From Crossaster papposus (taxonomy: Eukaryota > Echinodermata > Asteroidea > Velatida > Solasteridae), in contig JBAIAA010000657.1 of NCBI GenBank assembly GCA_037893245.1, positions 868,001 to 932,000 on the forward strand: a stretch of DNA of 64,000 bases, written 5' to 3'. Of the stretch, positions 1 through 64,000 are shown piece after piece; position 1 is the first letter of the stretch; each line of letters opens with the position of its first letter. Below the pieces are notes generated by a model. The model had not been told where the DNA came from. It made no database searches and saw only the letters and a program-made list of their open reading frames with translations. The position numbers were made by a program, and so were the translations under genes.

Positions 1-289
1 ACGTTAAATGCCAGGCCAATACATGGTAAGGTATACGGCCTGTAATTAAGGCTGTATTTTGTGTAAGCAGCCTTTGCGATACATCCGGACTTGCCCGCGC
101 CTCAAAAGGCTATACTATTGTTGTGGAGCCCGTCACGAGATTACAGCATGTGTCGCTTCATGTGTCGGTAAATTGTCGACGAATTGGAAGACCTAAGTAA
201 TTATAAGAAATGTATTTAAATAAAGGCGGATCGAGTCACTTGGAACCGTCCATTTGTTGGTGGGTAGGTACTAGAGTGGCATTTTTGCG
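1..289. other. Unassigned edge sequence, possibly an LTR-like or 3'-end remnant
   Basis: No reading frame of note. An AATAAA polyadenylation word lies near 219-224, followed by a moderately GC-rich stretch. This could be a 3' end or an LTR fragment, but no partner repeat is visible in the window, so no family is assigned. Confidence 0.25.
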
Positions 290-725
290 TTGGTAGCAGA
301 AAAGCAGATGTCCACTTTTAAACCGCCGTGACAGAACGTTCAATCGGCTTTTCTGCTAGCAGAAATGCAGATGTCCACTTTTGAACCACTGTGGTTACAA
401 CGTTCATTCTACTCTCTCTCAGAAAGCAGAAAAAGTAGAAAAACAGATTTGTTCAAAAAGTTTGATCTGCTTTTCTAGTAGTAGTGAAGTGGAAAAGCAG
501 ATGTCCTTTTTTGAACCGCCAGTGTATGGCAAAAAGTAAAACCTGCTTTTCTGGTAGAAGAAAAGTGTAGAAAAGTAGAAAAATGCATTTTGGCAAATCG
601 TTCAATCTGCTTTTCTGGTAGCAAAAAAGTAGAAAAGTAAAAAATTCATTTTACAAAAACGTTCAATCTGCTTTTCTGCCATTCTGACAGCAGAAAAGCA
701 GATGTCCTCTTTTGAACCTCCATAC
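290..725. repeat. Degenerate tandem/inverted repeat built on a GCAGAAAAGCAGATGTCC motif
   Basis: The words AGCAGAAAAGCAGATGTCC and TTTTGAACC recur near 296, 359, 491 and 692. They alternate with ACGTTCAATCTGCTTTTCTG near 338, 597 and 659, so arms of the type AGCAGAAAAG/CTTTTCTGCT face one another repeatedly. Spacing is irregular and units are diverged. It reads as an old minisatellite-like array with hairpin potential. Confidence 0.7.
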
Positions 726-2257
726 AACGGGCTTGACACGACACTGGTTGCCTACTGTATTGTGACCAGTTTACCCGCAGACACTCCACCTCTAATACTT
801 CTGTTGGCAGCCTCTGATAAGCTGTAATTAGCACTGGCTGGCACAACTATGAAATGCTAGTTGTTGTTCGTGGGAGCCTCTACATGGAGGGCAATCACAT
901 CTTTGCCGCAAGCACCGAGAATGTTGATCGCTGGTGTTGGAGCTTCGTACACTTTACCACCGTCTGGATTACTACTCGGAGGTTTGACTGTTAATATAGT
1001 CACAGACATCTTTGTTGGATACAGTGTCGAGTTTGGCATCGGCCAGATCACTGATAGAGCAACGTACTGAGTGGTCACTGTCAGCACTGTCAACGTCAGC
1101 CTTTTCAAGGGTCAATTCTAAGAGTTTTGTCATTTAGGTTCATTGCACTTTCAGGCATTGTTGGACTCTGTCGCAGTTTCTTGGAGACTCTCCGAGTCTG
1201 TGTGGCGCAAAATGAGGTACAATCTGGGCTGTCCGTGCCATCTTCCAAATTAATCCTCCTCATCGATCGACTTAGACGTTCCTCCTTTGGAGAGTCCGGG
1301 GAGTCTCGTCCCACTTGTATGACTTGTTGTGTGTCTGTGACCGGCGACGGATGTGCGAGATTCCCCTTAGCGTTGGGCGTATTTTTACTGTGCTTGCTTA
1401 GAGAGGTTTTCTCTCGTCTGTCGTTACAGCATGTGCATTTGTGGCTGGCCCTGGGTCGAACTCGCAGACTTGTCCTCGTCGGTGACTGGTCGGTTTCAAG
1501 TCGACGTTTCAAAGACAGTGTGGCAGTTGGCGACCCGTCCACTGTTTCCCGCATTCCGGGCACTGATCCTGATCCAACCGACCATATAGTCACTCAGTCT
1601 CTTATGTCCGCCCACTCAACAATTTAATCGGACATAACCGGCAAAGACAATATCATGCTTAAAATCCATTTTAAGCCAAAACAAGTCAGGAGAGAGGGAG
1701 TGTCACTGAATGGGATAGTGCCATCTCATTTCTAAAATTCTAAAATCTGCAATTCCTCTTTCCGTGTCTTCTCCTTAATCCGATAAGTAAGAGCACTTAC
1801 ATCTACACCATCAATGGTGTCGAGAACTCTGGTAAAAACTTCACTTGTCTTTAGGATTTCCTGCCGGGTTCCCTGCCAGGCCATCCAGGGTCCGTTAGGA
1901 ATTTGTTAACAATGCCGAGTGCTCTGAGTATGGGCTGTAGTTTCCCCATCGCCATTATGTTAAAAACTGCATGGTGCAAGTTATTCCTCGGCTTCATGAC
2001 CTTAGTCTGGAACTCGTGTATGAGTCGTACATGTACAATAGCTCAGCATTAACGAAGTATATATTAAAACGGTTTCCCACCCACCTAGGATATAGTGAAT
2101 TGTTTTCCAATTACACTCATTACACTACCGATTCTTTTGTTGCGATGACTTCGATGGCAATTTGCCATCCAATGTATAGCCGGGGCGAGTGTCGTGATGA
2201 CAGTTTCTATTGCAGGGCCGACTTCATGTTCCGCCACGCCAATCCCCTGCAACAACA
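726..2257. other. No recognised gene; open stretches on both strands
   Basis: Overlapping open frames lie on both strands at about 1105-1627, the minus one Ser/Arg/Pro-rich with a CxCC pair. A further minus-strand stretch at about 1730-1880 reads sensibly (SEVFTRVLDTIDGVDVSALT), so a decayed minus-strand coding region is possible. I recognise no family and see no convincing splice pattern. Confidence 0.3.
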
Positions 2258-3060
2258 TTAATGCTTCTTGAAAGCGGGATGAATTCTTCCCAAGTTTTGT
2301 GGATCGCGAGTTGGTACTTTGTTGTTTTGTTGTTGAGTTGCTCTTCTGTGGTTAACAATTTGTTCTCCACATAATGTAGATCCTCGTGCTGTTTTTGAAC
2401 AATATGCCAACTGTATATGTACCAATGTTCTCAACATGTCGGTGCCCACTTTTGCAGCAGATTGTTCACTTTTATTTTTGGCACGGCACTTTCTGTTCGA
2501 GTTCTGTGTTTGCAGTGATTTCAGTTTTCCTGATTTGGTTTGCATGCGGGACGCACATGCTTGACCATTTTTTGCTACTTGATTCCACTTAATTGTTTCA
2601 CTATCTGCGCCACTTCGTAAGGGATCAATATTCAAGTATCGACAATGTAAAGCAACGAAATTTGCCCAAAAGGCAACACGAAAGGAATAAATCATTTTGT
2701 TAACGTTCCGAATCTGTGACTGCATGTGGTCGACGTGCACGAATTCGAAGCCGAAAACGAAGCTGGCGCTCAAACTCCGCAATAACCAAGGGAGTATAAA
2801 GCTCAAATAACACCGGATGCGCCGCCCAATCGCGAACAACAAACTCGGCAACAACTTGGCGGCTTTGTGTAACGCAATAGCTGCCGCCCAATCGCGAACA
2901 GCCAACAATTCGGCAACCGAGCAACGGGATACGATTTCGGGAAGGCTTCGGCCCGAACTCCGGCAAGAATAATGCAATAGTTTACGCAAAAAGGCCCACA
3001 CACAGTCGACATGCAATCGAAAAGCGACTGCACGTTTATCAGTAACGTCTGTTTCTCCTA
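2258..3060 (-). other. Unassigned minus-strand open frames, probably fortuitous
   Basis: A 252-residue minus-strand frame (2258-3016) overlaps two others in the same strand. The words GTTGTTCGCGATTGG or close variants recur (near 2828 and 2888, giving RDWAA in translation), so the open frames partly reflect an internal short repeat. There is no recognisable domain. Confidence 0.25.
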
Positions 3061-3104
3061 AATCTCACCACGGACGAATATGAGTTTTTTTGTTTTAAAT
3101 CTTA

Positions 3105-3265
3105 TACCCCGCCGCACCGACGCCGGCGGCACGTACGCACGGCGACGAGTCACCCGACCAAAAGCGCTGCGCCTTTCCAACATGGCGCCAACCACGCGCC
3201 AAGATGGCGCGGCCCTGTGTTCCAAGATGGCGGTGCCCAGGGACAAGATGGCGCATTTTTCATCT
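3105..3265 (+). promoter_or_regulatory. GC-rich island with four AAGATGGCG/ACATGGCG motifs
   Basis: Within about 75 bases the words CAACATGGCGCC (3179), CCAAGATGGCGC (3200), CCAAGATGGCGG (3221) and ACAAGATGGCGC (3244) occur in one orientation. CCAAGATGGCGGC is the classic YY1 core, known from promoters and from the 5' ends of some retroelements. The preceding segment is CpG-rich (GCCGGCGGCACG). I infer a promoter or regulatory island, either host or from a mobile element. No transcript start can be fixed. Confidence 0.4.
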
Positions 3266-3294
3266 TTTATAGTATAGATAGAAAATAGCCCACT

Positions 3295-3510
3295 GGGCAT
3301 TTTACCCGATATTACCCGGGTTGTAACAAGTAATAACGCTAGTTATTACTGGGTAACATACCGATATTACCTGGGCTGTAACGAGTAATAACGAGTGGTT
3401 ATTACTGGGTAATAACGGGGAAATAGTAGACAAATATTTCCCTGTTATTACCACCCGATATTACCACATTTACCCAATATTACCAGGGAGAATGTTACCG
3501 ATATTTCCGG
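3295..3510. repeat. Duplicated GATATTACC/GTAATAACG segment with palindromic cores
   Basis: Two diverged copies of a segment of about 60 bp, beginning GATATTACCCGGG (near 3308) and GATATTACCTGGG (near 3362), each contain a GTAATAACG...GTTATTAC inverted pair. Further GATATTACC and TATTACC words follow to 3510. It is a small repeat of unknown family. Confidence 0.6.
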
Positions 3511-3760
3511 CATTGCATTGTAGTATTTCAAGAGTAGCTTGGAGTTTGGGATGCTAGCTTGGCAATTAATTTTGTTTTCTTCTTTTAAATACTTCGCAAC
3601 TTAATATAAGGATTGGTAGAAAACTTACAAACAAAATTTCTTCATTCATTCACTTTTATGATTAACAATACTACTTAACAAGAATAAAACTAACTTTATT
3701 CAGCGCATTGCTGACTTACTAACAGAAGTTTAAAGCTGTTTTAATAATTCAATTGAACCT
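3511..3760. other. A/T-rich spacer, nothing recognised
   Basis: No frame, repeat or RNA gene is apparent in this stretch. Confidence 0.5.
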
Positions 3761-3901
3761 ACCCATATTGCACATATTTGGAGGACTGCTGGAATTTGCC
3801 AAAACTCGACCGGGGGTGCTTGGTCTAAAAAAATTAAAAAGAAAACATATCTTTGTGCATAGATTAACAAAGATTAAACTTTCAAAGTGAACAAAAAAAT
3901 T

Positions 3902-3974
3902 GGCAAGGCGGGACTTGAACCTGCGACCTCCAGAATACTGGACCGACACTCTACCAAACTGAGCTATCGACTTG
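3902..3974 (-). repeat. tRNA-like sequence, probably a tRNA-derived SINE head or tRNA pseudogene
   Basis: On the minus strand an A box (TAGCTCAGTTTGGTAGAG) and a B box (GGTTCAAGTCC) stand at tRNA spacing, with a TCCAG/CTGGA anticodon-arm hairpin between them. The acceptor arms do not pair and the T stem has a mismatch, so a working tRNA is unlikely. T-rich sequence follows to about 3760, which could be a SINE body. The two Pol III promoter boxes are what can be seen; the SINE reading is inference. Confidence 0.55.
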
Positions 3975-4159
3975 CTCGGTCTGGCAGTCTCCCAAGTTGT
4001 CATATCTTTGTTCGAGGGCGTTAGTCAGAAGTCATAAACACCAGAATTCGGGGTGGCCAGGGATCACATCTAATTTTATAATACAACCTGGGAAGCAACA
4101 TTGTGGGGATCACTCAATGAGAATATAACTTTTTTTCTTATAATACACTTGTTAAACAT

Positions 4160-4206
4160 TAAAATTTAACCCCCCCCCCAAAAAAAAAAAAAAAAAAAAA
4201 AAAAAA
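4160..4206. repeat. C9/A-run low-complexity tract
   Basis: A run of C directly followed by about 28 A. This is simple low-complexity sequence downstream of the last visible RNF212B-like exon. Confidence 0.8.
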
Positions 4207-4332
4207 CCTAAAACGAAAAATACCCATTTGGTTTACCCACACACACATTTCAAGATGTTTGTTTTTACAATTTGGCGCGATGTTTGAACACTGATGCTTT
4301 TTTGAATACTTGTTCCCCCTTCAAATCGATAC

Positions 4333-5971
4333 CTGTAGGCCTTAGCAGCCCCTCCTGGACCCGGTGATTCACTCAGCAATCGCCTCAGCATGCAATTCTC
4401 CTCTTGCAAATGAGGCATCTCCCTGGAATTTTTTTGAAAAAATGACAACATTTAATATTTATCCTACCAGAAGTATGCCAATATATTTAGCAAAACTTTT
4501 AGTATAAAAAAAAATACCATCAAATGTACTAGATTCAGGATCTGGGAATTTTTGCCTGTGCATTTTCTTATAATATTCACATTTTGGACTTTTATAGAAT
4601 TTTATAGAATGACGCCCATGTAAACAAATACACAATATGATCGTTACTGGTACCCTATAAAATCACAGCGCTTAATTCTGTATGCTTTTCTGCCCTGAAC
4701 CTCGCTGAATTCAACAGGGTCTCTTTGTACTGAGTCAAACAAAGTCAAACAACAAGTTGCTAATTGCTTGGTACCAAACCTGCCAAAACCTAGCAAAACC
4801 CGCAGTTGGCTAAAGGAACAAAACATCTAACCTTTCTAAAGCCATAGCTTTTTGTAGCTGTCGCATTGTAATTTCTCTTTGTGATTGCACCTTTGCATCC
4901 TAGAAATCAACCATTTTATGTAAAAAATATTGAAAGTTAAACTTCATTCATATATCTGTAAACATGCATTTGTATAAATATATTTCAGATTTTCACTGTA
5001 GAAAGGGTAGTAAATGAAACGCCTTTCTTTATTACTTACCTGTTCCTTCTTATGAGCTTCTAATCGCTGCCTATGATTCTTCTGAAATTCGATCACCTTT
5101 GAAAACAAATACAAAATGAAAATCATTTTTTGTTGGTCAGATCCAAATTATTTTATCAGCATTCCGATACTGCAAAATATATCGTTTTTTATTTTAGGGC
5201 AGAGAAGGGAGGAGGGGAGGGGAGGGGAGGGGGGGGGGGGTATACCTGTTGTAACTGCCTGTGATGTTTCTTGACAATTTCACAAGGATCTTCAAAGAAA
5301 ACCTCAACCTCTGGCTTCATCTGAATTTATTCAATAACAACAAAAAATAGTACATGTACTTTATTTTACATTAATTTCTCAATGATGTTAATTGTTATCA
5401 TTAAAGTCAACCAAATTAATAGGAATTTATCCTGCCTGTGAGGTGCAAGTAATTTGAAAGAAACAAGTTTCAATCAAATAACGTCCTTCTCAAATTGAAA
5501 CAAATGATTATTCTTTGTTATTCAATATAAAGTATTTAAATGTTAACAGCATTTTTTTTAAAGTTTTGTTTTTAGAATTTTGCCATGATTCTAATGTTCA
5601 GAAAACATTCAGATGTAAAACAAGTTTCAATTATTTAAAAAAAACACATTGTTTTACAGTATACCTTGGATGATAACTTTATCGTGGAACATGGAGCTCC
5701 ACAGATAGGGCACTGGTTTTTGGTTCCTGTAAAATGAACACAATTGAAAGCTACAATTCTGTGCTAGGAAAAAATCAGTAATATCAGTAAAAAAAATCAG
5801 TTTATAATTGAAATAGAAGAAATCTAACAATCTGTCGAAAAATTTATAAATTTTATTATTACCCTCTTTAACACAGTCATTACAGTAGATGTGTCCGCAG
5901 CTTGTAAGGTAGAAGGTGTACTCACTGCCCGGCTTACGAAAGCATTGGTTACAGTGTACCCATTCTGCCAT
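4333..5971 (-). CDS. RNF212B: RNF212B-like RING-finger protein, six 5' exons (3' end not seen)
   Basis: Likely a meiotic E3 ligase of the RNF212/Zip3 group, which in animals stabilises recombination intermediates on synapsed chromosomes. Exons on the minus strand with GT/AG junctions in consistent phase: 5863-5971, 5665-5726, 5246-5320, 5040-5096, 4832-4899 and 4333-4422. The start is ATG at 5971 (MAEWVHCNQCFRKPG); an upstream in-frame extension starts only at TTG and is not used. The RING is split between exons 1 and 2: CNQC, then SCGHIYCNDC, then CPICGAPC. Exon 3 carries MKPEVEVFFEDP, the typical segment after the RING in RNF212B. Exons 4-6 are Gln/Glu/Lys-rich (QKNHRQRLEAHKKEQ) and suit the family's coiled coil. 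The exon ending at 4333 has an in-phase donor, so at least one 3' exon is missing from view. The Ser-rich tail is not found. Assignment rests on recalled similarity to RNF212B rather than RNF212. Confidence 0.82.
5197..5245 (+). repeat. G-rich tract inside an intron, touching a splice donor
   Basis: GGGAGGAGGGG repeats ending in a run of about 14 G lie in the intron after exon 3 of the RNF212B-like gene. In the transcript this is a C-rich tract that starts four bases after the donor GT at 5244-5245. It has clear quadruplex or i-motif potential. Confidence 0.8.
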
Positions 5972-6672
5972 CGTCAACCCTTGGCCTTGGCCTTTAGTAG
6001 TAGACTCCAAAAGAGAATTATAATAACAGGGGAGTAAACAAAGTGGTTATATAAACTTGATTGTTGGGCCTTCTAATTATATTAGGTTCCCTAAAAAATC
6101 AAGACGCTACTGGCAAAGAGCGGGGTTTAAAATTAGAAATCTCCCCTTAAATGTTAAACAGAATTTCATGATTTGGTGTCCCCCCAAACAAATTAACAAT
6201 TCCCTTAACTTTTGAAACTGGAAAGAAAATATTTTCTAAGTTAAGTTTTCATGTTAATTTATTTTCCCATATCCCTTTATTTAATAATTTTTAACAACCA
6301 GGTTATTCATAAATCATAGAGCCCTTAGGCCCTGATATTTCAACCTTTTTAGTAAGGATTAGTACTGACAGTAACATCCACCCTCCCCGGCCCCCCAGCC
6401 AAAATGTTTAAATATCCAAAATGGTCTGCCAAAAAGTTAAATGTTAAATGTGCCAATGCCGGTTAAGATTTTAAAATTGTTTTGTTGAAGAAAAACATTT
6501 TTAACAAACAACCATTTGCTTATGAAGTATTCATATTACCCTGACAAAAGTTGACAACGTCTTCTTAAATAAAATGCTGACGGCGAAACAAATCCTTTGA
6601 TGCAAAATTTAGACTTTTCACCGCTGAATGACAGAATGCACTGGCCTTCATTGGTTGCAAGTTTCTTCCTAC
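5972..6672. other. Upstream region of the RNF212B-like gene
   Basis: A/T-rich sequence between the ATG at 5971 and the left end of the next mobile element. It presumably holds the 5' UTR and promoter. I see no TATA box or repeat that I can defend. Confidence 0.4.
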
Positions 6673-7237
6673 TAGTAGGCCAGCCAAAGTGTGAAAATAC
6701 ACTTTGGACGGCATTGTTTGTTAATGGCCGGCATCCATGCTAGATCTATTGTTCATGGGATCAGGAAGATGATTAGGGTGGATGCCACGCTTGATTTTGA
6801 ATTTTAAGGTCATTTTGAGGTCAAAAGGTCAAATAAGGTCAAAAATCAGTATTTTCAAAATTTGTGCAAATTTTAACCGCAATTGATAGATCTACCCATA
6901 AAAGTTATTGTTAACTTCATGTTGATACACCAAACCTACGAAATTAACGGATAAACTTTGATCTTGTACACAAATATATAGCAAAATGAAACTTAAAAGG
7001 GTGATTTCTCAAAAAGTGCATATCTTAAGAATAACGAAGTTGTTTGCTCTCCCTATCTCAATGGTGCATATATTTGTTTCAAACAACTTTTTTTTCCAAG
7101 GTAAAGGTACCCAGGCAGTTTTTGATATAACAACAAATTCCATACCACATCTTCATATAATGTTAGGATGTAATAAAACAAGTAAATTTGAACGAAGTAA
7201 ATTTAAACGTGTAGTGGTTTTATAGTTTGACATGGCA
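6673..7237 (+). repeat. Left terminal inverted repeat of the PIN/CXC element
   Basis: About 565 bp matching the reverse complement of the right arm, with TGACCT-type words (AAGGTCATTTTGAGGTCA) in the middle. A small perfect hairpin, CCAAAGTGT/ACACTTTGG, lies at 6683-6706 and has no counterpart in the right arm. Confidence 0.85.
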
Positions 7238-7353
7238 CTTTGACAATTATTTCGTTGTGGCAGGGTGCATCACTTTTTTCTTTGTACATCAGAATAATTA
7301 TGTGCCCACCTAAGCTTGCTCACAATAACAGAATGGAAAATTAGTTTACGAGT

Positions 7354-8904
7354 CTATTGGCCAGCTGGGTTGTTGCAGTCAGTTGCGTCACATCCGCAGG
7401 CATAAGTGCATCTTAGGTTCTTTTTGAAGCAAGTGCATCGGGATGTCCTGCACTTTGATTTGCATCCACAGGAAACTAGCTCAAGACATGCATCTGGGAT
7501 AGGGGGTAGTCTTGTCCAGACAGCTTCCAGGTAACCTGACTCGTTCTTCCAAGCTGCTGTGTCTAGAGGAGATGGGACATCTATGTGTTCCTGGTCTGCC
7601 TGAAACCAAATCTTTGCCTGGTAGTTGGCGCGTACTGTGTGAAGTTCCAGTGCATCTCTTGTTGGCGGTAACATTTCCAGACCCTTCTTCGCCTTACTAA
7701 AGAGTTGGAGTCTGGCATGGTTGATGGTTGGCTGCTCAGGTGCACCGTATAGGTGACATACAAACTGCTCAATGGGGGCAAGTTCTCCATCACAACCAAT
7801 TCCCTTGACGAGTAGTGGTTGCTTCTCAAAGATTTTCCAGCACATTTTCTTCCCATGGCCATGGAAGGAGGAGGTTGTATCACATCCTGTAAGGGCATGA
7901 AAGCTGAGCAGGTTATCCCTCACAGGTTGTGCGAGTCTCTCAGATACTGCATGTATTGGATAACATTTGCGCTTCTTTGCCGTTCCAGAGATCATCCAAA
8001 CTTCTGTTGCTTTTGAAGATAAAAAGTGCACCAGAAGTAGCATCACGTCTGTATCCCTGCAGATGACCACCACTCTTTGATATCCTTCATTGACTACCTC
8101 ACATGCATGGAGTATCAACCTGGTGTCAGCCTCTTCATGGTTTCCTCGAAGTTTTACATCATCTCTCCTCGTGGACCTGGCATCTGTAACATCAAGGAAC
8201 CCACCGCCTGTTACTATCTCGTATCTTTGCAGTAGATCCTTGCCCTTCTGTACGATGGCGTTTGACAAGAACTTGGCGAGATCAGCTTTGTTCTCATCCA
8301 AGGCAATGAATTGGCCCCAAACCTGTGGGAGTGGGACCTGGGATCCATCGATGAGCTTTCGAATTAGCTTTTTTTTTCCCATTCGCTTTGATCGAGTTAC
8401 TGCCTTGATGGAGCTCTCTCCAATGTAGCGATCAAATACCACGTCAACTCTTGTTGTATTCTCTCCAAAGTGTTGTGTCACACTATTTATGAAAACACCA
8501 GCGTAATCACCAAAAGTTTGACACCCATGAGGCTTTCCAAGAGCTTGGATAAGTGCATGACCATCTATCTATCAGCACACATGTCTTCATGTTGGCATTC
8601 GGTTTATTTGTGGGCGTGGTAAGCCCAGCCATTAAGATGTGGATCAGATCTGCCTTTGCTGTTGAATTCATCTCCCCTCCAGCCTTGGCGAGAGACAGTG
8701 GGACGGGAGACAGCTCATGCTGGAGAATATTCACCATTTCCAATGGTCGACCTCCAGTGGCAGCATTGAGCAATCGTTGCAGTAACTTTCTGTCGGCTTT
8801 GATAATCTTCTGTACATTTTGTTTGGTGGAAACATTTGCTTTGTATAGATCAGCAAAAGTTTTGGAGCGATGTTTCTTCAGGGCGTCAGGATAATACTTC
8901 ACAC
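7354..8904 (-). CDS. PIN (FEN1/XPG-like) nuclease-fold protein with C-terminal Tesmin/CXC domain, frameshifted copy
   Basis: A long terminal exon on the minus strand, starting after an AG acceptor at 8905-8906 and ending at a stop at 7354. Motifs in order: LIDG (an Asp near 8570), VVFDRYIGESSIK, then EADTRLILHA, VICRDTDVMLLL, and ALTGCDTTSSFHGHGKK. The order and spacing mirror FEN1/XPG nucleases, whose active site uses an N-terminal Asp, an EAEA-type cluster, a DxD and a GSDY...GIG helix-two-turn-helix. The candidate acidic residues are present. The C-terminal 35 residues hold a CXC-type cysteine array (CGCKSKC...CTC...CTYACGCDATDC), a DNA-binding fold known from Tesmin/TSO1. A four-base GATA duplication near 8563-8574 shifts the frame inside the first catalytic motif, so this copy is probably inactive. 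Similar proteins are common as uncharacterised genes in invertebrates and fish. The biochemical role is inferred. Confidence 0.75.
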
Positions 8905-9183
8905 CTGTATATTAAAACAAAAACAATCAACACATTTGTTGCACCTTGAAAGCCTTTGGTGGAAAAATGCTCATTTACAAAACTGTGGGAAACTATAGAA
9001 ACAAAACAATAGTTATTGCGTTTCAAAGAAAACTTAGTTATACCTTTCCTAATTATATAATACAGCTCTATGCTTAAAATAATACAGAAGAAAGGCCTCT
9101 AGCCATCACCATGGATGATCCTTCATGAACCAACACAGCTAAATAAAATCCACAACCTAAACATGTTCTAATGCATAATAATG

Positions 9184-9222
9184 AGCTATACCAAAAGCTA
9201 TACCAAAAGCTATACCAAAAGC
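9184..9222. repeat. 12-bp microsatellite AGCTATACCAAA x3
   Basis: Three perfect head-to-tail copies of a 12-mer plus three bases, inside the mobile element's presumed intron. Confidence 0.9.
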
Positions 9223-9992
9223 AAGTACACTTGCCTAGCTTGCCCATCATACCCCATGCTCTGGAGATAATCAGTCTACACACCTACATCTAATCTTGGA
9301 ACATAAACAACCCACCTTGGCTTATACACAGGCTGGTGATGGTGACGTGATTGCATTGCAATTATGATTCACCGAGCGCAGTTTACACACACTCAGCATA
9401 CAACGCACTATTGATAAAATTGATAGTAGAACATAATTATAATGGGATTGATAAGGGAACTATGCAGTCAACTATACTCAGCTTTGAGCTCAGTATTCTA
9501 AACATCTATAAAAGGTAATAAGGAATTTGCCCTGTGAATTAAGAATTTTCTTAAGGTTGTCAAAACAATCATGAGATTTGGAGAAAGGATGATTTAACCA
9601 GCACGGAGGACTTCTTTCTTCGTGAATGTACAAGAAACTCAGGATCATTTCAAACAATTGTAAATAACAATATTTTATAAGGCATAGCTCACAAACAGTG
9701 ATTTACAATTAATCTGCAATCAATATTCAGACTTTACAAAAGAAAAATGAAAAAGACAAGCCAACATATCATGAGTGTTTGGAAAATATACAATGGTACA
9801 ATATTAATCAACAATGACAAATCATTGCTACTGTGCAATCAATGATGCAATAGTTCATAAATTCCTAAATTAAAGCAAGGACTAGATGTTTTACACCATA
9901 CAGTCTACACGTGTGTCCATAATTACTATACATGTATAATTAAAATGTAATTAAAATTAAAACAACTTGAGATAAAAAGAAAGTCTACTCAC

Positions 9993-10101
9993 TCTAACAG
10001 ATGATGTGATTCATCAAAGAAACTGAGGGTTGATGGCTTCAGATTTAGCCATACACACTTGTCAGCAAGAGCAGGTCCAGTATGTCTGATCAACAGAATG
10101 G
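9993..10101 (-). CDS. Candidate upstream exon of the PIN/CXC gene
   Basis: On the minus strand a 109-bp open stretch lies between TACTTACAG and GTGAGT splice signals. It reads ILLIRHTGPALADKCVWLNL and onward without a stop. It lies inside the TIR element, upstream of the main exon. Its end phase does not join directly to the main exon's reading phase, so either another small exon lies between, the junction is elsewhere, or the call is wrong. Confidence 0.35.
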
Positions 10102-10209
10102 CTGTAAGTACAGTATGGCATGCAATGGGGCCCTAGATGTCTGTGCTAATCAGACACCCAAAGGTCACTGATCTTGGCAGTTGCTAGGCAACAGAAGTAC
10201 TTAGGGTGT

Positions 10210-10249
10210 CCATGGAGGAATAAGAAGGAACCTTCTTATTCCTCCATGG
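10210..10249. repeat. Perfect 19-bp palindrome with 2-base loop
   Basis: The arms, CCATGGAGGAATAAGAAGG and its exact reverse complement, are separated by AA. GGTGTC words lie just before and after. It sits inside the TIR element and is not part of the terminal arms. Confidence 0.95.
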
Positions 10250-10562
10250 GGTGTCCATCTTATGTGAAAGAAGTGGCCTTGGAGTGCCTGGTCTGCTCTG
10301 GAGCATGTCTGGAGCTAGCTTTGAAACTTGGTAATCCACATTATGTTACACATGTAGCTTTTAAAGGCTGTAATTTATCACTGCACGATACCCCTATCGT
10401 GTAGGAACCTGGTATAACATATGAAAAAGCCAAATTTTACAAATGTTCAACATTTTAACTCATTGCAAGTTTGTTGACTGTGTTGGAGTCTGAACAATGT
10501 TTTACATGGAACGATTGGGAGTACAAACAATTTTGATATCAGACATACAGTTTTTGAGCAAC

Positions 10563-11140
10563 TTGTCAAACTATAAACCCACTACGCGTTTAAATATACT
10601 GCGTGAATAACATAACTTCTTGTTTCATTACGCCATTATGGTGTATTATAAAATGTGTGTTATAATTTTTTTTTTATTAAAAACTGCCTGGGTATATTTA
10701 CCTTCCAACAAAAAGTTGTTTGAAACAATTATATGCACTATTGGGATAGGGAGTGCAAACAACTTCGATATACTTAAGATATGCACTTTTTGAGAAAATC
10801 ACACTTTTAAGTTTCATTTTGCTATACATTTGTGTACAAGATAAAAGATTAACTTTTAATTTCACAGCTTTTATATGTCGATATGATGATAAAAATAAAT
10901 TGTATTGATAGATCTACAACTTGGGGTCAAGTTTGGTGCAAAATCCAAAAATACAAATGTTGACCTTATTTGACCTTTTTGACCTCGAAATGACCCTAAA
11001 ATTCAAAATCAAGCGTGGCATCCACCCTAATCGTCTTCCTGATCCCATGAACAATAGATCTAGCATGGATGCCGACTATTAACAAACAATGCCGTGGAAA
11101 CTTTTTTTAGAGGACTTTTTCAAGTTTGGCTGGTCTACTA
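10563..11140 (-). repeat. Right terminal inverted repeat of the PIN/CXC element
   Basis: Reverse complement of the left arm over nearly its full length, ending GGCTGGTCTACTA at 11140. It contains a TTGACCTTATTTGACC segment matching the left arm. Confidence 0.85.
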
Positions 11141-11424
11141 TACGCAATCATTGTCAGGTCACGGAAAAACTCGCGAATTTTGCTTGTCAGTCGAGATTTC
11201 GTAGTTTCACGTTAGTTGTCTACTGAGCGAAGGCTGGGAACCGTACTATGAGGCGCCGTTCATGTCATTGTAGACCTGAGTGAACTTGGCCGCGTATTCG
11301 GCCTGATATTCCAGCCGCGTATTCCAGCCGCGTATTCAGCCGCGTATTCAAGTATACGGAGGCTAATAAAGGACACGTTGTTTTTAATATATCTATTGTG
11401 GGTTTTAGCGAAAATTTTACTTAT
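11141..11424. repeat. Spacer with a short CAGCCGCGTATTC tandem repeat
   Basis: About four copies of a 13-14 bp unit (CCAGCCGCGTATT) lie at 11298-11351. The rest of the spacer holds no frame or known element. Confidence 0.65.
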
Positions 11425-14400
11425 AATGCAAGTTTCTACAATTACCGGTGGGGGTCAATAACGGAGGACTAGATGCTGGCTACAAATTATTTTGGTTTCA
11501 GAAAATGAATCACGTGATACTCGTACTGGAAATATAATATTGCGCATGAGTTCAACAAAATAATAGCATTTTGCGTTTTTTCAATCTAAGCCCTACTTTG
11601 AGACAAAGTGTACCGAGCACTACAGGAGATGCAGTGAATTTGTCTACGGCATCTGAAAGAGAGATGCCATGCCTACATTCTATTTTGGTTTCAGATCCGT
11701 GAAGGTGTTAGATCACGTGACCAAGAGTCATTAAAAAATGAATATTTTTGAAAAAATGTGTCGATTTGACTATTAAAATGCCGATTTAAATTTAAAGTGT
11801 ACCTAAAAATGCAAGTTGATAGAATTCTCGTTGGATATCAATAATGGAGGACTGTATGCTGGCTACAAATTATTTTGGTTTCAGATCTAGAACAACAATA
11901 AATCACGTGATACTCGTGGAAATTGCCGTTCAACCAAATAATAGCATTTTGCGGGTTTTTTTCAATCTAAGCCCTACTTTGAGACAAAGTGTACCGAGCA
12001 CTACAGGAGATGCAGTGAATTTGTCTACGGCATCTGAAAGAGAGATGCCATGCCTACATTCTATTTTGGTTTCAGATCCGTGAAGGTGTTAGATCACGTG
12101 ACCAAGAGTCATTAAAAAATGAATATTTTTGAAAAAATGTGTCGATTTGACTATTAAAATGCCGATTTAAATTTAAAGTGTACCTAAAAATGCAAGTTGA
12201 TAGAATTCTCGTTGGATATCAATAATGGAGGACTGTATGCTGGCTACAAATTATTTTGGTTTCAGATCTAGAACAACAATAAATCACGTGATACTCGTGG
12301 AAATTGCCGTTCAACCAAATAATAGCATTTTGCGGTTTTTTTTAATCTAAGCCCTACTTTGAGACAAAGTGTACCGAGCACTACAGGAGATGCAGTGAAT
12401 TTGTCGACGGCATCTGAAAGAGTGATGCCATGCCTACATTCTATTTTGGTTTCAGATCCGTGAAGTTGTTAGATCACGTGACCAAGAGCCATTGAAAAAT
12501 GAATTTTTTTGAAAAATGTGTCGATTTGACTATTAAAATGCCGATTTAAATTTAAAGTGTACCTAAAATGCAAGTTGATAGAATTCTCGTTGGATATCAA
12601 TAATGGAGGACTGCATGCTGGCTACAAATTATTTTGGTTTCAGATCTAGAACAACAATAAATCACGTGATACTCGTGGAAATTGCCGTTCAACAAAATAA
12701 TAGCATTTTGCGGTTTTTTTCAATCTAAGCCCTACTTTGAGACAAAGTGTACCGAGCACTACAGGAGATGCAGTGAATTTGTCGACGGCATCTGAAAGAG
12801 AGATGCCATGCCTACATTCTATTTTGGTTTCAGATCCGTGAAGTTGTTAGATCACGTGACCAAGAGTCATTAAAAAATGAATATTTTTGAAAAAATGTGT
12901 CGATTTGACTATTAAAATGCCGATTTAAATTTAAAGTGTACCTAAAATGCAAGTTGATAGAATTCTCGTTGGATATCAATAATGGAGGACTGTATGCTGG
13001 CTACAAATTATTTTGGTTTCAGATCTAGAACAACAATAAATCACGTGATACTCGTGGAAATTGCCGTTCAACCAAAATAATAGCATTTTGCGTTTTTTTT
13101 CAATCTAAGCCCTACTTTGAGACAAAGTGTACCGAGCACTACAGGAGATGCAGTGAATTTGTCGAAGGCATCTGAAAGAGAGATGCCATGCCTAGATTCT
13201 ATTTTGGTTACAGATCCGTGAAGTTGTTAGATCACGTGACCAAGAGCCACTGAAAAATGAATATTTTTGAAAAAATGTGTCGATTTGACTATTAAAATGC
13301 CGATTTAAATTTAAAGTGTACCTAAAATGCAAGTTGATAGAATTCTCGTTGGATATCAATAATGGAGGACTGTATGCTGGCTACAAATTATTTTGGTTTC
13401 AGATCTAGAACAATAAATCACGTGATACCCGTGGAAATTGCCGTTCAACAAAATAATAGCATTTGTGGTTTTTCAATCTAAGCCCTACTTTGAGACAAAG
13501 TGTACCGAGCACTACAGGAGATGCAGTGAATTTGTCTACGGCATCTGAAAGAGAGATGCCATGCCTACATTCTATTTTGGTTTCAGATCCGTGAAGGTGT
13601 TAGATCACGTGACCAAGAGTCATTAAAAAATGAATATTTTTGAAAAAATGTGTCGATTTGACTATTAAAATGCCGATTTAAATTTAAAGTGTACCTAAAA
13701 TGCAAGTTGATAGAATTCTCGTTGGATATCAATAATGGAGGACTGTATGCTGGCTACAAATTATTTTGGTTTCAGATCTAGAACAACAATAAATCACGTG
13801 ATACCCGTGGAAATTGCCGTTCAACAAAATAATAGCATTTTGCGTTTTTTCAATCTAAGCCCTACTTTGAGACAAAGTGTACCGAGCACTACAGGAGATG
13901 CAGTGAATTTGTCGACGGCATCTGAAAGAGAGATGCCATGCCTACATTCTATTTTGGTTTCAGATCCGTGAAGTTGTTAGATCACGTGACCAATAGCTAT
14001 TGAAAAATGAATTGTTTTTAGGAAATATGTGTCGATTTGACTATTAATTAATGCGGATTTAAATTTAAAGTGTACCTAAAATGCAAGTTGATAGAATTCT
14101 CGTTGGATATCAATAATGGAGGACTGTATGCTGGCTACACATTATTTTGGTTTCAGATCTAGAACAACAATAAATCACGTGATACTCGTGGAAATTGCCG
14201 TTCAACAAAATAATAGCATTTTGCGGGTTTTTTTCAATCTAAGCCCTACTTTGAGACAAAGTGTACCGAGCACTACAGGAGATGCAGTGAATTTGTCGAC
14301 GGCATCTGAAAGAGAGATGCCATGCCTACATTCTATTTTGGTTTCAGATCCGTGAAGTTGTTAGATCACGTGACCAAGAGTCATTAACAAATAAATATTT

Positions 14401-14895
14401 TTTGAAAAATGTGTCGATTTGACTATTAAAATGCCGATTTAAATTTAAAGTGTACCTAAAATGCAAGTTGATAAAATTCTCGTTGGATATCAATAATGGA
14501 GGACTGTATTCTGGCTACAAATTATTTTGGTTTCAGATCTAGAACAACAATAAATCACGTGATACTCGTGGAAATTGCCGTTCAACAAAAATAATAATAG
14601 CATTTTGCGTTTTTTTCAATCTAAGCCCTACTTTGAGACAAAGTGTACCGAGCATGCCCTACAGGAGATGCAGTGAATTTGTCGACGGCATCTGAAAGAG
14701 AGATGCCATGCCTACATTCTATTTTGGTTTCAGATCCGTGAAGTTGTTAGATCAAGTGACCAAGAGCCATTGAAAAATGATTTTTTAAGGGAAAAAGTGT
14801 CGATTTCACTATTAATTAATGCGGATTTAAATTTAAATTGTACCTAAAATGCAAGTTGATAGAATTCTCGTTGGATATCAATAATGGAGGATATT
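11425..14895. repeat. 380-bp satellite array, nine units
   Basis: The start word AATGGAGGACTGTATGCTGG recurs at ATG positions 11844, 12225, 12603, 12982, 13362, 13735, 14116 and 14496. A diverged first unit lies near 11463, and a tenth unit begins at 14884 and is cut short by the next array. Periods run 373-388 bp. Each unit is an old dimer: ATGCTGGCTACAAATTATTTTGG and ATGCCATGCCTACATTCTATTTTGG-type halves, each followed by TTTGGTTTCAGATC and then a CACGTG palindrome. Units are very similar, so the array has been homogenised. The 78-79 residue frames in some units are a by-product. Confidence 0.95.
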
Positions 14896-14900
14896 AGTTA

Positions 14901-16214
14901 CGAGCCAACTCGTACGCGAGCCAACTCGTACGCGAGCCAACTCGTACGCGAGCCAACTCGTACGCGAGCCAACTCGTACGCGAGCCAACTCGTACGCGAG
15001 CCAACTCGTACGCGAGCCAACTCGTACGCGAGCCAACTCGTACGCGAGCCAACTCGTACGCGAGCCAACTCGTACGCGAGCCAACTCGTACGCGAGCCAA
15101 CTCGTACGCGAGCCAACTCGTACGCGAGCCAACTCGTACGCGAGCCAACTCGTACGCGAGCCAACTCGTACGCGAGCCAACTCGTACGCGAGCCAACTCG
15201 TACGCGAGCCAACTCGTACGCGAGCCAACTCGTACGCGAGCCAACTCGTACGCGAGCCAACTCGTACGCGAGCCAACTCGTACGCGAGCCAACTCGTACG
15301 CGAGCCAACTCGTACGCGAGCCAACTCGTACGCGAGCCAACTCGTACGCGAGCCAACTCGTACGCGAGCCAACTCGTACGCGAGCCAACTCGTACGCGAG
15401 CCAACTCGTACGCGAGCCAACTCGTACGCGAGCCAACTCGTACGCGAGCCAACTCGTACGCGAGCCAACTCGTACGCGAGCCAACTCGTACGCGAGCCAA
15501 CTCGTACGCGAGCCAACTCGTACGCGAGCCAACTCGTACGCGAGCCAACTCGTACGCGAGCCAACTCGTACGCGAGCCAACTCGTACGCGAGCCAACTCG
15601 TACGCGAGCCAACTCGTACGCGAGCCAACTCGTACGCGAGCCAACTCGTACGCGGCCAACTCGTACGCCGGCCAACTCGTACGCCGGCCAACTCGTACGC
15701 CGGCCAACTCGTACGCGGACCAACTCGTACGCGGACCAACTCGTACGCGGACCAACTCGTACGCGGACCAACTCGTACGCGGACCAACTCGTACGCGGAC
15801 CAACTCGTACGCGGACCAACTCGTACGGGGACCAACTCGTACGGGGACCAACTCGTACGCGGACCAACTCGTACGCGGGCCAACTCGTACGCGGGCCAAC
15901 TCGTACGCGGGCCAACTCGTACGCGGGCCAACTCGTACGCGGGCCAACTCGTACGCGGGCCAACTCGTACGCGGGCCAACTCGTACGCGGGCCAACTCGT
16001 ACGCGGGCCAACTCGTACGCGGGCCAACTCGTACGCGGGCCAACTCGTACGCGGGCCAACACGTACGCGGGCCAACACGTACGCGGGCCAACACGTACGC
16101 GGGCCAACACGTACGCGGGCCAACTCGTACGCGGGCCAACACGTACGCGGGCCAACACGTACGCGGGCCAACTCGTACGCGGGCCAACTCGTACGCGAGC
16201 CAACTCGTACGCGT
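14901..16214. repeat. 16-bp CpG-rich minisatellite, about 82 copies
   Basis: The unit CGAGCCAACTCGTACG is repeated without interruption. Variants lie in layers: GCGAGCC to about 15650, then GCCGGCC, then GCGGACC to about 15870, then GCGGGCC with a cluster of AACACG forms near 16060-16165, and one GAGCC copy at the end. Sixteen is not a multiple of three and the unit gives no stops in the frames used, so frames above 400 residues exist on both strands. They are artefacts. Each unit contains the palindrome CGTACG and several CpGs. Confidence 0.97.
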
Positions 16215-16720
16215 GAGAATAGTTAGTGGATAATGTGTGGCCCTGAAAAGGACTGATCGTGTTTTGTTATTAATTAAGTTAAACCAATCAAAGTAACTAA
16301 TACCTGTATTTCTCAGGAAAATTTCGTGTTATCATAGCGTCATCTCATCAGTATCCAGTTTGACAATGCAAATCCTAAATTGGCAGAGCTAGCTGAATAT
16401 GGATGCCGACTTCAAACCAGCCCCGGTGAATGAGGTTCATTGTTAAAAGAATAAGTGAAATGCAAACTGCAAAATTGCCCCTCAAAAACACAAGTAGGGA
16501 CGCAATAACAAGATGTAAAACCAGTATCTGCGCTCACAACAATTCAACACTACTGTACTACATGTAGTTTTTAACTTTTAATTTGTTTTTTAATTATAGT
16601 TCATGAAACACCCCTAGCTATACACGTTTACGGTATATGGTACTCGAATATCGAATAGCCTCGTTAAACTTGAACAACCTCGTTCAATTTCAGCCCCAGA
16701 TTTCTGCTGGGGTACGAGTT
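16215..16720. other. Spacer between opposed minisatellite arrays
   Basis: About 500 bp of A/T-rich sequence with no frame or recognisable element. It would form the loop if the flanking arrays paired. Confidence 0.5.
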
Positions 16721-16898
16721 AGTCGGCGTATTGGGCGGCGTACGAGTTGGCCCGCGTACGAGTTGGCCCGCGTACGAGTTGACCCGCGTACGAGTTGACC
16801 CGCGTACGAGTTGACCCGCGTACGAGTTGACCCGCGTACGAGTTGACCAATCTGCGTACGAGTTGTCCCGCGTACGAGTTGGTTTGCGTACGAGTTGA
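16721..16898. repeat. Inverted-orientation block of the 16-bp minisatellite
   Basis: About ten copies of GCGTACGAGTTGGCCC-type units, the reverse complement of the main array. GTTGACCC variants dominate and there is one AATCT insertion. The block lies about 510 bp from the main array. Confidence 0.92.
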
Positions 16899-16904
16899 CC
16901 TGTT

Positions 16905-16965
16905 TCCTAATAAATATTGGAGGATTTTGCAGGATTTAGGTTATCGTCAGATCCTCTAAATCCAT
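16905..16965. repeat. Dispersed GGATTTTGCAGGATTTAGG repeat, copy 1
   Basis: TTGGAGGATTTTGCAGGATTTAGG, followed by TCCTCTAAATCC. Related words occur at 19665-19845, 20500-20545, 20650-20790, 28140-28200 and 45225-45345, so this is a dispersed family in the window. Its class is unknown. Confidence 0.55.
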
Positions 16966-17080
16966 GCGGTCCTATTTCTACGCATTCTTATTTAATTGTT
17001 TTAATGTAGGATGAATTACCGAAACGAGTAAAGGGTACGCAAAGCGTGCACAACGTTAAGGTGCGGGACAACACTGGCAC

Positions 17081-17279
17081 AATAAGGTGTTTCACGGTAA
17101 TATGCGCCATCTTGTTCACGGGTCAAATTTACACGCGTTGCTGTGTACGCATCTTCGATCAAAAACTTGTGCGCTTCCAAGTCATCATGCGTTCATTCTA
17201 AAATGTGCGCGTGTTTAGCAACACGTGTTAATTTTGCCCCGTGAACAAGATGGCGCATATTACCGTGAAACACCTTATT
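17081..17279. mobile_element. Hairpin MITE, 199 bp
   Basis: Arms of about 63 bp: AATAAGGTGTTTCACGGTAA...CGCCATCTTGTTCACGG, with the reverse complement ending CACCTTATT at 17279. A few mismatches lie near the loop. No target duplication is clear. It has no coding capacity. Confidence 0.8.
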
Positions 17280-17715
17280 CAGGTTTCCCTTTAGAACGAG
17301 AAGGCAGCTAGCCCTGTCAAAACCGGTGACAAAGTGAAGATTGGTAACCTGAATACAAAAGTCAGCGAGTACTTGAAGGAAATGTGTGCCTCGTCTACTT
17401 CTTTGGAATTGCAGAATTTTACAGCCTATACAGATTATGTGCAAGAAAAATGGGGTATATAGTTAGGTTGTTGGCACAATATTTCAGTGTAGCTGTCCAA
17501 TTGTATCACAGGCATAGGCACATGTATTACTTTCGTTGCCACAGCCATTGATGCGTCATATTTTTTTTTTTTGGGAAATCATCATCATCATCATCATCTT
17601 TTTCGGTTACTTTATTTTATACTGGACTAGAGGGTTAATTCACATCAGTAGATGTGGCTCTGTACAGTATTGGCAGTTCTCACACTTATTCTCAAAATGT
17701 CACGATCCAAGGGGT
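17280..17715. other. Spacer, nothing recognised
   Basis: Contains a T-run and an ATC microsatellite (ATCATCATCATCATC near 17580). No gene. Confidence 0.5.
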
Positions 17716-18290
17716 CTATATGGCGGAAAGGTTCCACCGTTCCCTATCTTTTTTCACAACCTCCTTCCACGACATCTTCAGCCTACCAAGTCTTCTCACA
17801 CCAACAACTTGAACTTCGTCCACAGTCTTGATGGCACCGGTGGAACGCTGAACATGGCCATACCAGCGGAGTCTTCTCTTGCGGAGCACGCCCTCAAGAT
17901 CCCGGATACCTAGTCTTCCCAGCAGCACATTTGATGGGGTCATATATTCTTGAGTGTAACATTGTATCCATCTGATCATAGCCGGTCATTGCGCCTAAGG
18001 CGGTGCAAGTTAACAGCTTTTATTGCCCATGTCTTACTCCCATACAGCATGATGCTGTGGACACAGGTGTCATACACATGACTCTTGTCTTGAGAGAAAG
18101 ATGGCAAGACGTCAGGCTAAAAAGCAGATTCTGGATCTTTCCCCAAGCGGTCTTGGCTCTAACAATAGTGGCTAACTCACAGCCTCCACCTGCAGAGATG
18201 CATGTAGTATCACCAAGGTAGGAGAAGGGGGGTACCATGTCCAGTTTATCCGGCCTAATTTGAATTTGAAAGTTTAATTTGGGCATTTTG
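17716..18290 (-). mobile_element. LINE fragment, 3' end of a reverse-transcriptase ORF, broken
   Basis: On the minus strand, FSYLGDTTCISAGGGCELAT and AWGKIQNLLF...LSLKTRV match the RT thumb region of RTE-like or similar LINEs. Downstream, RRLRWYGHVQRS and GRLKMSWKEVVKKD match the C-terminal end of many LINE polyproteins. The two pieces are in different frames (18020-18286 and 17716-17979), so a shift lies near 17980-18020. No 5' part is present. A 5'-truncated copy is usual for LINEs. Confidence 0.8.
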
Positions 18291-18294
18291 GGGT

Positions 18295-18520
18295 AGTTTT
18301 TTTTTGTGTCATTATTTTTTGTTCTTGACTAAATCAAACAAAAGGCCAAAGCAACCAGAAGTCAGCATTAACCGGGGATTTACTAGACTAAAAACACTAT
18401 CAGACTCCTACAAATACAGCTTCTTTCCTCGCACCATAAAAGACAGGGATGAGCTTCCTCAAGACATTGGGCTGCCCACTTTGGAGCAGTTTAAGGCAGT
18501 AATCAGCTGCGAGTAATCAT
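18295..18520 (+). mobile_element. LINE ORF2 3'-terminal fragment (CR1/Jockey-type tail)
   Basis: The plus-strand frame reads YKYSFFPRTIKDRDELP...PTLEQFKAVI and then a stop. The pattern Y-K-Y-S-F-F-P-R-T-I-x-D-W-N-x-L-P...S-L-x-x-F-K is the usual end of CR1/L2/Jockey-like polyproteins. It lies back to back with the preceding minus-strand LINE piece. Confidence 0.7.
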
Positions 18521-18566
18521 CCAGCATCATGTTTTAACAGGCTCGGACAAGTAGTAGAATAGATGT

Positions 18567-18596
18567 AGGGGGGTGGGGTTGGGGGTGGGGGGTGGG
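18567..18596 (+). repeat. G-run tract with quadruplex potential
   Basis: Five G runs of four to six bases separated by one or two T. The tract follows the LINE tail. Confidence 0.85.
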
Positions 18597-20202
18597 CATG
18601 CTTTACGGGTTTGATGCCCCGGACCCCCCTAGTAAGGCGTGCCTTCGGCCTGCTGGGGTGTGTAGGCCAATCACCTTAGGTAAATCCCCCCCCCCCCCCC
18701 TAGTTAAAACCTAGACCCGGCCCTGCTAAGCAACACTTTATGATAAATATTGTCTTTGTTGCCAGAATAAAACTCTGCATCTGAATGTAGAAAACGAAGT
18801 AACAAAACTTGAAACTTGAATTTGTAATTGAATTTTTGACATTTAGGGGTAGCCGTAGTTTTATTTTGTCAAAATGTTGCAGCATGAAATGAAATAATAA
18901 ACACATTTAGTCGATCATAACAGATCCTAGTTGATTTGCTGTGCTGTTTATTGGCATAAAATGACAATGTGGCTTTCCACATTTTGTACAAAAACAATTA
19001 AATAACGATGTAATAAGAAGCCAGTGACACCATAAGTTTTAATTTTTAATTTTATTGCAGTTATAGGACCGTTTCACCAGTTCTTTTGTTTTGCGTCAAT
19101 ACTCCCTCTGTGACGTGTACATGTATACAGGAAAATTAACAAAGATAAGGCTCGATGGGCAGTTTCATTGACCAGAATTTGAGTAATACACTTAATATTT
19201 TTATATTCATTTTTCCAAAAGTGCGAGTTTTTTTCCTGTATTGTTTTCAAACCAATCCTACATTTCACTGCAGAATATTTTTTTTATTTTTTTTTTATTT
19301 CAAACGATTCTACAATTTTTTAACATTACAGCAAGCTAGATGAGGGTAGAGAAGAGATCAACTCATGACGAAGGTGCTAATGCGGGAGAAGCGGTAATCC
19401 CCCGGAAGAGAAGACGCACAGGACAAGGCATGTACTTACTTTGTATAGTAGAGTGATATCTTATGCAAGAAGGAAATTCATCCGGCAGCCACATGGACCT
19501 CGGGGGAAAAAGATCTACTTACAACCTGAATTTGATTTTCAAAGCTGCAATGAGTCAGTCGTAGGCCTTACCCAGCATTCTTTATGTTCAGAAATGCATA
19601 ATATACGGTTCGTGTAACCAACCCTGCGTTATGCTCGATATTATTTGCACTGATTCAGAATGTCATTGGTACTGACTCGACCCATAGTAGTGATTTGCAG
19701 AAGATTTTGGAAGATTGAGGCAGTGTTCATCCCTGCACTGAACAAATTCAAAATAATTATGGATGATTTTGGAGGATTTAGGATGAATCCAATCTTTACA
19801 TGGTGGCAATTGAGGGATTTTTCAGGATTGAGGATGGTTCCTAGCCAAAGGGCCAAGGGTCATTTCTTGAAACTCAAACAAAACCCCAGACATCAAACAC
19901 TAGTCCACCAATAATGATGATGAAAGTGGCATTGGTGATGCATAGACACAGTGATTTTTGGAACTCCTGGGTTTGCTTGTGCACTGTCGCTGTTTATCTT
20001 GTCCGTTTTATTTTCTTTAGTTGTTTTTCACTGATATTCCCCCGAGGCGGAAGGCGCTGATCAAGTTGACCTCAGTGTATTTTTATTGTCTAAATAAACT
20101 GGGCTAATAATGAAATGATTTTGAGTGACAGGGCTAAAGCATGAACAACAAAGGTTTTGTGTGTTCCTTGTTGAGTCAAGAGTACATGTATTATGAACTT
20201 AC
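18597..20202. other. Mostly unassigned spacer with low-complexity runs
   Basis: Contains a C10 run near 18687, T-rich tracts near 19265-19320, and a copy of the dispersed GGATTTTGGAGGATTTAGG family at 19665-19845. A plus-strand stretch at 19336-19427, after an AG, reads RVEKRSTHDEGANAGEA...RKRRR and might be an exon, but its donor is not canonical. Confidence 0.4.
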
Positions 20203-23200
20203 CTAAGTCGCCTTCTGATGGTACTCTCAGAAACTCCCAATGCTTCAGCCATTGTCACTGCAGTCAAGCCAATTCGCACAAAGAAACTAAGCTGCTCCTT
20301 TGTTATAACATACATATCAGCTCCCCTACCAGCAGTTGGCACTTTGGGAGCTTGGTACGAACAAGATGCTGTCCACAGAAAATAAGAGTAATAACATACA
20401 TGTATATGAAAAAAGGAGTGTTGACTTTACAAAATAAAAAACAAGTATCAACAATCACAACAATACTCTTTAATCCTAACCCCTTGAGTACTTTTACTAG
20501 AAAGTGTCCTGAATCTGCCTAAATCCACCTGGTTTGTCAAGCAAAATCAATCCACCAGCAACAGTATGATGAATTCTGACGGATTAGGAATACCATGCTG
20601 GTATACAAATATTGAGTAGTACCGGTATGTTTATTCAGTCTTCAAATTCCATCACTTCAAAATCCTCCAGTAATTGCTTGGCTTGCAAACCTGAATCAAT
20701 CAAAATCCCCCAGTTTGTTTACGGAGATATCCTGAATCCAAACTCTACTGAAATAGGGAATGGATTTTGATGAATTCAGGTGGTTTAGGGTTAATTTGCA
20801 CATAGTAGACCCAAAAATAGGGCGTACACAGTATTCTGAATACACTGTCCATTTGACACAAAGATTTGTGAGCATTATCCTGTTCAATACTACACAAAAA
20901 GCCAGCAGCATAACACCTGTCCTTCCCAAAGAAATTAATGAAAAAGGCAAACATTAGAATTTTTGGGTCGACACAATTGCCGGTAGATCTTAAGGTGCCC
21001 TGAATCTTTCACATAGAAATGGTGGTACAATGTACTGTAGTATGGCTAGAAACACGTAACCATCCAACCTGGACACGGTGTGCCGATAGTACCGGAAAGC
21101 ACACCCACGCATTTCCGGCCTTGCTCGCTGCTGACAGACATTTCCAGTCTTGCTCATGACGTGTTTTGAATCTGGGGAATACTTTGCGTTTATATACGTC
21201 ATCCGGCGCGAACTGGTTAACTTTTAAATGTTGTGGTTCAACTTAAAAAAAAAAAAAAAGTTTTAGTTTAAAAGTTGAACCACGACTTTGCCTGTCCGTT
21301 TTAAAACACCATAGTTTACTCACTCCATTCAGCACACGTGTTGTTTTTAAATGTTGTCTATACCGCCACAAAAAAGCAAATGTCGGGCAAACACTTATCT
21401 TACATAACATTATTGTGCATGTTTTATTTGCCTCAAACTTTAACCCTAACTCCCTACACAACAAAGGAAGTTGGAGGATTTTGAAGGAATTGTATTGTTT
21501 AATAACAATGGTGAGGGAGTTAGGGTAAGACAATAACGCAATCTTTGCATTGGTATTCATACCTGGAGGATCACTAAGAAGAAGGCGGGTTCCTTCAAGA
21601 AACTCATCTAGATGGCCCATGAACTCATCGGCTTGATCAGTAGAAACAAGAGTTCCAGTTACACGACCAAGCTGCCTTTTCAGAGACTCGGCGCTGCAAA
21701 ATATTACATTATATGTACATTTTAAATACACAAATAAAGTCTTTAATACCCCTCACCCCCCCCCCCCCCCAAAAAAAAAAAATAAAAAAATAAAATGTAC
21801 TAATAACAAATAAATAGTACTAGTAATAATACAAATTTTAACTAGTTTAACCAGTTCGCGCTGGGATTATTTTAACAACGCCGAGCCGACGGGCGGGATT
21901 ATTTTTAACGAAACTTGATCCGAAGCGTGTTCAGGCTGATAGTGCCGGGAAGCACACCCACGCATTTCCGGCCTTGCGCGCTGCTGACATACATGTACAT
22001 TTCCGAACTTGAACTTGGCGTGTTTATGCGTCATCTGTTTTGAATTTGGGGAATTTTTGCGTTTATATACGTCATCCGGCGCGAACTGGTTAAAGCACGG
22101 TTTTGGTAAAATCAATACACTAGGGGAAGTAAACCTACATGATGAGTTTGAGGTCGATTATTTTCCATGAAAAGACTAAAGAAATATCAAACTTTTTCAT
22201 AGTCAAAGAGGTATGGCCTACAGAAGAGTATAACTCGGACCAGCGCCCAACTCTGACCCACAACCAACTCAAACCAATGCCAACTTGCACTCATGACCAA
22301 TTCAGATTAACGAACAACTCGTTTCCATGCCAACTCCGACCCACAACCAACTCAGACCAATGCCAAATGGGACCTACGACCAGTAAATAATACATAAAAT
22401 AAATACTGCAGATGAGCACCATCTGTTGTTCAGGGCAACGAGCTGTGCACGCATGCGCAGACGTGTTCCCTGATATTTTTAAAGCTTTTATCGCAAAAGA
22501 AAATAAACCAGCTTGTTTTCTGCTAAAGTGCACATCACATGTATCTCTGAAATTACAGAATAACTAGTTATCATTCTAAAGATCCATATTCTCTAGGTTT
22601 TTTAACATTTACAAGTGCAGTATCTGTCTCGAATGATTTTCAACTGAAAACAAAAGCCTAAATTGCGGTGTTTATACCCATTCGTGTTCATCTTTTTGGG
22701 ACCTTCCTTTCATTTTACATGGCTGCTGTGTGGCTCAAAATAAATATTGTACATGTAATTGTAAAAGAAAGATCAGTAGTTTGTAAAATGTCGATCCTAG
22801 ACCAGCTCGATATTTTGGATCTTGACTGAAATTTTGTTGATTTTGTGTGATTACGCCGAGACTATCAACCTCGTTGACTTAATCCTTAATCTTTTTTGAC
22901 CAGTATCGCCGGGATTATTCTAACATCACCGAGTCGAGGGGCGGAATTATTTTTGACAAAACTTGATCTGAAGCGGATTCAGGCCGATAGTGCCGGAAAG
23001 CACACCCACGCATTTCCAGGCCTTGTTCGATGCTGACAATGACAGACATTTCCGGCCTTGCTCGTGGCGCGTTTATAAAATGCGTCATCCGTTTTGAATC
23101 TGGGAAAAACTTTGCGTTTATATACGTCATCCGGCGCGAACTGGTTAACAATTAAATTTTATTATTTTTAATTTTTTTTAAATTCTTTTTTGAAACTGTA

Positions 23201-23677
23201 CATGCTGTAAAGTTTAAATTATGTTTTTTGTTGTCCGAGTAGCATTGCCAATGCCATTGACATTGAAAAAGTGTAATAAAAAAACGCACAAAAATAATGG
23301 CATACAGATTACAATATGGCATGTAAGATCGATCGAGTACGTACATGATGGAACCATTCTGGAAGGACATTAGGCTTAGAAATAGAAGACAACAGTTTTC
23401 CGATTGAAATTGTACAGGAGATAACGAAATAACTAATGAATAAAACCGACTCGATGAGTAGTACAGAGGTTTGCACAACGTTAGGAATTTTCAATTTCAA
23501 GCTAACGTAAATATAAAAAAATCCTTGGCTTACAAATACTTACCTTTGCATTGCATGAACAATACGTGTCTGACTGACATCTCCTGTTGTTACAATACGA
23601 ACGATATTTCTAAATCTCGTCTTAAATGTGTTAAGAAACTGGGCAAGATCATCTCGTACTCCGTGAACAGTAGCCAT
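20203..23677 (-). CDS. HTH protein, N-terminal three exons of a likely integrase-core-type gene
   Basis: Three minus-strand exons join in consistent phase with GT/AG junctions: 23544-23677 (ATG at 23677, MATVHGVRDDLAQFLNTF), 21563-21693 (AESLKRQLGRVTGTLV), and 20203-20368. Exon 3 holds a compact helix-turn-helix: YVITKEQLSFFVRIGLTAV, then MAEALGVSESTIRRRLR, ending at a GTAAGT donor. This order (acidic/helical N-terminus, Gly-Arg-rich linker, ITxEQLxFL, LGVSxxTIxRRL) is what I recall from the N-terminus of widespread uncharacterised animal proteins that continue into an integrase (rve) core with a LWHID motif. No such core is visible in the window, so the 3' part is missing, very far away or lost. 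TTAA MITEs lie in both introns. The exon model is well supported; the integrase link is inference. Confidence 0.65.
20650..20790. repeat. Dispersed repeat, inverted pair of TCCTGAATC/GATTCAGG words
   Basis: AAAATCCTCCAG, ATCCTGAATCC, then GGATTTTGATGAATTCAGGTGG. This is the same dispersed family as near 16905 and 45225, in both orientations, and lies in the intron of the HTH gene. Confidence 0.45.
21055..21216 (-). mobile_element. TTAA MITE, copy A (one end lost)
   Basis: Shares CCGATAGTACCGGAAAGCAC, CCCACGCATTTCCGGCC and TATATACGTCATCCGGCGCG with copies B and C. It ends GCGCGAACTGG followed by TTAA at 21217-21220. The opposite end is not recognisable. Confidence 0.75.
21243..21262. repeat. 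Poly-A tract next to MITE copy A
   Basis: A run of about 15 A in the intron. Simple low-complexity sequence. Confidence 0.7.
21851..22089 (-). mobile_element. TTAA MITE, copy B (both ends)
   Basis: The 239-bp element starts CCAGTTCGCGC and ends GCGCGAACTGG, flanked on both sides by TTAA (21847-21850 and 22090-22093). There is no frame. The TTAA target fits piggyBac or Kolobok superfamilies; the CC start fits piggyBac better. The superfamily is inference. Confidence 0.85.
22232..22383. repeat. Degenerate CCAACTC/GACC tandem repeat
   Basis: GACCCACAACCAACTC recurs near 22255 and 22338, and ACCAATGCC near 22273 and 22357, spaced by 84 bp with shorter AACTC repeats between. An old minisatellite. 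Confidence 0.65.
22900..23144 (-). mobile_element. TTAA MITE, copy C
   Basis: The left end, CCAGTATCGCC, follows TGAC (a changed TTAA). The right end, GCGCGAACTGG, precedes TTAA at 23145-23148. The body matches copies A and B and contains a short local duplication of the TTTCCGGCCTTG part. It lies in the first intron of the HTH gene. Confidence 0.82.
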
Positions 23678-25375
23678 CTTGTCTTCTATTTTGCAGCGCA
23701 GCGCGCACGTGGCTATGCTACATACTATGCCATGCTATGCTATGCTGCTAGCTGCGACGTCGTAAATGGGGTTATTGGGGTTGCGCGCAACTTCCTTTTC
23801 TTGAATTATGATTGGTTATTGAGTTGCACGCAACCACTCTTCATGACGAATTAGGAGGGCGCTTCAATGACATGAACGGCCTTTCATACCGTACCACAGT
23901 GTGATAAACACGCGTGTCGCAAAAAAAAATCGTGAGTCACTAGTACCAGTACCACCAGTACCGCGTACAGTCTGTGCATCGGAAAGGTTTGAATATTTCC
24001 CTTTTTCACACTCTTTTCGAATTTTTGCTTTACCAATGGATTCCTTTTATAGCACAGTATGTTACAGAAAGCTGTCTTTTTTGGTTGTGATTATCATGTT
24101 TTTGTTAATGACTTCATTCAAGTTCAACCATAGAGCAATCTCGTGTTCCTTGCTCTATGGTTCAACAACCACGTTAACCGTTGACACTCACTGACCATGG
24201 AGGAATCTAGGCAATACGCCAATACTTTAGGTATTTTGCGGAACTTGCAGTTGCAGAACGTGCAGAACTCTGCGGAACTCTGCAACCAATACTCCGAATT
24301 ACACCGATTAAAGTCACAATATCGACTTTAAAGACCGAAAAACGTTCAAACCTCACTAGTAATATTGTATATAGTAACTCAAACTGCCAAATATTCAACT
24401 TTTTTCGCTTGAAATAAATAATAAAGTTAATGCATGCATAATGAAAACTTACGGTCATCTGCTCAACCAAAACAATGCACGCGCGCTTCAACACGGGAAA
24501 TGACCCAAAAATGCAGCATTTTTTTTACAAAACCGAACGTATCTTTAAAACTAAATGAGCTGTACATTTCTGGTGAACGGTTTCTAAAAATAGACACATT
24601 AAGCTTTTTTAAAATCTAACTCTCGATATCATGATACCTTCAGGGGTACCGCCAAATGTTAGGGAAGTGTGTGTTTCAAGCCACGTTTTCAATGGGACGC
24701 GATGACATTTCGCCCTTTTGGGTACACTTTTTTACGTTCAGCAGGTCGTATATCAATAACCGCTTGTCGTACAGACTCCTGGTGAACGGATTTGTGTAGC
24801 CGATTTCAATAGCTTTCCAGTGATATAAGACATACATTGATTGGTGGTTTAGTTCGGCCGCCCATTCTTGATAAAAAATAGTGTCCAATCACGCATTTTC
24901 TACTTCGGCACCCGGCTTGGTGACCTTTTGAATCACGCTAGGACTACTGCATTCTCCCCGTAGGTTTATGAAAACATACACACGTATATGTACATGTACG
25001 TGCACACGTGCTGTTGATTTTACGATCGTGTATGTCAATGTTCATTTCTATCGCTTGTTTGTTTTACATTACAAATTAGCATGTATTTCTTTCTGTTTAC
25101 TGTAGTGAATTAAACATGTTATAGCCTAATGCCTAACAAGAAGTCCAAGGGTAATTGTTCGACTCTGTACAAATGTACATGATGTACTACATGTGTATTT
25201 GTCGTTTAAACTCCCCTATAAATCGTAATGGAATAACTCACGTGGGGAGATTTCCATGGTCTGTGCGCGCTGCGGGTGTTATTATAATTAGGAAGGTCAA
25301 TTCTCCCTGCTCACTGCACACACACAAACCAGTCAGAGCTTTTGCTTGAAATCGGGTTAAAGTTTTCATTATGTG
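23678..25375. other. Upstream region of the HTH gene, no other gene seen
   Basis: Includes the presumed promoter of the minus-strand HTH gene and a small inverted repeat, AACCATAGAGCAA...TTGCTCTATGGTT, near 24125-24162. The rest shows no gene or family that I recognise. Confidence 0.4.
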
Positions 25376-25512
25376 ATGTCACACGCGCTACGCGTACGCG
25401 CTAATCGCACGTACAACCGGGCGAAGCGGTGAGGTCAAACACACTTTGTTTGACCTCACCGCTCCGCATGGTTGTACGTGCGATTAGCGCGTACGCGTAG
25501 CGCGCGTGACGT
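25376..25512. repeat. 137-bp near-perfect GC-rich palindrome
   Basis: Arms of about 65 bp (ending GAGGTCAAAC / GTTTGACCTC around ACACTTT) include GCGCTACGCGTACGCGC and its complement, with only a few mismatches. It is flanked by TGATGTCA-like and TGACGTCA-like CRE words that form the arm ends. No frame. It could be a foldback MITE, or a regulatory or replication hairpin. Confidence 0.9.
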
Positions 25513-25609
25513 CAATGCAACCCCTTTATTGTTGCAGAACGATGCGGCTGGTCGTCCCAATCTATATTACGTGCAGAACACATACTGTAAAGGGATATCC
25601 TTTTACAAA

Positions 25610-26285
25610 TCAAGTGCTCAGCCGTGCCATGTGAATACGGTTTTGGAGCGGATTTGGTCCGTGCGTACGTATATTGGGGTGTACGGCTGAATGCGACAGT
25701 AGTCAGTTCGCATTAGAATGGTCCTATTCGCGCTTTGGGGAGGGGGCATGTTTACGGCTGCAGAACCAACCTTTAACATGATCGCAATATCTTTTTTTTT
25801 TTTTAACAGGGACAAGTGTCTTATAATATTAATTATCCTCAATAACTCCTCTGATTATTTTAACGGCCAAATTCGATCAGCCGACAAGGCATGTAAATAT
25901 CAGAGTTCCGCGTTTTACCAGGGCAATTTTTTTCAGCTCGATTTGATGCGTGCGTTGGGCCGGGTGTAGGGCCGTGTACAACACATTCGAATGGGTCCAA
26001 CGCTGTGGGGAAGGGGCATGTTTACGGCTGCAGAACTTACCTTTAACGTAATCGGAATATCCTAATTTTAACAGGGACAAGTGTCTTATATCCTCAATAA
26101 CTCCTCTGATTATTTTTACGGCAAAATTCCACCGACAAGGCATGTAAATATCAGAGTTCCGCGTTTTACCAGGGCATTTTTCAGCTCGATTTGATCCGTG
26201 CGTTATAATGTATAGGGCCATGTACAACACATTCGCATGGGTCCAACGCTGTAGGGCGGGGGCATGTTTACGGCTGCAGAAATGA
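25610..26285. repeat. Tandem duplication, unit about 250-265 bp
   Basis: GGGGCATGTTTACGGCTGCAG occurs near 25743, 26006 and 26260, followed by AACAGGGACAAGTGTCTTAT and CAAGGCATGTAAATATCAG in the first two units. A diverged partial copy precedes (GGATTTGGTCCGTGCGT near 25650). The units differ by small gaps. Confidence 0.85.
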
Positions 26286-26902
26286 TATTTTAAAAACAGT
26301 CTTTGAACAGGAACAGACACACAGCTTTACCTTACATACGTACTGTGGGACATTCCTTTGTCTTCGTGTAGTTAAAAAACATTGACTAAATACTAATTTT
26401 TCTCGCTTCCCCAAAACAAATTTAACCTCTCAGCTGTTCCTTCTATCTTTTCTATACATATAACCCTAACCCGTTTTTCCTCTAGCGCTCTTTTTCGGAA
26501 ACTGAAAAACGGATTGTGGACCTGGGCAAGTCCACAAACCGTAACCTCTTCCCGCATCTTGTGGACCTATATTGTTCACAGAGGTCCACAGTGCATATGC
26601 AAGACTAACTCACATAGGTACACAGTCACAGGTACACACCCTCGGACATTAAAGGTAAAAAAACGAAGAACAAAAGCCAACACTTTGGTTGCAACTTGCA
26701 TGCATGCTGTGAAGTTCTTGCAACGGGCAAAAATATGTATATCAACAGAATTAGTAACTGACAATTGTAAAGATTTTCCGGCGATCATCAAGGGTAGTGG
26801 CGATATTACCAGTGTTGCAAAATTTGAGTTGCAAATTGGTAATCAAAACTTATACCGAGCCATGTATAATCTTTGGTCTCTACGTTTGTTAATTTACCAG
26901 GT
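26286..26902. other. Unassigned sequence before the BEL element
   Basis: Contains a GTGGACC/GGTCCAC inverted pair near 26514-26600. A plus-strand frame here runs into the LTR and is not considered real. Confidence 0.4.
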
Positions 26903-27389
26903 TGTGACGGCCTCTGTGAGCCTCCTTACCTTGACCCTGCTCTGCCCCCTGGTGGTGCCATTCACTCCTACCAGTAGTGTTTTCTCTATCTCACCCACTG
27001 ACCTCAAGAGGTCAGTGATCTTGCCACATGGACTCCGCAGACATCTTGTTCATATATATTGATATATTTCTCTGTTATTTCACCATTATTAAGCAGCATC
27101 ACTGCACATGTTATAGCCACTTTTCCTGCGAATGTGACCCATTCCTGAACCACAGTTTTGTGAGTAGTTTTCCTTTCCATTATTTTACTTTAGACAGTTT
27201 TAAGTAACTTTAACTGAAATTAGTTCATGACCCATCATGATGGTAGTTATTGGTACAGTGTTAATGTTGTGCATGAAATTGTGTATTTGACATTTATTCA
27301 TCGTATGCTGAACTAGTATTAGTTGTTTGAATCGCGTAATGCTTTTCCCGAACACGCTTTAGTATTCCATTTAGCTTTTTGTGTTTCTA
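26903..27389 (+). repeat. 5' LTR of the BEL element, first part
   Basis: Matches the 3' LTR from its first base (TGTGACGGCC) to the insertion point at the TA at 27388-27389. Confidence 0.95.
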
Positions 27390-28549
27390 CCCTCACCCAA
27401 TTGGAGTGCAGATATGGTGTACAATTGGTGTAGTTTTAGTGTAGGTGTTTTGGAAAAGCTGGTGTACACCAAATTGACACCACCTTGTGAATGGTGCTGT
27501 TTTGGTGTAGTTGGGGTGCACATGGGGTGTTCATGGGGTGTAGTTTTGGTGCGTTTCAATTATTTAAATTAGCACCAAAAGCGCACCACACTCATTTTTG
27601 GTGCACTTTTGGTGCGGCACCCTTATGGGATTTTTGTATGCGTTCCAATTATTTAAATTAGCACCAGAAGCGCACCACACACGCGTGGTGCTGTTTTGGT
27701 GCGGCACCCAATGGTGCGGATTTGGTGCACAAGCCAAATTTCTGCAGTACTACACCAAAACTGCACCATTTTGCTGATGGGGTGCACTTGTGGTGCACGG
27801 GGGTGCAGTTGTGGTGCACGTTTCAATTATTTAAATTAGCACCAAAAGTGCACCACACCCATGTATGGTGTGCTTTTGGTGCGGCAACCTTATGGGATTT
27901 TTGTGTGCGTTCCAATTATTTAAATTAGCACCAAAAGCGCACCACGCAAGAGTGGTATGGATTTGGTACCCATCTGCAGGGGTGAGATTGGCCAAAATTT
28001 ATAAATCCACCATCGGAACCCCAAATCAACATATAGTTTGTATTTGCCAAAAGGCACTCCTTAAAATATCCGGTTTTTGGTCTATCCACTCTTACAGGTA
28101 AAAACACCTTTAAGACAACACCGAGAATTCTATAGATTGCAAAAGAGATTCCTAAAAAATCCTGAAATCCCAACAAAAAATCCTGAATTCGGGGTTAATC
28201 CTTACAAATCTCACCCCTGAATCTGTGAGGAAATGTTAAATTTACATTAAGATAATTCATACACAGCTCGCTCTTTCTATATACATTCATTTAAATGAAT
28301 GTAAAAATGTACATGTAGCTGATCCCAAAGAAAAGCTTTTCAAACTGAAAGTGATACATAATTACTTTAATTCAGAAGTAACCAAAAAGACAGGCTTAAA
28401 TTGTTGCATTAATGGCAAACTATAAACATTACTTTATTGGTTTTTTTTAATTATAATATATGGCAAGAGTTTGAACATGGTTTTAAAAACTGATATGTAA
28501 AAGCACAGAATACCTGAGCTTAAAGGTAGTACCCAGGTCGAAAATAAAT

Positions 28550-28870
28550 AGAAATAAAATAATTTTTTTTCCAATTCAGAATAGGTTTGTAAAAAATCTA
28601 TTTTTTGCCGTTGTATTTTGCCACCCTGAAAAATAGGAAAAAAATAAAGAGGAAAAGAATAGCTTTTTTAAAAATAGGTTTCAATTTTTTTTAAAATAGG
28701 TTTCATATTTTTTTTAAATAAGATGCTATTTTTTTTTTAAGGATGCTATATATTTTTTTTAAAAACTAGAAAGCTGTGTTTGATCCTAGGATACTTTTTT
28801 TTCAAAGGATACTATTTTTGTTAAAATAGGATTCTATGCAAGAATAGGGTAAACAAATTGAATACACATA
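28550..28870. repeat. A/T-rich degenerate tandem (AATAGGTTTC / GATGCTAT with T-runs)
   Basis: Repeated AAAATAGG and GGATGCTAT words are separated by runs of 8-10 T. It lies inside the 4.8-kb DNA element. Confidence 0.6.
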
Positions 28871-29339
28871 TTGCTCAGAAGGGGGGTGGGGAATGACCAG
28901 AAGTTAGAAATGACAATAAAATATGCATATTCACTGCAATCTAAAAATTTAACCAACCTGAGACAATGTTTAGTATGAACAACAATTGCAATGGCACTCT
29001 TATTTCTGTTTGCAGTTTGATTTTTTTTTCTTTTTCACAAGTGCCATATATACACGTGAATGGATCTGCAATATAATAGCAGAAATTTACATATAGCTAG
29101 TAGTAGTACATGTAGCATACAAACCCCCAAAATACTGTCGATAATATATAGTCTAAATAGTGTCCATGCAAAGAGCTAGCTGGTAAACGTATACCGAATA
29201 GTCTATAATTTGCTTTGATATTTAGGTAAAAGAAAGTTACAGTTTCTTGCGCCATATTACAAATATTTCTGACATACCTTTCGTGAAAAAGGCCTGGCCA
29301 ATTATCAAAATTAAACCTAAGAAAAATACTTTAAGGTAG

Positions 29340-29503
29340 GATATTATTTATCACGCGACATCAATGCCAGGCTAAGGTTGAACCTATCACCTGTGGACTC
29401 ATAATTTTGTGGACTCATAATTTTGTCTGGCGTCAGTCGCTGACTTGCTTGCTGACATATTTTTTCTGTAAAATTGCTACACACGTTCTCCGACACGAAC
29501 TGG
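29340..29503 (+). mobile_element. TTAA MITE, partial copy D
   Basis: Ends CGACACGAACTGG followed by TTAA at 29504-29507. The left part is not recognisable. It is nested in the 4.8-kb DNA element, so it predates that element's arrival in the LTR. Confidence 0.5.
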
Positions 29504-29659
29504 TTAAAAGGCAATAAGACCAACTATTATGATTACAGTATTACTTGTAATAAAAAAATTTAAAACGAAAAGTATCATTATTATTAAAAACAATTTTAAA
29601 AGTTAAAAAAAAAAAAAAAAGTTGTTCAGACAAAGACTGAACGTATAGCCTATATCTAT

Positions 29660-29850
29660 GGAACTAGGAAACATTATGATATAGGCTAGTCCGAGTTACT
29701 GGACTCTAGTAGTTATCGTTTTTTTTACATTTGGACATTATCTGGCGCTTGACTACTACTACTAGCACCAGTTTTGTCCAAAAGTTAAAAAAAGCGATAA
29801 CTAGAGTCCAGTAACTCGGACTAGCCTATATCATAATGTTTCCTAGTTCC
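29660..29850. mobile_element. Foldback MITE nested in the 4.8-kb element
   Basis: Arms of about 57-80 bp: GGAACTAGGAAACATTATG at 29660, and the reverse complement ending CCTAGTTCC at 29850. The arms continue inward through GAGTTACTGGACTCTAG and GTTATCG. The arms are nearly identical. A diverged one-arm relative (GAGTTACTGGCCTCTAGTT) lies near 31695-31750. Confidence 0.85.
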
Positions 29851-31175
29851 GGATAATGAGTGAAGTATGTAAAGTATACACGCACAAGCGATTTTAAGTG
29901 ACGTGTTCTGTGGGTCAAAGTTTATCGATTTGCTGCACCATGCATGGCCACGTTGGGCGCTGAAGACAAATTTCCAAAACATTTTCTTGTGCAATTTGTT
30001 TTATTTTTTACTTTAGGCATTCGGTTAGGCCTATGGCTAAACGGATGTAGCCTAAATATTTTATCAGAAAGGCTGCTTGATTCGGTTGGTTCTCGCTGTA
30101 AATATTATTTTTTTTATAAACAAAAATAAATAATTCCCTAAATTAGGGCCATTAATTAAACACTACAACAAGTAGTAAGTACAAAGCAGTTTTTCAAGCG
30201 ATCCGGAACTAGGAAAAGCATGAAAAGCGATGTCAGTTCGTCGTGGCCTAGGGCAACATGTATTTTCAAGAATAGAAGTAGAACTTTTTACTTTTATACA
30301 GAGAAGCTTTTTTATTTTTATGGAAAACAAATTTAGTGCCTACTTCTTCAAGTTCAACAAGTTGAAGTTTATCAATCATGCCAGTTTTGTTGCCACTTCA
30401 TGTCTATTTTATTTGCAGTAATAAACCCATTTCAATTGATTTTCGAGGATAATTGGCCTAGGTAGCCAATCCGAATAAATCAGCCTTAATATTTTTTGCG
30501 ATCCCGATATCCAGAACAGCAAAACTATTACGACCACCGTAACGTACGTTACACACGTGTGTGTCCACTCGGCACTTGGTAGTGGTTGCCCGGCCCCGGC
30601 CAGAAGTGCGGTGCAGCCGTCGTCAAAGTCAAACTTCTCGATGTCTCCCAATCTCGAAAAGATTCTTTCCAAACCATTATGAGCAGATGATTAACAAAAG
30701 TAACTCAGTAAGCAAGAACATTTAGGTTACAAAACCCTCTTCTTATTCATCCAGACTAGTATTGGGCTCGCTTCTTGCCTGATGAAAACCGTTAGTCAGT
30801 TGTGTGAACTTCGATTTCAAAAAGTGAACACATTTTTAGTCAGGTACCTAATACAACGCGTATTTACTCAGCGCAAATTAGGGCTGGGAACTTGACCAAG
30901 AATCGGTGTAAATCTATAGACACGATCGGCACGGAACATATTATTTTTAAAAGGGGTGTACGCATGACTTTCTTCAACAAAAAATCACCCAAAAAAAATC
31001 ACTTTTTAATATTAAAACGCAACTAAGCAGAAAATATTGGATGGATAAAATTAAATATGCCACTGAATTATTATTTTTGTTGTCATTTTCGCAATCCTTG
31101 GGCGATCTTTTTCATTTGACCTCCTGTATTTTCACAATGGTAGGCCTCTACGACCCCAGCAAACCATGCCTGGTT

Positions 31176-31398
31176 TAGGTCAACTCGGCCCCAAGTCAAA
31201 TTGGCCTTAAGTTAACTCGGCCTGAAGCCGAGACAGCTCGACCTTCGAGACAATTTAACTTTTCCCACCAAATATATTGGTGGGATATAGAGTGGGACCA
31301 AGCGAACGCTCTATGTCCACATCGACTTTGGGATCTCTGGACGGTCGAGTTGTCTCGACTTTTGGCTAAGTTGATTTGGGGCCGAGTTGACTGGGACC
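31176..31398. mobile_element. Second nested foldback element with GTCAACTCGGCCCC arms
   Basis: AGGTCAACTCGGCCCCAAGTC at 31176 pairs with the reverse complement near 31379-31398. The inner arms CGAGACAGCTCGACC and GGTCGAGTTGTCTCG also pair. Length about 223 bp, no frame. Confidence 0.75.
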
Positions 31399-31885
31399 AA
31401 GTTTCTTCTCGCTCGGAAAACAACCGCCGCACAGAATTTGGTGATTTTTTTCCTCTGTAACTTTGTTAATAATGCTTATAATGGATTGAAACTTTCACAG
31501 ATGAGCGATAAGATAAAAAGAGTCGCCTGAACAAATGTGTGACGAAACTGAACTAGGCATACATTTACATGATTTATCCATAGAGCAAGGAACAGATTTA
31601 TCAAACGTTAACATTACATTTATGTACTGCTCCGCGGCCCAGATTACGGACGCGAATTGCCTTTTCTGATTTTTCTCTCCATATTATTACTACCGAGTTA
31701 CTGGCCTCTAGTTATCACTTTTTAAACATTTTGGCATTATCTTGCGCAAATTCCTAGATAATAGAAACATAAAATAGACACAAAATAGTTCTGGATTTTC
31801 TGGAAAAAAAATAAAAATAGGCATTATTAATTTTCAGAAAAAAAATTATAAGTCCCAGAAAATAGAAACAAAATATTCTAAGTCC

Positions 31886-32045
31886 CAGTTCATGTGGTGC
31901 CTATTTGGTGCAGTGATCTGAGACCCAAGTTCATGTGGTGCCTATTTGGTGCAGTGATCTGAGACCCAAGTTCATGTGGTGCCTATTTGGTGCAGTGATC
32001 TGAGACCCAAGTTCATGTGGTGCCTATGTGGTGTATGTACCATTA
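31886..32045. repeat. 41-bp subterminal tandem repeat, about four copies
   Basis: Units of AGTTCATGTGGTGCCTATTT with GTGCAGTGATCTGAGACCCA are head to tail, ending in a shortened copy. They lie just inside the right end of the 4.8-kb element and keep the GGTGC core also repeated at the left end, so they may be transposase-binding repeats. Confidence 0.9.
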
Positions 32046-32176
32046 GGGCTAAGATTTTGTGGTGCATGTTTGGTGTAGTCACTTCATTTGCATAAAGCAG
32101 GTGCACAATTGGTGTACACCAAATGTGCACTAAAACTACACCAAATCATGAGGTGTACACCCCAATTGGGTGAGGG

Positions 32177-32421
32177 TAAGAAAGAGATTTAGATGGGATA
32201 TTTTTGGATCCCTTGTAACCTTTGAAATTGCAACCTTGTAAATTGCAAGACATTTAGTATTGTTTTCTGTTTTGTATTTTTACAGTTCACCGTGTAATAA
32301 AAGGATTTGGAAACTGAAGCTCCGCCCTTCGGCCATATTTCTTTGTTCTACGGTTGACACTAGCTGATCGAATAAAGTTACCGCTTGCCATTTAAGCTAC
32401 ACTTTTAGTGACATCAGTACA
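32177..32421 (+). repeat. 5' LTR of the BEL element, second part
   Basis: Resumes the LTR with the duplicated TA (32177-32178) and runs to CATCAGTACA at 32421, matching the 3' LTR. Confidence 0.95.
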
Positions 32422-32505
32422 GTGAAAAAACTGTGATGAACCAACTACGAATTAATACTCCTCAGTAATTTCCAGCGGTCATCACGCAGACCATCAATCA
32501 TCGCC

Positions 32506-34620
32506 ATGGCAGATGCTCTTCTGAGTCAGACTGATCCCGATTCCCCCGACCCCGAAATCCGACACCAGGAGCCAGGCACGGAGGACTTGCATGTACATGG
32601 TCGACCGCAGAGGGAAAGACACCCTACTGCGAAAGCCCTGTACAACAACATAATGACAATTGAAAGAAGCTTGCATCATCAGTGGAGGAAAACATCTCAA
32701 AACCTAGAGAACCTTAGTGACGCCCCCGATGAACAGGCTGTCATTCTTCACCACCTTTCTAGCGCCCGTTCCACACTGCAATCATATACCGAGATGTGGT
32801 CTAAGCTGGACAAGCTCTACGGAGAAGACCACACTGGTGAATTCAAAGATTGCGCATACCATACAAAGATGAACTTTCTTGAGAAAGCTAACTACGCAAA
32901 TAACATTATTTCCCAAGGAACGGAGAGATTGTACCAATTAGCCCTCGAGACTCGCTCTAGTCTTTCTAGCCCCAGTACTTCTCAAAGATCCCAAAAGTCA
33001 ACATCGTCATCAGTCCATAGTGCCAAGGTACAGGCGCTCGCAGCTGCCGCGGCTGCCGCCCAAAATGCCGCATTCGAAGAGGTGATAGCCAAACGCACAG
33101 CCGACATGAAAGTTTCACAAATGACTAGTGAAGCCGAACGGAAGATCGATCAGACAAGACGAGAAGTCGAACAGCAAACAAAATTAGCAACAGCTGAGGC
33201 AGACCTGCAAATTCTCCGAGCACATCAAGCGGCAGCTATAGAAAAGGCACGATTTGACGCCCTCCAGCAAGCTGATCAAGAAGACACAACAAGGGACCCC
33301 GCGACATCCCCCCATCAGTCTTCGAATGACCACGCCCTACGGTTTCTGAATCGTTCCGACAAAGTGGTTGATGCTACTCCGACCTCCCAGCTCCGAGCCT
33401 TAGCCACACCCTTTCAGCCATCAGCAGAACAGACAGCGATCCCGCTGCCGACGCCTAGTGGTGCTTTACTGACTACGCCGGAGCCCCCCCTGTCTGTAAA
33501 ACCGACCCCGCCGTCGACATCCAGTGACGCCTTATCGACCACGCTGAACCCCCCTCTCCTGCCTGCGACACCAATCGACGGAGCGAATCCTCTGCTCGAC
33601 CTCACTCGAGAGATATCCGACACCCTCGCTCGTCAACGCCAGCCTACCCACGAGCCTGATTTATATGACGGGGAACCCATTATGTTTCAACCATGGCGCT
33701 GCGCATTCGAGACCATGGTCAACCACGCCCACACACCAGCCACGCAGAAACTAACCTTTCTCGCCAAATATACCAAAGGGGAGGTGAGGAAACTGGTAGA
33801 TAGATTTCGACATCGCTATGTTTCTAGCCCCGAGATCGCCTATCGAGAAGCGTGGAAGGAGCTGGAAGAGAGGTTTGGAAACAAGACCAGCATCACCACC
33901 GCAATAATCCAAAAGCTCACTAGTTTCCCCAAATTGAGGCCAGAGGAAAACCGCAAGCTCCAAGAGCTGGCCGATCTATGTATAGACGCGGCCGCCCAGA
34001 TGAATGACCTGCCAGACCTAAACATTCTCAACTATGCACATAACCTGCACCCCATCCTCGAGAAGTTGCCCACATTCATCCACAACGCCTGGCGAAAGCG
34101 CGCCTCGGAGCACAAAACGACAAATGGTACTTACCCTCCATTCACCGTGCTGGCCGAATTTTTGAAGCAAAAGGCTAGGCTCCACAACGACCCTGAGCTT
34201 TACCCATCGAGCAAGATCCAACCAGACCAGAACCGTCTCCATCCATCTCCTGAGAAATCAAGCACAGACGGGAGCCACGAATCCTCACTTCGTGTTCTGG
34301 CGACTTCGACACCCTCGAAATCGACACCTGCGCCGCAATTCCGAGCCAAAGAGAAGTGCCTATTTCACGACGTGGAAGGCCACCACCTGTCCGAATGTAT
34401 TGCTTTCAGCAGAACGTCTATTCAGGAGAGGCGGCAGTTCTGCAAAGACAGAGGCCTGTGCTTTAAGTGCGGTGCCAACCACCGGATAAAAGACTGCGAA
34501 ACAAAAGTGCAGTGCAAGAAATGCAGAAGTACCGAACATGCGTCCTTCATGCACATCTCCCAGAGACCGAACGACGGGGAGGCCCAGAATGAGAAACCCC
34601 CAGCAGATAGCCGCGAGGAC
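32506..34620 (+). other. BEL gag region
   Basis: A long gag-type region. The first part is Ala/Gln/Glu-rich and helical. The middle carries the BEL-type capsid-associated domain (around FQPWRCAFETMVNH, about 33.67-33.98 kb). It ends in CCHC-like zinc knuckles (CFKCGANHRIKDC, CKKC, about 34.46-34.53 kb). A Pro/Ser/Thr-rich linker of about 150 residues lies between the helical part and the capsid-like domain. It belongs to the BEL fossil. Confidence 0.9.
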
Positions 34621-34639
34621 GTAGATGCTAACACAAAGT

Positions 34640-35200
34640 GCACCCGGTACTTGACTTGTTCCTCGGCACGATCTTGCTCCAAGATCGTTCTCTGCAAAAT
34701 ATACCACAAGGATCGTCCTTTAAACTCCATCCTGGGCTATGCGGTGCTGGACGACCAGTCTAATGCCTGCTTGGGGGGCCCAGAAGTATTCAAGGCTCTT
34801 GACATTGCAGGCCCAGCTTTTCCATACGAACTTTCTACCTGCGGAGGAGACAAAATCACAGTTGAAGGAAGACGAGCGTGTGGTTTGATTGTTGAAGCAC
34901 AAGACGGGCAAACCGAACAGCTGCCTACGGTTATCGAGAACGCCTATATCCCCGGCGACAGGAGCGAGATTCCAAGCCCTGGTCTCTGCGAAGGCTTTCT
35001 CCACCTCAGACCAATTGCTGAAAAGATACCAGAGGTGAGAGAAGACACCAACATCATCCTTCTCATCGGAAGAAATTGCCCCGAGCTGCTGAAAGTGAGA
35101 GAGTCACGTAACGGTCCAAGAGGAACACCATGGGCACAACGTACAGACCTAGGCTGGACTGTCTCTGGCCAAGTTTGCATGAGTGGCGCACAAGGGAAAG
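34640..35200 (+). other. BEL protease region
   Basis: Retropepsin-like domain of the type found in BEL/Pao elements, with an AVLDDQSNACLG active-site-like segment near 34.74 kb and DLGWTVSGQV near 35.15 kb. It follows the zinc knuckles, as is usual in the family. Confidence 0.8.
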
Positions 35201-35689
35201 TACACGCCTCCATCAAACGCACCATCCTTCAACCACAACCTGATGGCCCAGATATCTGCGAGAATCACATCTATGTGAAAGAGATGTTCTCATTAGCCCG
35301 CCAGAACAAGACAACGACGGATATATGCATAGAAACTCCGGAGGACAACTTGAAGGCCCTGTCGATCGAAGATCAGCACTTTCTCAACATCTTAACAGAA
35401 GGTGCCCACACCAACTCACGAGGAAACCTAGAGTTTCCTCTACCCTTCAAGGAACAGCAGCCAATCCTGCCCAACAACCGTCCTCAGGCCCAAAGCAGAC
35501 TGGACAGCCTTCTAAAGAATTTACGTCGTAAACCAAGGATGATGTCAGACTATACGTAGCCTTTTTTGACAAGATCCTAACTAGGAACCACGCCAACCGA
35601 GTCCCTGAGAAGGAGCTGTCCGCCCCACCCGGAGCGGTATGGTACCTTCCACACTTTGCCGTACATCATCCCAAAAAGACAGGAATCAG

Positions 35690-38600
35690 AGTGGTGTTCG
35701 ATGCTAGTGCGGAGTTTAAAGGCATCTCCCTCAACAAAGCACTCCTTCAAGGACCAGACTTGATGAATAGCCTGTTGGGGATCCTCCTGCGATTTAGGCT
35801 AGGCAAGGTTGCGGTGATGGGGGATGTGGAGCAGATGTTCCACAACTTCTATGTCAACCCGGAACATCGTGACTATCTGCGCTTCTTGTGGTTTGATGAC
35901 AACGACCCCACAAAACCGGCCGTAGAATACAGGATGAATGTACATCTCTTCGGCAGTATCGCATCGCCTGCAGTAGCAACATTTGGCCTTAGAATGGTTG
36001 CCGATGAGTGCGAATCTACTCATGGAGCTGACGTGAGGCAATTCATCCACCACGATTTCTATGTAGATGATGGGCTTACCTCTCAACCAGACGCGAACAC
36101 CGCCATAAACCTGGTCCAGCGCAGTAGAGACGCCCTCGCCACCAATAACTTACGCTTCCACAAGATCGCCTCCAATAGCAAGGAAGTCATGAACGCCTTC
36201 CCCCAAGAAGAAAGATCCAAGGACCTGAAGTGCATAGACCTCTGCCAAGACGAGCTACCTACCCAAAGATCGCTTGGAGTGTATTGGTCCCTCGAGCGAG
36301 ACACTTTTACATTCCAAGTCGACCTGCAAGACAAACCTTTCTCACGACGGGGAGTACTTTCAGTAGCAAGCTCCATTTACGACCCATTAGGTCTAGCAGC
36401 ACCAGTCACCATCGAAGGGAAGTTCATCCTGCGCGAGCTTATGACAACCTTAAAAAAGGAGCAAAACTCGCCTCAGGATCTCTGGGATCGACCGCTCCCT
36501 GAGAGTTGTCTTCCAAGATGGACCCGCTGGCGCAACTCTCTACGCAACCTACAAGACATCCATGTTCAGCGCTGTTATCAGCCTACTGACTTTGGCCAAG
36601 TCAACAGAAGAGAAATTCATGTCTTCTCCGACGCCAGCGATCGAGCAATAGGAGCGGTCGCCTACCTAAGGCTTGTCAATGAGAACAACCAGCCACATGT
36701 GTCCTTTCTTCTAGCAAAGGCGAAAGTCACACCTACCACGGTTTCCATACCACGACTGGAACTGTGTGGTGCGGTGCTAGCAACTACGCTGGTGCAGGCT
36801 GTTGAGCCAGAGATCGGAGGGCGAGCAACTATCGACAGTATTACATACTACACCGATAGCAACGTAGTCCTAGGCTACATTTCCAACCGATCTAGGCGTT
36901 TCCATGTGTACGTGGCAAACAGAGTGCACAAAATACACAAAGTGTCAACACCAAGCCAGTGGCATCACGTGGGGACGGATGAAAATCCCGCGGACCTCGC
37001 ATCACGCTCAGTCCCCGCCCACCAACTCGGCACCTCAATCTGGTTTAGAGGGCCAGACTTTCTCTGGCAACAAAACATCTCATCGATGGACACCGAGACA
37101 TTGGCTAGTCAAGCAATTCCACTCGACGACGACGACCCCGAAATACGGAAGGAAACTCGTGTCAGCCACACGAATGTCCCTCGCCAACCCAAAGGCCCGG
37201 CCACCCTGAGCAGTGGGCAACAGCTAGGTTGTGATAGGTTTTCACGCTTTTCTACCTGGACATCCCTAAGAAGTGCGGTTGCAACCCTGATAGTCGCAGC
37301 AAAAACCTTCAAGTCGAAAGCAAAAGGGACGAGTAACGACAACCACGAAGTCGACAAACCTCGCAGACATATATCAGTCGAAGAGCTCCACAAAGCCGAT
37401 TGTGTGATCTTCCACGCCGTACAGAACAAGTACTTTGGCGAGGAACTAGCCAGCCTCAACCCTGATAATGATCTGGAGCAAGCTTCGAGCAACACCATAA
37501 ATAAGAGAAGCCCCTTGTACCAACTAAGCCCGTTCATCGACGACGACGGTCTCATCAGAGTCGGAGGTAGACTGCGAAGAGCCGACCTCGATCTGGGAGG
37601 ACGTCATCAGATCCTCCTTCCAAAGAACAGCCATATTTCAGAACTAATGGTGAAACACTTCCATCAAGAGGTCAAACACCAAGGACGACATTTCTCCTTT
37701 GCCGCTATACGGGCGGGAGGCATCTGGATCGTCGGTGCCCACGACCTCGTCAGGAGTGTCATCAACCAGTGCATCATCTGCAGGAAGCTAAGAGGCAAGT
37801 TTCTCACTCAGGTTATGGCCGACCTACCACAAGACCGGCTCGAACCAACGCCCCCCTTTACCAACGTCGGGACGGATGTGTTCGGACCGTGGACTATCGT
37901 GACAAGAAAAACTAGAGGGGGCTCAGCAGATTCCAAACGATGGGCCGTAATCTTTACCTGCCTTTGCACAAGAGCCGTCCACATCGAGGTTATCGACGCC
38001 ATGGACACCTCGGCCTTTATATCTGCACTTAGAAGATTCGTCGCAGTTCGTGGACCGATCGCAAAGATCAGATGCGACAGAGGCACAAACTTCGTAGGTG
38101 CCAAAGGTGAGCTAAACCACGAACAAGTTGGGCGATACTTAACTACCCAGAGTTGTGAGTGGGTCTTCAACCCCCCACATGCCTCACATTTCGGTGGAGT
38201 TTGGGAGCGGCCGATAGGAATCATCCGACGTGTCCTAGAATCGATGTTCGCCCAACTAGGAAAACATCAGCTAACCCACGACGTACTGGTGACTTTTATG
38301 GCCGAAGCATGCGCAATTGTCAACTCGCGACCTATCACTACCATCTCTTCCGATGCCAACGACCCACAGGCACTCACTCCTGCCATGCTACTGACCCTGA
38401 AGACTCGACAACTTCAGGCACCACCGGGTGACTTCGTCAAAGAAGATCTCTATGCAAGACAACACTGGCGTCGTGCCCAGTATCTTGCAGATCAATTCTG
38501 GCTTCGATGGCAAAGAGAGTACCTCCAGAGCTTGCAGTGCAGACAAAATTAAGTGGAATGACACACGGCCCAATATCCGTGAAGGAGATGTAGTTCTGGT

Positions 38601-38790
38601 CCGAAGTAAGGAGCTTACAAGGAACGACTGGCCCATAGCCCGAGTAACCAAGATCTACCCCAGTGAAGATGGCCACGTTCGCAAGGTGGACCTCGTCGTC
38701 TGCAAAGATGGAGATAGACGACAATATCACAGACCGATCTCCGAGCTTGTTCTCATCGAGAATGCAACCGACTCCAAATCACATCCCACT
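35690..38790 (+). other. BEL pol region: RT, RNase H, integrase and C-terminal tail
   Basis: Reverse transcriptase (about 35.69-36.45 kb, with FYVDDG near 36.06 kb). RNase H (about 36.60-37.00 kb, VFSDASDRAIGA and YYTDSNVV). Integrase with an HHCC zinc part (about 37.65-37.79 kb) and an rve core (VGTDVFGPW and IRCDRGTNFVGA, to about 38.4 kb). The C-terminal tail domain usual in BEL follows (WPIARVTKIYP, about 38.6-38.8 kb). The order is that of BEL/Pao elements. Confidence 0.92.
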
Positions 38791-38874
38791 ACAGAGTGAT
38801 CGGTGGACTTTCTAAGCAATTGACTTGCCTGGTTAACCGGTAAAAACTCACTCTCTTCGTTTTTAGACGGGGAG

Positions 38875-39604
38875 TGTGACGGCCTCTGTGAGCCTCCTTA
38901 CCTTGACCCTGCTCTGCCCCCTGGTGGTGCCATTCACTCCTACCAGTAGTGTTTTCTCTATCTCACCCACTGACCTCAAGAGGTCAGTGATCTTGCCACA
39001 TGGACTCGGCAGACATCTTGTTCATATATATTGATATATTTCTCTGTTATTTCACCATTATTAAGCAGCATCACTGCACATGTTATAGCCACTTTTCCTG
39101 CGAATGTGACCCATTCCTGAACCACAGTTTTGTGAGTAGTTTTCCTTTCCATTATTTTACTTTAGACAGTTTTAAGTAACTTTAACTGAAATTAGTTCAT
39201 GACCCATCATGATGGTAGTTATTGGTACAGTGTTAACGTTGTGCATGAAATTGTGTATTTGACATTTATTCATCGTATGCTGAACTAGTATTAGTTGTTT
39301 GAATCGCGTAATGCTTTTCCCGAACACGCTTTAGTATTCCATTTAGCTTTTTGTGTTTCTAAGAAAGAGATTTAGATGGGATATTTTTGGATCCCTTGTA
39401 ACCTTTGAAATTGCAACCTTGTAAATTGCAAGACATTTAGTATTGTTTTCTGTTTTGTATTTTTACAGTTCACCGTGTAATAAAAGGATTTGGAAACTGA
39501 AGCTCCGCCCTTCGGCCATATTTCTTTGTTCTACGGTTGACACTAGCTGATCGAATAAAGTTACCGCTTGCCATTTAAGCTACACTTTTAGTGACATCAG
39601 TACA
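38875..39604 (+). repeat. 3' LTR of the BEL element
   Basis: 730 bp, TGTGACGGCC to CATCAGTACA, uninterrupted, with an AATAAAG word near the end. It serves as the empty-site reference for the DNA insertion in the 5' LTR. Confidence 0.96.
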
Positions 39605-39884
39605 CAGGTACATGCAATTATTGTTGTATTGCAATTAGGAGTTAGTGGCTACTGGTACGGTTTGTGTCCCGTAGTGTAAAGTTCTCCATTAATTGGCTTG
39701 GTACACTCAATTGTCAGAGTGCGAGAAGGGGAGTCGATGGGCCACAGGTAGGAAACAAAATCATTTTTTTAGAGGACAGGTTGTCATAATCTGTCACTTT
39801 GTTGCATTTTTATATTTAATTTTTACAGAAGCCACCATACCCGGTACTGAAAGTGGTCGAAGAAATTTCACAGACTTCACTTAA

Positions 39885-40119
39885 CCAGTTGTCCTTTTGT
39901 GGCCTCAAAATTGTAAGTACTGCACTGGTTTTGACAATTAGTCAATACATGTACGGTATGTGCAAATAACTAATAATTTCCACCACCCAGCGAAAGGCCG
40001 GAAATATATGGGTGCACTACCCACAGATGCTGGCCTGAACATGTCTTAGATCGAGGTTCGTGAAAAACAATCCCGCCCCTGGGGCCAGTCAATGTCCAAA
40101 TAATCCCGACGCGAACTGG
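39885..40119 (+). mobile_element. TTAA MITE, copy E (opposite orientation body)
   Basis: Flanked by TTAA at 39881-39884 and 40120-40123. Ends CCAGTTGTCC and GACGCGAACTGG. The body contains GGCCGGAAATATATGGGTGC and AACAATCCCGCCCC, the reverse complement of copy B and C sequence. Confidence 0.78.
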
Positions 40120-40123
40120 TTAA

Positions 40124-41053
40124 GATGTGGTTGATAATACAACTTTAAACTAAATGACCCTGTTTATTTTGTGGGTTGTTGTCAAGTTTACATTGTATGT
40201 CTAATTATTTCACAGATGTCCAGTCAGGTATCCAGTGGTATGTTTTGCCATTCCTTTGCCAAAGTTGATCAAGCTAATGGTTTGTCTATGCAAACTGCAC
40301 CAATAATTTGAACTGTGGCTGGAAATGTGTACTACATGTACTATGTCATTGCTAATACAGCACACGTACCACACAGATGAAACATCAACCATGATGTGAT
40401 GATTATCAACAAAATAATATATTTCACTGTGAATTCCATCTTTTTGCCTTTATAAAAATAATTGTATTAAAATGTTTTTCCTTTGGGTATAGGAGAAAGA
40501 TTTAAATGAATGTACGTGTACATGTATGCTCACTGTACATGTAAATAACTGAAAGTGAAAATGTTAGTACATGTTTCGCCATGCATAACTTTAATGCAAA
40601 CTACTCAACCCATTTCCCTTGAATTTAGGACTGGTATAGCAGATGTCTAGCTTAAAGCTGTCTGAATATAATGTTTGCGATCTAAAACTAAGAAAATTAC
40701 TGTAATTAAGCTGTGTGGTATACATGTAAAGCCTATGTACCAAACGTATAAAAGGTACCAAGGTTTACTTTCGATCCGGATGAAAAGTGAATTTTCCAGT
40801 TTAATTATGAGAGAGCCTTTGTGTCAATTTATTGTACAATACATGTACATGTATTCAAATGATACAATTTCGAACAACGTCATGATCTTTTTCCCAGATA
40901 GTGAACGTACCGCGACAGTGATGTAAAACTACCACTTGGCGAAAGTGGTCACGGAAAGTTTCCGCTCAGCCACGGTAAGTTATCAGGGATGCTCAGGGGT
41001 CCAATAGGAACAGCCTTGCCCTGTCGAAGTACTGCGACCGACCACGCCTAATA
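40124..41053. other. Spacer, no gene recognised
   Basis: A/T-rich, with several ACATGTACATG words (for example near 40515 and 40842). Short frames only. Confidence 0.5.
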
Positions 41054-41530
41054 GTCAGGTGGCTTAGCGACAATTTTCAGGATTAACGTTACCGGCCGGA
41101 CAAAAGTACCAAATTTGGCATAGAGTTTCTTTTCGACCTATCTATTGATTTTATCCGTGGAACCCACTTGATCGGTTCCGATTTTCCAAGATGGCGGCCA
41201 AAATCCAAGATGGCCGCCAGAAACAAAGGAAATGTCATATATATCTGGCTGTAAAAATCGGAGATGAACAAATGAGGTGTCAATTCAGGTGTTTCCGGGG
41301 TCACTGAAACAGATGCTGGTTATGGCATGTTGCTTGGGTCACCCATTTCCAAGATGGCGGCCAAATTTCAAAATGGCCGCCAACAAAAAGGAAATTACGT
41401 ATTTCTGACTGTGAAAATCGGAAATAAACAAATGAGGTGTCAATTCAGGGGTTTCTTGGGTCACTGAAACAGATGCTGGTCGTGACATTTTGCTCGGGTC
41501 ACCCATTTCCAAGATGGTGGCCAATATAAC
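41054..41530 (+). repeat. Left arm of the foldback element
   Basis: Terminal block with TAACGTTACCGGCCGGAC, followed by about two tandem units containing CCAAGATGGCGGCC. Confidence 0.88.
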
Positions 41531-42049
41531 AAAAAATACACATTGTCACTGTTAAGTACATACTGGTAGTATTCAGGAATTTTATCTACAATTGTTCAAT
41601 ACAATGTATTGTAACGGAACTGGGTAGGGCCTATATGCCGACTCGTATGCACGTCTAGTTAATCTAAAAATATATTGCTCATGTAGGATCACGCTCTCAT
41701 ACTGCGTGATACATGGCGCAGAGGCCAATCATCAACGCACGGCTGCATGATCAGCGTTAAGCAACCAATTACCGGTTCACGTAGCTTCTGCCTGGTAACT
41801 GCATAGATAATTAGCGCGTTGTGACCTATCGCCGTAGCGCATTTTCGCGATTTCTGTTGTCTTTTGCGCCGTTTCTAGTCAGTTCGGTGGATGGCGTCAA
41901 TACTAGAAGAAGTACCTGAAGTACCCAAAGAATTACTGTGGGCACAATTGCGACAGTTGAGGTTGACTCGGTAGTGGTGCCGGGTGAGAGTCGTTGGTGT
42001 GAGGTTTAAGGAGGCTTGCCAAGTTACCTGCATGATATAATACGACCGT

Positions 42050-44050
42050 AGTAAGATCAACCTCGCTGAGCAATATCATGAGAAGGTGAAGGCATGCCTG
42101 ATAGAATTTCAGGATGTATTTTCTTCTAAAGCACAACATCAGTACGGGCGATGCGAGGCCTAACAAGGAGAGGCTTCGGCGCAATCCCTTGTGTAATCAG
42201 GAGGAGATATAGAGGCAGGTTGGAGATTTGAAGAAGCGCGGGTTTATCGAGCCATCCTATAGTCCCTGGGCTGCAAATGTTGTGTTAGTCCGGAAGAAGG
42301 ACCTAAGCGATTTTGTGTCGACTATCGGGGTCTGAATAAGGTAACAATCAAAGATGCTTACCCTGTCCCTCGTATCGACGAGACACTAGATGCGTTGGTG
42401 GGTGCACAGTGGTTTTCCACTCTCGATTTAGCGTCCGGTTATTAGCAGGTCGACCTCGATGAGGATGCCAACCAGAAGTTAACCTTTGTAGTGCGGAACG
42501 GTTTATACAGCTGGCGCTGCATGCCCTTTGGTCTGTGCAACGCCTCTGCGACATTTGAAAGGTTGATGAAGAGGGTGATGACAGGTCTTCAGTGGGACAT
42601 CCTGCTGATATACCTGGACGATGTCATTGTGTTTGGCAAGACTGTAAAAGAGGAGATTGAACGACTGCAAGTTGTCTTCTCCAGGTTGAGACGAGCTGGT
42701 TTGAAGTTGAAGCCTGGTAAGTGCTTCTTGTTTCAGATATCAGTGGGCTATTTGGGACATTATTGTGTCGCCTGAAGGTGTGGCTACCGACCTTGAGAAG
42801 GTTCGGGCCGTGGCCAATTGGCCAACACCTAAGTGTGTTTAGGAAGTTTGAAGCTTTTTAGGCCTCGCTTCCTATTACCGGATGTTTTTCAGGGGATTTG
42901 CAGAGGTTGCTTCACCGTTGCATGCGCTGACTGAAAAGTCGCGTGAGTTCAAGTGGACAGATGCCTTCCAACAGGCATTTGTTGAGTTAAAGTTGAGTTA
43001 AAGTGGGGATGGGATTGGGGCAGTTTTGTCTCAGATCCATGATGGGGAAGAGAAGGTTCTCGCCTTTGCGAGCTGTAAACTTAGCAAGGCAGAGAGGAAC
43101 TACTGTGTTACCCGGAGAGAACTTCTGGCGGAGTTGTCTACCTCAGGAAGTTTAGACAGTTCCTGTATGGTCAGAAGGTGCGACTCTGAACCGAACAAGC
43201 TGCTCTTAGGTGAATGCTTAATTTTAAGGACCCCGAGGATCAGCTTGCCAGGTGGCTGGAAGTGATCAGCGAGTACGATTTGACAATTCAACACAGACCT
43301 GGGCGGAAGCATGGAAATGCTGATGGGTTGTCCCGAAAGGCCTGCGAACAGTGTGGTCGTGCTGACGCTGATAAAGCGTCAGAGACCGTTGAGGCTTCGA
43401 ATAAGGCCAAGGTGACAACGATCAGTGAGGTTGACGATGGTCGCCATGTGGTTTACTCTGACAGGCCGATCCTAGAGGCGAGGGTGAGGGGCATCTTTGC
43501 TCAACCACACTTGCCTAAGGATGCAGTCAGAGAGGGTCAACTTGATGACAGAAGTATTGGTTGGATGATTAGGTCCTCTTGGAATCAGTGGAAGGTGCAG
43601 GACGGTGTCCTAGAAATTAGGAGTCCGGCGATGGGAAGTCCGTGAGGTTGCGACTGGTACTTCCTGAGAAATTTAGAGAGGTCGTACTTCAGGAGCTGCA
43701 TGGTGGCCGGACGATTGGCCAGACGAGTGGCCATTTAGGGGTTTATAAGACTTTGGTCAAGGTCAAGTTGCGATACTATTGGCTCGGAATGACCGCGGAT
43801 GTGAGGTCATTTATCAGACTAGATGTTGCGAGCTGTGTGGGAGGAGGACATCTCCTGCGAAGTAAAGAGTTTCCCCGCTCAAACAGTATTTGGTGGTTGA
43901 GCTCATGGAGAAAGTGGCGGTGGATTTGCTGGGGCCACTCCCTCGGTGTGACACTCTAGGAAACCTCCAAGGAGGTATCCTGAGAGGAAGCATAGGCTTC
44001 CCGTCAGATATAGGGATAATAGGTTAGCCATCACCAAGGAACACTTATTT
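42050..44050 (+). mobile_element. Ty3/Gypsy retrotransposon fossil, partial and old
   Basis: RT region around 42.2-42.8 kb (WRCMPFGLCNASATFERLM and YLDDVIVFG), RNase H part around 42.9-43.35 kb (ending with the typical IQHRPGRKHGNADGLSR), and the integrase zinc-binding part around 43.6-43.9 kb (GHLGVYKTL). Order and motifs are Gypsy. It is heavily broken, with many breaks (roughly ten), and no LTRs are visible, so it is old. It lies inside the foldback element. Confidence 0.9.
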
Positions 44051-44224
44051 AGACGGCAAGCTGGTGCAGGAAGAAGCGCCAGTTTTGACTGCCAGTTTTG
44101 TCGGAGTTAATCCGTCACATCCTACACCACATTAACATATCCATACCACTTTATAAGATTCAGCTTTGCTGAATCTAAAAATAATTTACACCTCTATATA
44201 CAAATTTCTGTCATATATCTTAAA

Positions 44225-44863
44225 TGTAGTATTGGCGGCCATTTTGAAATTTGGCAGCCATCTTGGAAATGGGTGACCTGAGCAAAATGTCATGGCCAGC
44301 ATCTAGTTCAGTGACCCCAGAAACCCCTGAATTGACACCTCATTTGTTCATTTCCGATTTTCACATATACGTAATTTCCTTTTTTTTGGCGGCCATTTTG
44401 AAATTTGGCCGCCATCTTAGAAATGGGTGACCCAAACAACATGCCATGACAAGCATCGGTTTCAGTGACCCCGGAAACACCTGAATTGACACCTCATTTG
44501 TTCATTTCCAATTTTCACACTCAGAAATACGTAATTTCCTTTTTTTTGGCGGCCATTTTGAAATTTGGCCGCCATCTTGGAAATGGGTTACCCGAGCTAC
44601 ATGCCATGACCAGCATCTGTTTCACTGACCCCGGAAACACCTGAATTGACACCTCATTTGTTCATCTCCGAGTTTTAAAGCCAGATATATGACATTTCCT
44701 TTGTTTCTGGCGGCCATCTTGGATTTTGGCCGCCATCTTGGAAAATCGGAACCGATCAAGTGGGTTCCACGGATAAAAACAATAGATAGGTCGAAAAGAA
44801 ACTCCATGCCAAATTTGGTACTTTTGTCCGGCCGGTAACGTTAAATTTGCTAAGCCACCTGAC
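44225..44863 (-). repeat. Right arm of the foldback element
   Basis: About three tandem units in inverse orientation to the left arm, then the terminal block GTCCGGCCGGTAACGTTA and GCTAAGCCACCTGAC. Confidence 0.88.
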
Positions 44864-44865
44864 TA

Positions 44866-45224
44866 TAAACCGATTTGTACTTAAAGGTAGGATACGTACA
44901 CCATTTGCAGATATAAAAAAAAATTACTACCGAATTATTAGGAAATATATCTTACTTATTTGAAAGTAAATAATGATTGTAGGCATCCAGCAAAATGATT
45001 TCCCTAGATATCCTGTAATTGCTCCAAAAATGTTTAATTGTATAAACCAAAATTCATGATCGCCGGGCGGCGATCGCGGAAAAAAACTGCCCGTTAAAAA
45101 TTAACATCGTTTTTCTTGCTTTTCTCGACAACCATGCTAAAACGTTGGACAGGTCAGTTTGCCTACCAAAGGTGTGCAGACCCTTGTTGTAATGGGGCAC
45201 ATAGCAGCTCAATGGTAAACCTGC
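44866..45224. other. Spacer, no gene recognised
   Basis: Short frames only. A palindromic CGCCGGGCGGCG word lies near 45061. Confidence 0.5.
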
Positions 45225-45345
45225 CACAGGATTTTGCAAGATTCAGGCAGTGGTCACCAATAATAAAATTGGACGATTTTGCAGGATTCAGAATTCAGGT
45301 TACATGGAGTTTTAACACTTTGGAATTGTAGGATTTTGTCGGGTA
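45225..45345. repeat. Dispersed GGATTTTGCAGGATTCAG repeat, further copy
   Basis: CAGGATTTTGCAAGATTCAGG and GATTTTGCAGGATTCAG lie about 45 bp apart, the same family as near 16905 and 19665. Confidence 0.55.
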
Positions 45346-45481
45346 CTATGGTCTGAAATACCATACATGTACCGGTACTTTTTATGTAATTTCTCCTCTT
45401 TATATTGACAATGAGACTCGGGAAACGTGGTGCACCTGCATGTACACCATTTGGTAAAGCAAAACTCTGGTGTATGCTTAA

Positions 45482-45747
45482 CCACTTGGCGCCGGGCTAC
45501 CCGAAATCGGGCATTTTTCCCGATACCACGCAGCCGGGTGCCCAGTTTCGGGCATCGAAAATTATATAAATTTTATAGTGCTGGAGGATTGTCTAGACTC
45601 GGTAACAAAGAGCGGATTACGCAAGACCAAACAATGGGGCCGTTTATTTCCGGGCGCAATTCAATGGAGTCACTGGAGCGTGCAGGTCAGGCTAAACTAG
45701 CCCGGCTCCGTGTCACGCGCTCGGTATTTCCGCCCGGCGCGAAATGG
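45482..45747 (+). mobile_element. TTAA MITE, related subfamily copy F
   Basis: Flanked by TTAA at 45478-45481 and 45748-45751. Ends CCACTTGGCGCCGGGC and GCCCGGCGCGAAATGG. The interior contains repeated CGGGCA words and CCCGAAATCGGGCA. It shares terminal logic with copies A-E but not the body. Confidence 0.78.
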
Positions 45748-45909
45748 TTAAGAAAGATCAAGAAGGTTTTGAGGTCAAGTACATCAACAAAACCATCACC
45801 GCCCACCACAAAAGACAAAAGCAGATGTTATTTCTATCTCATATAAACAGTTTTTGACTAGCGCCCCCTGAACAAAGATTTGGACAAATTTGGGGAACCG
45901 CCAACATAG

Positions 45910-45981
45910 GTCTGGGTAGCTCAGTTGTTAGAGCACCGGAACAGCAATCCGGAGGTCGCAGGTTCAAGCCCGTGCTCAAGT
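45910..45981 (+). repeat. tRNA-like sequence (Ala AGC-like), probable SINE head
   Basis: GTAGCTCAGTTGTTAGAGC (A box), a perfect CCGGA/TCCGG anticodon stem around ACAGCAA, and GGTTCAAGCCC (B box). The acceptor arms do not pair, and the base before the anticodon is C, not the near-universal T. A functional tRNA is therefore unlikely; a tRNA-derived SINE head or pseudogene is the better reading. Confidence 0.6.
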
Positions 45982-46935
45982 AAATATGTTATAATGAACC
46001 TAGTCAGTTTCCCATTGTGGTTTGTTTGAAATGTCGTATAAAATGTTGACTTTTGTTGATTCCTGTCTCATGTGGAACTGTGGGTATTGCTGTTACAGAA
46101 ACAATTCCTGCCTCATAAAACCGTGGCACAATGGCTGACCTGTATCTACCGCAGTCGTGACAAATACAACGTATCCCAGGGAACACTGGACTAGCTTCGA
46201 ACCATTCCATTTATTCCACTGTCGTCAGGACGGGTTGTTACCATGGAGGAAGGCAGTGTGTTCTTTCCTATCACTGAGGAGGACAGGGCCGACCAATCAC
46301 AAGGCCAGATTCAGTCAGGTGTTTTCCTCTTTGACCAATAAGGCAGGTCCTGAGATGGTAGATGCACTGAAGTTTAAAGTAATGTATGAAAACGGCGATT
46401 TCTGTGATTTTCTTTAATCGTCATATATTCTTGTTTATATGCTAATCTTAATTAAATACTAAGCTTTCTTGGGAAATTCCGAGTTTATGAGCTAATGAAG
46501 CAATTGTCAGCAATTCAAACAACAGAAAAGAAACAATCTTTGAAGGCATACAGTGTGTTTTATCTTAAGTGCATATTGTGAGTAAATGTTGAATCAGTTT
46601 AAATTCAATTCAAATTAGTTTTTTTATTAAATAAAAGAAATAAAAAATCAAAGACTAAAATTGTTTGGTTCCAAAAATTACAGTGCAAATTACAAAACAA
46701 TAAATTAAGTATCGTCATTGAATAAGTTTGATTACGTCAACTGGAAAACAAATTAATAATTACACAAGCACTCTGTTGCCAAAGAATGCAGCTTCTAATT
46801 TGCTTCTCTGAATTTGTCTGTCGAGTTCTCGAGAGGTGATAAAGTGCAACTTATTGGTCGTGCATGTAGTTTGCATAATGACATGTTTAAAAAGATTTAA
46901 ATAAAAATCCTAAATGCAATCCTAAATTTGTCCAG
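45982..46935. other. Spacer, possible SINE body and short frames
   Basis: Short plus and minus frames near 46004-46417 have no recognised domain. The rest is A/T-rich. Confidence 0.4.
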
Positions 46936-47120
46936 CAGCCCAGAGCCGGCCCCTGCAGGAAGACATGTCCACTTTGGACGGTCAAGTCTTGACCAGTCTC
47001 GACAGCGTGGCCAACTCCCAGGCCACTCAGCTGCTTGAGGAGCTCGGAGTTCGTAGAGTCAGTCCCAGGGACGTGATTGGTCACCACATACTGCTGGTCA
47101 TCCAATCCGATCAGTGGAAG
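46936..47120 (+). CDS. Plausible internal exon of an unidentified gene
   Basis: An open stretch between TTTGTCCAG and AAG/GTAGTT splice signals, GC-richer than its surroundings. It reads AQSRPLQEDMSTLDGQVL..., then ATQLLEELGVRRVSPRDVI and GHHILLVIQSDQWK, ending in phase 0. The LGVxxxSPxxVIxxHIL...WK pattern recalls segments in large sacsin/NO VEIN-like ATPase proteins, but that link is weak. No neighbouring plus-strand exon is found. Confidence 0.45.
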
Positions 47121-47768
47121 GTAGTTTCTGGATTTGATTATTCAATCGAAAACAATGTAGAAAATAAAATGGCACCGGTTTAAAACATGCTAAACCATTT
47201 GCGAAAATTTCTCCAGGTGAAAACAAATATAATTATTTAATAGTCAACACTCTTTTAAAAGAAGCGAGACAAATCAAAGACGGAATAGCAGTTTATTAAT
47301 TTTTAATATTTAGTGATGTTACTCTCTTTAACACTCTGTAACTCTCTAACATACGTTTAACGGAAGTGTTATCTTTCAGATTCTTTTTCAAATGCATATA
47401 TTTTGATATTCGCCTGAATGTCTAAAGAATTTCAGCAAAATTCATGACGAAATAGCATGTAGTTGACTTACTTCTATTCAAATTAAAGGTAGGAGACACC
47501 ATTGGTAATTGCTTGAATTATCATGAATAGGTAGATTTGGGGGGGGGGGGGGGGGGGCGGGGGGATATACCCCCTACCGACTTTTTGACTGGGGGGGCCG
47601 GGGATGGGCTATTGGATGTAAGGTTGAGTTGTGAATGTAAATAAAAGTTGTACATCAGTATACTGAACAGCGCCCCTATAGTGTCATGGTGTCCAGTATA
47701 GTGTCACCCCCACCCCACCCCACCCCCGACGCAGGAAGTGTTGGTCGCACAAATTGTGAGATCCGTCT
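47121..47768. other. Spacer with poly-G tract
   Basis: An almost pure run of G at about 47536-47572, then a second G-rich stretch and CCCCACCCC words near 47707-47726. No gene. It is likely the 3' UTR and flank of the minus-strand receptor exons. Confidence 0.55.
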
Positions 47769-48758
47769 TCAGCACTGGGTCACCTTCCCTATGGAGATAT
47801 CGCTGGAGCCGTTGTGTACAGCTCGGCCATTAGCAGGCACCAGTCCATTTTTGGGGGTTCGTTTAAGCTTCTTAGGAGCCATATTCTTATAAGCATCCTT
47901 CTCGCTGTCACCTCCCAAGATGGAGACCCGTTCGTCGTCGTTTAGCTTGTTATGGCCGTCTTGCCGCCGTTCGTCACTGTGATAGAAGGCATTCTGCGCA
48001 AAGCGTGGTAGGATGGCGCCTGTGTTCTCAAAATGCTGGATGATCTCGAGGAACGTCGGGCGAAGCTTCTCATTGTACTGCCAACACATGATCATAATCT
48101 CATCTCTGAAAGAAAAAAAAAAAAAAAAATAACAAGTAAAACGTAGATGCGATATCCCTGGCATGCTGGCAGTATTTAGAGTTAGTTAGTATTGACCTCT
48201 AGGTGAACCTTGAAATCAAATGTCCGAAGCTGTCTGATGTTTTCTGAAGTCATCCTACCTAAAGATTATTGTCACCAAGTGCAGTTGACATTCAAGGCTG
48301 ACTTTATATCTGACGACACCAAACAATTGAACTAACAAAAATCAACTATGCTGTCAATTGACCCCTAGATGACATTATCCAAAGCAACGAAGGATAACGC
48401 ACACACCTAATTCAAATATTGGGTATCAGGCTTAGTCTAAAAAGGTAGTTGTTTCTTGACATAAACCTAAAAGACCACGACAATTCATACAATTCATCCC
48501 AAATATAAAATAATCACAGGCCGACGTTAACGTCATGCCCAACCATATACTATCTGTTCAGAATAAAGATTTATCAGATGTTTTGGGGGGTTTTGCTGCG
48601 GAAGTTTGTCCTTTTATACTCACAGCGTATCGGGGCAACCCTCTGGCTTGCTTAAGACGTTGCCATTCTTAACATATTCCCCAGCTTCTTCATTGGACAT
48701 TCCTTGGTATGGCAGCTCGCTCTGTGTCGCAATCTCCCACATCAGCACACCAAAGGAC
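47769..48758 (-). CDS. Insulin/IGF-receptor-like tyrosine kinase, last two exons
   Basis: Cell-surface receptor kinase of the insulin receptor family, C-terminal end only. Exon 48624-48758 reads GSFGVLMWEIATQSELPYQG and MSNEEAGEYVKNG...PEGCPDTL, matching the kinase C-lobe after DMW in insulin receptors. It ends at a GTGAGT donor. The last exon, 47769-48105, starts after TTTCAG in matching phase: DEIMIMCWQYNEKLRPTFLEI, then FYHSDERR, then a Lys/Asn-rich tail of about 70 residues to the stop. MCWQxNxKxRPTFLEI and FHSEE-like words are insulin-receptor hallmarks. The exon start at 48758 falls at the family's conserved boundary, but the acceptor dinucleotide there reads GG, not AG. No upstream exon is visible before the satellite. 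So the gene is either split by a huge intron, uses another acceptor, or this is a decayed 3' fragment. Confidence 0.82.
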
Positions 48759-49217
48759 CCGACGAGAAATATCAAGATTCCCCACGGTGAAACAAATTTA
48801 AAATTATATTTATTTTGTAAACGACAACGTGAAATGACATCTAGATGACTTTTTTCCAAAGAGTTGTAAAAAAAAACAATGCACCCAAGGATTCTTCCAT
48901 CCAAGTCACATGAAAAACATTTGAACAATGACCTCTAATGACCCCTACTTGTCCTTTGACCTCGGTCACCCAATGAAGAATGGTGTCTTTCACTGGGTCA
49001 CTGTATCAAAGTTTCATCAAAATCCACGAAAAAATTCAGAAACTTAACCTGAAACTTTAACATATACGTAATCGTACAGGGATACGATCATACGGAACTC
49101 AGAACTGGTTAAGTGACTCCCCAAAACTGTTCAGGCGACACAACAATCTTGAAAACGTCTTGTAAGCATGAACAAATGCAACTTCATCTTGTTACATGGT
49201 TCTCGGACAGTTTTACT
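48759..49217. other. Upstream intronic or flanking sequence with a TTAA MITE end (copy G)
   Basis: TGACCTCTAATGACCCC/TTTGACCTCGGTCACC words and AAAGTTTCATCAAAATCC recall common invertebrate interspersed repeats. CAGAACTGG followed by TTAA near 49101-49113 looks like a right end of the TTAA MITE group. Confidence 0.4.
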
Positions 49218-50170
49218 GAAATATAGGACAAAGAAGGGAGAAAGCATGAGAGCATGTCCATTCACTTACTAGAACAGTATAGAAGTGTTTAATATTCAAA
49301 TCATGAACTATAACTATAAACACGATGAAGAATATATAAAATCATCTTAAACTTGTGCTCAGCTAAATACTAAATAATTAAATCACTTAATTCACAAAAA
49401 CAAATAGTCAAGAAACAAAACATTAAAACCGTGTGGCCGAAACTAATAACCACCTAAATAAACTATGGAGTAACAACACTCCAAATTCCAGTGGCCCAAT
49501 GTCAAACTCTTGTTCCTTTCTCTATGCTACAACCAGCTCTGGGCCATACTCCCGTCCCTAATTGTGAACACAGCTGTCATTGTTCTAGGCTTTGGCCACC
49601 CATCCACCCTTGGGAAATAAGAACATTCCTCCATGGGTCACCTACTATTAGTACATGTACAGCGTAGGCCCTATTCACTCTTTCCAGCCACATGTGTGCC
49701 TGCATTCAACCCAACTTTATCTACACAACTTTGTAACTGAACTTTCACTATTCTTGCATTTACAAGTACATGAAGTATACAATGAGAACTACATTCATAA
49801 CTTCCTTGCAGTTCCTACCAAATACATTCGGGGTAAATACAAAGTGTCAAATCCAACTCTTTCAGCTTCAAAGTATTAATGAACTTCTATTTAGAATAAC
49901 TTTATGTTCTTTAGCTAATTAAATGAAAGTAAGGATAATTCTTATACCGTTTCTAACCCAAACCTACCTCAATGTTCTACATGTAACGAACAACTAAATC
50001 TCTAAACTTGGTAATCTTTATGTTCAATCATTACCAAGAAGGAATTACCTTGTAGACAGCATTCATGAACCATTCTCTTTTTACAATATCTAAATGAGAT
50101 AAGAAAAGTTAACACATACCTGAAATATAGGACAAAGAAGGGAGAAAGCATGAGAGCATGTCCATTCACT
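49218..50170. repeat. 49-bp direct repeats bounding about 850 bp
   Basis: GAAATATAGGACAAAGAAGG and onward (49 bp, ending GTCCATTCACT) occurs at about 49218-49267 and again, identical by eye, at about 50121-50170. The DNA between holds no recognised gene. The second copy ends where the 87-bp satellite begins. Confidence 0.88.
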
Positions 50171-50171
50171 G

Positions 50172-52047
50172 CCTAACAAACAGTTTTCGGTTTGTTTCAC
50201 CTTCAGAACGCGAAATGAACTACCAACACTCCCAAATCGTCTATAGAGCCCATTGAGCCTATAAAACAGTTTTCGGTTTTTTTCATCGTTAGAACGCGAA
50301 ATGTACTACCAACACTCCCAAATCGTCTATAGAGCCCAATGAGCCTAACAAACACTTTTCGGCTGTTTTCACCGTCAGAACGCGAAATGAACTACCAACA
50401 CTCCCAAATCGTCTATAGAGCCCATTGAGCCTAACAAACAGTTTTCGGTTGTTTTCACCGTCATAACGCGAAATGTACTACCAACACTCCCAAATGGTCT
50501 ATAGAGCCCAATGAGCATAACAAACACTTTTCGGCTGTTTTCACCGTCAGAACGCGAAATGTACAACCAACACTCCCAAATGGTCTATAGAGCCCAATAA
50601 GCCTAACAAACACTTTTCGGCTGTTTTCACAGTCGGAACGCGAAATGAACTACAAACACTGCAAAATCGTCTATAGAGCCCATTGAGCCTATAAAACAGT
50701 TTTCGGTTTTTGTCACCGTCAGAACGCGAAATGATCTACCAACACCCCCAAATGGTCTATAGAGCCCAATGAGCCTAACAAACACTTTTCGGCTGTTTTC
50801 ACTGTCAGAACACGAAATAAACTACCAACACTCCCAAATGGTCTATAGAGCCCATTGAGCCTAACAAACACTTTTCGGTTGTTTTCACAGTCATAACGCA
50901 AAATGTACTACCAACACTCCCAAATCAGAGCCCAATGAGCCTAACAAACAATTTTCGGCTGTTCTCACAGTCAGAACGCGAAATGTACAACCAACACCCC
51001 CAAATGGTCTATAGAGCCCAATGAGCCTAACAAACACTTTTCGGCTGTTTTCACCGTCAGAACGCGAAATGAACTACAAACACTCCCAAATGGTCTATAG
51101 AGCCCATTGAGCCTAACAAACAGTTTTCGGGTTTTTTTACAGTCAGAACGCGAAATGAACTACCAATACTCCAAATGGTCTATAGAGCCCATTGAGCCTA
51201 TAAAACAGTTTTCGGTTTGTTTCACCTTCAGAACGCGAAATGAACTACCAACACTCCCCAATCGTCTATAGAGCCCATTGAGCCTATAAAACAGTTTTCG
51301 GTTTTTTTCATCGTTAGAACGCGAAATGTACTACCAACACTCCCAAATCGTCTATAGCCCAATGAGCCTAACAAACACTTTTCGGCTGTTTTCACCGTCA
51401 GAACGCGAAATGAACTACAAACACTCCCAAATGGTCTATAGAGCCCATTGAGCCTAACAAACAGTTTTCGGTTTGTTTCACCTTCAGAACGCGAAATGAA
51501 CTACCAACACTCCAAAATCGTCTATAGAGCCTATTGAGCCTATAAAACACTTTTCGGTTGTTTTCACAGTCATAACGCGAAATGTACTACCGACACTCCC
51601 AAATGGTCTATAGAGCCCTATGAGCCTAACAAACACTTTTCGGCTGTTTTCACCATCAGAACGCGAAATGTGCAACCAACACCCCCAAATGGTCTATAGA
51701 GCCCAATGAGCCTAACAAACAATTTTCGGCTGTTCTCACAGTCAGAACGCGAAATGTACAACCAACACCCCCAAATGGTCTATAGAGCCCAATGAGCCTA
51801 ACAAACACTTTTCGGCTGTTTTCACCGTCAGAACGGGAAATGAACTACAAACACTCCCAAATGGTCTATAGAGCCCATTAAGCCTAACAAACACTTTTCG
51901 GCACTATTGACCCTCAGATCACGAAATGGACTTACAAACACTCCCAAATGGTCTAGAGCGCTAATTGAGGCTAAAAAACACTTTTCGGTTTTTCTCACCT
52001 TCAGAACGCGAAATGAACTTCCAACACTCCCAAATGGTCTATAGCGC
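50172..52047 (-). repeat. 87-bp satellite, block 1 (diverged edge)
   Basis: Units of about 86-87 bp with CTAACAAACACTTTTCGG, TTTTCACCGTCAGAACGCGAAATG and CCAACACTCCCAAATGG. Sequence differs between units more than in later blocks (CTATAGAGCCCATTGAGCC forms), as expected at the edge of an array. Confidence 0.95.
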
Positions 52048-55000
52048 CAAACCATTTGGGAGTGTTGGAAGTTCATTTCGCGTTCTGAAGGTGAAAAAAA
52101 ACGAAAAGTATTTTTTAGCCTCAATTGGCGCTATAGACCATTTGGGAGTGTTTGTAAGTCCATTTCGTGATCTGACGCTGAATAGTGTCGAAAAGTGTTT
52201 GTTAGGCTTAATGGGCGCTATAGCACATTTGGGAGTGTTTGTAAGTCCGTTTCGTGATCTGAGGGTCAATAGTGCCGAAAAGTGTTTTTTAGGATTAATG
52301 GGCGCTATAGCACATTCGGGAGTGTTTGTAAGTCCATTTCGTGATCTGACGGTGAATAGTGCCGAAAAGTGTTTGTTAGGCTTAATGGGCGCTATAGCAC
52401 ATTCGGGAGTGTTTGTAAGTCCATATCGTGATCTGACGGTGAATAGTGCCGAAAAGTGTTTGTTAGGCTTAATGGGCGCTATAGACCATTTGGGAGTGTT
52501 GGAAGTTCATTTCGCGTTCTGAAGGTGAAAAAAACCGAAAAGTGTTTTTTAGCCTCAATTGGCGCTATAGACCATTTGGGAGTGTGGGAAGTTCACTTCG
52601 CGTTCTGAAGGTGAAAAAAAACGAAAAGTGTTTTTTAGCCTCAATTGGCGCTATAGACCATTTGGGAGTGTTGGAAGTTCATTTTGCGTTCTGAAGGTGA
52701 AAAAAACCGAAAAGTGTTTTTTAGCCTCAATTAGCGCTCTAGACCATTTGGGAGTGTTTGTAAGTCCATTTCGTGATCTGACGGTGAATAGTGTCGAAAA
52801 GTGTTTGTTAGGCTTAATGGGCGCTATAGCACATTTGGGAGTGTTTGTAAGTCCGTTTCGTGATCTGAGGGTCAATAGTGCCGAAAAGTGTTTGTTAGGC
52901 TTAATGGGCGCTATAGCACATTCGGGAGTGTTTGTAAGTCCATATCGTGATCTGACGGTGAATAGTGCCGAAAAGTGTTTGTTAGGCTTAATGGGCGCTA
53001 TAGACCTTTTGGGAGTGTTGGAAGTTCATTTCGCGTTCTGAAGGTGAAAAAAACCGAAAAGTGTTTTTTAGCCTCAATTAGCGCTCTAGACCATTTGGGA
53101 GTGTTTGTAAGTCCATTTCGTGATCTGACGGTGAATAGTGTCGAAAAGTGTTTGTTAGGCTTAATGGGCGCTATAGCACATTTGGGAGTGTTTGTAAGTC
53201 CGTTTCGTGATCTGAGGGTCAATAGTGCCGAAAAGTGTTTGTTAGGCTTTAATGGGCGCTATAGCACATTCGGGAGTGTTTGTAAGTCCATTTCGTGATC
53301 TGACGGTGATTAGTGCCGAAAGGTGTTTGTTAGGCTTAATGGGGGCTATAGCACATTCGGGAGTGTTTGTAAGTCCATATCGTGATCTGACGGTGAATAG
53401 TGCCGAAAAGTGTTTGTTAGGCTTAATGGGCGCTATAGACCATTTGGGAGTGTTGGAAGTTCATTTCGCGTTCTGAAGGTGAAAAAAACCGAAAAGTGTT
53501 TTTTAGCCTCAATTGGCGCTATAGACCATTTGGGAGTGTTGGAAGTTCATTTCGCGTTCTGAAGGTGAAAAAAACCGAAAAGTGTTTTTTAGCCTCAATT
53601 AGCGCTCTAGACCATTTGGGAGTGTTTGTAAGTCCATTTCGTGATCTGACGGTGAATAGTGTCGAAAAGTGTTTGTTAGGCTTAATGGGCGCTATAGCAC
53701 ATTTGGGAGTGTTTGTAAGTCCGTTTCGTGATCTGAGGGTCAATAGTGCCGAAAAGTGTTTGTTAGGCTTAATGGGCGCTATAGCACATTCGGGAGTGTT
53801 TGTAAGTCCATTTCGTGATCTGACGGTGAATAGTGCCGAAAAGTGTTTGTTAGGCTTAATGGGCGCTATAGCACATTCGGGAGTGTTTGTAAGTCCATAT
53901 CGTGATCTGACAGTGAATAGTGCCGAAAAGTGTTTGTTAGGCTTAATGGGCGCTATAGACCATTTGGGAGTGTTGGAAGTTCATTTCGCGTTCTGAAGGT
54001 GAAAAAAACCGAAAAGTGTTTTTTAGCCTCAATTGGCGCTATAGACCATTTGGGAGTGTTGGAAGTTCATTTCGCGTTCTGAAGGTGAAAAAAACCGAAA
54101 AGTGTTGTTTAGCCTCAATTGGCGCTATAGACCATTTGGGAGTGTTGGAAGTTCATTTCGCGTTCTGCAGGTGAAAAAAACCGAAAAGTGTTTTTTAGCC
54201 TCAATTGGCGCTATAGACCATTTGGGAGTGTTGGAAGTTCATTTCGCGTTCTGAAGGTGAAAAAAACCGAAAAGTGTTTTTTAGCCTCAATTGGCGCTAT
54301 AGACCATTTGGGAGTGTTTGTAAGTCCATATCGTGATCTGACGGTGAATAGTGCCGAAAAGTGTTTGTTAGGCTTAATGGGCGCTATAGACCATTTGGGA
54401 GTGTTGGAAGTTCATTTCGCGTTCTGAAGGTGAAAACAACCGAAAAGTGTTTTTTAGCCTCAATTAGCGCTCTAAACCATTTGGGAGTGTTTGTAAGTCC
54501 ATTTCGTGATCTGACGGTGAATAGTGTCGAAAAGTGTTTGTTAGTCTTAATGGGCGCTATAGCACATTTTGGAGTGTTTGTAAGTCCGTTTCGTGATCTG
54601 AGGGTCAATAGTGCCGAAAAGTGTTTGTTAGGCTTAATGGGCGCTATAGCACATTCGGGAGTGTTTGTAAGTCCATTTCGTGATCTGACGGTGATTAGTG
54701 CCGAAAAGTGTTTGTTAGGCTTAATGGGCGCTATAGCACATTCGGGAGTGTTTGTAAGTCCATATCGTGATCTGACGGTGAATAGTGCCGAAAAGTGTTT
54801 GTTAGGCTTAATGGGCGCTATAGACCATTTGGGAGTGTTGGAAGTTCATTTCGCGTTCTGAAGGTGAAAAAAAACGAAAAGTATTTTTTAGCCTCAATTG
54901 GCGCTATAGACCATTTGGGAGTGTTGGAAGTTCATTTCGCGTTCTGAAGGGGAAAAAAAACGAAAAGTGTTTTTTAGCCTCAATTAGCGCTCTAGACCAT

Positions 55001-55776
55001 TTGGGAGTGTTTCTAAGTCCATTTCGTGATCTGACGCTGAATAGTGTCGAAAAGTGTTTGTTAGGCTTAATGGGCGCTATAGCACATTTGGGAGTGTTTG
55101 TAAGTCCGTTTCGTGATCTGAGGGTCAATAGTGCCGAAAAGTGTTTTTTAGGCTTAATGGGCGCTATAGCACATTCGGGAGTGTTTGTAAGTCCATATCG
55201 TGATCTGACGGTGAATAGTGCCGAAAAGTGTTTGTTAGGCTTAATGGGCGCTATAGACCATTTGGGAGTGTTGGAAGTTCATTTCGCGTTCTGAAGGTGA
55301 AAAAAACCAAAAAGTGTTTTTTAGCCTCAATTAGCGCTCTAGCACATTCGGGAGTGTTTGTAAGTCCATATCGTGATCTGACGGTGAATAGTGCCGAAAA
55401 GTGTTTGTTAGGCTTAATGGGCGCTATAGACCATTTGGGAGTGTTGGAAGTTCATTTCGCGTTCTGAAGGTGAAAAAAACCGAAAAGTGTTTTTTAGCCT
55501 CAATTAGCGCTCTAGACCATTTGGGAGTGTTTGTAAGTCCATTTCGTGATCTGACGGTGAATAGTGTCGAAAAGTGTTTGTTAGTCTTAATGGGCGCTAT
55601 AGCACATTTGGGAGTGTTTGTAAGTCCGTTTCGTGATCTGAGGGTCAATAGTGCCGAAAAGTGTTTGTTAGGCTTAATGGGCGCTATAGCACATTCGGGA
55701 GTGTTTGTAAGTCCATTTCGTGATCTGACGGTTATTAGTGCCGAAAAGTGTTTGTTAGGCTTAATGGGCGCTATAG
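52048..55776 (+). repeat. 87-bp satellite, block 2, with higher-order pattern
   Basis: Opposite orientation to block 1. At least five unit types recur in order: AATTGGCGCTATAGACC (A), TTAGCGCTCTAGACC with a GTGTCG end (B), CACATTTGGGAG with CCGTTTCGTGATCTGAGG (C), CACATTCGGG with CCATTTCGTG (D), CACATTCGGG with CCATATCGTG (E), giving about 520-bp higher-order units A-A-B-C-D-E. Type B-E units are exactly 87 bp and stop-free in one frame, which gives 29-residue repeats (GAIAHSGVFVSPFRDL). Confidence 0.95.
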
Positions 55777-56640
55777 CACATAGCGCCCATGAAGCCTAAC
55801 AAACACTTTTCGACACTATTCACCGTCAGATCACGAAATGGACTTACAAACACTCCCAAATGGTCTAGAGCGCTAATTGAGGCTAAAAAACACTTTTCGG
55901 TTTTTTTCACCTTCAGAACGCGAAGTGAACTTCCAACACTCCCAAATGGTCTATAGCGCCAATTGAGGCTAAAAAACACTTTTCGGTTTTTTTCACCTTC
56001 AGAACGCGAAATGAACTTCCAACACTCCCAAATGGTCTATAGCGCCCATTAAGCCTAACAAACACTTTTCGGCACTATTCACCGTCAGATCACGATATGG
56101 ACTTACAAACACTCCCGAATGTGCTATAGCGCCCATTAAGCCTAACAAACACTTTTCGGCACTATTCACCGTCAGATCACGAAATGGACTTACAAACACT
56201 CCCGAATGTGCTATAGCGCCCCTTAAGCCTAAAAAACACTTTTCGGCACTATTGACCCTCAGATCACGAAACGGACTTACAAACACTCCCAAATGTGCTA
56301 TAGCGCCCATTAAGCCTAACAAACACTTTTCGACACTATTCAGCGTCAGATCACGAAATGGACTTACAAACACTCCCAAATGGTCTAGAGCGCTAATTGA
56401 GGCTAAAAAACACTTTTCGTTTTTTTTCACCTTCAGAACGCGAAATGAACTTCCAACACTACCAAATGGTCTATAGCGCCAATTGAGGCTAAAAAACACT
56501 TTTCGGTTTTTTTCACCTTCAGAACGCGAAATGAACTTCCAACACTCCCAAATGGTCTATAGCGCCCATTAAGCCTAACAAACACTTTTCGGCACTATTT
56601 ACCGTCAGATCACGATATGGACTTACAAACACTCCCGAAT
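55777..56640 (-). repeat. 87-bp satellite, block 3 (inverted again)
   Basis: About ten units in block 1 orientation, with block 2-like unit types and the A-B-C-D-E order reversed. Bounded by palindromic joins near 55777 and 56640. Confidence 0.94.
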
Positions 56641-59600
56641 AAGTCCGTTTCGTGATCTGAGGGTCAATAGTGCCGAAAAGTGTTTGTTAGGCTTAATGGG
56701 CGCTATAGCACATTCGGGAGTGTTTGTAAGTCCATATCGTGATCTGACGGTGAATAGTGCCGAAAAGTGTTTGTTAGGCTTAATGGGCGCTATAGACCAT
56801 TTGGGAGTGTTGGAAGTTCATTTCGAGTTCTGAAGGTGAAAAAAACCGAAAAGTGTTTTTTAGCCTCAATTGGCGCTATAGACCATTTGGGAGTGTTGGA
56901 AGTTCATTTCGCGTTCTGAAGGTGAAAAAAACCGAAAAGTGTTTTTTAGCCTCAATTGGCGCTATAGACCATTTGGGAGTGTTGGAAGTTCATTTCGCGT
57001 TCTGAAGGTGAAAAAAACCGAAAAGTGTTTTTTAGCCTCAATTGGCGCTATAGACCATTTGGGAGTGTTTGTAAGTCCATTTAATAGTGTCGAAAAGTGT
57101 TTGTTAGGCTTAATGGGCGCTATAGCACATTTGGGAGTGTTTGTAAGTCCGTTTCGTGATCTGAGGGTCAATAGTGCCGAAAAGTGTTTGTTAGGCTTAA
57201 TGGGCGCTATAGCACATTCGGGAGTGTTTGTAAGTCCATTTCGTGATCTGACGGTGATTAGTGCCGAAAAGTGTTTGTTAGGCTTAATGGGCGCTATAGC
57301 ACATTCGGGAGTGTTTGTAAGTCCATATCGTGATCTGACGGTGAATAGTGCTGAAAAGTGTTTGTTAGGCTTAATGGGCGCTATAGGAGTGTTTGTAAGT
57401 CCGTTTCGTGATCTGAGGGTCAATAGTGCCGAAAAGTGTTTGTTAGGCTTAATGGGCGCTATAGCACATTCGGGAGTGTTTGTAAGTCCATTTCGTGATC
57501 TGACGGTGAATAGTGCCGAAAAGTGTTTGTTAGGCTTAATGGGCGCTATAGCACATTCGGGAGTGTTTGTAAGTCCATTTCGTGATCTGACGGTGAATAG
57601 TGCCGAAAAGTGTTTGTTAGGCTTAATGGGCGCTATAGCACATTCGGGAGTGTTTGTAAGTCCATATCGTGATCTGACGGTGAATAGTGCCGAAAAGTGT
57701 TTGTTAGGCTTAATGGGCGCTATAGACCATTTGGGAGTGTTGGAAGTTCATTTCGCGTTCTGAAGGTGAAAAAAACCGAAAAGTGTTTTTTAGCCTCAAT
57801 TGGCGCTATAGACCATTTGGGAGTATTGGAAGTTCATTTCGCGTTCTGAAGGTGAACAAAACCGAAAAGTGTTTTTTAGCCTCAATTGGCGCTATAGATC
57901 ATTTGGGAGTGTTGGAAGTTCATTTCGCGTTCTGAAGGTGAAAAAAACCGAAAAGTGTTTTTTAGCCTCAATTGGCGCTATAGACCATTTGGGAGTGTTG
58001 GAAGTTCATTTCGCGTTCTAAGGGTGAAACAAATCGAAAAGTGTTTTTTAGCCTCAATTGGCGCTCTAGCACATTCGGGAGTGTTTGTAAGTCCATTTCG
58101 TGATCTGACGGTGAATAGTGTCGAAAAGTGTTTGTTAGGCTTAATGGGCGCTATAGCACATTTGGGAGTGTTTGTAAGTCCGTTTCGTGATCTGAGGGTC
58201 AATAGTGCCGAAAAGTGTTTGTTAGGCTTAATGGGCGCTATAGCACATTCGGGAGTGTTTGTAAGTCCATTTCGTGATCTGACGGTGATTAGTGCCGAAA
58301 AGTGTTTGTTAGGCTTAATGGGCGCTATAGCACATTCGGGAGTGTTTGTAAGTCCATATCGTGATCTGACGGTGAATAGTGCCGAAAAGTGTTTGTTAGG
58401 CTTAATGGGCGCTATAGACCATTTGGGAGTGTTGGAAGTTCATTTCGCGTTCTAAGGGTGAAACAAATCGAAAAGTGTTTTTTAGCCTCAATTGGCGCTA
58501 TAGACCATTTGGGAGTGTTGGAAGTTCATTTCGCGTTCTAAGGGTGAAACAAATCGAAAAGTGTTTTTTAGCCTCAATTGGCGCTATAGACCATTTTGGA
58601 GTGTTGGAAGTTCATTTCGCGTTCTGAGGGTGAAAAAAACCGAAAAGTGTTTTTTAGCCTCAATTAGCGCTCTAGACCATTTGGGAGTGTTTGTAAGTCC
58701 ATTTCGTGATCTGACGGTGAATAGTGTCGAAAAATGTTTGTTAGGCTTAGTGGGCGCTATAGCACATTTGGGAGTGTTTGTAAGTCCGTTTCGTGATCTG
58801 AGGGTCAATAGTGCCGAAAAGTGTTTGTTAGGCTTAATGGGCGCTATAGACCATTTGGGAGTGTTGGAAGTCCATTTCGTGATCTGACGGTGAATAGTGC
58901 CGAAAAGTGTTTGTTAGGCTTAATGGGCGCTATAGCACATTCGGGAGTGTTGGAAGTTCATTTCGCGTTCTGAAGCTGAAAAAAACCGAAAAGTGTTTTT
59001 TAGCCTCAATTGGCGCTATAGACCATTTGGGAGTGTTGGAAGTTCATTTCGCGTTCTGAAGGTGAAAAAAACCGAAAAGTGTTTTTTAGCCTCAATTAGC
59101 GCTCTAGACCATTTGGGAGTGTTTGTAAGTCCATTTCGTGATCTGACGGTGAATAGTGTCGAAAAGTGTTTGTTAGGCTTAATGGGTGCTATAGCACATT
59201 TGGGAGTGTTTGTAAGTCCGTTTCGTGATCTGAGGGTCAATAGTGCCGAAAAGTGTTTGTTAGGCTTAATGGGCGCTATAGCACATTCGGGAGTATTTGT
59301 AAGTCCATTTCGTGATCTGACGGTGAATAGTGCCGAAAAGTGTTCGTTAGGCTTAATGGGCGCTATAGCACATTCGGGAGTGTTTGTAAGTCCATATCGT
59401 GATCTGACAGTGAATAGTGCCGAAAAGTGTTTTTTAGCCTCAATTGGCGCTATAGACCATTTGGGAGTGTTGGAAGTTCATTTCGCGTTCTGAAGGTGAA
59501 AAAAACCGAAAAGTGTTTTTTAGCCTCAATTGGCGCTATAGACCATTTGGGAGTGTTTGTAAGTCCATTTAATAGTGTCGAAAAGTGTTTGTTAGGCTTA

Positions 59601-62600
59601 ATGGGCGCTATAGCACATTTGGGAGTGTTTGTAAGTCCGTTTCGTGATCTGAGGGTCAATAGTGCCGAAAAGTGTTTGTTAGGCTTAATGGGCGCTATAG
59701 CACATTCGGGAGTGTTTGTAAGTCCATTTCGTGATCTGACGGTGATTAGTGCCGAAAAGTGTTTGTTAGGCTTAATGGGCGCTATAGCACATTCGGGAGT
59801 GTTTGTAAGTCCATATCGTGATCTGACGGTGAATAGTGCCGAAAAGTGTTTGTTAGGCTTAATGGGCGCTATAGGAGTGTTTGTAAGTCCGTTTCGTGAT
59901 CTGAGGGTCAATAGTGCCGAAAAGTGTTTGTTAGGCTTAATGGGCGCTATAGCACATTCGGGAGTGTTTGTAAGTCCATTTCGTGATCTGACGGTGAATA
60001 GTGCCGAAAAGTGTTTGTTAGGCTTAATGGGCGCTATAGCACATTCGAGAGTGTTTGTAAGTCCATTTCGTGATCTGACGGTGAATAGTGCCGAAAAGTG
60101 TTTGTTAGGCTTAATGGGCGCTATAGCACATTCGGGAGTGTTTGTAAGTCCATATCGTGATCTGACGGTGAATAGTGCCGAAAAGTGTTTGTTAGGCTTA
60201 ATGGGCGCTATAGACCATTTGGGAGTGTTGGAAGTTCATTTCGCGTTCTGAAGGTGAAAAAAACCGAAAAGTGTTTTTTAGCCTCAATTGGCGCTATAGA
60301 CCATTTGGGAGTGTTGGAAGTTCATTTCGCGTTCTAAGGGTGAAACAAATCGAAAAGTGTTTTTTAGCCTCAATTGGCGCTATAGACCATTTTGGAGTGT
60401 TGGAAGTTCATTTCGCGTTCTGAGGGTGAAAAAAACCGAAAAGTGTTTTTTAGCCTCAATTAGCGCTCTAGACCATTTGGGAGTGTTTGTAAGTCCATTT
60501 CGTGATCTGACGGTGAATAGTGTCGAAAAATGTTTGTTAGGCTTAGTGGGCGATATAGCACATTTGGGAGTGTTTGTAAGTCCGTTTCGTGATCTGAGGG
60601 TCAATAGTGCCGAAAAGTGTTTGTTAGGCTTAATGGGCGCTATAGCACATTCGGGAGTGTTGGAAGTTCATTTCGCGTTCTAAGGGTGAAACAAATCGAA
60701 AAGTGTTTTTTAGCCTCAATTGGCGCTATAGACCATTTGGGAGTGTTGGAAGTTCATTTCGCGTTCTGAAGGTGAAAAAAACCGAAAAGTGTTTTTTAGC
60801 CTCAATTAGCGCTCTAGACCATTTGGGAGTGTTGGAAGTTCATTTCGCGTTCTAAGGGTGAAACAAATCGAAAAGTGTTTTTTAGCCTCAATTGGCGCTA
60901 TAGACCATTTGGGAGTGTTGGAAGTTCATTTCGCGTTCTGAAGGTGAAAAAAACCGAAAAGTGTTTTTTAGCCTCAATTAGCGCTCTAGACCATTTGGGA
61001 GTGTTTGTCAGTCCATTTCGTGATCTGACGGTGAATAGTGTCGAAAAGTGTTTGTTAGGCTTAATGGGCGCTATAGCACATTTGGAAGTGTTTGTAAGTC
61101 CGTTTCGTGATCTGAGGGTCAATAGTGCCGAAAAGTGTTTGTTAGGCTTAATGGGCGCTATAGCACATTCGGGAGTGTTTGTAAGTCCATTTCGTGATCT
61201 GACGGTGATTAGTGCCGAAAAGTGTTTGTTAGGCTTAATGGGCGCTATAGCACATTCGGGAGTGTTTGTAAGTCCATATCGTGATCTGACGGTGAATAGT
61301 GCCGAAAAGTGTTTGTTAGGCTTAATGGGCGCTATAGACCATTTGGGAGTGTTGGAAGTTCATTTCGCGTTCTGAAGGTTAAAAAAACCGAAAAGTGTTT
61401 TTTAGCCTCAATTGGCGCTATAGACCATTTGGGAGTGTTGGAAGTTCATTTCGCGTTCTGAAGGTGAAAAAAACCGAAAAGTGTTTTTTAGCCTCAATTG
61501 GCGCTATAGACCATTTGGGAGTGTTTGTAAGTCCATTTCGTGATCTGACGGTGAATAGTGTCGAAAAGTGTTTGTTAGGCTTAATGGGCGCTATAGACCA
61601 TTTGGGAGTGTTGGAAGTTCATTTCGCGTTCTGAAGGTGAAAAAAACCGAAAAGTGTTTTTTAGCCTCAATTGGCGCTATAGACCATTTGGGAGTGTTGG
61701 AAGTTCATTTCGCGTTCTGAAGGTGAACAAAACCGAAAAGTGTTTTTTAGCCTCAATTGGCGCTATAGATCATTTGGGAGTGTTGGAAGTTCATTTCGCG
61801 TTCTGAAGGTGAAAAAAACCGAAAAGTGTTTTTTAGCCTCAATTGGCGCTATAGACCATTTGGGAGTGTTGGAAGTTCATTTCGCGTTCTAAGGGTGAAA
61901 CAAATCGAAAAGTGTTTTTTAGCCTCAATTGGCGCTCTAGCACATTCGGGAGTGTTTGTAAGTCCATTTCGGGATCTGACGGTGAATAGTGTCGAAAAGT
62001 GTTTGTTAGGCTTAATGGGCGCTATAGCACATTTGGGAGTGTTTGTAAGTCCGTTTCGTGATCTGAGGGTCAATAGTGCCGAAAAGTGTTTGTTAGGCTT
62101 AATGGGCGCTATAGCACATTCGGGAGTGTTTGTAAGTCCATTTCGTGATCTGACGGTGATTAGTGCCGAAAAGTGTTTGTTAGGCTTAATGGGCGCTATA
62201 GCACATTCGGGAGTGTTTGTAAGTCCATATCGTGATCTGACGGTGAATAGTGCCGAAAAGTGTTTGTTAGGCTTAATGGGCGCTATAGACCATTTGGGAG
62301 TGTTGGAAGTTCATTTCGCGTTCTAAGGGTGAAACAAATCGAAAAGTGTTTTTTAGCCTCAATTGGCGCTATAGACCATTTGGGAGTGTTGGAAGTTCAT
62401 TTCGCGTTCTAAGGGTGAAACAAATCGAAAAGTGTTTTTTAGCCTCAATTGGCGCTATAGACCATTTTGGAGTGTTGGAAGTTCATTTCGCGTTCTGAGG
62501 GTGAAAAAAACCGAAAAGTGTTTTTTAGCCTCAATTAGCGCTCTAGACCATTTGGGAGTGTTTGTAAGTCCATTTCGTGATCTGACGGTGAATAGTGTCG

Positions 62601-64000
62601 AAAAATGTTTGTTAGGCTTAGTGGGCGCTATAGCACATTTGGGAGTGTTTGTAAGTCCGTTTCGTGATCTGAGGGTCAATAGTGCCGAAAAGTGTTTGTT
62701 AGGCTTAATGGGCGCTATAGCACATTCGGGAGTGTTTGTAAGTCCATTTCGTGATCTGACGGTGATTAGTGCCGAAAAGTGTTTGTTAGGCTTAATGGGC
62801 GCTATAGCACATTCGGGAGTGTTTGTAAGTCCATATCGTGATCTGACGGTGAATAGTGCCGAAAAGTGTTTGTTAGGCTTAATGGGCGCTATAGACCATT
62901 TGGGAGTGTTGGAAGTTCATTTCGCGTTCTGAAGGTTAAAAAAACCGAAAAGTGTTTTTTAGCCTCAATTGGCGCTATAGACCATTTGGGAGTGTTGGAA
63001 GTTTATTTCGCGTTCTGAAGGTGAAAAAAACCGAAAAGTGTTTTTTAGCCTCAATTGGCGCTATAGACCATTTGGGAGTGTTTGTAAGTCCATTTCGTGA
63101 TCTGACGGTGAATAGTGTCGAAAAGTGTTTGTTAGGCTTAATGGGCGCTATAGGAGTGTTTGTAAGTCCGTTTCGTGATCTGAGGGTCAATAGTGCCGAA
63201 AAGTGTTTGTTAGGCTTAATGGGCGCTATAGCACATTCGGGAGTGTTTGTAAGTCCATTTCGTGATCTGACGGTGAATAGTGCCGAAAAGTGTTTGTTAG
63301 GCTTAATGGGCGCTATAGCACATTCGGGAGTGTTTGTAAGTCCATATCGTGATCTGACAGTGAATAGTGCCGAAAAGTGTTTGTTAGGCTTAATGGGCGC
63401 TATAGACCATTTGGGAGTGTTGGAAGTTCATTTCGCGTTCTGAAGCTGAAAAAAACCGAAAAGTGTTTTTTAGCCTCAATTAGCGCTCTAGACCATTTGG
63501 GAGTGTTTGTAAGTCCATTTCGTGATCTGACGGTGAATAGTGTCGAAAAGTGTTTGTTAGGCTTAATGGGTGCTATAGCACATTTGGGAGTGTTTGTAAG
63601 TCCGTTTCGTGATCTGACGGTGAATAGTGCCGAAAAGTGTTCGTTAGGCTTAATGGGCGCTATAGCACATTCGGGAGTGTTTGTAAGTCCATATCGTGAT
63701 CTGACAGTGAATAGTGCCGAAAAGTGTTTTTTAGCCTCAATTGGCGCTATAGACCATTTGGGAGTGTTGGAAGTTCATTTCGCGTTCTGAAGGTGAAAAA
63801 AAACGAAAAGTGTTTTTTAGCCTCAATTGGCGCTATAGACCATTTGGGAGTGTTTGTAAGTCCATTTAATAGTGTCGAAAAGTGTTTGTTAGGCTTAATG
63901 GGCGCTATAGCACATTTGGGAGTGTTTGTAAGTCCGTTTCGTGATCTGAGGGTCAATAGTGCCGAAAAGTGTTTGTTAGGCTTAATGGGCGCTATAGCAC
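56641..64000 (+). repeat. 87-bp satellite, block 4, runs off the window
   Basis: Same orientation as block 2. Large segments repeat inside it: about 56939-57763 recurs at 59427-60251 (offset 2,488). The region from about 57955 through about 58800 recurs from 61826 (offset 3,871). About 58561-58800 also recurs at 60357 (offset 1,796). The array continues beyond 64000, so its true size is unknown. Confidence 0.95.

Follow-up and report, generated by a model that had tools for sequence, protein, structure and literature searches.

The element at positions 6673-11140 of the window (the whole 64,000-nucleotide stretch analyzed here, from contig C657 of the 1.02-Gb Crossaster papposus genome) is very probably a 4,468-bp copy, non-autonomous and internally deleted, of an AcademX-type DNA transposon (Academ superfamily) that is young and present in many copies. 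The AcademX filing is likely: the target-site duplication (TSD) length and the nuclease-like part agree with the published description of that lineage. If the filing is right, what an earlier note on this DNA had proposed as a new class becomes a clear example of a recent burst of an Academ-type element in one genome, where a naturally open copy of full length occurs beside many deleted ones, TSDs are 3 bp long and some sites are unoccupied, and interest centers on the role of the fused nuclease in transposition.

Layout of the window copy and of the long copy

The window copy is bounded by two imperfect inverted arms of 560 bp (6673 to ~7232) and 577 bp (~10564 to 11140), which were 80-90% complementary in blocks and 83% complementary across 540 bp. 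The termini are TAGTAG and the full ends read TAGTAGGCCAGCC...GGCTGGTCTACTA. The left terminal inverted repeat (TIR; 6673-7232, plus strand) starts with TAGTAGGCCAGCC and lies past the 3' end of the gene, and the right TIR (10564-11140, minus strand), which ends with GGCTGGTCTACTA, was identified from its sequence, the arm alignment and a genome search. The two copies of a TAC target-site duplication occupy 6670-6672 and 11141-11143, as read from the sequence and by flank comparison.

Motifs and alignment identified a 404-aa minus-strand open frame (7354-8568) as a nuclease-like part followed by a CXC-like tail. Its motifs, all on the minus strand, are IDGHA (8554-8568), VVFD (8431-8442), HEEADTR (8119-8139), RDTDV (8044-8058) and GCDTT (7873-7887), and the cysteine tail contains CGCKSKC (7450-7470). 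The series read here by the earlier note (IDG, EADTR, RDTDV and GCDTTSSFHGHGK) is present in this frame.

We fetched 20 copies from the source genome, with the window copy (L009) among them. One, L016, is 7,701 bp long, has the same termini as the window copy and contains a single 1,601-codon open frame without introns. Imperfect TIRs of 0.56-0.58 kb enclose a long 5' region followed by an unspliced frame, whose protein, judged by eye, has Cys/His-rich segments near the N end and, after a large transposase-like center, the FEN1-like part with its CXC-like tail. The 404-aa frame of the window corresponds to L016 residues 1198-1601, and 400 of the 404 residues are identical. The nuclease-like region of the window copy does not stand alone; in L016 it is the C-terminal part of the 1,601-aa protein.

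Mapping to L016, together with the letters at the junction, placed a deletion at 8888-8889 of the window. About 3.28 kb, equivalent to 2210-5489 of the 7,701-bp copy, is missing at this point, which takes out the first ~1,090 codons. The upstream part of the coding region (8507-8911, minus strand) is in a different frame and keeps the codons from ~1092 of the L016 frame; the frame breaks near 8560, where the nuclease part starts, and the deletion cuts it at ~8888. Beyond the junction, the 5' region of the element (8889-10563, minus strand) lies upstream of the L016 frame start and maps to L016 1-892 and 883-2209. Its sequence, compared with L016 and L013, includes a palindrome at 10210-10249 with an 18-bp stem and a 4-base loop, ~35 bp of which are common to L013 and absent from the 7,701-bp copy.

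These results bear on the claim of one spliced minus-strand gene. The minus-strand frame stood; splicing was rejected because the L016 frame is uninterrupted and the supposed intron edge is the deletion junction, which joins the 5' region to codon ~1092. The statement that no known transposase is present is accurate for the window copy, from which ~1,090 N-terminal codons have been deleted.

All 19 other fetched copies had internal gaps relative to L016, and these gaps were of six main kinds. In L016 positions, gap 783/3292 was found in 7 copies, one of which has a second gap; 801/4114 and 1265/3890 in 4 copies each; 2209/5490 in the window copy and L013; 1544/4646 in one copy; and 884/4268 in one copy that is further rearranged. 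Apart from L016, the fetched copies look non-autonomous.

A stop between DDVKL and GNHEEAD in the nuclease frame is shared by L012, L023, L024 and L026, and a frame break is common to the window copy and L013. Since copies with a broken nuclease frame multiplied, a moving copy need not make the nuclease part, and such copies presumably spread using protein made elsewhere. We also considered whether selection keeps the nuclease in short copies, an idea left unsupported by the multiplication of copies that share a stop or a frame break. The window copy is a non-autonomous remnant of a real, recently active element that most likely belongs to an already described kind.

Copy number, target-site duplications and unoccupied sites

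Genome searches with the arms returned the left arm at 99-100% identity at 40 scored places, a minimum (best 40 of 164 candidates), and, for the right arm, at least 40 places at 98-100% (best 40 of 149). The inverted arms with TAGTAG termini claimed earlier are therefore no chance arrangement, being repeated in the genome in near-identical form, and arm identity of 98-100% suggests that the spread was recent. Searches that tolerated up to two mismatches located the left end (30 bases) at 60 places and the right end (31 bases) at 49; control patterns, searched in the same way, gave zero matches. The ends formed 44 left-right pairs spanning 2.6-15 kb, and 38 of them spanned 4.2-5.5 kb.

To these pairs we compared the results of a genome search with the nuclease half, which gave at least 90 match rows (86 of 2392 candidates scored). 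From the 90 match rows we set aside second pieces and the more distant relatives, which left 49 nuclease places for the pairing test. Among the matches listed, the nuclease-CXC region lay no more than 4 kb inside the left end in at least 41 of the 44 paired copies, and a nuclease match was absent in 3 of the 44. This agrees with the expectation that several copies would carry the gene inside the same arms.

The TSD test used 18 of the 20 fetched copies, L023 and L025 being excluded because their right end did not coincide with the cut position. An exact 3-bp duplication flanked 17 of the 18 testable copies, and the flanks of L011 had no 3-bp duplication. When left and right flanks were mismatched as a control, agreement occurred in 17 of 306 pairs. 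A fixed duplication of 2-3 bp had been anticipated, and we observed one of exactly 3 bp.

Unoccupied sites, also anticipated, were found clearly for one of the three copies examined. When the flanks of L016 were joined, junction-spanning matches at 96-99% identity were obtained in all of the best 40 of 1243 candidates; L016 is inserted in one copy of a repeat, other copies of which are unoccupied. For the window copy, bases 1-223 of the joined flanks aligned at 81% over 264 bases of contig C154, and from the difference between 264 and 223 bases it follows that the C154 place has ~40 extra bases somewhere. A genome search with the joined flanks of L022 found no unoccupied site. Together the 3-bp duplications and the unoccupied sites show that insertion proceeds by a 3-bp staggered join.

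The encoded protein and rival readings

Other long frames of the genome contain the nuclease coding part at 26-54% identity. Eight acids that are candidates for catalysis (D1199, D1243, E1342, E1343, D1345, D1369, D1371 and D1427) are invariant across L016 and five relatives, as are nine C-terminal cysteines, and all 6 members have the motif series with the invariant acids. The order and rough spacing of the motifs (D, FD, ExD/E, DxD, GxD) are like those of archaeal FEN1. A strict motif pattern, which was written after the sequences had been seen, was matched by 3 of the 6 members, by 16 of 18 FEN1 sequences and by 0 of 20,000 shuffles. The FEN1 set comprised 18 of 53 loci (L088 and L106 ended before the terminal stop, and L099 was dropped for an internal stop); one of the set, L064, matches a PDB FEN-1.

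Comparison of the nuclease with the 18 archaeal FEN1 sequences by hhalign was not significant (P 0.33), and the sole stretch aligned was GCD..GHGKK with GTD..GIGPKK, as expected. A Pfam scan of the nuclease gave no XPG match and one sub-threshold match, to NYN (E 0.07-0.1); scans of it against PHROGs and NCBIfam returned nothing useful. An XPG_I search of the genome found 13 places, none of them at the listed transposon places. The term FEN1-like, as first applied to this sequence, is accordingly apt for the order and spacing of the acidic motifs and not for a profile match to archaeal FEN1. The Tesmin-type CXC tail fared similarly. CXC-like cysteines are there and Pfam TCR (CXC) matched the tail weakly in all 6 members (best E 0.019), below the Pfam cut-off (13.6 bits for L016 versus 23.5).

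Upstream of the nuclease the L016 frame carries ~1,100 further residues that are conserved in paralogs. When the genome was queried with the first 480 residues, at least 98 match rows were returned (89 of 440 candidates scored), with identities between 26% and 100%, and open frames of 1320-1666 aa were found at at least 21 places, L016 counted, one of them with a stop inside the match. Invariant acids of the central region in L016 and seven relatives include D507, D510, D682, E691, E915, D936 and E940, all of which are candidates only. Alignment A2 took in plus-strand frames only, and loci with the frame on the other strand were left out. Pfam DUF6589 was matched by 4 of 8 alignment members, near-identical pairs among them, with a best E of 9.1e-9; the relative L051 scored above the Pfam cut-off (31.9 versus 27 bits), L048 scored below it, and L016, L031, L034 and L045 had no DUF6589 match. 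Neither the N-terminal parts nor whole L016 gave anything useful when scanned against Pfam, and the best E values in PDB profile searches, 0.11 and 0.13, were not significant. Literature searches returned no paper on DUF6589 and none on a flap endonuclease with a transposase domain and XPG.

It could be argued that these elements form a new class, without a DDE transposase, in which the CXC-tailed FEN1-like nuclease itself provides mobility. The window copy does hold the nuclease part only, the nuclease is kept in at least 41 of 44 paired copies, and the DDE site of the long copy is a candidate only. We nevertheless regard this as very unlikely, since in L016 a single frame joins the nuclease to a further ~1,100 residues that are conserved in paralogs, and since copies with a broken nuclease (L012, L023, L024 and L026, as well as the window copy and L013) multiplied. 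The earlier note had named a DDE transposase in complete copies as evidence against a new class; such evidence was obtained only in part, as the ~1,100 added residues and, in some relatives, DUF6589, with no DUF6589 match in L016 itself. An undescribed class is in any case unneeded, because a nuclease and a 3- or 4-bp TSD are described for AcademX in the excerpted text of PMC10045372. The earlier alternative, a captured host gene carried as cargo on a MITE-like vehicle, would account for the long TIRs and for the non-autonomous appearance of the fetched copies other than L016, but we find it hardly credible. The same arms enclose this coding part in at least 41 of 44 paired copies, and that part lies within the single long frame of L016 and has counterparts of 26-54% identity in further long frames, so that the long copy and the arm pairing largely rule the cargo reading out.

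A third reading keeps the long protein and places it in a related but separate undescribed lineage outside Academ, one that combines a DUF6589-type transposase with a FEN1-like nuclease bearing a CXC-like tail. Most parts of the protein match known families weakly, and the likeness to Academ is known by description and not by sequence, which would suit such a lineage. The presence of a nuclease and the TSD length nonetheless fit the AcademX description as far as the excerpted text of PMC10045372 goes, and we think a separate lineage improbable. An AcademX-type transposon is the reading that we carry forward below.

Proposed mechanism and comparison with known transposons

In the mechanism that we propose for this AcademX-type element, the full-length protein would act in trans and would bind the TIRs, perhaps via its Cys-rich parts. 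The transposase-like center, a putative DDE-type enzyme, would use an RNase-H-type active site for strand cutting and joining, while the FEN1-like nuclease may assist by cleaving or trimming the second strand, a branched intermediate or a flap. Transfer would be by cut-and-paste. In other DNA transposons, deletion copies arise from interrupted gap repair after excision, and the differing deletion breakpoints observed here fit such an origin. Deletion copies like that of the window may have formed in this way and then spread on the protein of intact copies.

We offer a more specific version tentatively, and judge it more doubtful than probable. Two nucleases of unrelated fold would work within one protein, the RNase-H-type center acting on the transferred strand and the FEN1-like domain on the other strand at a flap, where it would set the 3-bp duplication. 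TnsA and TnsB, with their division of labor, provide an analogy. If this version is true, the two-nuclease protein would be a eukaryotic analogue of that division, and its CXC-like tail would guide the nuclease to the element ends. Should the elements need a fused flap-type nuclease, they would also permit a direct test of the reason for which nuclease- and helicase-bearing lineages differ in TSD length.

The nuclease of AcademX elements is of the XPG type. The nuclease-like part described here resembles FEN1/XPG enzymes in the order and rough spacing of its acidic motifs and differs from them in that the profile comparison was not significant, Pfam gave no XPG hit and 3 of the 6 members fail the strict pattern. 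A literature search for Academ combined with XPG returned nothing useful.

Within the Academ superfamily, AcademH has a TSD of 9-10 bp and AcademX one of 3 or 4 bp, a difference seemingly tied to the encoded helicase and nuclease, according to the excerpted text of PMC10045372. If our filing is right, AcademH belongs to the same superfamily as this element, in which the helicase and the 9-10 bp TSD given for AcademH in that text were not found; the TSD is 3 bp and no helicase is among the L016 Pfam hits. With AcademX, as described there, the element shares a short TSD (3 or 4 bp in AcademX; here 17 of 18 copies have 3 bp), its nuclease-like part may correspond to the nuclease that AcademX encodes, and TIRs, also a feature of AcademX, are present as imperfect arms of 0.56-0.58 kb. 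Academ elements are long as well; curated bivalve examples have a mean length of 5565 bp in the excerpted text of PMC10294476, compared with 7.7 kb for L016. Outside Academ, KolobokE, KolobokD and KolobokP are DDD/E elements that also encode an accessory nuclease, as stated in excerpts of PMC9587614. They set an element-encoded nuclease beside a DDD/E enzyme, as the element here may do, but the nucleases are of other types, and KolobokP has long terminal direct repeats, unlike the element here. By analogy, the Kolobok comparison shows only that pairings of a transposase with a nuclease recur among transposons.

Unusual copies of the element elsewhere in the genome

We observed that contig C1104 of the source genome harbors seven left ends of the Academ-like element, all on one strand and spanning 83 kb (about 120.9-203.5 kb). 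A genome search for end sequences found no right end within this interval, and the region is a cluster of one-ended copies. The arrangement on contig C113, in which a single left arm at 1679734 precedes three tandem right arms (1683415-1688597) with a spacing of 2303 bp, is a multimer-like copy.

Repeats in and beside the window copy

Within the window copy there is a palindrome with an 18-bp stem at 10210-10249 (z -5.5). Most of its bases are absent from the 7.7-kb copy, the longest that we found. Its motif TTATTCCTCCATGG is also present in the flank of L015, one of 20 genomic copies fetched, so this palindrome may be a small mobile repeat.

Beside the element, positions 11550-14891 hold a 380-bp unit repeated about 8.8 times. 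Directly after it, at 14901-16213, comes an array in which a 16-bp unit (CGAGCCAACTCGTACG) is repeated about 82 times and through which several reading frames are open.

Repeated frames and a putative retrotransposon

Ten alike repeated frames (FVSPFRDLTVNSAEKCLLGLMGAIAHSG...), nine on the plus strand and one on the minus strand, lie at 51965-62932 and look like part of a large repeat array. At 32440-38552, the plus strand carries two overlapping long frames of 1039 and 1006 amino acids. By eye, the pair resembles an LTR retrotransposon, putatively of the BEL/Pao type, with its gag/protease portion and its RT/RNase H/integrase portion.
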